The notes under the pieces: model-generated | The model's input: the letters and a program-made list of their open reading frames with translations, nothing else | Databases searched by the model: none | Told to the model about the DNA's origin: nothing | Translations under genes and position numbers: made by a program | IMG/VR virus record: IMGVR_UViG_3300027759_003301 | Span: 1 to 34,178 of that record | Origin: a virus | Reading direction: 5' to 3' (one strand) | Length of the DNA: 34,178 nt | Shown: positions 1 to 34,178 of the stretch, piece after piece | Layout of the letters: every line of letters begins with the position of its first letter | How positions within the stretch are numbered: position 1 is the stretch's first letter

Positions 1-1260
1 GCAAAAGAAATCTTGCGTGGCCTGCGTCCGCACTTTGAAGAGTTCCACAAAGGACACATCACAGACGAAGCAATTGATGCCGCTGTGGATCTGAGTGTGC
101 GATATCAAACAGACAAGAAACTGCCAGACAAGGCCATTGATCTAATAGACACTGCGAGTGCCAAGTTAAAAATTGCACAGGATGACTTCACAGTCACACG
201 CAGTCACATCATTGAGATTGTCAGCAAGTTTACTAAGATCCCAATTGAACAACTGGGCAATGACAGCAACACTACCAAGAACTTGTCAAACCTAGATGTG
301 CAAATCAAGAGTCGCTTGTATGGACAGGACCCTGTGGTTGACTCGGTGCTGGAACGCATTTATGTCAGCCGTGCAGGTCTGAAACCAATCAACAAACCAA
401 TTGGTAACTTTTTGTTCTTGGGTCCAACTGGCACAGGTAAAACTGAACTTAGCAAACTACTAGCTGAATATCTCGGGATGAAACTACTACGATATGATAT
501 GAGCGAGTACCAAGAAAAGCATTCAATTGCCAAACTTGTAGGTGCTCCCCCCGGGTATGTTGGCTACGACGATCGCAACCTAGGTGGCGGCTTGCTAATC
601 AGTGAGATTGAAAAGAATCCCAACTGTGTGATCTTGTTTGACGAAGTTGAAAAAGCACATCCTGATGTGAGCAACATCTTGTTGAGCATGATGGACGAAG
701 GCACAGTCACAAGTAGCAATGGCAAGAAAGCTGACTGTCGTAATGCTATTATTATTCTAACAAGTAATTTAGGTGCGGCTGATAATGAGCGTAACAACAT
801 TGGCTTTGGTCGTGAACTGCAAAAGTCAGACGAAGATGACAAAGCAGTCAAGGAATTCTTCAAGCCAGAGTTTCGTAACAGGCTAGACGGCATCTGCAAG
901 TTCAGCAAGCTGGATGAGTTCTCCATGCGCAAGATTGTTACCAAGTTTGTGAATGAAATGAATGACCTACTGAGTGACAAAGCATTGCGAGTGAGACTGA
1001 GCGAAGATGCAACAACTGAATTGATCCGGCAAGGATTTGATCCCAAGATGGGTGCTAGGCCACTGGGCCGCAAGATCAATGATCTAGTCAAGGTGCCATT
1101 GAGTAAGAAGATTTTGTTTGAAGCTGTTGAACCCAATAGCTTGATCACAGTCAATTACGCTGCCGGAAAGTTTGAATTTGACATTCAAAGTACAAACTTT
1201 GATTCACCTCCTATTGTGGACGAAAATGGATACATTGTTCTGGACGTCGTTAAATCCTAA
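1..1260 (+). CDS. ClpA-like AAA+ unfoldase, C-terminal part (5' end outside window)
   Basis: The reading frame is open from the first base, so the N-terminus lies upstream. What remains is the end of the first AAA+ module and a complete second (D2) module. Counting from codon 5 of the window: Walker A GPTGTGKT at about 137-144, a GYVG pore loop at 181-184, Walker B ILFDE at 207-211, arginine finger FRNRLD at 287-292 and sensor 2 GARPLGR at 347-353. An IGF tripeptide (263-265) sits just before the KPEFRNRLD block, where ClpA and ClpX carry the loop that docks on ClpP; ClpB lacks it. This favours a ClpA-type protein unfoldase over a ClpB-type disaggregase. The last 25 or so residues after the D2 fold are an acidic/hydrophobic tail of unknown role. 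Family assignment is very secure; the partner protease is inferred. Confidence 0.93.
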   Translation, partial: AKEILRGLRPHFEEFHKGHITDEAIDAAVDLSVRYQTDKKLPDKAIDLIDTASAKLKIAQDDFTVTRSHIIEIVSKFTKIPIEQLGNDSNTTKNLSNLDVQIKSRLYGQDPVVDSVLERIYVSRAGLKPINKPIGNFLFLGPTGTGKTELSKLLAEYLGMKLLRYDMSEYQEKHSIAKLVGAPPGYVGYDDRNLGGGLLISEIEKNPNCVILFDEVEKAHPDVSNILLSMMDEGTVTSSNGKKADCRNAIIILTSNLGAADNERNNIGFGRELQKSDEDDKAVKEFFKPEFRNRLDGICKFSKLDEFSMRKIVTKFVNEMNDLLSDKALRVRLSEDATTELIRQGFDPKMGARPLGRKINDLVKVPLSKKILFEAVEPNSLITVNYAAGKFEFDIQSTNFDSPPIVDENGYIVLDVVKS

Positions 1261-1948
1261 TCTTAAGATACAGCATACTACCAAGTTATTCTTTGGTAAG
1301 TATGCCTATCGATTAGAACTGCATTGCACAGGTGTGGCATACTTGCGAGGTGGATTTTCATCCATGATGGCCTATTGCCAAGACCGTGAAAAACGCAGAC
1401 AAATAAACTACGGCGGTAGCTGGCGCGGCGACCGTTCACCTGTACCAACCTTTCAAGAACGTGCGTTTGTTGAATCTTTAGAAAACATCCTGCCCGACTA
1501 CGATACAGATGTTAAAAAACGCATTGAAGATCCAATGATGCAACTGTATACCAATGATCTCAATGTCATGAAGTCTATTGCGTCCAAACTTGATGCTTCA
1601 TACTTGCGTTCAGTCTGTGTGCCCGAAAATCAAGATGGCGCAAACATGCTGGCCAAAGGCTATGTACTAACAGCCAAGCCCAGCAAATGGCAATACAGAT
1701 TCAACACTAGAGAAGCAAAATACTCCACAGAAAGTAAAGAACAGTTGTTGGCCTATCTTGCGGCGCTTGGAGATGAAGTACATTTACCACAGAGTCTCAG
1801 AGAGTCACTAGGCGAAGCTAAAAGTCGGTATATCTGGGGTAGTTATATCTATGCTCATGATGCAGGAATTGCCACAATGATAAAGATGATCAATCCACAT
1901 TTTATTAGATCAATTGATGAATTCCGTTGTTTAGCTGAAGATAAATAA
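1226..1948 (+). CDS. conserved-looking hypothetical protein, start uncertain
   Basis: I do not recognise this family. The frame stays open upstream of 1226, but an earlier start would overlap the unfoldase gene by about 90 bases, and the convincing protein-like sequence begins near LKIQHTTKLFFGKYAYRLEL. ATG 1226 gives a 35-base overlap and about 240 residues; a TTG at 1235 is an alternative. The product is soluble and mixed alpha/beta with no membrane segment. It has a basic stretch (DREKRRQINYGGSWRGD) and no obvious catalytic motif. It ends just before a TAAATA box that could start the next transcript. Confidence 0.7.
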   Translation: MDTLFWTSLNPNLKIQHTTKLFFGKYAYRLELHCTGVAYLRGGFSSMMAYCQDREKRRQINYGGSWRGDRSPVPTFQERAFVESLENILPDYDTDVKKRIEDPMMQLYTNDLNVMKSIASKLDASYLRSVCVPENQDGANMLAKGYVLTAKPSKWQYRFNTREAKYSTESKEQLLAYLAALGDEVHLPQSLRESLGEAKSRYIWGSYIYAHDAGIATMIKMINPHFIRSIDEFRCLAEDK

Positions 1949-1968
1949 TATACATAGATAATGAGGAG
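1941..1968 (+). promoter_or_regulatory. late-promoter-like ATAAATA box and strong Shine-Dalgarno
   Basis: ATAAATA at 1941-1947 resembles the T4 late promoter core TATAAATA and overlaps the stop codon of the preceding gene. By T4 spacing, transcription would begin near 1954. AGGAG at 1964-1968 is a good ribosome binding site for the ATG at 1975. The promoter role is inferred. Confidence 0.45.
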
Positions 1969-1974
1969 CCCAAA

Positions 1975-2139
1975 ATGGCCAAAGTATACGAAGAAGTGAT
2001 AGTAATCAAAGTCAGCAAACTTATCAAAGACAATGCTGATGTTGCACCAATTGCCAACGAAGATGTTATTGTTGCCCTGGAACAGGTAGCACAAGAACTT
2101 GTGGGCACGGGTGTTATTGTAGAAATAGAACGAGCGTAA
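1975..2139 (+). CDS. small hypothetical protein, 54 aa
   Basis: ATG 1975 follows an AGGAG Shine-Dalgarno by six bases and the frame stops at 2137-2139. The peptide starts MAKVYEEVIVIKVSKLIKDN and ends VGTGVIVEIERA. It looks like a compact beta-alpha-beta unit (valine/isoleucine strands around an acidic helix). No family is recognised. Its own promoter-like box upstream, strong ribosome site and hairpin downstream support a real, separately expressed gene. Confidence 0.75.
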   Translation: MAKVYEEVIVIKVSKLIKDNADVAPIANEDVIVALEQVAQELVGTGVIVEIERA

Positions 2140-2143
2140 ATTT

Positions 2144-2171
2144 ACAGCGGTAATGAGGCCGCTGTTAAATA
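2144..2171 (+). promoter_or_regulatory. hairpin followed directly by a TTAAATA box
   Basis: ACAGCGG (2144-2150) pairs perfectly with CCGCTGT (2159-2165) around an 8-base loop, and TTAAATA (2165-2171) begins at the last base of the stem. No long T-run follows, so it is not a textbook intrinsic terminator. A terminator or mRNA end-stabiliser for the upstream small gene, coupled to a late promoter for the glycosyltransferase, would fit. ATG 2203 is 32 bases downstream. Confidence 0.45.
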
Positions 2172-2202
2172 CTTTACTGATTTTCAACCATGGAAGAACT
2201 AT

Positions 2203-3159
2203 ATGTCAACAAATCAATCCCGCAAAGCTAAAAAAATTACCATCCCGGGTAGCACTGCTCCTGTGGGTGGCGCTCCTGCCGCACCAGGTGGTGCAAGGTC
2301 ACAAGAAGAACTGTTGGCAGAAATTGCCAAAGTTCAACAATCACAACAAGGGCAAATGGCTCCTGTAAACTATGATTTCAAGAATGTGCATTTGCACCTG
2401 GGTATCCCAGCATACGGTGGTATGATTTCTGAGCCAACATTTACCAGCTTCTTGCGTTTCACTCTGCTGGCTAGTCAAGTTGGCTTGAACTGGAGCCTGG
2501 ACACAATGGTCAACGAGAGCTTGGTAACACGTGCTCGCAACAACTTGATGGCCAAGATGATGACCAATGACAAAGCCACACACTTTATGTTCATTGACGC
2601 TGACATTCGTTTCCAAGCCGAAAGCATCTTCCAGATGATCAGCTGTGACAAGGATGTTATTGGCGGCTTGTATCCTAAGAAATCCTTGCCAATCAACTAT
2701 GTGATTAACCTAAAGCCAACTACAACTGTGCAAGGCGACATCTATACTGTAGATACCATGGGCACAGGCTTCTTGTTGTTCAAGCGCAACGTTTACGAAC
2801 GACTGATCAAAGCACACCCAGAGACCAAGTACGTGGATGACATTGGACTGGGCAAGCAATACGAGCCAATGATGTATGCAATCTTTGATTGTGTGATTGA
2901 TCAACGTGGTCACTACTTGAGTGAAGACTGGACATTTTGCCGTCGCTGGCAAGCAATTGGTGGCGACATCTGGGCACACAGCAAGGTGTTGTTGAACCAT
3001 TGCGGCCACTATGAGTTTACAGGTGACTTGGAGAAACTGGGCATTGCAAACTTTGCGCAGAACATGACTCCTGCCACAGCCGAACAAGTGGAAGCTGATC
3101 GTGTGCGACAAACTGAACTGGCTTCTTCACAAAAGCCCAAAGAGATCATGCCGGTCTAA
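2203..3159 (+). CDS. GT-A fold glycosyltransferase-like protein
   Basis: A 318-residue protein with a flexible Ala/Pro/Gly-rich leader (about 1-55) before a globular domain. The domain carries HLGIPAYGG (65-73), the nucleotide-sugar region ESLVTRARNNL, a DxD metal-binding motif in FIDADIRF (DAD at 132-134) and SEDWTFCRRW (240-249), which resembles the acidic catalytic end of GT-A enzymes. NHCGHYEFTG follows at about 265-274. The role is sugar transfer from a nucleotide sugar to an unknown acceptor (host surface, virion or DNA). Start ATG 2203 is chosen because GGAAG lies seven bases upstream. The donor is unknown. Confidence 0.82.
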   Translation: MSTNQSRKAKKITIPGSTAPVGGAPAAPGGARSQEELLAEIAKVQQSQQGQMAPVNYDFKNVHLHLGIPAYGGMISEPTFTSFLRFTLLASQVGLNWSLDTMVNESLVTRARNNLMAKMMTNDKATHFMFIDADIRFQAESIFQMISCDKDVIGGLYPKKSLPINYVINLKPTTTVQGDIYTVDTMGTGFLLFKRNVYERLIKAHPETKYVDDIGLGKQYEPMMYAIFDCVIDQRGHYLSEDWTFCRRWQAIGGDIWAHSKVLLNHCGHYEFTGDLEKLGIANFAQNMTPATAEQVEADRVRQTELASSQKPKEIMPV

Positions 3160-3161
3160 CA

Positions 3162-3626
3162 ATGACTGAGACAGAAAAGTTAGAAATTAAACTTGGAATC
3201 AGTGGCACCTACTGGAGTAAGTGCCCTGATTTTTCTATTTCGCTTGACGGACAAGAACTAAAGAAGGGCACTATCAGTGCCGCCAGTGATACAGTAGAAT
3301 ATCACGTGTTCACATGCGAACTTGAAGAACATGAACATGTGTTGGGTGTGCGTTTGCTCAACAAAGAGATGTCCGACACTGTGCAAAACCAAGACAAGAG
3401 TGCCATAGTCAAAGACCTGGTTCTGAACATTGTCAGCATTGAAATCGACGAAGTTGAGCTTGGTAAATGCAAGTGGGATAATTCTGTTTTTGTACTTGAT
3501 GCTCCTGCTGACTACAACGGGCAAACAGTAACAGAGCTAGCTCGTTGCGTTAATCTAGGCTTTAACGGCGAATATCAATTCAAATTCTCTACACCTTACT
3601 ACGTTTGGCTGCTTGAGAACATGTAA
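3162..3626 (+). CDS. beta-rich hypothetical protein, possibly carbohydrate-binding-module-like
   Basis: A 154-residue protein two bases after the glycosyltransferase stop, so probably translationally coupled (no clear Shine-Dalgarno). It is almost entirely alternating beta-strand sequence. The pattern FSISLDGQEL, then EYHVFTCELEEHEHVLGVRLLNKEM, then DKSAIVKDLVLNIVSIEIDEVEL resembles small calcium-dependent carbohydrate-binding modules (xylan-binding type), where an H-x-V-x-V-x-x-x-N strand is followed by a D-x-x-x-x-V-x-D-L strand. That similarity is by eye only. It could be a virion decoration or fibre-associated lectin. Confidence 0.65.
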   Translation: MTETEKLEIKLGISGTYWSKCPDFSISLDGQELKKGTISAASDTVEYHVFTCELEEHEHVLGVRLLNKEMSDTVQNQDKSAIVKDLVLNIVSIEIDEVELGKCKWDNSVFVLDAPADYNGQTVTELARCVNLGFNGEYQFKFSTPYYVWLLENM

Positions 3627-3630
3627 CCCA

Positions 3631-3667
3631 AAGCCCTGCGATATGGTAAATATCATATACAGGGCTT
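3631..3667 (+). promoter_or_regulatory. long hairpin with GTAAATA in its loop
   Basis: AAGCCCTG (3631-3638) pairs with CAGGGCTT (3660-3667). Inside, ATATG (3641-3645) pairs with CATAT (3654-3658). The 8-base loop 3646-3653 contains GTAAATA, a late-promoter-like box. ATG 3671 follows, with AGGG at 3661-3664 as a possible Shine-Dalgarno. It could end upstream transcripts as RNA and act as a promoter as DNA; both roles are inferred. Confidence 0.45.
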
Positions 3668-3670
3668 ATC

Positions 3671-5413
3671 ATGCACGTTATAGACATATTTGAAGCAACA
3701 CAACGCAGAGTAGTAGCAATCTACCCGGGACGTTTTCAACCTTTCCACCGCGGACATCGTGCGGTGTTTGAATACTTGAGCAAAGCATTTGGTGCAGAAA
3801 ACACATATATCGCTACCAGCGACAAAGTAAATCCTCCTAAAAGCCCATTTAACTTCTCTGAAAAACAGCGTATGATGGCCCTGACAGGTATTGATACCAG
3901 CAGAGTAGTACAAACAGCAGAACCTTACCGTGCCAACGAAATTGTAGACAGCCTGGACAAAGAAAACACTGTGTTGGTATTTGCAGTGAGTCAAAAGGAC
4001 ATGGCAGAGGATCCACGCTTTGCCAAGTGGACCAAGAAAGACGGTAGCCCCAGTTACTTTCAACCTGCTCCAAAGGACTTGAGTCAAGCGGCTCCACTGG
4101 CACAACATGCCTATATCTATGTTGTGCCTACCTTTCCGTTTAAGATACAAGGACAGGATGTGGAAAGTGCCACTGCTATTCGTGCGCTGTTTGCACAGTC
4201 AGACGAAGCACAAAAGAAAGCCCTGGTCAAGGAACTGTTTGGTGCATATGATGATCAAGTGTACGACATCATGGCCAACAAGATTACCGAAGGATGGAAA
4301 AGTCGCTTGGCAGGAGCCGCGCTGGCAGGCGCTGCCGCAATGGGTGGCGCACCTGCACAAGCTGACGTAAACCTAGGCACTGTGTTCACAGCAGGACGAG
4401 CCATCAACAATGCCAGACAGATTACTGCACATGATGTGCGTAACGAAATTGGCAATGAGATTACCAACATTGCACGTGGTGATCGCAACCACAGTCATGT
4501 GCTGGGCATGGGCAAAACAGCACCGCAGCCGCTGAGAGCAATGGAAATGGGCAAGGACTTGTCCAGTACCAAAGATGCCGCACTAAAACAATTACAACGC
4601 AGATCAGGACAGCAAGTGGATCCTAACCGTGTGCGCTATGATGTAGATGAAGTCAAACCTGGAGTGTTTCGAGTTGTTGCTATCACCGAAGAGGCCGCAG
4701 GTGTTGGCGTTGTTGCCAGTAAAAAACAAGCCAAAGATCCACGCTATTCAATGAGTCTTACTCGGGATGTGCGCCCAGGTCAAGTTAACAAAAGTCTTAG
4801 AGCTTTCAAACTTGCAGAAAATGCAGAACAACTAAACGTAGGCGACAATGTGATCATCACCGGTGATGTGGAATTCAAAGGAACCACCGGAGTGATTGAT
4901 GACTTTGGTCGTGACAAACGTTTTGTTATTGTTAATTTATACAACCACGGCAAGCATAGTTTCCACAGTAGTGACGTTGAACACAATGACTATGCGGATA
5001 GCGATGAAGAACAGTCATATCACTACGACCGCAATCCTGATGCTCGTGATTGGGAGGTAGACGAAAGCATGTATCAATACGATCAAGCAGATCCATTCAA
5101 CAGTGAATTTGCTCCAGACGTGGGCATGGGCCGCATGACTCTACGTGCATGGAAACAGTCGCTCATACGCAGGGTTCGGCAACTCAGTACAGAATTAGAC
5201 CAAGCAGGTCAACACATGGACTCAGCTGCCATGTGGGACAACATTTATAAAAAAATGAAAGCATTGAATCTAGATCCAATTGCACAGGAAATTGAACTTG
5301 CGCACAACGAACTAGAAAAGATTCGCCGGCAAGGAGGCACACGTAGTCGTGCATTCAAACAGCTGGGTGAACAGATTGTCATGCTACAACGACTTGCCAA
5401 GGACAGAAAATGA
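3671..5413 (+). CDS. NMNAT-like nucleotidyltransferase fused to a long virion-like C-terminal region
   Basis: 580 residues. The first 200 form a cytidylyltransferase/NMNAT-type domain: GRFQPFHRGH at 20-29 with the catalytic HxGH, and ESATAIR at 165-171 matching the second ATP-binding motif. Family members transfer AMP or CMP to a phosphate-bearing substrate such as nicotinamide mononucleotide; the substrate here is not determinable. After KITEG (204-208) comes an Ala/Gly hydrophobic stretch (212-231), then a second small domain (about 385-440, VGDNVIITGDVEFKGTTGVI, KOW/SH3-like), an acidic Tyr-rich linker, and a Lys/Arg/Glu-rich probable coiled coil (about 490-575). The domain alone would be about 200 residues, so two thirds is extra. 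ITE-G and LAE-N (381-384) resemble T4 prohead protease sites. Confidence 0.82.
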   Translation: MHVIDIFEATQRRVVAIYPGRFQPFHRGHRAVFEYLSKAFGAENTYIATSDKVNPPKSPFNFSEKQRMMALTGIDTSRVVQTAEPYRANEIVDSLDKENTVLVFAVSQKDMAEDPRFAKWTKKDGSPSYFQPAPKDLSQAAPLAQHAYIYVVPTFPFKIQGQDVESATAIRALFAQSDEAQKKALVKELFGAYDDQVYDIMANKITEGWKSRLAGAALAGAAAMGGAPAQADVNLGTVFTAGRAINNARQITAHDVRNEIGNEITNIARGDRNHSHVLGMGKTAPQPLRAMEMGKDLSSTKDAALKQLQRRSGQQVDPNRVRYDVDEVKPGVFRVVAITEEAAGVGVVASKKQAKDPRYSMSLTRDVRPGQVNKSLRAFKLAENAEQLNVGDNVIITGDVEFKGTTGVIDDFGRDKRFVIVNLYNHGKHSFHSSDVEHNDYADSDEEQSYHYDRNPDARDWEVDESMYQYDQADPFNSEFAPDVGMGRMTLRAWKQSLIRRVRQLSTELDQAGQHMDSAAMWDNIYKKMKALNLDPIAQEIELAHNELEKIRRQGGTRSRAFKQLGEQIVMLQRLAKDRK

Positions 5414-5679
5414 CACAAAAATTTCGAGTTACACTGGATGTGCATTGCACAAAAAAGCTGGGTAACAAAGCCGCATATCGTTTGATGGTAGCAAATGAAT
5501 TGGTAGCCGAAAGAGATTTCATTTGGGAACACGAAGAAAAATACATCCAAGAACAAATGATCTTGAATCTCAATCCCGGCACCTATGTTGTGGATCTACA
5601 GTCGTTGTCAGGTTCGTTTACTGTGGACAATGTCACAGTCAATGACCGTATGTTGTCCGGACTGATAATTGAAGTGTAA
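5410..5679 (+). CDS. small beta-rich hypothetical protein, 89 aa
   Basis: Starts in an ATGA overlap with the stop of the preceding gene. The sequence alternates beta strands (FRVTLDVHC, YRLMVANELVAERDF) and ends in a GTYVVDLQSLSGSFTVDNVTVND pattern, again like a small carbohydrate-binding or fibre-type beta sandwich and reminiscent of the protein at 3162-3626. No catalytic residues are evident. A structural or decoration role is a guess. Confidence 0.7.
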   Translation: MTQKFRVTLDVHCTKKLGNKAAYRLMVANELVAERDFIWEHEEKYIQEQMILNLNPGTYVVDLQSLSGSFTVDNVTVNDRMLSGLIIEV

Positions 5680-5700
5680 TAAATAACAACATATTAAGGA
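5679..5700 (+). promoter_or_regulatory. late-promoter-like ATAAATA box and Shine-Dalgarno
   Basis: ATAAATA at 5679-5685 overlaps the end of the upstream gene; AAGGA at 5696-5700 precedes ATG 5706 by five bases. The expected start of transcription by T4 late spacing (near 5692) leaves a short leader holding the ribosome site. Confidence 0.45.
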
Positions 5701-5705
5701 ATTAT

Positions 5706-5885
5706 ATGCGAAGCAGTGAATTTGTAAAAGACGCCAAGTTGGCTGAAAATGCCACTGGTGGTGCAACAGGATCTGCTGCCGTAGCCACAATGCCAGGTGC
5801 TAAATCCAGCGAAGCAGGCAGTTTGTTTGGTGGCACATACCAACAACGAGATAACCCATTCCGTAAAAAAGGTAAGAAAAAATGA
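5706..5885 (+). CDS. small Gly/Ala/Lys peptide, 59 aa, possible internal virion peptide
   Basis: Begins MRSSEFVKDAKLAENATGG and ends NPFRKKGKKK. It is low in hydrophobics, glycine/alanine/serine-rich and has a strongly basic tail. LAE-N at residues 12-15 resembles a T4 prohead protease site. A good Shine-Dalgarno (AAGGA) and a promoter-like box precede it, and it overlaps the next gene by ATGA. A packaged or scaffold-type peptide would fit; no family is recognised. Confidence 0.75.
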   Translation: MRSSEFVKDAKLAENATGGATGSAAVATMPGAKSSEAGSLFGGTYQQRDNPFRKKGKKK

Positions 5886-6496
5886 GCGACATGAAAAAAC
5901 TACTTGAGAGCATGACCAAGTTCTCAGGCGAACCCACACAAAAGCCCGGCGACCAAGTTCGCGGCACTGATCAAGCCACACACGAAAATCCATTCAAACA
6001 TCGCTTGGTGGGTGAAACCGAAGAGTATTGCGATGCTTGCGATCGCCCTGTAAAAAAATGCGTGTGCGATGATGAACTCAGAGAATCACTCATGCAAGAG
6101 TATCAGTACTTTGTAAAAGAAGCTCCTGCTGTGGCGGCTAATGTTGTTGCCACCAGCCCAACTCCTGCACAAACTCCTCCAGGTGGCGCACCAGGACCAG
6201 GCGGAACAGCCGCTCCTGCAGGTACTGCTCCTGCTGTGCCAGGACAACCTGTACCACCACCCAAACCAGGACAACCAGCCGCTCCTGCGGTTCCAGGTCA
6301 GCCACCCAAGCCGGGACAACCAGCACCTGCAGGTACTGCGCCAACAGGCGCTGCCGGAACAGCAACACCTCCTGTGAATCCCATGCAGGTCAAGAAAGAC
6401 ACTGAAGCACTAACGGCATTACTCAATAACCCTGCTCATCCAATGAATGCACAGCTACAAGCATTGATTAAAAAAGCTGGTAGCATACCCAAGTAA
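5882..6496 (+). CDS. Pro/Ala/Gly-rich protein with an N-terminal Cys4 motif
   Basis: 204 residues starting in an ATGA overlap. Residues 1-45 are polar. C50-x2-C53 and C60-x-C62 form a short possible zinc knuckle (YCDACDRPVKKCVC). Residues 82-175 are a proline/alanine/glycine linker with repeated PGQPxxP and PAGTAP units, coded by internally repetitive DNA. The C-terminus (180-204) is a small helical segment (ALTALLNNPAHPMNAQLQALIKK is its span, residues about 176-198). Such a flexible spacer suits a virion or scaffold protein. Function unknown. Confidence 0.75.
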   Translation: MSDMKKLLESMTKFSGEPTQKPGDQVRGTDQATHENPFKHRLVGETEEYCDACDRPVKKCVCDDELRESLMQEYQYFVKEAPAVAANVVATSPTPAQTPPGGAPGPGGTAAPAGTAPAVPGQPVPPPKPGQPAAPAVPGQPPKPGQPAPAGTAPTGAAGTATPPVNPMQVKKDTEALTALLNNPAHPMNAQLQALIKKAGSIPK

Positions 6497-6505
6497 GGAT
6501 TAGAA

Positions 6506-8551
6506 ATGTTTGTTAACGATCTGTTTGAAAAGAAAAAGCCCGAGCCAGAGAAGCCACGCAACTTTGTGGCCAAGAATGCCAAGATGGGTGGTGCCGGTGC
6601 GCACAAAGATAAAAAGAAAGCTGACAAGCAAGGCGATGCCAAGCACAAAAAAGATTTGGCCGCTGATCTAGCAGAAGGCAACCGTGGCTACAATCATGGC
6701 TTTGCCAGTCCCACTGCACCTAGCCTCAAAGGTCGTAGAGAGTTTGACGAGCCAGATGCTGTTAACAACATTGAAATTTCAATCAACGGTCGTCCATGGA
6801 AAGTGTTTGCAGGCAAAGGATTAGATTCTAGTCCAGAGTTCTTCAAACAAAAGCAAATGGTTGATGCCATGTGCAAACGCAAGACTGCTGAAACTGGTAA
6901 AAAATGGAGTTGGGGTGTGACAGGTGCACCAGCAACCAACGAAGCCAACTTGGCCACACAAGATAAAGAAAATCGTTTCAAAGCTATCAAACAAAGAGAT
7001 CAACAGCAGGACCGATTGACTCATCAAGCAATGAACAATGTCATTGATGAAGGTGTAGCAGAAGGCTCGTTGAATGAATTTGCAACAAATGATGACGATG
7101 ATGACGACTATGATGACGAGGAGGATGACTTCCCGGAGATGTTTGAGGCGCCATTTACTGCTGTTATTAACGGTAAAAAACAAACTGGCACTGTGATAAT
7201 TTATCCTGGAGAAGTTACCTCGGCAGAATGGCATCTCAAGGACACAATCTATATCAAAACTGGTATGGATAATGTATACAATACTAGTGACTTTATTACA
7301 CATGCGGCGGAATACATTCAAGAAATCATTAAATTGGATGGCCGAGGTCATAATTATGTAAAGCATCTAAAGCGTCGAGGTCGAGGTGTGGCGGAAGGTG
7401 CTGATAGCGAAGAACTTGCTGATGAAGTATATGCAGAGTTTGAAAGAATATATCCCAATCTGGCACGCCGGGCAGACGAACGCACAGTTCACGCCGCTAT
7501 CATTGATGTATTGAACTACGGTGGAGACAGTAACCCAAGTGCCCTGGCACAGGATGTTGCTCGTGCAGTCAAGCGTGATATGCAACAAGGCGTGGCAGAA
7601 GGCATGAAAGCCGATGAGCTTTCACGCTACTGTGAAAAACTTGTGGCTGAAAAAGGCTGGGACGCTGCATACAAACATGCCCGGTTCATGGCTGCAGGCG
7701 CTACTGATCCTGCATGGGGCAGTGTGTTGAAATATCTTCATGCCATGAAAGACGGCATTAATGAAGCACATGATACCGCAGCCAAAGAAATATTTGGTAA
7801 CCTATTTCACAATTCCATTCCACCGGGTGCAGAAAAGCATCATGTCAGTGCTGTGTTAAAGGCACATGGATTAAAAGACACTGATGCCAAACATGTGCTT
7901 GACCGGGTGCGTAAAATGGGATACACTGGTTCTCGTTTGGACAAGTCAGAGACGGACGAAGGTCGTATGGTCAAAGGTCCAGGTGGTGTGCCACTGGATC
8001 GTCAAGGTCGTCCTATTGTCGCTAAAGCAAAACCATTAAGCATGCGTAAGTGGCTTGTGGTCCATGATGGCTCGCATGGCGAAGGTGGCAAAGACATTAT
8101 CGAAGCACCCAACGCTGAAACTGCCTGGGAAACAGCCAATGAGTATGATCTAAATATTATCAGTATCACTCCTTACCGAGGACCAGCCGGACCCACGCTG
8201 GTGGATGAAGGTGTGGCGGAAGGCTCGGAACTAAAGCAAGCCAAACGCAAGTACAACCAGGCCGCTAAAGATGCCAACTTGGACCAAGTGGGTGCAGGTA
8301 AAAAGATTGATACTATGAAGAAAAGTCTGCGTCAGAAAGACCTAGGTAAAGAGCAAGGCATGGCGGAAGGCGAGACTGATTATCAAAAGCGCCGTCAACG
8401 TGAACGTGATGTGGATGCAGGCAAGCCTGTTAAACCGCCGCCAAAGAATCCACAGAATGATTACTTTGCTCGTCGCAAAAAAGAACGAGATCTCAATGAA
8501 GAAATTGAAATTAGATTAATTGAATTACGCATGAACGGATATGAGCTCTAA
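6506..8551 (+). CDS. 681-residue modular protein with repeated (V/L/M)AEG motifs, putative internal or scaffold polyprotein
   Basis: No single family is recognised. The protein is a string of short modules separated by hydrophobic-Ala-Glu-Gly motifs: LAEG 55-58, VAEG 184-187, 295-298, 363-366 and 570-573, and MAEG 620-623. T4 gp21 prohead protease cuts after (L/I)-x-E, often before G or A, so each motif could be a cleavage site giving seven fragments. The first module is Lys-rich. 195-212 is a run of Asp/Glu. About 212-285 is a beta-rich domain, 366-420 a helical domain, 421-490 another helical domain, and 515-565 a small alpha/beta unit (MRKWLVVHDGSHGEGG). The tail is basic then acidic. AAGGA just before 6506 supports the start. 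It could be core/scaffold protein, injected effector carrier, or both. Confidence 0.75.
   Translation: MFVNDLFEKKKPEPEKPRNFVAKNAKMGGAGAHKDKKKADKQGDAKHKKDLAADLAEGNRGYNHGFASPTAPSLKGRREFDEPDAVNNIEISINGRPWKVFAGKGLDSSPEFFKQKQMVDAMCKRKTAETGKKWSWGVTGAPATNEANLATQDKENRFKAIKQRDQQQDRLTHQAMNNVIDEGVAEGSLNEFATNDDDDDDYDDEEDDFPEMFEAPFTAVINGKKQTGTVIIYPGEVTSAEWHLKDTIYIKTGMDNVYNTSDFITHAAEYIQEIIKLDGRGHNYVKHLKRRGRGVAEGADSEELADEVYAEFERIYPNLARRADERTVHAAIIDVLNYGGDSNPSALAQDVARAVKRDMQQGVAEGMKADELSRYCEKLVAEKGWDAAYKHARFMAAGATDPAWGSVLKYLHAMKDGINEAHDTAAKEIFGNLFHNSIPPGAEKHHVSAVLKAHGLKDTDAKHVLDRVRKMGYTGSRLDKSETDEGRMVKGPGGVPLDRQGRPIVAKAKPLSMRKWLVVHDGSHGEGGKDIIEAPNAETAWETANEYDLNIISITPYRGPAGPTLVDEGVAEGSELKQAKRKYNQAAKDANLDQVGAGKKIDTMKKSLRQKDLGKEQGMAEGETDYQKRRQRERDVDAGKPVKPPPKNPQNDYFARRKKERDLNEEIEIRLIELRMNGYEL
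7046..8371 (+). repeat. dispersed short repeats coding for (DEG)VAEG
   Basis: Five copies of a 15-base unit (GGTGTGGCGGAAGGC and near variants, including ATG for GTG) lie at about 7052-7066, 7385-7399, 7589-7603, 8210-8224 and 8357-8371. Two copies extend to 24 bases coding DEGVAEGS (7046-7069 and 8204-8227) with only two differences. They are in frame and mark the module boundaries of the 681-residue protein. Confidence 0.75.
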
Positions 8552-8873
8552 ACTATACAAACAGATAGAAACACAATGCACATGGTGGGACATGTACGGA
8601 CGTATCATGCCCACTGCGTCTATCATTCTGATACTAATTTTATATCTAATAAATGGTAGTTTTTATCAAAGCATCTTGTACACTGCAATCACTGCTGTTG
8701 CCATTACCATGACAGTATGGTGGTTCTGGGCCGTGCGTAGCATTGGTTCACTGGCACAAAGCAACTGGTTGCTACATCAACACACAGAAGAAATAGTAAA
8801 CGAGCTGAAACATGCGCGGCAAGACCTTCGAGAAATAAAAAATCAAGTAGTGCCACAACCAAGCGATGCCTAG
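8541..8873 (+). CDS. two-helix membrane protein with C-terminal coiled coil
   Basis: 110 residues. Two hydrophobic helices (about 24-41, IMPTASIILILILYLI region, and 46-66) are followed by a charged amphipathic helix (about 75-102, EEIVNELKHARQDLREIK) likely to be a cytoplasmic coiled coil. The start overlaps the preceding gene by 11 bases. Size and topology would allow a holin or a membrane scaffold, but no endolysin gene is near, so no function is assigned. Confidence 0.75.
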   Translation: MSSKLYKQIETQCTWWDMYGRIMPTASIILILILYLINGSFYQSILYTAITAVAITMTVWWFWAVRSIGSLAQSNWLLHQHTEEIVNELKHARQDLREIKNQVVPQPSDA

Positions 8874-9987
8874 CGTATACTGTACCAGCCCCTGGACCGG
8901 ATTATTCATTCACACTGACGGCAAAGTCAAAAGTTGCTGTGCAGGCACATGGGAATGGGGCGACCTAAACACAACTCCACTGGACCAAATACTCCGAGAT
9001 CCTCGAGTGATTGAAATCCGGCAAGAGATGCTGGCAGGCCAAATACCTGCATACTGCACCTACTGCCGAGACGCAGAAAACACCTCAGGATCAAGTCAAC
9101 GTCAGTACTACGATCAATTCACCTTAGAACAAGACCAGCTGTCAGATCCTACCACGTTTGAATTACAAACAGTGGACATACGTTGGAATACCTTGTGCAA
9201 TCTCAAATGCGTGTACTGTGACGAACGCTGGAGCACAACCTGGCAGCAGGCCAAGAACATTCCTATCAAGCCCATGTACTTTGACTACTACACCACGGTG
9301 TTGAATTACATACAACAAAACACCGCCACAATGAAAAGTGCCATGCTAGCTGGGGGAGAACCGCTGTTGCACAAACAAAACATACGACTGCTAGAAGAAC
9401 TGGATCAGTCGGTCACTGTTGATCTTATCACCAACCTCAGTGTGCCACTGGCTCAGTCTCCTGTGTTTGATGTACTAAAACAACGAACCAATGTGCGCTG
9501 GCATGTGAGCATGGACAATGTAGGCCCGCAATTTGAATATGTACGCAATGGTGCCAACTGGGAGCAAATCAAAGCCAACATAGTTACTTTGCGCCGTATT
9601 CCGGGACACTTGGTAACAATATTTCCTGTGTTCAACATCTACACTGTGACCAACCTAGTGGACTACTATAACTTTGCACGAGCCGCAAGAGTAAACATAC
9701 ACTGGCAAAAACTACAATTTCCTGCACAACTCAATGTCAGCAACTTCAGTGAACCAGTACGTGAACTGGCACGTGAAAAAATACAACAAGTACTAGACAA
9801 TCCTGTAATGGTGGGCTATATACACGGTGATGAGTTCTTGAAGCATCTAGAAAAACAACTGGCCATTGCTCCAGAACGCGAACGTGACTCAGAGTTCCGT
9901 GCATGGACAGCAGAATACGAAACAAAATACTCAACTGGCAAATTTAGAGAACTTTGGTCTGAGTTGGATTCGATTATAAAGACATAA
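8866..9987 (+). CDS. radical SAM protein with SPASM/twitch-like cysteines
   Basis: 373 residues. CNLKCVYC at 111-118 is the CX3CX2C motif binding the SAM-cleaving 4Fe-4S cluster. It is preceded by a cysteine-rich N-terminal region (C6, C24, C25, then CTYC at 64-67) of the kind seen in SPASM/twitch auxiliary-cluster domains, here placed before the radical SAM core. LAGGEPLL follows at about 161-168 as the GGE motif that contacts SAM. Family members modify peptides, sugars or cofactors; the substrate is unknown. It overlaps the membrane protein gene by eight bases, so both are probably translated together. Confidence 0.88.
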   Translation: MPSVYCTSPWTGLFIHTDGKVKSCCAGTWEWGDLNTTPLDQILRDPRVIEIRQEMLAGQIPAYCTYCRDAENTSGSSQRQYYDQFTLEQDQLSDPTTFELQTVDIRWNTLCNLKCVYCDERWSTTWQQAKNIPIKPMYFDYYTTVLNYIQQNTATMKSAMLAGGEPLLHKQNIRLLEELDQSVTVDLITNLSVPLAQSPVFDVLKQRTNVRWHVSMDNVGPQFEYVRNGANWEQIKANIVTLRRIPGHLVTIFPVFNIYTVTNLVDYYNFARAARVNIHWQKLQFPAQLNVSNFSEPVRELAREKIQQVLDNPVMVGYIHGDEFLKHLEKQLAIAPERERDSEFRAWTAEYETKYSTGKFRELWSELDSIIKT

Positions 9988-9990
9988 ATA
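9975..9990 (+). promoter_or_regulatory. possible promoter elements TATAAA and ATAAATA before the Dps-like gene
   Basis: TATAAA (9975-9980) and ATAAATA (9984-9990) lie at the end of the radical SAM gene. ATG 9995 begins only five bases after the second box, so a T4-type late start would produce a leaderless mRNA or miss the start codon. No Shine-Dalgarno is evident. Weak support. Confidence 0.25.
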
Positions 9991-9994
9991 CGCT

Positions 9995-10426
9995 ATGGAC
10001 AAGTTACAAAAAGCACTCAAAATAGCATTTGCCAGTGAATTCAGTTTTTATATGAAATCACATAGTTTTCACTGGAATGTCACCGGACCCATGTTTCCAC
10101 AACTGCATGCCCTATTTCAAACCATATACGACGAAGTATATAATTCAATTGATCCATTTGCAGAAAACATTCGTAAGCTAGGTGCTTTTGTGCCAGCCTA
10201 CAGTCGTTATAGCATGCTCACCCAAATTGAAGACGAAACAAGTATTCCTGATGATCGCGGCATGGTTGCTGAACTGTTGCAAGACAGCGACAAGATGGTT
10301 AAAATATTGAAGCTGTGCTTTGATATGGCTACTGCCGCAGGCGAAGATGGACTGGCTAACTTCTTGGCTGAACGCATGGATGCACACCGCAAGCATTCAT
10401 GGCAACTTCGATCGACATTGGCGTAA
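9995..10426 (+). CDS. Dps-like ferritin (DNA protection during starvation family)
   Basis: 143 residues, slightly short for Dps (about 150-170) but covering the four-helix core. SHSFHWNVTGPMFPQLH (22-38) is the Dps signature. The inter-subunit ferroxidase ligands appear as H26 in HWNVTG, H38, D53 and E57 (IDPFAENIRKLG). Dps dodecamers oxidise Fe(II) with peroxide, store iron and can coat DNA. The Lys/Arg-rich N-terminal DNA-binding tail of E. coli Dps is absent. In a phage it could protect DNA from oxidative damage, take iron, or be packaged. Assignment is firm; role in infection is inferred. Confidence 0.88.
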   Translation: MDKLQKALKIAFASEFSFYMKSHSFHWNVTGPMFPQLHALFQTIYDEVYNSIDPFAENIRKLGAFVPAYSRYSMLTQIEDETSIPDDRGMVAELLQDSDKMVKILKLCFDMATAAGEDGLANFLAERMDAHRKHSWQLRSTLA

Positions 10427-10507
10427 AGAACACACCTACCTTAGGACCGTGTGGCCCGGCTGCTGGGCAGGCAAAACGATTCGCTACCGTGATGCTTGAA
10501 GTGAGCA
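10427..10507. other. convergent intergenic segment with a GC-rich hairpin
   Basis: This 81-base gap separates the Dps-like gene from the convergent minus-strand gene. GCCCGG (10454-10459) and CTGGGC (10463-10468) form a compact stem with a 3-base loop and one G-T wobble. No T-run follows, but a bidirectional terminator is plausible at this position. Confidence 0.35.
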
Positions 10508-11146
10508 CTATTCCCATGCTACCATTTTGAAACGTTCTTTGACAATGCCAAAGTATTCGCACTTCCATGCGCTTTGAGCAAAGAAGTCCAGATGGTGCCA
10601 GGCTGATTTACGTGATAGGATTTGTTGAGCTGCCTTATCCCAGTCAATTGCCAATAGTACCGGTTCCACCTGTTGCTTGACGCTCTGTATCTCTGCTAAA
10701 TCAAATCCGTCATATTCCCAATGCAGGACTTCAAACACATTGCCTGCACGGTCCACATAGTCCATAGAGAAGTCTAGTCCCCATTTGGGTCTCAGTGCAA
10801 TCAATTGATTGAACCGTGGTATCTTGTCTGCCCAGTTCTGTAGCTGAACCAGCGCGGCTCCGGTATAACCTTTGCGTTCAAACAACAAACTGTGATTGAG
10901 TACCGCTCCTTCAAGTTTGGGCTGTTGCACAAACCAGGCCTGTTTGATTGCAGTGCGATGACTACGATGGCTGGCAGTGGGTGTCATGTTGGCATTGGCA
11001 TACAAGCGTTCCAACACAGTTAGATCGTAACCGTTTTGATCAAATAGATCCACAGCATCTGCAGAGGGTATGGCAGGATTAAGAATAGCACGGTGCCAGT
11101 GCCCTGACGTATCAAATTGATTTGGTGTAATGGTTAGGTCTTTCAC
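10508..11146 (-). CDS. hypothetical protein on the opposite strand, start uncertain
   Basis: The only credible minus-strand gene in the window. It ends with TAG at 10510-10508 just before the Dps-like gene. The frame stays open to 11194, but only TTG is available there and the first 17 codons read like a hydrophobic non-conserved run. GTG at 11146 gives VKDLTITPNQFDTSGHW and about 212 residues. The protein is mixed alpha/beta, Trp-rich, with VFEVLHWEYDGFDL near the middle and SAWHHLDFFAQSAWKCEYFGI near the end. No family is recognised. A GGTAAATA box on this strand lies immediately upstream of the GTG. Confidence 0.65.
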   Translation of the reverse strand: MKDLTITPNQFDTSGHWHRAILNPAIPSADAVDLFDQNGYDLTVLERLYANANMTPTASHRSHRTAIKQAWFVQQPKLEGAVLNHSLLFERKGYTGAALVQLQNWADKIPRFNQLIALRPKWGLDFSMDYVDRAGNVFEVLHWEYDGFDLAEIQSVKQQVEPVLLAIDWDKAAQQILSRKSAWHHLDFFAQSAWKCEYFGIVKERFKMVAWE

Positions 11147-11151
11147 AAAAA

Positions 11152-11178
11152 TATTTACCAGTATTGCCACGGTAAATA
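11152..11178. promoter_or_regulatory. perfect inverted repeat giving divergent GGTAAATA boxes
   Basis: TATTTACC (11152-11159) and GGTAAATA (11171-11178) are exact inverted copies separated by 11 bases. Each arm reads GGTAAATA toward the gene on its own side: the minus-strand gene (GTG 11146) and the glycosyltransferase at ATG 11195. This suggests a divergent late-type promoter pair or a symmetric binding site. An AGGA at 11185-11188 is the ribosome site for the plus-strand gene. Confidence 0.5.
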
Positions 11179-11194
11179 CTAAACAGGAAAACAA

Positions 11195-11857
11195 ATGAAA
11201 ATTTATATTGGGTACGACAGCAGTGAGTCAATTGCATATGAAGTATGTCGTTACAGCATACTCAAGCATAATTCCACACACGAAATTGTGCCCATTAACC
11301 GCCGAGCACTGAATGGCATTTACAATCGCAGTGACTCTGGTAGTACAGAATTTACCTACACACGATTCCTTGTTCCGTATCTAAACAACTACAAAGGTCA
11401 TGCACTGTTTTGCGACTGTGATTTTTTATGGCTATCTGACCCAGCGGAAATGTTAAAAGAGTTTGACTCACGACTGAATGCTGTGGCCGTGGTCAAGCAT
11501 CCAGAATATCAACCACATGCGCCAATCAAGATGGACGGCAAATTGCAGGTGGCTTATTCAAGAAAGAACTGGAGTAGTCTTGTGTGGTGGAACTGTGCTC
11601 ACCCAAGTCATCGATCCATCACACCGCATGCTGTGAACACAGCCAGCCCAAGTTATCTGCATCAGTTCCAGTGGTTGGTCGATGGCGAAATAGCCGGACT
11701 GTCACGAGAGTACAATTGGTTGGCTGGTTATTACACTGGAGGTTCTCCCAAAGCCATACATTACACCGACGGCGGACCTTGGTTTGAAGAATACAAAAAC
11801 TGCGAATACTCTGATGTTTGGAGACAATACCATGAGGAATATCAAAATACAAAATGA
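11195..11857 (+). CDS. glycosyltransferase-like protein (GT8-type, DxD)
   Basis: 220 residues. It opens MKIYIGYDSSESIAYEVCRYSI, typical of GT8-like enzymes that begin with a nucleotide-binding strand. FCDCDFLW carries the DxD metal motif (DCD at 74-76). The later IHYTDGGPWFEEY block (about 187-199) contains the His and Gly-Gly-Pro residues often found at the end of GT8 catalytic domains. It would transfer a hexose from a nucleotide sugar. Acceptor unknown; the neighbouring gene is a lipid desaturase and overlaps it by ATGA. Confidence 0.82.
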   Translation: MKIYIGYDSSESIAYEVCRYSILKHNSTHEIVPINRRALNGIYNRSDSGSTEFTYTRFLVPYLNNYKGHALFCDCDFLWLSDPAEMLKEFDSRLNAVAVVKHPEYQPHAPIKMDGKLQVAYSRKNWSSLVWWNCAHPSHRSITPHAVNTASPSYLHQFQWLVDGEIAGLSREYNWLAGYYTGGSPKAIHYTDGGPWFEEYKNCEYSDVWRQYHEEYQNTK

Positions 11858-12567
11858 ACGAAATTATCTACACACTCGTGACCACGCACATTACCATTGT
11901 GTGTGTCACACTATACTTACATCGTAGCCAAGCGCACCGTGGAGTGACATTCCATCCTGTGCTAGCGCACTTCATGCGCTTTTGGCTGTGGCTCACTACA
12001 GGCATGGTCACCAAGCAATGGGTGGCCATACATCGCAAGCACCATCAGTACTCAGACAAAGACGGTGATCCACACTCACCGCATGTGTTTGGTATTGGGA
12101 AAGTATTCACAAGGGGAGCGGTATTATATCATGAAGCATCAAAAGATAAAGCAATGGTTGATTCATACGGTCGTGGTACTCCTGCTGATTGGATGGAGCA
12201 CAACGTATACAGTGCTCACTCCAGACTTGGCATTGGCATTCTCCTTGTGCTCAACACCTTGATATTTGGCTGGTGGGGACCATTGATCTGGGGCATTCAA
12301 ATGATATGGATTCCGTTCTGGGCCGCGGGAGTCATCAACGGAGTTGCACACTGGTGGGGGTATCGAAATGGAGAAACTAGAGATAGAAGTAGAAATTTGG
12401 TTCCTATTGGCATTGTCATTGGCGGTGAAGAGCTTCACAATAATCATCATCTGGACCCTGCTAATGCAAGGCTAAGCAGGCGCTGGTTTGAATTTGACAT
12501 AGGCTGGATGTATATCAAATTATTTGAAATGGTAAGATTAGCAAAGTTACGTGTTGCTAATTCCTAA
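11854..12567 (+). CDS. membrane fatty acid desaturase (acyl-CoA delta-9 type)
   Basis: 237 residues with the three histidine boxes of membrane di-iron desaturases: HRSQAH 23-28, HRKHH 60-64 and HNNHH 195-199, plus the extra H166 in NGVAHWWGY seen in stearoyl-CoA type enzymes. Hydrophobic helices lie at about 5-22, 38-52, 125-145 and 148-165. The enzyme inserts a cis double bond into saturated acyl chains using O2 and an electron donor. It is shorter than most bacterial members (about 280-300), mainly by trimmed termini. In a phage it is an auxiliary metabolic gene that could alter host membrane fluidity. ATGA overlap with the glycosyltransferase. Confidence 0.92.
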   Translation: MNEIIYTLVTTHITIVCVTLYLHRSQAHRGVTFHPVLAHFMRFWLWLTTGMVTKQWVAIHRKHHQYSDKDGDPHSPHVFGIGKVFTRGAVLYHEASKDKAMVDSYGRGTPADWMEHNVYSAHSRLGIGILLVLNTLIFGWWGPLIWGIQMIWIPFWAAGVINGVAHWWGYRNGETRDRSRNLVPIGIVIGGEELHNNHHLDPANARLSRRWFEFDIGWMYIKLFEMVRLAKLRVANS

Positions 12568-12596
12568 AACAAACTGTATAATCAATCAACTGGAGG
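12554..12596 (+). promoter_or_regulatory. sigma70-type promoter and strong Shine-Dalgarno for dsbA
   Basis: TTGCTA (12554-12559), a 17-base spacer and a perfect TATAAT (12577-12582) match the host housekeeping promoter. GGAGG at 12592-12596 precedes ATG 12604. Transcription would start near 12589, leaving a short leader. Confidence 0.6.
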
Positions 12597-12603
12597 AATT
12601 TAT

Positions 12604-12867
12604 ATGTCATCACCACGTATGTTCAGCGGCGACCAAAAGCTGAAACTAACACAACTGATCAACGAAGGCATGCAGGTCATGCAAGAAGTTGAAACACTCA
12701 ATGAAGGTCTTAACGACACTATCAAGGCCATTGCTGAAGAACTAGAAATCAAACCTGCTATACTTAAGAAGGCTGTGCGTATTGCACACAAAGCTGAACT
12801 AGGCAAGGCCAATGCAGACCACGACGAGCTTAACACGATTCTTGAAACAGTAGGTAAAACTCTTTAA
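12604..12867 (+). CDS. dsbA: DsbA-like double-stranded DNA-binding protein
   Basis: 87 residues, essentially the length of T4 DsbA (89). The C-terminal part matches the T4 pattern: an IKAIAEELEIKPAILKKAVR helix-turn region, then a Lys-rich HKAELGKANADHDELNTILETV tail, like the KD-x-LGVD-x-K-x-F-NRL-x-x-LYHKDNRDEFEAE pattern of T4. T4 DsbA binds double-stranded DNA and stimulates late transcription. A consensus host promoter drives this gene here, so it could be made before the late phase. Homology was judged by eye but length and pattern agree well. Confidence 0.75.
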   Translation: MSSPRMFSGDQKLKLTQLINEGMQVMQEVETLNEGLNDTIKAIAEELEIKPAILKKAVRIAHKAELGKANADHDELNTILETVGKTL

Positions 12868-13163
12868 TGACAGTGTTCAATGTTGTAAAAGACATCTGGG
12901 CGTGGATCCAGGCAGACTTCCGAGAATGGCCATTTCGCTTTGCTCTTGAAGTCGCTGCCTGGGCTATGAGCATTGGTTGTAGTTTTACCATGATGCTCAC
13001 TGTACCCACTCCACCTTTCTTGATACTGTACCCTTTGTTCATTGCACAATGCGTGATCTTTTGCTGGGCCGCTTGGACCAGAAAGAGTTTTGGCATGATT
13101 GGCAATTACATATTGCTAGTAAGCATTGATAGTGTTGCGTTGATTCGATTAATAATGCAATGA
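12867..13163 (+). CDS. small multi-pass membrane protein
   Basis: 98 residues. A Trp-rich amphipathic start (1-22) is followed by three hydrophobic segments at about 25-47, 49-70 and 76-97. No charged catalytic motif is seen. It starts in a TAATG overlap with dsbA and ends in ATGA overlap with the SGNH-like gene, so the three are probably co-translated. Function unknown. Confidence 0.75.
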   Translation: MTVFNVVKDIWAWIQADFREWPFRFALEVAAWAMSIGCSFTMMLTVPTPPFLILYPLFIAQCVIFCWAAWTRKSFGMIGNYILLVSIDSVALIRLIMQ

Positions 13164-13762
13164 AAATTTTAATCTGCGGAGACAGCTTTGCAGCCGACTG
13201 GAGCATCAAGTATCCAGAACGCAGTGGCTGGTGCAATTGGTTGGCTGCTAATCACTTGGTAACTAACATTGCGCAAGCTGGTGCTGGCGAGTACAAGATA
13301 CTCAAACAAGTGCAGTCAACAGACTTCAATCAATTTGATGCTGTGATTGTATCACATGCCAGTCCAAATCGTTTGTACTGTACAGTTCATCCTGTACATC
13401 ACAAGGATCCACTACATCACAACGCAGATTTGATTTATGCAGATATCAAAGATCATGCGGCAAACAATGCAGATGCAGATGTTGCGGCCAAATTTTACGA
13501 ACGTTACTTTGACTTTGATTATCAAAAGGATATGGCAAACTTGTGTTGCTGGGAAATTTTAAGTATACTAAGTAACTATCCTCACTTGAATCAGTTTCAC
13601 ATTGAGAACTATGCTACCAAGCACAAGTACGATATGTTGCCCGACTCATTTAACATTAACGATTTATTGAAAAAACATTATGGCAACACTTGTCACTTGG
13701 ACGAAACAGGTAACAAAAAACTTCATAATGTCATTACAAAATGGCTTGACGAACTGGAATAA
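13160..13762 (+). CDS. SGNH/GDSL-like hydrolase
   Basis: 200 residues. MKILICGDSFAADW has the block I GDS with the nucleophilic serine at 9. IAQAGAGEYKI (37-47) fits block II with its glycine. VSHASPNRL (64-72) sits where block III (GxND) occurs, with Asn but no classic Gly. HLDETGNKKLHNVI (about 179-192) supplies the D-x-x-H-like block V, although the spacing is unusual. Members are esterases or acyl-hydrolases acting on sugars and lipids. An acyl-ester hydrolase acting on cell-surface glycans is plausible. Activity is less certain because blocks III and V are degenerate. Confidence 0.7.
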   Translation: MKILICGDSFAADWSIKYPERSGWCNWLAANHLVTNIAQAGAGEYKILKQVQSTDFNQFDAVIVSHASPNRLYCTVHPVHHKDPLHHNADLIYADIKDHAANNADADVAAKFYERYFDFDYQKDMANLCCWEILSILSNYPHLNQFHIENYATKHKYDMLPDSFNINDLLKKHYGNTCHLDETGNKKLHNVITKWLDELE

Positions 13763-13776
13763 GTATTTTACGGATC

Positions 13777-13830
13777 GCTCACGTTACGAGCATGTAGAGT
13801 GTGTGTGAGCTCAAAGTCGCACAAAAGGAG
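13777..13830 (+). promoter_or_regulatory. DNA polymerase leader: stem-loop and Shine-Dalgarno
   Basis: GCTCAC (13777-13782) pairs with GTGAGC (13805-13810) around a 22-base loop, and AAGGAG (13825-13830) precedes ATG 13836 by five bases. T4 gp43 represses its own translation by binding a hairpin next to its ribosome site. This leader could serve the same purpose, but no sequence match to the T4 operator is claimed. No convincing promoter was found in the gap. Confidence 0.35.
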
Positions 13831-13835
13831 AAATT

Positions 13836-16496
13836 ATGAGTTATGTAGACGCTCTATTCGAGCGAGATAAAGATCGTATCCACATCGTGGAACGTGTGGA
13901 TGGCAAGAGAGAATACAAAGAGTTTCCTGCTAATTACATTTTTTACTACGATGATCCCCGCGGTAAATTCCGCACCATATACGGCACACCAGTAAGCCGT
14001 TTCAACACCCGCAATTCAAAAGAGTACCACAAGGAACTGCGTGTGAACTCAGGCAAGCGTATCTGGGAATCAGATATCAATCCTGTGTTTCGTTGTCTAG
14101 CAGAAAACTATCTAGGTGCAACATCACCCAAACTGCAAACAGCATTCTTTGACATTGAGGTGGACTTTGATCCACTCAGAGGATTCAGCAAGCCAGAGGA
14201 TCCATTCAATGCTATCACTGCAATCTCTGTGTACCTGGACTGGTTAGACAAACTGGTCACCTTGGTGCTGCCGCCCAAAAGCATGAGTTGGGAAACTGCA
14301 CAAGAAATTGCCGCCAAGTTTGACAACTGTTTCTTGTTTGATCGTGAAGGCGACCTGCTAGATACATTCTTGAATCTAATAGACGATGCCGACATCCTAA
14401 GCGGCTGGAACTCGGAAGGCTTTGACATTCCCTACACCGTCATGCGTATCAATCGTGTGCTCAGCAAGGACGACACCCGACGTTTTTGTTTGTGGAATCA
14501 ACTGCCCAAGCAACGTACCTTTGAACGTTTTGGTGCAGAGAACTTGACCTTTGACTTGATTGGTCGTGTGCATCTTGACTACATGCAACTGTATCGCAAG
14601 TACACATACGAAGAACGTCACAGCTATTCGCTTGATGCTATTTCGGAACATGAACTAGGCGAACGCAAAACACAATACGAAGGCACACTGGATCAACTGT
14701 ACAACAAAGACTTTGAAACCTTTGTTGAATACAACCGCCAAGATACCATGCTGTTGAGTCGGCTGGATAAGAAACTACGGTTCTTGGATCTAGCCAATGA
14801 ACTGGCACATGACAACACTGTGCTACTGCAAACCACTATGGGTGCTGTGGCAGTTACCGAGCAAGCTATCATTAACGAGGCCCATCAATTGGGTATGATT
14901 GTACCTAACCGAAAGGGTAAAGATGAACACGGTGATACACAAGCGGCAGGTGCCTATGTTGCTTTCCCCAAAAAAGGAATGCACGACTGGGTTGGTGCTA
15001 TTGACATCAACTCGCTCTATCCCAGTGCTATTAGGGCCCTCAACATGGGCCCAGAGACCATTGTTGGACAACTGCGACAAACAATGACAGACCACTACAT
15101 CAAGGAAAAAATGGCTGCAGGGTCAAGTTTTGCTGATGCGTGGGAAAACATGTTTGGTAGTTTGGAATACACCGCAGTGATGAACTGCGAGCCAGGTACT
15201 GAAATCACCATTGACTGGGAGTCAGGAGATGCCACTGTGCATTCAGCGGCTGACGTTTGGAAGCTGGTGTTTGATAGCAGACAACCCTGGATCCTCAGTG
15301 CCAATGGCACTATCTTCACGTATGACAAGAAAGGTATCATACCTGGCTTGTTGGAACGTTGGTATGCAGAACGTAAAGAACTACAGGCCAAAAAGAAAGA
15401 TGCTGAAACTCCTGAAGACAAGGCGTTTTGGGACAAGCGTCAATTGGTCAAGAAGATTAACCTTAACAGCTTGTACGGTGCTATTCTTAATCCAGGTTGT
15501 AGGTTTTTTGACAAGCGTATTGGTCAGTCAACTACACTAACCGGACGCATCATTGCACGACACATGGACGCATACATCAACGAATGTGTGTTTGGCGAAT
15601 ATGATCACGTGGGCCGGGCAATCATCTATGGTGATACTGACTCTGCTTACTTTTCTGCGTGGCCTGCGATCAAGGAAGATGTTGAAGCAGGTCGCATGGA
15701 ATGGAACAAAGAAATCTGTGTGCAACTGTACGACAGCATTGCAGATCAAGTGAATGCCAGCTTTCCGGGGTTTATGGAACGGGCATGCCACTGTCCACGT
15801 AGCATGGGCGAACTGATCAAAGGCGGCAGAGAACTGGTGGCTGAGAAGAGTCTGTTTATCAAGAAGAAGCGTTATGCACTGTTGATCTATGATCTCGAAG
15901 GCAACAGGCTAGACACACACGGCAAGCCAGGCAAGGTCAAGGCCATGGGCCTTGACTTGAAGCGCAGTGATACTCCTAGGGTGGTGCAAGACTTCCTAAG
16001 TGAGCTGTTACTTGATGTACTAACAAATGGTACCAAAGAAGGTATCTACGACAAGGTACGTGATTTTAAGATTGCATTCCAAAGTCGGCCGGCTTGGGAA
16101 AAAGGCACACCCAAACGTGTGAACAACTTGACCAAGTATTCGGCAGAGGAAGCAAGACTAGGTCGTGCCAACATGCCAGGGCATGTACGTGCGGCCATGA
16201 ACTGGAACAATCTCAAACGCATGCACGGAGACAACTACAGCCAAAGCATTGTTGACGGAATGAAAACCATTGTGTGCAAGCTCAAAGACAATGCACTGGG
16301 TTATACTTCTGTAGGGTATCCAACAGATGAGTCACACATTCCTGCTTGGTTCAAAGAACTGCCGTTTGATGATGCGCTGATGGAAACAACCATTGTGGAT
16401 CAAAAGGTAGAAAACTTGCTGGGTGTGCTGGACTGGAAGATTCCAGAAAACACAGATATCGCAACCACATTTGATAGCTTGTTCAGCTGGGAGTAA
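13836..16496 (+). CDS. 43: DNA polymerase, family B, T4 gp43 type
   Basis: 886 residues against 898 in T4, so full length. 3'-5' exonuclease motifs: Exo I FFDIEVDFD (D106, E108), Exo II NSEGFDIPYTV, Exo III YNRQDTMLL. Polymerase motifs: A DINSLYPSAI (D390), B KKINLNSLYG (539-548), C YGDTDS (598-603), then the KKKRYA lysine motif that contacts primer-template DNA. The extreme C-terminus FDSLFSWE resembles the short clamp-binding peptide of gp43 and RB69 polymerases. It replicates the phage genome with the clamp encoded 1 kb downstream. Very strong Shine-Dalgarno. Clamp loader genes 44/62 are not in the window. Confidence 0.97.
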   Translation: MSYVDALFERDKDRIHIVERVDGKREYKEFPANYIFYYDDPRGKFRTIYGTPVSRFNTRNSKEYHKELRVNSGKRIWESDINPVFRCLAENYLGATSPKLQTAFFDIEVDFDPLRGFSKPEDPFNAITAISVYLDWLDKLVTLVLPPKSMSWETAQEIAAKFDNCFLFDREGDLLDTFLNLIDDADILSGWNSEGFDIPYTVMRINRVLSKDDTRRFCLWNQLPKQRTFERFGAENLTFDLIGRVHLDYMQLYRKYTYEERHSYSLDAISEHELGERKTQYEGTLDQLYNKDFETFVEYNRQDTMLLSRLDKKLRFLDLANELAHDNTVLLQTTMGAVAVTEQAIINEAHQLGMIVPNRKGKDEHGDTQAAGAYVAFPKKGMHDWVGAIDINSLYPSAIRALNMGPETIVGQLRQTMTDHYIKEKMAAGSSFADAWENMFGSLEYTAVMNCEPGTEITIDWESGDATVHSAADVWKLVFDSRQPWILSANGTIFTYDKKGIIPGLLERWYAERKELQAKKKDAETPEDKAFWDKRQLVKKINLNSLYGAILNPGCRFFDKRIGQSTTLTGRIIARHMDAYINECVFGEYDHVGRAIIYGDTDSAYFSAWPAIKEDVEAGRMEWNKEICVQLYDSIADQVNASFPGFMERACHCPRSMGELIKGGRELVAEKSLFIKKKRYALLIYDLEGNRLDTHGKPGKVKAMGLDLKRSDTPRVVQDFLSELLLDVLTNGTKEGIYDKVRDFKIAFQSRPAWEKGTPKRVNNLTKYSAEEARLGRANMPGHVRAAMNWNNLKRMHGDNYSQSIVDGMKTIVCKLKDNALGYTSVGYPTDESHIPAWFKELPFDDALMETTIVDQKVENLLGVLDWKIPENTDIATTFDSLFSWE

Positions 16497-16498
16497 CT

Positions 16499-17467
16499 GT
16501 GTTTCAGAGTCTAGCACAAATGCGTCTTGGGCTAATACGAGCATTAGAAGATCACCCAGGTCATCTTCCTGCTCAGTATCTAGACCGACTAACTGAATTG
16601 GATTTTTCCAAGCGTCCTGTAGAGCTTGACGGCCTTAAAGAAACTTTACTTGACGACTATCAAAGTGTTAATAACACTGTGATTAAAAGTTACAAGTTGC
16701 TTGAAGCCGCACTCAGCAAAATCGAAGATCAAATGGATGCCACTGCCAGTGCAGAAAATCTAATCAGTCGACGCTACTGGGAAGATCGCATGAGATGTAA
16801 CTATGCTTTTTACAAAGAAAGCAGAGTAGTGCCTGTTGATCTTAGCGAACTGTTTTTGGTCAAACGCAGTATAATCAACAACACCCCACCTTTTGTTCCC
16901 ATGCTATGCCTGGGGCCAAGCCCAGATCACTTTCAGTTTGTACACACAGTTGCCACCACTGGCAATATATTTTATGGTGTGCATTTTTATCAACAGGCGC
17001 TGGATGAAACTCGTGCTATGTTTCCGGAACCCTACCAGCACAAACTGCGTATGTACTGTGTTGGCAGCGAAGACAACGAAATAGGACTGCATTCTATACT
17101 ACCGTCTGATAAATTTGGATTTATATTTTCATGGAACTTGTTTAACTATCTGTCAAAGGCAGTTGCGCATGAATGGATCAATCAAGCATCGCTACTGTTA
17201 CGACAAGGTGGAAAGTTCATGTTCTCGTACAACAATGCACACGATCCAGTCAATGCCGAATGGCTTGACCGTGGTAAGACTACCTATATGACACCAAAGA
17301 TCATACGAGACATTGCTAGTAAAAATGCTTTGCAAGTTCATGAGTTTGGATCGGATCAACATTATCATTGGGCTATCCTAAAGAAGGCCGGTGGCATTGA
17401 CTGTCGGGTGGAATCTCATGAACGTGGGCTAATAAAAGACAAGAAACCTGTTGACAGGTCTAAATAA
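16499..17467 (+). CDS. SAM-dependent methyltransferase-like protein
   Basis: 322 residues starting at GTG 16499, two bases after the polymerase stop. An N-terminal helical region (1-110) precedes a Rossmann-like domain: PMLCLGPSPDHF (134-145) at the SAM-binding first strand, FIFSWNLFNYLSK (208-220) at the position of motif IV and LLRQGGKFMFSYNN (233-246) as the typical strand after it. Motif I lacks the GxGxG form, so binding is inferred from fold pattern. The substrate (protein, RNA or small molecule) is not evident. The end of this gene carries the promoter of the clamp gene. Confidence 0.72.
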   Translation: MFQSLAQMRLGLIRALEDHPGHLPAQYLDRLTELDFSKRPVELDGLKETLLDDYQSVNNTVIKSYKLLEAALSKIEDQMDATASAENLISRRYWEDRMRCNYAFYKESRVVPVDLSELFLVKRSIINNTPPFVPMLCLGPSPDHFQFVHTVATTGNIFYGVHFYQQALDETRAMFPEPYQHKLRMYCVGSEDNEIGLHSILPSDKFGFIFSWNLFNYLSKAVAHEWINQASLLLRQGGKFMFSYNNAHDPVNAEWLDRGKTTYMTPKIIRDIASKNALQVHEFGSDQHYHWAILKKAGGIDCRVESHERGLIKDKKPVDRSK

Positions 17468-17496
17468 ATCATCTATACTACTAATCATTACAGGAG
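17446..17496 (+). promoter_or_regulatory. consensus promoter of the clamp/omega operon with palindrome over the -35
   Basis: TTGACA (17451-17456) and TATACT (17474-17479) are separated by exactly 17 bases, close to the ideal sigma70 promoter. The -35 lies inside the perfect inverted repeat ACCTGT-TG-ACAGGT (17446-17459), which could be an operator or a terminator stem for the upstream gene. CTAAATA (17460-17466) lies in the spacer. CAGGAG at 17491-17496 is the ribosome site for ATG 17502. Confidence 0.65.
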
Positions 17497-17501
17497 AAAC
17501 T

Positions 17502-18233
17502 ATGAAAGACTACTTACTAGATATCGTGCAACACACACATGGACTAGGCATCATTGATCTGGTTAAAATCACAGGCGATGCAAACGGCACAGAAATTGAT
17601 GCCATTGCAGAAGACCGCAGTGTGATTGTAAAAGCCAAACTCAAGAATCCAGTTCCGGAGTTTGTTGGTACGTTTGGTATGCCCAACTTGGGCAAGCTAA
17701 ACACTATTCTGAACATTCCGGAATACAAGGAAGATGCTAAACTAAGCATTACCACACAAGACAAGAATGGTGTTACTGTTCCTGTTGGCATTCACTTTGA
17801 AAACAAAGGCGGAGACTTCAAGAACGACTATCGCTTTATGACCAGCGAAGTGATCAACGACAAGCTCAAGAGCGTGAAGTTCAAAGGCGTCAAGTGGAAT
17901 GTGGAAGTTGTGCCAATGGTACCCAGCATTCTAAAGATGAAGTTTCAAGCCAGCGCCAACTCAGAAGAAACTACATTTATTGCCAAAGTAGAAGGCGACA
18001 AGCTAAAGTTCTTCTTTGGTGATCACAGCAGCCACGCAGGTAACTTTGTGTTCCAAGACGGTGTTACAGGTACATTGAACAAAGCATGGAACTGGCCAGT
18101 GGGTGCAGTGATTGCTATCCTGAGCCTGCCCGGCGACAAGGAACTGAAGTTTAGCGACGAAGGTGCCGCAATGATCAAAGTTGATTCCGGCATTGCTACA
18201 TATGATTACATTTTGCCCGCACAGAGCAAGTAA
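17502..18233 (+). CDS. 45: sliding clamp, T4 gp45 type
   Basis: 243 residues against 228 in T4. It shows the gp45 pattern of two repeated alpha/beta halves: an early IVQHTHGLGIIDLVKITGD block, FGMPNLGKLNTILNIPEYKED (about 68-88), then EVVPMVPSILKMKFQA and the DKLKFFFGDHSSHAGNFVF strand pair (about 166-184), with a YDYILPAQSK end. The trimeric ring tethers the polymerase to DNA and, in T4, also activates late transcription by contacting gp33 and gp55 on RNA polymerase. ATG 17502 is chosen over an in-frame TTG at 17451 because of CAGGAG just upstream. Identification rests on pattern and on location near gene 43. Confidence 0.88.
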   Translation: MKDYLLDIVQHTHGLGIIDLVKITGDANGTEIDAIAEDRSVIVKAKLKNPVPEFVGTFGMPNLGKLNTILNIPEYKEDAKLSITTQDKNGVTVPVGIHFENKGGDFKNDYRFMTSEVINDKLKSVKFKGVKWNVEVVPMVPSILKMKFQASANSEETTFIAKVEGDKLKFFFGDHSSHAGNFVFQDGVTGTLNKAWNWPVGAVIAILSLPGDKELKFSDEGAAMIKVDSGIATYDYILPAQSK

Positions 18234-18236
18234 TCA

Positions 18237-18443
18237 ATGTCCAACAGCCGCAACACATCAGAAGACGCAGTCGCACAAGTTGGCAACCGCTTTGATTTGG
18301 TTTTAATCATGTCAAAGCGTGTTCGAGAACTCAAAGCTGGGCATAGAGCCAAAGTAACAGACGCAGGCGGTCCTACCGCTACAGCGCAAATGGAAGTTGA
18401 AAAAGGCCTTGTTGGCCGTGAGTATCTCAAGAAAATAAAATGA
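18237..18443 (+). CDS. RNA polymerase omega subunit-like protein (RpoZ-like)
   Basis: 68 residues. [20 protein letters not shown] (9-28) is very close to the E. coli omega signature ([20 protein letters not shown]), continuing RVRELKAG (28-35), then [13 protein letters not shown] (48-60) in place of the TTVIALREIEEGLI helix. Bacterial omega (about 60-90 residues) wraps the C-terminus of beta-prime and aids RNA polymerase assembly. The gene starts three bases after the clamp stop, so both share one operon and promoter. It may replace or supplement host omega during infection. The host-like signature could reflect recent acquisition. Recognition is strong; function in infection is inferred. Confidence 0.88.
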   Translation: [68 protein letters not shown]

Positions 18444-18805
18444 TCAAAGGTCTTCAAGGCTCTGCCCATGTGATAGTCAACGGTGGCAATACCAGTGTTC
18501 CGTATGTTACCCAAAACATAAACAATCCCATGCAAGGTATGATTCGTGTTAATGGAACAGACATGCAAGTATTTGACGGCAGCTCGTGGATTGGTATGAA
18601 CACTAGTTATGCCACTGTTGGATTAGAACCCACTGCCGAGGAAGCTATCAAATGGGTCAGGCACAAGATGGCGGAAGAACAAGATCTACACAAACGTATG
18701 AAGAAACATCCTGGGCTTAAACAAGCCTGGGAGCAGTTTCAGATCATGGACGCACTAACAATGGAAGAAGAAAAACATGACACAGGAGTCCAAAGTGGAC
18801 CTTGA
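18440..18805 (+). CDS. hypothetical protein, possible structural component
   Basis: 121 residues in ATGA overlap with the omega-like gene. The N-terminal half is beta-rich and contains GMIRVNGTDMQVFDGSSWIG (about 33-52), a pattern common in phage tail-fibre and tail-tip proteins that display short repeated beta hairpins. The C-terminal half is a charged helix (KWVRHKMAEEQDLHKRMKKH). I do not assign a role. Its last 29 bases overlap the transferase gene. Confidence 0.7.
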   Translation: MIKGLQGSAHVIVNGGNTSVPYVTQNINNPMQGMIRVNGTDMQVFDGSSWIGMNTSYATVGLEPTAEEAIKWVRHKMAEEQDLHKRMKKHPGLKQAWEQFQIMDALTMEEEKHDTGVQSGP

Positions 18806-20366
18806 GCAAGACAATCTCACAGCCAAGCAAAAAGACTATGCTGTGTTTTTGCCAGCCATCTCAGGGTTCTATGCCACTTACATAGGCAAACAACGTGATC
18901 CAGTAAAAGGTCCGTATGTGGAACCTGCACGTATGCCCGCAGGCATACCAGACATGGAGCAGATGAATTGGCTCAACAGTGCCCAAAGTATGTTTCCGTA
19001 CAAGTGGAGTTTGTATTCAGGTGGGCATGCCAACTTGGACTTGACCAAACAAGACTGGTCGGAAGACATGGTTCGTAACCGTGAGCCGGGTACGTTCATG
19101 CTGGGTGACTCTGGTGGATTCCAGATTGCCAAGGGCTTGTGGGAAGGCGACTGGAAAGCCAATTCAGGATGCCCTAAAGCACAGAAGAAGCGTGAATCTA
19201 TTCTCAAATGGTTGGACGGTATTGCAGACTACTCTATGACACTAGATATCCCAACCTGGGTTATCCATGACAAAAAAGCCAGCCGTGCCTGTCAAATTAC
19301 CACACTACCTGAAGCAGTTGCGGCTACCAAGTACAACAACGAATACTTCATGAAACACCGCAAGGGTGTTAAGAATGGTGGCACCAAGATCTTGAACGTG
19401 TTGCAAGGTGACAATCATGAGAGTGCAGAAGCTTGGTATCAGATCATGAAAGATTATTGTGATCCTGTGAAGTATCCAGACACACACTTTGATGGGTGGT
19501 CGATGGGTGGACAAAACATGTGTGACGTGCAACTGGTGCTGACTAGATTGGTGGCGTTGCGTTACGATAACTTGTTGCAACCAGGCATTCACGACTGGAT
19601 GCACTTCTTGGGCACAAGCAAACTAGAGTGGGCAGTGTTGCTGACTGTTATTCAACGTGCTGTTCGCAAGCACGTGAATCCCAACTTTACCATCAGCTTT
19701 GACTGTGCAAGTCCTTTCTTGGCCACAGCAAACGGACAAGTGTATCATCACATTGACTTGCCACATGATGACAAGTGGTGCTATCGTATGAGTCCCAGTG
19801 CAGACGACAAGAAGTATTCCCTGGACACGCGAAGCTACAGAGATGTTACCATGCAGGACGGCTACTGGGACCACTTTGATGAAAGTCCTGTAAGCAAGCA
19901 TCTACAGATCAAAGACATCTGTGTGTACAAGCCTGGTGACCTAAACAAGATTGGCAAAGAAGGCAAGACATCGTGGGATAGTTTCTCATATGCACTGCTC
20001 ATGGGTCATAATGTTTGGATGCACATCGAAGCAGTACAACGTGCCAATCGTGAGTTTGACTCTGGCGCACATCCTGCCATGATGCGACATGATGGTGGTG
20101 ACTATGAGTTTTTTGAAGACATTGTGGAACGTATCTTTGCCGCGCCAGATCGTGCTAGTGCAATGGCCATAATTGAAGATCCCAAGTACGCAGGTAAAAC
20201 TGGCTACTGGAATCAAATTGTTGGCACACGTGGATTCAAAGGCGAGAAGACCATGAACGCACACAGCCAGGCAAACAAGCATCTTGAAATTGTTGCAACT
20301 CCTGATGCTCCCAAAGAGAAAAAAGAAAAACCGGTAGTAGTACTAGACACCAACTTATTTGAATAA
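18777..20366 (+). CDS. dpdA: TGT-family transferase, DpdA-like (7-deazaguanine insertion into DNA)
   Basis: 529 residues. TGT-fold landmarks in order: DSGGFQ (111-116, base-binding), MTLDIP (D157, equivalent of the general acid/base Asp), NVLQGDN (207-213), FDGWSMGGQ (238-246), MHFLGTS (275-281) and FDCASP (D309, the likely covalent nucleophile; bacterial TGT has FDCVMPTR). HNVWMHIEA near 400 matches the family C-terminal region, but the CxCxxC zinc ligands of tRNA enzymes are missing. DpdA proteins exchange guanine for preQ0-type bases in DNA. Phage location and FolE, QueD-like and QueE genes downstream support DNA as target; tRNA remains possible. GGAAGAAG upstream supports ATG 18777. Confidence 0.82.
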   Translation: MTQESKVDLEQDNLTAKQKDYAVFLPAISGFYATYIGKQRDPVKGPYVEPARMPAGIPDMEQMNWLNSAQSMFPYKWSLYSGGHANLDLTKQDWSEDMVRNREPGTFMLGDSGGFQIAKGLWEGDWKANSGCPKAQKKRESILKWLDGIADYSMTLDIPTWVIHDKKASRACQITTLPEAVAATKYNNEYFMKHRKGVKNGGTKILNVLQGDNHESAEAWYQIMKDYCDPVKYPDTHFDGWSMGGQNMCDVQLVLTRLVALRYDNLLQPGIHDWMHFLGTSKLEWAVLLTVIQRAVRKHVNPNFTISFDCASPFLATANGQVYHHIDLPHDDKWCYRMSPSADDKKYSLDTRSYRDVTMQDGYWDHFDESPVSKHLQIKDICVYKPGDLNKIGKEGKTSWDSFSYALLMGHNVWMHIEAVQRANREFDSGAHPAMMRHDGGDYEFFEDIVERIFAAPDRASAMAIIEDPKYAGKTGYWNQIVGTRGFKGEKTMNAHSQANKHLEIVATPDAPKEKKEKPVVVLDTNLFE

Positions 20367-20377
20367 AGGATCCAACT

Positions 20378-20566
20378 ATGACTCATGCAGAACGTATTGC
20401 ATTTTTAGAGCATTCTCACCATCTTTTGGAAAAACAACTGGGTAAGATGCAAAAACATCCTCATGTGGACGAAATCAAGGTTGCGGAAATCAAGAAACAG
20501 AAGTTACAATTGAAAGACCAACTACGCGAACTCCGCGAACAGTCAGAGAAAGAAACAAATGATTAG
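20378..20566 (+). CDS. DUF465/YdcH-like small coiled-coil protein
   Basis: 62 residues: EHSHHLLEKQLGKMQKHPHV, then EIKVAEIKKQKLQLKDQLRELR. The pattern H-x-x-L-x-x-x-I/L, a short His/Pro turn and a Lys-rich second helix is that of the YdcH (DUF465) family, an antiparallel helical hairpin of unknown function. AAGGAT lies before the start. It overlaps the next gene by eight bases. Confidence 0.75.
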   Translation: MTHAERIAFLEHSHHLLEKQLGKMQKHPHVDEIKVAEIKKQKLQLKDQLRELREQSEKETND

Positions 20567-21074
20567 ACCTGGGCACGAAGATGCAAACTTCTTTATTGGC
20601 ACAGAAGTGGAACACTCACCTGCATTTGGCAAGCGCACACTGTTTGTAGTTGGTGTACAAGATCCCACACGGGTTGTGGGCCTGGCGCAAAAGAACAACT
20701 GTGATCATATCTACTTTGGTGCCAATCAAAGTTTTCCTAATCCGGGCATCAACGATAGCGGAGTATGGACCGAGTGGGAAACAATGATTGGCGTGTGCTT
20801 GATGCACGGTGCATGGTGTACTCTGGACGTGGACGTTTGTTCAGCAGAAGGCCTTTTGGAAGGATCTCTTGTGGATCACGATCGCTTTATTCCAATGATT
20901 AGTGTAAAATTACCTTACGCTAAACTATACAACTACAACACCACTATCAAGATTGACGACAAAGACTTTGAAGCAACTAACCCAGGTGTATGGTGTCACA
21001 GCTTACATGATCTACAAAATCGTAGCGTGTTCACTGACTGGTCTAAATACACACAAGACGAGATTATTACATGA
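20559..21074 (+). CDS. conserved-looking hypothetical protein
   Basis: 171 residues. The sequence has an alpha/beta feel with NFFIGTEVEHSPAFGKRTLF at 10-29, HIYFGANQSF, an acidic DVDVCSAEGLLEG region and LVDHDRFIPMISVKLPYAKL. Asp/His/Glu residues clustered in EVEH, LDVDV and DHDRF could bind a metal. No family is assigned. It lies between the TGT-like and QueD/QueE genes with ATGA and 8-base overlaps, so a link to base modification is possible but unproven. Confidence 0.75.
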   Translation: MIRPGHEDANFFIGTEVEHSPAFGKRTLFVVGVQDPTRVVGLAQKNNCDHIYFGANQSFPNPGINDSGVWTEWETMIGVCLMHGAWCTLDVDVCSAEGLLEGSLVDHDRFIPMISVKLPYAKLYNYNTTIKIDDKDFEATNPGVWCHSLHDLQNRSVFTDWSKYTQDEIIT

Positions 21075-21511
21075 CAACTCAAATTGACAGAACACAAACA
21101 GATATCAACCGAGAAGTAGCTGAACGACTGGTTTGGGTCACTTGGCAAAAAGAAGGTATCCACAAGTATCCTGCGGCACTTACTGACCCATTGCTAGCAG
21201 ACGTTGCATTCCTTGGTCATCCACATAGACACATTTTCCATTTTAGAGTAGCAATATCTGTGTTCCACAATGATCGCGATATTGAATTTATTCTTTTCAA
21301 ACGCTGGTGCGAAAGCCTTTATGCCAAAGGTACTCTTGCACTAGACTACAAGTCATGCGAGATGATTGCAGATGACTTGTATATTCAAATTAACTTGCGC
21401 TACCCAGGTAGACATGTTATTATCGAAGTAAGCGAAGACGGCGAGAATGGCTGTGCTATCACTTATCGCGATCCCCGCACCCCCGAATCAACCTTTTATC
21501 ACCCTGTCTAA
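21071..21511 (+). CDS. hypothetical protein, 146 aa
   Basis: Starts in ATGA overlap with the preceding gene. Contains HPHRHIFHFRVAISVFHND (about 51-69), rich in histidines and suggestive of a metal site or of a T-fold like beta strand, then RDIEFILFKRWCESLY and KSCEMIADDLYIQINLRYPGR, ending EVSEDGENGCAITYRD. The strand-helix pattern with His-rich first strand is reminiscent of T-fold/pterin-type enzymes but no catalytic signature is met. Function unknown. Confidence 0.75.
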   Translation: MTTQIDRTQTDINREVAERLVWVTWQKEGIHKYPAALTDPLLADVAFLGHPHRHIFHFRVAISVFHNDRDIEFILFKRWCESLYAKGTLALDYKSCEMIADDLYIQINLRYPGRHVIIEVSEDGENGCAITYRDPRTPESTFYHPV

Positions 21512-21523
21512 GGAGACATCAAG

Positions 21524-21805
21524 ATGGCCCAGCCTAAATGGCTTATTAAATACCTCACCATGAAGCCAGAGGTTAATAAAATCTACGAAGACCTAGAGCG
21601 TTTTCGTACATTTTGTGTAGACTACGGATATGTCTACGATGAGAAGGATCTCTACAACGAGCGAGCTGTGGCATACGGCGAGTTCTTGAGATTAGAGCGC
21701 GGCAAGTGGGCACGTGATCAATGGCGTGACGGTACCAAGCCCAAGTTTGAACGCAAGGAGTGGAAACCACGTAACCCACGTTATGCTGGTGGCCGCAATG
21801 CGTAA
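21524..21805 (+). CDS. small basic hypothetical protein
   Basis: 93 residues. Helical first half (EVNKIYEDLERFRTFCVDYGYVYDE) and a Lys/Arg/Trp-rich tail (KWARDQWRDG, FERKEWKPRNPRYAGGR) that would suit nucleic acid binding. AAGGAGA just upstream gives a strong start. It overlaps the glycosyltransferase gene by eight bases. Confidence 0.75.
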   Translation: MAQPKWLIKYLTMKPEVNKIYEDLERFRTFCVDYGYVYDEKDLYNERAVAYGEFLRLERGKWARDQWRDGTKPKFERKEWKPRNPRYAGGRNA

Positions 21806-22988
21806 ACTCTACTACATGGGCTTGGAGTCTTACAAGGCTCGTTATACTCTGCAACTGACAGAGTGGAACAAGCGTGTGTTTGAGAAACGTGGCGTAGAAG
21901 TTAGCTATGTGCCGGGTTTGACCCTAGACAACAGTCAGCAGATTGTTGTGGGTCAGGTGCTGGATGCACACGGTCGCAGTTACTTTGGTATGAGTCAGAT
22001 GATGAACTTGGTTCGTATGATGCAACAAGGTGAAGTAACCGCAGATGATGTTATCTACTTTGAAGACATGTTCCAACCAGGCTTTGAAAGTCTTGGCTAT
22101 ATCATCAATCAAGTTCCTGCTGAACTGCGTCCTCGAATCTATGTACGTTGTTTGGCACAGGCAATTGATCCAGATGACTTTGTGCATGTGTGGGGCATGG
22201 GCAAGTGGATGATGGACTATGAGCGCATGGTCAATGACATTGTCACAATCTCTGGTGGTGCTGTTCTTGCCACCAATGAAGAGATGGTCATGCACATGAA
22301 GGTAGCTGGTTGGACTGCTCCTATCTATAACATCAGTGGCTTGGCATTTGGCAAAGATGAAGTGCGTGAGCGTGTGCCCGGTGACCTAAAGCCATTTGAT
22401 CAGCGAGCATTTCGTGTGGGTTTTGCCGCACGTTGGGATCAAGAGAAACAACCAGACTTCTACATGGACTTGATTGAACTGTGGGCAGAGCGTCATCCAG
22501 GTGAACGTCTGGAGTTTGCACTGTTCAGTGGTGCCAAGCTAAAGAGCAACAACGACAGCTACATGGCTCGTACAAGAGATCTTGAAGCACGTGGCTTGCT
22601 CACAATCTATGAAGATCTAGAAAAGAACGATTACTATGCTCTCGTTAATGATACTCGTGTGCTTTTTAATTGTGCGTTACAAGACTGGGTGTCTAACACT
22701 GTCAGTGAAGCAGATACTTTGGGCTGTAATGTTCTCTATCCTGCTTACCGTAGTTTTCCTGAAAGTTTTAGTAATGACCACACCAGGCTCTACATTCCTT
22801 GGAGCCTAGAGGATGCTATTACCAAGTTGGAAAAGTTGATTCGCAAGCCACATAACAACATGGGCAAGATCAGTGACTGGACCAATGGCACAGTTGATCG
22901 TGTGGTGGACATTCTTGAAGGCAAAGGCGAGCAGTGGTTGCGTATGAGCACCGACTATCGTAAGCACACACATGAGTCAAAGTTTTGA
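21798..22988 (+). CDS. GT-B fold glycosyltransferase (GT4-like)
   Basis: ATG 21798 gives 396 residues opening MRKLYYMGLESYKARYTLQL; an upstream in-frame start at 21714 would bury most of the preceding gene. The C-terminal half shows the GT4 landmark VGFAARWDQEKQPDFYMDLI (207-226), equivalent to the GR-L-x-x-EKG region, and SNTVSEADTLGCNVLYPAY (about 315-333), equivalent to the E-x-x-x-x-G-x-P donor-binding motif with the family glutamates. It would transfer a sugar from a nucleotide donor. T4 DNA glucosyltransferases are also GT-B, so DNA is a possible acceptor as well as surface glycans; no evidence decides. Confidence 0.78.
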   Translation: MRKLYYMGLESYKARYTLQLTEWNKRVFEKRGVEVSYVPGLTLDNSQQIVVGQVLDAHGRSYFGMSQMMNLVRMMQQGEVTADDVIYFEDMFQPGFESLGYIINQVPAELRPRIYVRCLAQAIDPDDFVHVWGMGKWMMDYERMVNDIVTISGGAVLATNEEMVMHMKVAGWTAPIYNISGLAFGKDEVRERVPGDLKPFDQRAFRVGFAARWDQEKQPDFYMDLIELWAERHPGERLEFALFSGAKLKSNNDSYMARTRDLEARGLLTIYEDLEKNDYYALVNDTRVLFNCALQDWVSNTVSEADTLGCNVLYPAYRSFPESFSNDHTRLYIPWSLEDAITKLEKLIRKPHNNMGKISDWTNGTVDRVVDILEGKGEQWLRMSTDYRKHTHESKF

Positions 22989-23229
22989 TTTTGCACTGTG
23001 GCATCGCATGCTCACCGAAGAGCTTTGGTGGAAGAAAGTTAGTTCAGACTATGCCATTCACCTTTACCAAAACACTGTGGGTTCCTGGGCAGTTGGCATG
23101 AACTACTATGCTCAAGATGGCGTTGGTGGCGCTGTGGACTTGACAAAACTCTACGAACAATGTAAACTAGTATCAGCACTTAAGAAGGACTATCATGGTA
23201 AAGAAGAAGACATCCCTTGGGGCGGTTGA
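22972..23229 (+). CDS. hypothetical protein, 85 aa
   Basis: Overlaps the glycosyltransferase by 17 bases and the next gene by 35. Trp/Tyr-rich (ALWHRMLTEELWWKKVSSDY), with the end KKDYHGKEEDIPWGG. No family is recognised. Confidence 0.6.
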   Translation: MSQSFDFALWHRMLTEELWWKKVSSDYAIHLYQNTVGSWAVGMNYYAQDGVGGAVDLTKLYEQCKLVSALKKDYHGKEEDIPWGG

Positions 23230-24133
23230 ACAACCTGTTAACCCCGAATACGAAGCACTCATTGAACTGTTAAAGTTTACACCACGTACCTACACTATAC
23301 AAATGTGGGGGTATGGCGGAGAAGTTATCATGGGCACTGTGGATCGCAAGATCTTTGACTATTTCAAAAGTCGTAGGCTAGATGTAAGCGACTTTGCGTG
23401 GGACAGTGACTATGCAGAAGACAACGATATCCCAGAAGAAATGTGGCCATTCACTCCTGGATCATGGTATGACTGTGATGACATGGCACATGCACATGGC
23501 ACTAGTCGCAACGCAGGCACACTGCAAGTCAGTGACGAAAACGGTGACACTGTGTACGAACGAGGCCTAGAAGGCATTGATGGCTACAGCGACGACAGTG
23601 CAGAATGGAGCTCAGGTGACGAAGTATGGATTGGAATGAAACCTGAAGGCACTGTGGTATTCATTGGACGTAGTAATGAAAAAGGCACGTTCTTTGAAGG
23701 TGAGATTGAACTCAAGCAACCGTTTGACATTACCAAAGTAATGTTGAACTACGATGAAATCGACGGTGAAGAACTGGTCACTGGCATTGAGTACGACGGC
23801 GAAAGCATTGACAACAACGGTGGCAACACTGACGGCAAGAGTTCAGACTTTGGGTTCTATCTAGTGAAAGATAGCAACACATGGGAAAAGTATACCAACA
23901 TGGATGATATCAAATACACCATGACTGAATGGTTTCCTAAAAAGATCAAGCCAGTCCGCGAAGGTGTGTACATGATCAAAACAGCTGGTAAGAAAAACTG
24001 GGAACATCAAGGCAAGTGGACTGGCAGTCGTTGGGTCAGTGCATGGACCGAAGAAGTAGACTTTGACACAGCAGACGAACTTAAAATCAAAGAATGGCAG
24101 GGTATTGCACATGACCCTGACGAGACAGAATGA
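23195..24133 (+). CDS. acidic hypothetical protein, 312 aa
   Basis: Very acidic and beta-rich. Residues 33-60 (YTIQMWGYGGEVIMGTVDRK) form a short beta module, followed by an Asp-rich region (DSDYAEDNDIPEE) and a middle domain with VIGR/IGMK-type strands. The end carries KTAGKKNWEHQGKWTGSRWV, a small aromatic basic hairpin. The high Asp/Glu content with low Lys suggests a DNA-mimic or virion protein, but that is a guess. ATGA overlap joins it to the epimerase gene. Confidence 0.7.
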   Translation: MVKKKTSLGAVEQPVNPEYEALIELLKFTPRTYTIQMWGYGGEVIMGTVDRKIFDYFKSRRLDVSDFAWDSDYAEDNDIPEEMWPFTPGSWYDCDDMAHAHGTSRNAGTLQVSDENGDTVYERGLEGIDGYSDDSAEWSSGDEVWIGMKPEGTVVFIGRSNEKGTFFEGEIELKQPFDITKVMLNYDEIDGEELVTGIEYDGESIDNNGGNTDGKSSDFGFYLVKDSNTWEKYTNMDDIKYTMTEWFPKKIKPVREGVYMIKTAGKKNWEHQGKWTGSRWVSAWTEEVDFDTADELKIKEWQGIAHDPDETE

Positions 24134-25110
24134 CACAGGCCATACTGGTAACTGGCGCAACAGGCTACATTGGTAGCCACGTGTGCAAGTATCTTAAACA
24201 TGCAGGATATGCAGTGGTAGGTGTGGACCGTGTGCGTAGAGAACACACTCTCAAGCACATGGACCAGTTTATCCAAGCAGACTACATGAGCATTGAGTGT
24301 GTGCAGTTCCTGGCCGAACATGCAGGTATTGCATCTGTTGTGCATTGTGCCGGTACCAGTCTTGTTGGTCCCAGTATCGCTGATCCCAGCGAATACTATA
24401 TCAACAATGTGGGCAAGACCATCATGTTCTTGGATGTGCTTAGGACCTTGCCCAATCGTCCCAGCGTGGTGTTCTCTAGTTCGGCCGCAGTGTATGGCGC
24501 ACCCAACGTAGATGTTATCTATGAGAGTCAACCCGTGGCACCTATCAGTCCTTATGGGCAAAGCAAAGCAATGATTGAGCAGGTGTTGACAGACTACTGC
24601 CGTGCCTATGATATAACTGCTGTTAGTTTACGTTACTTCAATGCCTGCGGTGCAGACACACAAGGTGCCGAACTAGGACAACAAGCAGAGGCCACGCATA
24701 TCATTGCACGACTGTTGGAATCTGTACAGCAAGACTGGAAGTTTATCTTAAACGGCACAGACTACAACACACCAGACGGTACCTGTGTGCGTGACTATGT
24801 GCATGTGGATGACCTGGCTCGAGCACACATGATGGCCATTCAATACTGCATGAGTTTTGATAATGCTCATGCCGGTACTCATTACACAGTAAACCTTGGC
24901 AGTGGTCAAGGTTACAGCAATCAAGAAATTATCACCGCAGTACAAGAATTCGTTGGACCAGTTGAAGTAGTTGCTGGCCCACGTAGATCTGGAGATCCAG
25001 ATCGATTGGTAGCAGGCACAGTCAAAGCCAGGACCATGCTTGGTTGGAGTCCTGAACATTCGGACTTGAAGACCATTGTAAAAAGTGCGTGGGCATGGTA
25101 TAATGACTAA
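24130..25110 (+). CDS. galE: NAD-dependent sugar epimerase, GalE-like
   Basis: 326 residues, the normal length of UDP-glucose 4-epimerase (about 338). GATGYIG (9-15) binds NAD; VVHCAGTS (70-77), SSSAAVYG (116-123) and Y142-x3-K146 in PYGQSK form the SDR catalytic set. LRYFNACGAD and DYVHVDDLARAHM are GalE-type sequences. The usual reaction is UDP-glucose to UDP-galactose; substrate width is not determinable. It could feed the glycosyltransferases in this window. A host-type promoter for folE begins in its last codons. Confidence 0.9.
   Translation: MTQAILVTGATGYIGSHVCKYLKHAGYAVVGVDRVRREHTLKHMDQFIQADYMSIECVQFLAEHAGIASVVHCAGTSLVGPSIADPSEYYINNVGKTIMFLDVLRTLPNRPSVVFSSSAAVYGAPNVDVIYESQPVAPISPYGQSKAMIEQVLTDYCRAYDITAVSLRYFNACGADTQGAELGQQAEATHIIARLLESVQQDWKFILNGTDYNTPDGTCVRDYVHVDDLARAHMMAIQYCMSFDNAHAGTHYTVNLGSGQGYSNQEIITAVQEFVGPVEVVAGPRRSGDPDRLVAGTVKARTMLGWSPEHSDLKTIVKSAWAWYND
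25076..25104 (+). promoter_or_regulatory. sigma70-type promoter for folE
   Basis: TTGTAA (25076-25081), 17-base spacer, perfect TATAAT (25099-25104). Transcription would start near 25111, 60 bases before ATG 25173. Confidence 0.6.
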
Positions 25111-25172
25111 ATACTTGTGCTACACAAAGGTAGCAAACTATCAAAACAAAACCATCACAAAGGAAGGTTATC
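25107..25172 (+). promoter_or_regulatory. folE leader: CTAAATA box, small hairpin, Shine-Dalgarno
   Basis: CTAAATA at 25107-25113 follows the -10 box. TTGTG (25115-25119) and CACAA (25123-25127) form a perfect 5-bp stem with a 3-base loop at the likely 5' end of the mRNA, which could stabilise it. AAGGAAGG shortly before ATG 25173 is the ribosome site. Confidence 0.4.
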
Positions 25173-25865
25173 ATGAGTTATAATAAAACAAAAACTGATC
25201 CAATTCTGGGTCGTGCAGTACACGAACATCTATTGAGCAAGGGTGTGGAAACACCTGGTGTGGGCTCTGTGGAATCATTGTGTGATCGCAAAGAAAAAAT
25301 TGAAAAGATTGAACTAGCATTTGATGCTATCATGAAAATCTTGGGCTTGGACTTGTCAGACGACAGTCTAATTGACACACCCAAGCGTGTGGCCAAGATG
25401 TATGTAAATGAAATCTTTTGGGGCCTAGATGTTGAAGCATTTCCCAAATGCACAACTGTAGACAACAAGATGAAGTACGACGAAATGGTTGTGGAACGCA
25501 ACGTCAATGTACAGAGCAACTGTGAACATCACTTTGTTGTGATTGACGGTGTGGCAACTGTGGCATACATTCCCAAGCAAAAGGTTCTAGGACTAAGCAA
25601 GATCAACAGAATCGTTGAATACTTTGCAAAACGTCCGCAGATTCAAGAACGTCTTACCGAGCAGGTGTTTCATGCCTTGAGCTTTATTCTAGAAACAGAC
25701 AACGTGGCTGTGGTAGTTGATGCTCAACACTACTGTGTGAAAAGTCGCGGTGTGGAAGATGTGGGCTCAAGCACTGTTACAAGTAAACTAGGCGGCGTGT
25801 TCAAGAACGATCCTAGTGTGCGTAACGAGTTCATGAATATCGTGAACACCTGCAAACGTGCGTAA
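25173..25865 (+). CDS. folE: GTP cyclohydrolase I (FolE)
   Basis: 230 residues (E. coli 222). CEHH at 117-120 supplies Cys and His zinc ligands and C188 in HYCVKSRGV the third. LSKINRIVEYFAKRPQIQER (141-160) and the TVTSKLGG end are family signatures. It converts GTP to 7,8-dihydroneopterin triphosphate, the first step of both folate and 7-deazaguanine synthesis. With the QueD-like, QueE and TGT-like genes, the 7-deazaguanine route is the more likely purpose. Driven by a consensus host promoter. Residues 1-45 are less conserved-looking. Confidence 0.95.
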   Translation: MSYNKTKTDPILGRAVHEHLLSKGVETPGVGSVESLCDRKEKIEKIELAFDAIMKILGLDLSDDSLIDTPKRVAKMYVNEIFWGLDVEAFPKCTTVDNKMKYDEMVVERNVNVQSNCEHHFVVIDGVATVAYIPKQKVLGLSKINRIVEYFAKRPQIQERLTEQVFHALSFILETDNVAVVVDAQHYCVKSRGVEDVGSSTVTSKLGGVFKNDPSVRNEFMNIVNTCKRA

Positions 25866-25866
25866 T

Positions 25867-26094
25867 ATGAACTCGGTTGACCTTGCCAACAACTTGATCA
25901 GCCGCGCACGAAGTCTACAAAAGTTTGACATCGTGCGCAGTGTTCCGGAGAATTTTTTATTCAACGGTAGACAACCTTACGATATCAAAATGAATCATCA
26001 AGTGATGACTGTCACTGTACACGCTATCAATCTTGCAGAAGCAAATGCCATGGTAGACAAATATCTAGACGACAATTCAGCAACGGAGTGGTAA
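25867..26094 (+). CDS. small hypothetical protein, 75 aa
   Basis: ATG 25867 lies one base after the folE stop (the frame could start nine bases earlier at GTG). MNSVDLANNLISRARSLQKF opens a helical segment; MTVTVHAINLAEANAMVDKY is a beta-alpha unit. Family not recognised. Confidence 0.7.
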   Translation: MNSVDLANNLISRARSLQKFDIVRSVPENFLFNGRQPYDIKMNHQVMTVTVHAINLAEANAMVDKYLDDNSATEW

Positions 26095-26095
26095 T

Positions 26096-26644
26096 ATGAG
26101 TGGGGCATACAGAGAAAAAGATTCAGCAGACTTTGATTTAGAAGCATTTATTGACTTGTTTGATGAAGCACTTACTAGTGATGATCCTGGTGTGCAAAAA
26201 ACACTACAGCATCTAATGGTGATCGCGGCACTGGCTCGTAACCATGCCCGACATGATCATCGTGACGGTCCAATGCGCCGCATGTTTGAGAATCAACGTG
26301 ATCTTATTCGGAGGTTGGAAAGACTTGAGTCAGATCAACAGCGCAAACAAGTCTACCCAGGCGGAGGTTTGGGAGGCGGAAGCGTTCCGCTTGGCCCTTA
26401 TGTGCCAGGTACCCCGTGGCCTGGAACAGGTGGAGGCACTGGTTGGCCAACGCATCCTATTACTTATCCACCCGGCACAATCTGGGCACAAAATCAAACA
26501 TCCACAGGCACGACACGGCTAGACCCAGGATACGGTGCAGTTCCTCCAAGTTCGGCAACATCAATGGTTGCAGAACGTGTGCAAGATCTGTTAAAATCAC
26601 CTAACTACAAAGGCAGCTCTGTTGGTGCCAACGATAAGGAATAA
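26096..26644 (+). CDS. hypothetical protein with Gly/Pro-rich C-terminal half
   Basis: 182 residues beginning one base after the previous stop. The first 90 residues are helical and acidic (FDLEAFIDLFDEALTSDD) with an Arg/His-rich helix ending RRLERLESDQQRKQ, possibly a coiled coil. Residues 95-160 are Gly/Pro/Thr repeats (GGGLGGGSVPLGPYVPGTPW), low complexity. A structural or linker protein is plausible; function unknown. Confidence 0.7.
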   Translation: MSGAYREKDSADFDLEAFIDLFDEALTSDDPGVQKTLQHLMVIAALARNHARHDHRDGPMRRMFENQRDLIRRLERLESDQQRKQVYPGGGLGGGSVPLGPYVPGTPWPGTGGGTGWPTHPITYPPGTIWAQNQTSTGTTRLDPGYGAVPPSSATSMVAERVQDLLKSPNYKGSSVGANDKE

Positions 26645-26645
26645 C

Positions 26646-27119
26646 ATGTTTCTTAAATTGCTTGAACGGTTGGGTCGTAAGCGTGTGATCTATGACAGGA
26701 TTGCCAACGAACCTTACTTGGAACGCTATTACTTGTTCTTGAAAGAACGAGAGCGTTTTCCGTTCAATGTGTTTTTACACAAGTTCCTGAAAGGCGATCC
26801 AGATGATGTTCATGATCATCCGTGGCCGTATGCAACGCTAATACTGAAAGGTGGCTATTATGAATGGGTTCCAGTTTTTAATACAATTGGCGAGAAAATC
26901 AACGAGATTCGTTACTGGCGTGGGCCCGGACACTTTCGCACTTGCAGTGCTGGCAGTTATCATCGCATCGAATTGGATCCTGGCGTGACTGCCTGGACCT
27001 TGTTCATGCCCGGACCACACAAACGAGAATGGGGATTCTTGACAGGTAAGAATCCACGAACAGATTGGGAACACAATGAAAGTTATCTCACCCGGCGTGG
27101 TGGCGCTAAGGCCATTTAG
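26646..27119 (+). CDS. cupin-fold protein
   Basis: 157 residues from ATG 26646, chosen because AAGGA lies at 26636-26640; an in-frame ATG at 26622 lacks one. HDHPWPYATLILKGGYYEW (about 55-73) is a cupin motif 1 with the H-x-H pair and Gly; GSYHRIELDPGVTAWTLFM (about 109-127) is motif 2. Such small cupins can bind a metal and act as epimerases, isomerases or dioxygenases. Position beside sugar genes suggests a nucleotide-sugar enzyme but the substrate is unknown. Confidence 0.78.
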   Translation: MFLKLLERLGRKRVIYDRIANEPYLERYYLFLKERERFPFNVFLHKFLKGDPDDVHDHPWPYATLILKGGYYEWVPVFNTIGEKINEIRYWRGPGHFRTCSAGSYHRIELDPGVTAWTLFMPGPHKREWGFLTGKNPRTDWEHNESYLTRRGGAKAI

Positions 27120-27432
27120 AGTTGTTTGCTATGCGCTCACCCAAGAGATGGTTGACTGGTGGGTCATGATGGGCGCAGAAGCCCAGGAGATTGCAGATCC
27201 ACACTATACCATGCGTGGTGGGCACAAGGTAGAAAAACACTATCGTGTTCGCATGCCAGGTGTGGGCGCCAAGTGGAGCCACAAGTTCAACGACGGTAGT
27301 GGCACATACATGCTACACATGAGAGAAGAGTTTGCACCAGAAGCCAGTCTGTTCATATTAAAATGGCCAGACAACATTATCGACCATGACATAAAGGTAC
27401 CAAAAAATGATTACGAAGAACAAACTTATTGA
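27076..27432 (+). CDS. hypothetical protein, 118 aa
   Basis: Overlaps the cupin gene by 44 bases and the phosphoribosyltransferase by 26. It opens MKVISPGVVALRPFRVVCYA and contains MRGGHKVEKHYRVRMPG and SHKFNDGSGTYMLHMREEF. Mixed alpha/beta, soluble. No family is recognised. Confidence 0.65.
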   Translation: MKVISPGVVALRPFRVVCYALTQEMVDWWVMMGAEAQEIADPHYTMRGGHKVEKHYRVRMPGVGAKWSHKFNDGSGTYMLHMREEFAPEASLFILKWPDNIIDHDIKVPKNDYEEQTY

Positions 27433-27982
27433 ATTAAACAACAAACACATACGAAAGCATGTGCGAAATATCATTCGTGAGCTGGGTGATTGGCGGCCTG
27501 ACTATGTGGTAGGCATCACACGTGGAGGATTGGTTCCTGCTGTGATGATCAGTCAGTATCTTGACGTGCCCATGTACACCCTACACATCAGTTTCCGTGA
27601 CGCTGAATCTGGCCCTGAAAGTAACTTGTGGATGGCAGAAGATGCGTATGGTTATGTTCCCTACGAAGGCACTGAGCTTCCTGTGGCTCGTGACCCTGAT
27701 CGGGTAACAACTGAACCTGCACTACGCAAGAAGATCTTGATTGTGGATGACATCAACGATTCAGGTCGCACACTGAACTGGATCAAGGAAGACTGGCCAA
27801 GTGGTTGCTTGCCCAATGATCCAGACTGGGCAGATATCTGGCACAACACTGTTCGCTTTGCCACTGTCGTAAACAATGAGGCCAGTGAATTTAAGAACGT
27901 GGATTACGTAGGACTAACTATTAACAAACTAGAGGAACCATCGTGGGTGGTGTTTCCGTGGGAGTGCTGGTGGGAGAAATAA
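27407..27982 (+). CDS. phosphoribosyltransferase (purine type)
   Basis: 191 residues. ILIVDDINDSGRT (110-122) is the PRPP-binding motif of type I phosphoribosyltransferases, and GITRGGLVPAV (36-46) is the pyrophosphate-binding loop of purine enzymes such as xanthine/hypoxanthine-guanine phosphoribosyltransferase. It would attach ribose-5-phosphate to a free purine base. Near the 7-deazaguanine genes it might salvage bases, perhaps including guanine released by the TGT-like enzyme; that link is inference. 26-base overlap upstream. Confidence 0.9.
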   Translation: MITKNKLIELNNKHIRKHVRNIIRELGDWRPDYVVGITRGGLVPAVMISQYLDVPMYTLHISFRDAESGPESNLWMAEDAYGYVPYEGTELPVARDPDRVTTEPALRKKILIVDDINDSGRTLNWIKEDWPSGCLPNDPDWADIWHNTVRFATVVNNEASEFKNVDYVGLTINKLEEPSWVVFPWECWWEK

Positions 27983-28368
27983 AATCACTTGACTATTGCA
28001 CTAACATACTGTCGTACAGTATACTAGAGCATGTGCCTGACAAATCTATTGTTGTGAAACTGTCTGCTGTAGACCCGAAGTTTGTAATACGTCCCGAGGT
28101 TAGAATTGTAGCAGGATGGTACACTTGGTTGTGTGCAGACATGGTTGGTAGTATGCTATTAGGACAGGCAGGATACAACGGACTAACAAAGAATCTAAAC
28201 ATAGATCTTGTTAAGACATATCGTACCCCTACTATCACGGGCAGAGGTTTAGTAAAGTCAATTGTTGACGATGTTTGGACCATTGACATAGAATTATTCA
28301 ATTCAGAAAGCACGTTGATATCAACTGCATCTGGAGAATTCAAGGGATTTAAGAGAGAACTAAAATGA
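27943..28368 (+). CDS. hotdog-fold thioesterase-like protein
   Basis: 141 residues starting at GTG 27943 with AGAGGA upstream, overlapping the phosphoribosyltransferase by 40 bases. The order ADMVGSMLLGQAG (about 48-60), TKNLNIDLVKTYRTPTITGRG (64-85) and IDIELFNSESTLISTASGEF (107-126) matches PaaI/YiiD-type hotdog proteins: a helix wrapped by strands, the last reading L-I-x-x-A-x-G. Such enzymes hydrolyse acyl-CoA or acyl-ACP thioesters. With the desaturase it could modify host lipids. The catalytic Asp is not certain. Confidence 0.7.
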   Translation: MGGVSVGVLVGEIKSLDYCTNILSYSILEHVPDKSIVVKLSAVDPKFVIRPEVRIVAGWYTWLCADMVGSMLLGQAGYNGLTKNLNIDLVKTYRTPTITGRGLVKSIVDDVWTIDIELFNSESTLISTASGEFKGFKRELK

Positions 28369-28856
28369 TGAATGGAAAACGAGTAGGCTTCACAGCCTCA
28401 ACATTTGACTTGCTACATGCAGGGCACATTGCCATGCTTCGCGAGTCAAAAGAACAATGCGAGTACCTGATTTGTGCTCTACAAAACGACCCAACCTTGG
28501 ATCGCCCTAACAAGAATCGTCCGGTACAAAGTGTAGTGGAACGTCAACTACAACTGGTAGGTTGCAAGTACGTGGACGAAGTATGGGTCTACAACACAGA
28601 AAAAGATCTTGAAGACTTGCTTCTTATCCTGCCAATTGACATGCGTATCCTGGGGGTAGAGTACGAAGGTAAAGAGTTTACTGGTCGTGAGATTTGTCAC
28701 AAGCGAAACATTGATCTATACTTTAACGGTCGTGATCACAGTTTTAGTTCTAGTGAACTTCGCCAGCGTGTGGCCAATGCAGAAGACTTGAAAAAGAAGA
28801 TACAATTATATGAGCCGACAGGATCAGACGACACCGGCGGACCTAGCCAAAAATAA
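28365..28856 (+). CDS. TagD-like cytidylyltransferase
   Basis: 163 residues, ATGA overlap upstream. FDLLHAGH (14-21) is the HxGH nucleotide-binding motif, RPVQS (52-56) the middle Arg, and SFSSSELRQR (126-135) the second signature (RTxGISTTxxR in glycerol-3-phosphate cytidylyltransferase). Members make CDP-glycerol or similar activated alcohols from CTP. The exact substrate is unknown. It could supply a CDP-linked precursor for a surface polymer or phage glycan. The C-terminal 20 residues are a low-complexity tail. Confidence 0.85.
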   Translation: MMNGKRVGFTASTFDLLHAGHIAMLRESKEQCEYLICALQNDPTLDRPNKNRPVQSVVERQLQLVGCKYVDEVWVYNTEKDLEDLLLILPIDMRILGVEYEGKEFTGREICHKRNIDLYFNGRDHSFSSSELRQRVANAEDLKKKIQLYEPTGSDDTGGPSQK

Positions 28857-28925
28857 ATAGTTGTAAGCGGCCTTGGCTTCATCCCGCTATATCAAACTCT
28901 GCCAGCCTATGCTAAACAACATAGG
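28853..28925 (+). promoter_or_regulatory. leader of the first queD-like gene: ATAAATA box, hairpin and possible pseudoknot
   Basis: ATAAATA (28853-28859) would start RNA near 28866 by T4 late spacing. There AGCGG (28866-28870) pairs with CCGCT (28884-28888), and loop bases TGGC (28874-28877) are complementary to GCCA (28901-28904), allowing an H-type pseudoknot. TAGGAG near 28921 is the ribosome site for ATG 28935. It is not a match to the preQ1 riboswitch consensus (tail not A-rich). Confidence 0.35.
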
Positions 28926-28934
28926 AGAAACAGC

Positions 28935-29441
28935 ATGTCAGCACTACAACCAGTGGTATACAAATACCAAAGTACCAAAGAGTATCACGACGCATTTCCA
29001 TGCGCCTACCGTCAATGGAGGAGTGATAGTCATTGTAATCTAATACATGGTTACTCATTCTCAATGAAGTTCTATTTTGGAACCAATGACCTAGACGTGC
29101 GCAACTGGGCCGCAGACTACGGCGGACTCAAAGAACTCAAGAAGATCCTTGAAGACCAATTTGACCATACCTTGATCGTGGCACAAGATGATCCAGAAAT
29201 GGAAATATACAAACTGTTGCAAGAGCGCAACATGGCCAAGGTTGTGGTGTTACCACGACTAGGTTGCGAAGGCCTAAGCGACATGCTGTACAAGTATGTG
29301 AATGGTGTGTACATTCCCGAAATGTGGGGTGAAGGTGAAGCCAAGCGACTGTGGTGCTATCGTGTGGAAGTACGTGAAACCCAATCAAACATGGCGTTCC
29401 GTGAAGGCCATCGTGAATGGAATGAAGATCTATTTGCGTAA
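28935..29441 (+). CDS. queD: QueD-like protein (6-carboxytetrahydropterin synthase family), paralogue 1
   Basis: 168 residues. FPCAYRQWRSDSHCNLIHGY (21-40), WAADYGGLKELKKIL (58-72), FDHT (76-79, catalytic Asp-His) and VRET (146-149, substrate Glu) give the T-fold QueD/PTPS order. The catalytic Cys is C34 of CxxxHG. Two of the three canonical zinc histidines are replaced: the SAAH His by Tyr25 and the HGH second His by Tyr40; H38 is kept. C23 and H33 are conserved in both paralogues here and may be replacement ligands. QueD turns dihydroneopterin triphosphate into 6-carboxytetrahydropterin. Activity should not be assumed from the name. Confidence 0.85.
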   Translation: MSALQPVVYKYQSTKEYHDAFPCAYRQWRSDSHCNLIHGYSFSMKFYFGTNDLDVRNWAADYGGLKELKKILEDQFDHTLIVAQDDPEMEIYKLLQERNMAKVVVLPRLGCEGLSDMLYKYVNGVYIPEMWGEGEAKRLWCYRVEVRETQSNMAFREGHREWNEDLFA

Positions 29442-29592
29442 AATTTGGCGCCTTTGGGCAAAAAGTTTGGGCGAAAAAACAGGCGATTCGGATGCTGAAG
29501 CAGACCGAATTGCTTGCATTCGTACAGTAATTGTGTTATGCTATGTACTGACCAACTGCTTTATTGTGGCTGGCGTAATTCATCATTGGTAA
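29422..29592 (+). CDS. small single-span membrane protein, 56 aa
   Basis: MKIYLRKIWRLWAKSLGEKT opens the frame at ATG 29422, overlapping the preceding gene by 20 bases. A basic, Trp-rich amphipathic N-terminus is followed by an acidic linker (DSDAEAD) and one hydrophobic helix (about 32-52, VIVLCYVLTNCFIVAGVI). Likely an inner-membrane peptide with unknown role. Confidence 0.7.
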   Translation: MKIYLRKIWRLWAKSLGEKTGDSDAEADRIACIRTVIVLCYVLTNCFIVAGVIHHW

Positions 29593-29613
29593 ACTTTCAA
29601 TCAGGAGATTCAA

Positions 29614-30159
29614 ATGGCAAGACGCTTTAGTACCAAAACTTATGGTAACGATCGTGGACTGAGTTGCACTTTTAGACAATGGCGTGCCACGCACAGTCAT
29701 TGCAGTTTGCTACATGGATACAGTTTGGGTTTCAAGTTTGTGTTTGAAGCAGAAGAACTGGACGAGCGCAACTGGGTACAAGACTTTGGCGGCCTGGCCG
29801 AGCTCAAAGCATTCCTGGAAAAAACATTTGATCACACCATGGTTGTGGCACAAGATGATCCCATGCTTGAGCAGTTTCAAGCCATGTCAGGTTGGAGTGC
29901 AGATGCTGAACTAAACGGCAAGCCAGAAGAAGTTCAAGCACATCCTGTAGGCAACAAAGGTGTTATCAATCTAATCACACTGCCTGCTGTGGGTTGTGAA
30001 AAGTTTGCAGAATTTGTGTATGCTTGGACAAACGATTGGCTCAATGATGACCCTACCAACAAGTACAAAAACTTGCTGGGTGATGAACACGCTCGCGTTA
30101 AATTGTTGAGTGTGGAATGCTTTGAACACGCAGGCAATTCTGCAATCTATGAAGGTTAA
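29614..30159 (+). CDS. queD: QueD-like protein, paralogue 2
   Basis: 181 residues. LSCTFRQWRATHSHCSLLHG (16-35), WVQDFGGLAEL (54-64), FDHTMVV (72-78) and SVECFE (late) align with the first paralogue. The zinc site is altered the same way: Phe20 where the SAAH His should be and Tyr36 in HGY; H34 and the preceding SHC (28-30) are kept. A roughly 25-residue insertion (about 92-117, MSGWSADAELNGKPEEVQAH region) separates it from the shorter paralogue. CAGGAG just before 29614 sets the start. The two may have divided functions or work as a hetero-oligomer. Confidence 0.85.
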   Translation: MARRFSTKTYGNDRGLSCTFRQWRATHSHCSLLHGYSLGFKFVFEAEELDERNWVQDFGGLAELKAFLEKTFDHTMVVAQDDPMLEQFQAMSGWSADAELNGKPEEVQAHPVGNKGVINLITLPAVGCEKFAEFVYAWTNDWLNDDPTNKYKNLLGDEHARVKLLSVECFEHAGNSAIYEG

Positions 30160-30160
30160 T

Positions 30161-30589
30161 ATGGTTGAAGAAATATTCGAAGGCCCAGAACATATTGACG
30201 ACAGTTCTGCTCCGTGGGACGATACTGTTAAACAAGACTTTCATGTTGCGGTGTTCAATGATCGGTATCCTTGCACACCAGGGCACAAGTTGTTTGTTCC
30301 ACAATACAACAGTTTGTCTATACTGGCTCAGGCCTTTGAGGATGCTGTGCGTGAAGGCAAGCGCATGATACACAATGGTGAATGTGATGGGTTCAATGTT
30401 GGTCTCAACTACGGCAGTGCCGCAGGACAGACTGTGAATTGGCCACACATTCATCTTATTCCTCGCAGAACAGGTGATGTAGAAGATCCAGTTGGTGGTG
30501 TGCGTAACACTATTCCAGGCAAAGGAAACTACAAGAAATGGCCTACTGAGGCTCCAAAACAAAGTAACTTTCAAGGCGATCACATTTGA
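30161..30589 (+). CDS. HIT-family nucleotide hydrolase/transferase-like
   Basis: 142 residues from ATG 30161 (GAAGG at 30151-30155). YPCTPGHKLFVPQYN is the HIT N-terminal region, and VGLNYGSAAGQTVNWPHIHL (80-99) then IPRR carries the histidine triad. The usual H-x-H-x-H is W94-P-H96-I-H98, so the first histidine is replaced by Trp while the catalytic middle and last histidines stay. HIT enzymes hydrolyse or transfer nucleotidyl groups from dinucleotides. Substrate unknown. It overlaps the aminotransferase by one base (TGATG). Confidence 0.85.
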   Translation: MVEEIFEGPEHIDDSSAPWDDTVKQDFHVAVFNDRYPCTPGHKLFVPQYNSLSILAQAFEDAVREGKRMIHNGECDGFNVGLNYGSAAGQTVNWPHIHLIPRRTGDVEDPVGGVRNTIPGKGNYKKWPTEAPKQSNFQGDHI

Positions 30590-31701
30590 TGAATGTGATG
30601 AAACCACTGTTGCCAACTGCTGATGAGTTGGCCCCTTATATTAATCAGATGAATGAGTCTGGGCATTACAGCAACTTTGGTCCTATCAATAACATCCTTG
30701 AGAGCAGACTGACCCAGATCTTTAACAAGCCAATTGTCACTGCATCCAGTGGAACCACTGCTCTTGAGGTTGCCATTGCCAGCCACTATCTCCCAGTTAA
30801 CAGTTATATCCTGGTACCAGCACTCACATACATTGCCACTGCTACCGCAGTTAGACGCTGTGGACATCGTGTGTTAGTAAGTGACATTGATCTTGATCAT
30901 TGGATCCTAACACCCGCACGTGCCAGAGATCTTGTGAACAAGTATCCTGGTGAAATCAAGATGGTCATTCCCGTGGCCACGTTTGGACATACCCTGCCAG
31001 CAGATGAGTGGAGTGAGTTTGCAAAAGAAACAGGCATTCCTGTTGTGATGGACTGTGCTCAAGCGTTCGGCAGTCAACCAGATGTTGGGACATGTACTGC
31101 CATGTTCAGTATGCATGCCACAAAAGCACTGCCAGCAGGCGAAGGTGGATTCATTGTCACTACCAAGGAACTGCAAGGTGTGCAACGATCAATGACCAGC
31201 TTTGGCCAAAACTTAGGTCGGTCCACAACAGATCGTATGTTGGTTGTAGAAGACTACGGAACCAATGCAAAACTAAGTGAGTTGCATGCGGCGGTGGCTA
31301 ATATCATGCTGGATCGTTGGCCCGCTAGACTGCAACAATTCCGCATGCAACTCAATGCATATCAAGACCTGTTAGAATATCGGTTTGGTGATTCACCGTT
31401 TGGTGAACAAATGCGATTCCAAACTGGCTGTAGAGATTACATCCGACAGATGTTTGTGGTGCGATTTGAATCTACGACTGTTAGAAATCGAGTCGAACAA
31501 CATCTAGCAGATAAAGGAATACAAACTAAACGTCCTTATCAGCCGCTAGTAAATAAACATCCAGGCTTTTGGTCAGCAAACGCAGAACGCATAGTAAATG
31601 CAGAACTCATTGCTGATCAAACTCTAACAATTCCGTTCTGGTTAGAAATGAGCAAGGATGATATGCAAACTGTTTGCAATGCTATTGCAGAAGTGTTATA
31701 A
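30589..31701 (+). CDS. DegT/DnrJ/EryC1-type sugar aminotransferase
   Basis: 370 residues. SSGTTAL (53-59) binds the PLP phosphate, D155 in VVMDCAQA pairs with the PLP nitrogen, and SMHATKALPAGEGGF (174-188) places the Schiff-base lysine at K179 with the family GEGG. The enzyme transfers an amino group to a keto-sugar nucleotide to make dideoxy amino sugars for surface glycans or glycosylated proteins. Its neighbours GalE-like, TagD-like and glycosyltransferase genes fit. The end of the gene contains the queE promoter. Confidence 0.92.
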   Translation: MNVMKPLLPTADELAPYINQMNESGHYSNFGPINNILESRLTQIFNKPIVTASSGTTALEVAIASHYLPVNSYILVPALTYIATATAVRRCGHRVLVSDIDLDHWILTPARARDLVNKYPGEIKMVIPVATFGHTLPADEWSEFAKETGIPVVMDCAQAFGSQPDVGTCTAMFSMHATKALPAGEGGFIVTTKELQGVQRSMTSFGQNLGRSTTDRMLVVEDYGTNAKLSELHAAVANIMLDRWPARLQQFRMQLNAYQDLLEYRFGDSPFGEQMRFQTGCRDYIRQMFVVRFESTTVRNRVEQHLADKGIQTKRPYQPLVNKHPGFWSANAERIVNAELIADQTLTIPFWLEMSKDDMQTVCNAIAEVL

Positions 31702-31702
31702 T
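31674..31702 (+). promoter_or_regulatory. sigma70-type promoter for queE
   Basis: TTGCAA (31674-31679), 17-base spacer, perfect TATAAT (31697-31702); AGAGGTG precedes ATG 31720. The promoter lies in the last codons of the aminotransferase. Confidence 0.6.
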
Positions 31703-31719
31703 GACAAAAGAGGTGAAAC

Positions 31720-32592
31720 ATGAAACTTAAAGTTAGCGAAATTTTTTATTCAGCACAAGGCGAAGGCCGCTATGTAGGAGTACCCAGTGTGTTCCTGCGC
31801 ACGTTCGGATGCAACTTCAAATGCGAAGGCTTTGGCATGAAGCCAGGTGAACTCAGCACAGAACGTGCTTTGGTAGATGCCACCAAGTACAAGACATTTG
31901 AAGAACTGCCGCTGGTACACACAGGTTGTGACAGCTATGCCAGTTGGGATCCAGCGTTCAAGGACCTGAGCCCCATGTTGGAGATACCTGCTGTTATTGA
32001 CAGAGTATTACAGTTGTGTCCCAATGGTAACTGGCGGCAGGGCAATGGCAATGACGTACACTTGGTCATCACAGGTGGTGAACCATTGTTAGGGTGGCAA
32101 CGTGCATACACAGAACTGTTGCAAGATCAGCGTATGCTGGATCTTAACTTTGTGACATTTGAAACCAATGGCACCCAAGATCTAGCAGATGATTTTCGAG
32201 AAGGCATTGATGCATGGCATCGTGAGTTCCGTGAAGATCACCTGGGACAGTTCCGTGAACTGCAATTCAGTGTTAGTCCCAAACTAAGTGTAAGTGGCGA
32301 AGCATGGGAAGAAGCCATCAAGCCTGATGTTGTGTGTGGCTATCAAGAATACGGCGTAACCTATCTCAAGTTTGTGGTTGAGAAGCTGGTGGACTTTGAA
32401 GAAGTAGACCAGGCAGTTGACGAATATCGACGCAATGGATTCATGGGTCCTGTGTATGTGATGCCTGTGGGCGGCACTACCAATGGATACAATGCCAATC
32501 GTGTGCATGTGGCAGACGAAGCAATGAAACGTGGTTACTACTACAGCCCTCGTCTACATGTGGACTTGTGGGGCAATGGATGGGGAAAATAA
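31720..32592 (+). CDS. queE: 7-carboxy-7-deazaguanine synthase-like radical SAM enzyme (QueE)
   Basis: 290 residues. SEIFYSAQGEGRYVGVPSVF (6-25) is the QueE opening, RTFGCNFKC (27-35) starts the cluster motif, and TGGEPLLGW (118-126) is the SAM-binding GGEP. C31, C35 and C70 are the likely 4Fe-4S ligands; C70 lies in GCDSYASW, matching the CDTxYA of normal QueE, so about 32 extra residues split the motif into CX3C-X34-C. QueE rearranges 6-carboxytetrahydropterin into CDG, the step after QueD. Normal QueE is about 210-245 residues, so other insertions also exist (150-185). Stop overlaps the next start (TAATG). Confidence 0.9.
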   Translation: MKLKVSEIFYSAQGEGRYVGVPSVFLRTFGCNFKCEGFGMKPGELSTERALVDATKYKTFEELPLVHTGCDSYASWDPAFKDLSPMLEIPAVIDRVLQLCPNGNWRQGNGNDVHLVITGGEPLLGWQRAYTELLQDQRMLDLNFVTFETNGTQDLADDFREGIDAWHREFREDHLGQFRELQFSVSPKLSVSGEAWEEAIKPDVVCGYQEYGVTYLKFVVEKLVDFEEVDQAVDEYRRNGFMGPVYVMPVGGTTNGYNANRVHVADEAMKRGYYYSPRLHVDLWGNGWGK

Positions 32593-32975
32593 TGGCAACT
32601 AAAAAACCAAAACCAGTTGAAGCCGAACCAGCTCCGGCAAAAAAAACAGCGGCTAAAAAAGCACCTGTGAAGAAAACACTGTCACCAAAAGAGATAGCTA
32701 CCAAAGCAGGCAAACCTTATGTGAACATTGTGGGCATTGAACTGGATGCAGACAACATTGGTCAAGGTGCATTTGAACTGGACTGGAACGAGTTCTTTAT
32801 TGCGCAACTGATCAAGTCTGGTTATGCTGGCCGAGATGATGAACAGATTATCGACCGTTGGTTCCAGGATGTGTGCAAAAACGTAGCTTTGGAAACGTGG
32901 GAACAATACGAAGCCATGAACCCACGTGGCGTGAATCGAAAAGATCTAGGTAATGGTCGCAGTGAAATCTCTTGA
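32592..32975 (+). CDS. hypothetical protein with Lys/Ala/Pro-rich basic tail
   Basis: 127 residues from ATG 32592. Residues 2-40 are Lys/Ala/Pro repeats (KKPKPVEAEPAPAKKTAAKK), like histone H1 or bacterial nucleoid tails, suggesting nonspecific DNA binding. The rest is a compact acidic domain: IVGIELDADNIGQGAFELDW (about 49-68), IDRWFQDVCKNVALETWEQY (about 90-109). The fold is not recognised. TAATG coupling to queE. Confidence 0.7.
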   Translation: MATKKPKPVEAEPAPAKKTAAKKAPVKKTLSPKEIATKAGKPYVNIVGIELDADNIGQGAFELDWNEFFIAQLIKSGYAGRDDEQIIDRWFQDVCKNVALETWEQYEAMNPRGVNRKDLGNGRSEIS

Positions 32976-33014
32976 TTTTGGACTAACTTTTCCAAATTCA
33001 GCTTGCTAAACCGC

Positions 33015-33043
33015 TTGACATGGGGTAAATAATATGCTATTAT
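33015..33043 (+). promoter_or_regulatory. consensus promoter before the exonuclease; GTAAATA in spacer
   Basis: TTGACA (33015-33020), 17-base spacer, TATTAT (33038-33043). Transcription would start close to 33050, the first base of the ATG, so a leaderless message is possible; no Shine-Dalgarno precedes the start. GTAAATA (33025-33031) sits in the spacer and could alternatively start RNA near 33038. Confidence 0.55.
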
Positions 33044-33049
33044 TACTGC

Positions 33050-34051
33050 ATGAACTATCTAATCGTAGACACCGCTAATACATTCTTCCGTGCCCGTCAT
33101 GCGGCACACCGAGCAGCCACACCCGAAGAAAAGGTTGGCTTTGCTATTCACGTAACACTTGCAAGCATCCACAAGGCCTGGCGTGATCAACGTGCCAATC
33201 ATGTGGTAATCTGTTTGGAAGGTCGAAGCTGGCGAAAGGACTTTTATGCACCCTACAAGAAAAACCGGGCAGTTGCACGTGCCGCACTTAGTGACGCAGA
33301 GCTGGAAGAGGATCGTCTCTTCTGGGAAGCATTCGACGACCTTAAATCCTTCTTTACAGAAAAATCAAATTGTACAGTTCTCCAACACGCCAACCTCGAA
33401 GCAGATGACTTGGTGGCAGGATGGATACAAAGTCACCCTGACGATCACCACACCATAGTAAGTTCAGACACTGACTTCTATCAGTTGCTGGCCGACAATG
33501 TGAATCAGTACAACGGTGTGGCAGATCAACTGCACACGCTACAAGGTATCTTTGATCACAAAGGCAAACGTGTGATGGACAAGAAGACCAAGGAACCCAA
33601 AGTTGTTCCTGCACCTGAATGGATCTTGTTTGAGAAGTGCATGCGTGGCGATCCTACTGACAATGTGTTCTCTGCATATCCAGGTGTGCGTACCAAAGGT
33701 AGCAAGAACAAAGTGGGTTTGCAAGAAGCATTTGACGATCGCAAAGCCAAAGGGTTCAATTGGAACAATCTCATGTTGCAACGTTGGGTGGACCATAATG
33801 GCGATGAGCATCGTGTGCTGGATGACTATGAACGCAATGTAACGCTGGTGGACCTTCGAGCACAGCCTGTTGATGTCAAAGTGCAGATTGCAGAGACCAT
33901 TGCTGGCGGCAGTGTGCCCAAAGACATTCCACAAATTGGCGTCAAGTTTATGAAGTTCTGTGGCAAGCATCAGTTGGTCAAGATTGGTGATCAAGCACAG
34001 AACTATGCAGAGTTTTTGAGTGCCGCATATCCGGAGGCAGTTGTAGCATGA
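33050..34051 (+). CDS. rnh: 5'-3' exonuclease / flap endonuclease, T4 RNase H type
   Basis: 333 residues against 305 in T4. MNYLIVDTANTFFRARHA (D7) opens the PIN-like nuclease; YKKNR (69-73) is the helical-arch basic motif, LEADDLV (E117, D119, D120), SSDTDF (D140, D142) and RGDPTDN (199-205, D201, D204) supply metal ligands. It removes RNA primers and flaps from lagging-strand fragments during phage replication, acting with the polymerase and clamp. The N-terminal start is fixed by the conserved strand. ATGA overlap with the next gene. Confidence 0.92.
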   Translation: MNYLIVDTANTFFRARHAAHRAATPEEKVGFAIHVTLASIHKAWRDQRANHVVICLEGRSWRKDFYAPYKKNRAVARAALSDAELEEDRLFWEAFDDLKSFFTEKSNCTVLQHANLEADDLVAGWIQSHPDDHHTIVSSDTDFYQLLADNVNQYNGVADQLHTLQGIFDHKGKRVMDKKTKEPKVVPAPEWILFEKCMRGDPTDNVFSAYPGVRTKGSKNKVGLQEAFDDRKAKGFNWNNLMLQRWVDHNGDEHRVLDDYERNVTLVDLRAQPVDVKVQIAETIAGGSVPKDIPQIGVKFMKFCGKHQLVKIGDQAQNYAEFLSAAYPEAVVA

Positions 34052-34178
34052 ATATCATGTATGAACGTATTCAGGAACTTGAAACAACACTCAAAGATCT
34101 GTATCAAGGTCGACGGGTAGTTATTCCACACGACATTGATCATGCTCATCAGATGTTGCATGTGGCCATGTGCTATAT
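34048..34178 (+). CDS. start of a hypothetical gene, cut by the window end
   Basis: The frame opens MNIMYERIQELETTLKDLYQ in ATGA overlap with the exonuclease gene and has no stop through the window end (43 codons). The visible part is a helical segment followed by VVIPHDIDHAHQ. GGAGG lies about ten bases before 34048. Too short to classify. Confidence 0.6.
   Translation, partial: MNIMYERIQELETTLKDLYQGRRVVIPHDIDHAHQMLHVAMCY

Follow-up and report, generated by a model that had tools for sequence, protein, structure and literature searches.

A candidate head-packaged, protease-cut precursor carrying an NMNAT-like nucleotidylyltransferase in an uncultured phage

The proteins that a phage injects govern how an infection starts in its first minutes, and they frequently act against the defences of the host; outside T4 and phiKZ-like phages there are few marks by which they can be recognised. 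In T4, Alt and the internal proteins IpI-IpIII are late, head-associated and injected. The T4 prohead protease gp21 cleaves after L/I-x-E, and the capsid-targeting sequence (CTS) comprises the first 10 residues, with residues 4 and 7 serving in targeting and residues 8 and 10 needed for cutting (PMC9026906). Alt is an enzyme that is cut at both ends, at ITE-6 and LTE-619 (PMC5694885). In cyanophages, NMNAT-like/cytidylyltransferase proteins have been detected in virions by mass spectrometry, namely ORF91 of S-SCSM1 (PMC9602691) and gp154 of S-CREM2, with other cases cited alongside the latter by authors who also allow contamination as the source (PMC10665884). Nine cyanophage homologues follow the T4 CTS pattern (aromatic at 4 and 7, hydrophobic at 8, E10) exactly or nearly, with E10 in 9/9, a hydrophobic residue 8 (Phe in P-TIM68, else Leu or Ile) and Phe4 in 8/9. 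Their starts (MKSFLQFLKE/A, MKNFSSFLTE/A, MKSFFQFLSE/A, MKSFSQFLTE/T, MKSFTSFFTE/A, MKNFLAFITE/A, MKSFFQFLFE/S, MRSFLTFLTE/A and MKSLFQFLSE/A, a slash marking a known or predicted cleavage position here and below) have the same build as MKTYQEFIAE/A of T4 IpII/IpIII.

The locus that we compare with these systems is ORF 3671-5413, on the plus strand of the window (the whole stretch of viral DNA that was analysed, 34,178 bases), which encodes a 580-aa protein; in reverse orientation, the first 19.1 kb of the window overlap with a nearly identical record of 70.7 kb (G001) at one of its ends. A preliminary description had read this ORF as an NMNAT-like enzyme fused to a tail, and the ORF is real, with KITE-G at residues 204-208. 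We give a probability of about 0.68 to the reading that it encodes a late, head-packaged precursor of the T4 internal-protein type, which would be cut by a gp21-type protease into enzyme, signal-bearing and other pieces and injected. The features of the ORF and of its two neighbours are as follows.

3671..3694, plus strand: leader MHVIDIFE, whose IxE site directly precedes A9 and which is a candidate propeptide for capsid targeting (leader pattern, also found on unrelated genes).
3695..4291, plus strand: nucleotidylyltransferase domain, residues 9-207, with HxGH at 26-29 and SATAIR at 166-171, ending KITE (Pfam/NCBIfam, AF2, Foldseek, invariant residues).
4283..4294, plus strand: putative ITE/G site, residues 205-208 (V/I-[TS]-E in L104, L106, L112 and L174; gp21 cuts T4 Alt at an ITE).
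4292..4363, plus strand: Sec-signal-like segment GWKSRLAGAALAGAAAMGGAPAQA, residues 208-231 (sequence; V[AT]E/GWK with a signal-like segment recurs in other polyproteins).
4364..4690, plus strand: fragment 232-340 after the signal, ending at the putative site ITE340 (first part common to L104, L106 and L112).
4691..4822, plus strand: mobile module beginning EAAGVGVVASKKQAKDPRYSMSLTRDVRPG, residues 341-384 (in unrelated multidomain phage proteins L084-L094).
4832..4990, plus strand: KOW-like module, residues ~388-440 (polyproteins of L055, L083, L179 and L181 include a homologous stretch).
5057..5068, plus strand: putative VDE/S site, residues 463-466 (in 10/10 relatives the C-terminal domain follows immediately on an [ILV]xE).
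5066..5410, plus strand: C-terminal helical domain, residues 466-580 (comparison with relatives and model).
5882..6496, plus strand: 204-aa Pro/Ala-rich protein with start MSDMKKLLE/S, likely of the same cluster (G004 has a counterpart in the corresponding position).
6506..8551, plus strand: 681-aa VAEG polyprotein with leader MFVNDLFE/K, DUF7230 near the N-terminus and seven [ILV]xEG sites (sequence, Pfam).

The protein of ORF 3671-5413 matches Pfam CTP_transf_like (1.1e-7) and TIGR00125, both above cut-off, and the AlphaFold (AF2) model of its enzyme domain has a mean pLDDT of 93. The HxGH motif, the Rossmann-like fold and the C-terminal S/T-x-x-x-R motif of the HIGH-type nucleotidylyltransferase superfamily are all present, and H26, G28, H29, D110 and R171 are invariant across 32 relatives. 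Given the family matches, the confident model and the invariant catalytic residues, the fold and active site are intact; the preliminary description had named loss of HxGH as evidence that would count against it, and HxGH is in place within a confident NaMN/NMN-adenylyltransferase-like model. The best solved structure found for the domain model with Foldseek is a NaMN adenylyltransferase (E 2e-6), with phosphopantetheine adenylyltransferases (PPAT) close behind the NaMN/NMN adenylyltransferases, so that the NadD, NadM and PPAT folds fit about equally. Scores lie far below the NMN/NaMN equivalog cut-offs (26 bits against 127 for NF002243, 21.9 against 181.2 for TIGR01527 and 16 against 112.45 for TIGR00482), and assignment to a curated NMNAT family (NadM/NadD equivalogs) was dropped for that reason. 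The substrate is probably NMN or NaMN, to which an adenylyl group would be joined. In Microcystis phage Mel-JY01 the corresponding domain (L038 7926-9842) has PMGIHH in place of HxGH, with the first His lost, and that copy may be inactive or altered.

A single scan of IMG/VR with the family alignment gave at least 576 confirmed relatives; at this distance a search of named phages gave only Mel-JY01 and one uncultured record. In many of these relatives the nucleotidylyltransferase domain bears very different tails, among them a metallopeptidase-like HExxH in L085 and L132, a KxDG ligase-like part in Mel-JY01 and a helical C-terminal domain in L104, L106, L107 and L112. The window protein itself combines one known enzyme with unnamed modules, and its relatives are clearly multi-domain. 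The tail contains the parts described earlier, namely an Ala/Gly hydrophobic stretch at 213-227, the KOW-like part and helical C-terminal parts. Two of its modules recur elsewhere: the GVGVVASKKQ module also belongs to unrelated proteins whose other parts are of deaminase, metallopeptidase or lysozyme-like kind, and the KOW-like module sits within the VAEG polyproteins of other phages. A tblastn search of the GVGVVA module against named phages gave no match, and PADLOC gave none. The same enzyme domain also stands alone in some phages (L024-L036), without leader or tail, as a protein of ~222 aa ending in "..AKLG", which agrees with the earlier estimate of about 200 residues for a nucleotidyltransferase and 370 extra residues here. 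This stand-alone form speaks for an auxiliary metabolic enzyme of the usual intracellular kind, unpackaged and bearing a long disordered tail, in which [ILV]xE would be due to chance or linker bias. We consider that explanation unlikely on account of the joints, leaders and shared modules described below.

The window protein has [I/V]xE at IFE8, ITE207, ITE340 and VDE465, each on a module border. Since [ILVM]xE also occurs at six further positions (34, 113, 188, 327, 383 and 567), the motif by itself proves nothing and conservation is what counts. [ILV]xE stands exactly before the C-terminal domain in all ten distinct relatives, in seven spellings (VDE, LLE, LIE, IVE, IAE, LTE and LVE) and against ~1.7% of positions in the window protein, exactly before the KWSxKYK module in 8/8 and exactly before the ligase-like GGxxGHM module in 3/3 (IIAE/GG in Mel-JY01); it lies within a few residues of the NWFWYLPF and KOW modules (4/4 each), and [ILVMF]xE lies at most six residues upstream of the GVGVVA module in 12/15, although the rows within each set are partly related and the counts are not independent events. 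It is this exact joint conservation that an unpackaged enzyme with a chance-laden linker accounts for poorly. A plain count of [ILV]xE near the N-termini of all ORFs gave no excess, as the auxiliary-enzyme explanation would have it; because the tripeptide is too common for such a count, the restricted leader and joint tests were used.

ITE207 recurs as VTE, VSE, VTE and ITE in four relatives with the same following segment (L104, L106, L112 and L174), and since three more [ILV]xE sites lie on module borders, comparison indicates that ITE is more than a chance tripeptide. The preliminary description had proposed release of the enzyme by a cut after ITE; comparison is in keeping with such a cut, and the proposal was incomplete in that there would be at least four sites rather than one. 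In the AF2 model a single helix (195-223) runs through ITE207, and accessibility of this site is not obvious from the model; the 340 and 465 sites border low-confidence stretches. Val at P3 (VAE, VDE) falls outside the L/I-x-E rule of T4, and some relatives are without leader or sites.

The leader provides a second line of evidence. The pattern M-x-[IVLFT]-x-[DE]-[LIV]-[FLY]-E occurs at the first Met of 32/2874 ORFs versus 5/17,790 other Met (odds ratio 40; the p-value of 7e-23 is inflated, as the pattern was partly derived from the same data). A leader of the MxVxDLFE type is found on the enzyme and on about ten unrelated genes that have no nucleotidylyltransferase, including three adjacent genes in L299, the 681-aa polyprotein of the window and genes of L055, L084, L088, L090, L091 and L269. 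This spread over unrelated genes again weighs against an ordinary auxiliary enzyme. In G018 a small gene that comes next to the portal gene on its downstream side, where T4 has gp67, starts MDLNDLFEK, and in L099 a second leader copy, MHINEIFEA, lies within the chain at the end of the nucleotidylyltransferase, as would be expected of a gene fusion. The leader is absent in L107 and L131 and is followed by Pro in L004 and L006. IFE8 closes a short N-terminal propeptide ending in L/I-x-E and is conserved in relatives; MHVIDIFE does not fit the T4 CTS pattern. As a separate observation, many short genes near the nucleotidylyltransferase of LR756508 (484 kb, L052-L054) start with the amphipathic MK(I/L)xExxLRxIIREE, possibly another class of packaging leader.

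A protease suited to these sites is encoded by the relatives. A Peptidase_S77 (gp21) gene is present in 11/12 relative records of at least 160 kb, with none in G021 (167 kb) and none in the overlapping 70-kb record, which is a fragment. The aligned gp21-type proteases keep the GE(V/L)xHP and GVSxRG motifs, and sampled capsid proteins of the relatives have L-x-E (one VSE) where T4 has FLTE/A. One genome, G017, that of L104, has both the gp21-type protease, at L322 on the complement of 5939-6565, and a nucleotidylyltransferase carrying MFVADLFE and VVTE/GWK. The pieces might be freed by another protease instead, such as embedded zincin-like metallopeptidases, a route proposed for polyvalent proteins in the available part of their description (PMC5512222) and one for which relatives L085, L090, L132 and L153 have HExxH metallopeptidase-like segments. 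The window protein has no HExxH, and its sites agree with the rule for gp21 as well as with those in the capsid proteins of these phages, which makes processing by such an enzyme improbable. Head packaging and injection, which had been suggested earlier from the sequence, are a prediction that comparison favours through joint sites, leader, gp21-type proteases of relatives and virion detection of the distant cyanophage homologues; for the last of these, the contamination allowed by the cyanophage authors would suit an unpackaged enzyme.

The earlier suggestion that the enzyme is linked to the VAEG polyprotein (ORF 6506-8551) is likewise favoured by comparison. S-CREM2 gp160, also detected in virions (PMC10665884), shares with the VAEG polyproteins of L083 and L195 the module DACYHKVKxRYxVWPSAYASGALVxCRKKGAxNWG, which is present in 365 phage records; such sharing with a virion protein is a further point against an unpackaged auxiliary enzyme. 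A tblastn search of the 681-aa polyprotein against named phages gave no match. That the VAEG sites arose simply as a DNA repeat or from a mobile element was rejected, as the window copies use different synonymous codons. When window 6506-8551 is taken together with all loci, one 15-mer, GGTGTGGCGGAAGGC, encodes GVAEG in 39/76 contexts, and this shared 15-mer could ease domain shuffling by recombination at joints. Another such polyprotein has 1797 aa (L077 4090-9480; G015 224090-229480, minus strand), with ART-, ParB-, GNAT- and kinase-like stretches split by QGV(A/T)E sites, and the protein beside it in G015, of 773 aa, combines a Gp88 domain with a Tat signal. The surroundings also hold genes of other kinds: a chaperone set with ClpB-like, DnaJ-like, DnaK (27527-29446) and GroES-like members in G001 (L044-L047; 17806-34618; window 13-1260); a GTP cyclohydrolase I, two QueD-like genes and a QueE-like gene at window 25173-32592, a deazaguanine pathway perhaps serving DNA modification, near which ORF 18777-20366 has no PHROG or NCBIfam match; and, at 28365-28856, a second nucleotidylyltransferase of the HldE/glycerol-3-phosphate cytidylyltransferase type, unrelated to the finding on ORF 3671-5413.

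Directly behind ITE207 lies GWKSRLAGAALAGAAAMGGAPAQA/D, which has the build of a Sec signal (GWKSR, then AGAALAGAAAMGGA, then AQA/D; residues 208-231 were judged by rule only) and is kept in three relatives behind VTE, VSE and VTE and in a fourth, L174, behind ITE. The Ala/Gly stretch of the preliminary description exists, and a signal peptide that cleavage would expose seems a better reading of it than a hydrophobic part of no special kind. A different protein, in L180, has VTE/GWKQNVAAGILGATMALGAAPVRA/D, and Tat-type segments follow VAE/ADMN (L102) and IDE/ID (G015). Signal calls were made by simple rules except for Pfam TAT_signal matches at or just below cut-off: residues 197-217 of the G015 773-aa protein score 22.7 bits, equal to the cut-off, and L307 (21.6) and L306 (18.0) fall just under it, all three being relatives. 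With pattern-selected loci left out, signal-like segments are preceded by [ILV]xE in 8/11 cases in ORFs of this family versus 6/81 in other ORFs (p 4e-6, or 0.003 with the orthologous group collapsed); MDE/GWLKNTVAGAAIAGAALGAQA is a ninth case. Among the matches listed in a V[AT]EGWK scan are L195, L198, L199, L209, L216, L223, L253, L277, L287 and L299, nearly all polyproteins, and the listed matches are signal-like in 7/11 polyprotein contexts versus 5/42 others, 4 of these 5 also being member-like. A scan for V[AT]E-x4-RRGFLK gave seven loci, five of them true (two identical in sequence), all in polyproteins. In a further protein, of 569 aa (L076 9142-10848, minus strand), a segment that resembles a signal lies ~15-20 residues behind IVEG/LSED and ends in GTAQAQ at about residue 77.

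Because Sec/Tat-like signals sit directly behind sites, head-protease cleavage could unmask export signals, so that some injected fragments would be exported to the envelope and others, such as the NMNAT-like enzyme, would stay in the cytoplasm. We put this forward tentatively, at somewhat under even odds. Alternatively, the protein could be packaged and cut with the Ala/Gly stretches acting as membrane-inserting or SAR-like helices, for ejection or for the inner membrane, and no Sec/Tat export, which is possible if doubtful. The stretches are rich in Ala/Gly and of weak hydrophobicity, the segment after LEE/G in L182/L184 is plainly hydrophobic, and in L299 a GH19 muramidase follows such a stretch, as in SAR endolysins; that muramidase would make sense in the periplasm. 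The AxA-type ends (AQA/D, VRA/D) and the twin-arginine RRGFLK right behind VAE/ in L306, L307, L309 and L311 fit export signals and not ejection helices.

In the precursor reading that we prefer, the leader MHVIDIFE would take the protein into the prohead core, where a gp21-type prohead protease would cut after [I/L/V]xE at 8, 207, 340 and 465, sites picked out by conservation. This would free the NMNAT-like nucleotidylyltransferase, a fragment with a Sec-type new N-terminus, a small piece with the GVGVVA and KOW modules and a C-terminal helical piece, which, judging from T4 and the virion detection of cyanophage homologues, would reach the host along with the DNA. The enzyme would work at once in the cytoplasm, probably adenylylating NMN or NaMN to keep up NAD, and the signal-bearing fragment may be exported or inserted in the inner membrane, the least certain step. 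The neighbouring VAEG polyprotein would follow the same scheme. If so, the leader and [ILV]xE joint rule would be a sequence test for packaged, cut and injected proteins in many uncultured T4-like phages, predicting every fragment end. If the export signals are real, injected effectors would be directed to cytoplasm or envelope in a new way, and the capsid maturation protease would gain a new function. The debated cyanophage virion NMNAT-like proteins would also be tied to the T4 capsid-targeting system, making their question directly testable.

Virion NMNAT-like proteins, T4 Alt and internal proteins with their capsid targeting, and polyvalent proteins are already known. What appears new, against an incomplete coverage of the literature, is the principle that such polyproteins would share, joints for the prohead protease, and the internal Sec/Tat signals behind these joints; among the titles and abstracts listed on signal peptides in connection with the prohead protease and internal head proteins, none reports unmasked signals. 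Polyvalent proteins, in the available part of their description (PMC5512222), resemble the present family in having unrelated domains per chain, some with zincins, ARTs, ParB-like or GNAT domains, and in predicted injection with the DNA; that part mentions no internal Sec/Tat signals, and here it is the prohead protease that is predicted to process at conserved [ILV]xE joints, HExxH (a zincin-like processor) being confined to some relatives. In phiKZ and SPN3US many proteins of the head, and many that are ejected, are likewise processed after xxE by a gp21-related protease (gp175/gp245), although the propeptides are long and, in the available part of the accounts, we saw no modular effector polyproteins with repeated sites. 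S-SCSM1 ORF91 and S-CREM2 gp154 share with the window protein the superfamily, an LxE leader (at residue 10) and a C-terminal extension and are reported in virions; they differ in belonging to a distant subfamily, in having no Sec-like segment that we noticed and in their debated virion origin. T4 Alt and IpI-IpIII share the N-terminal propeptide ending in LxE/IxE, whereas the window protein, predicted from sequence, is a nucleotidylyltransferase with internal sites, several modules and a leader unlike MKTYQEFIAE.
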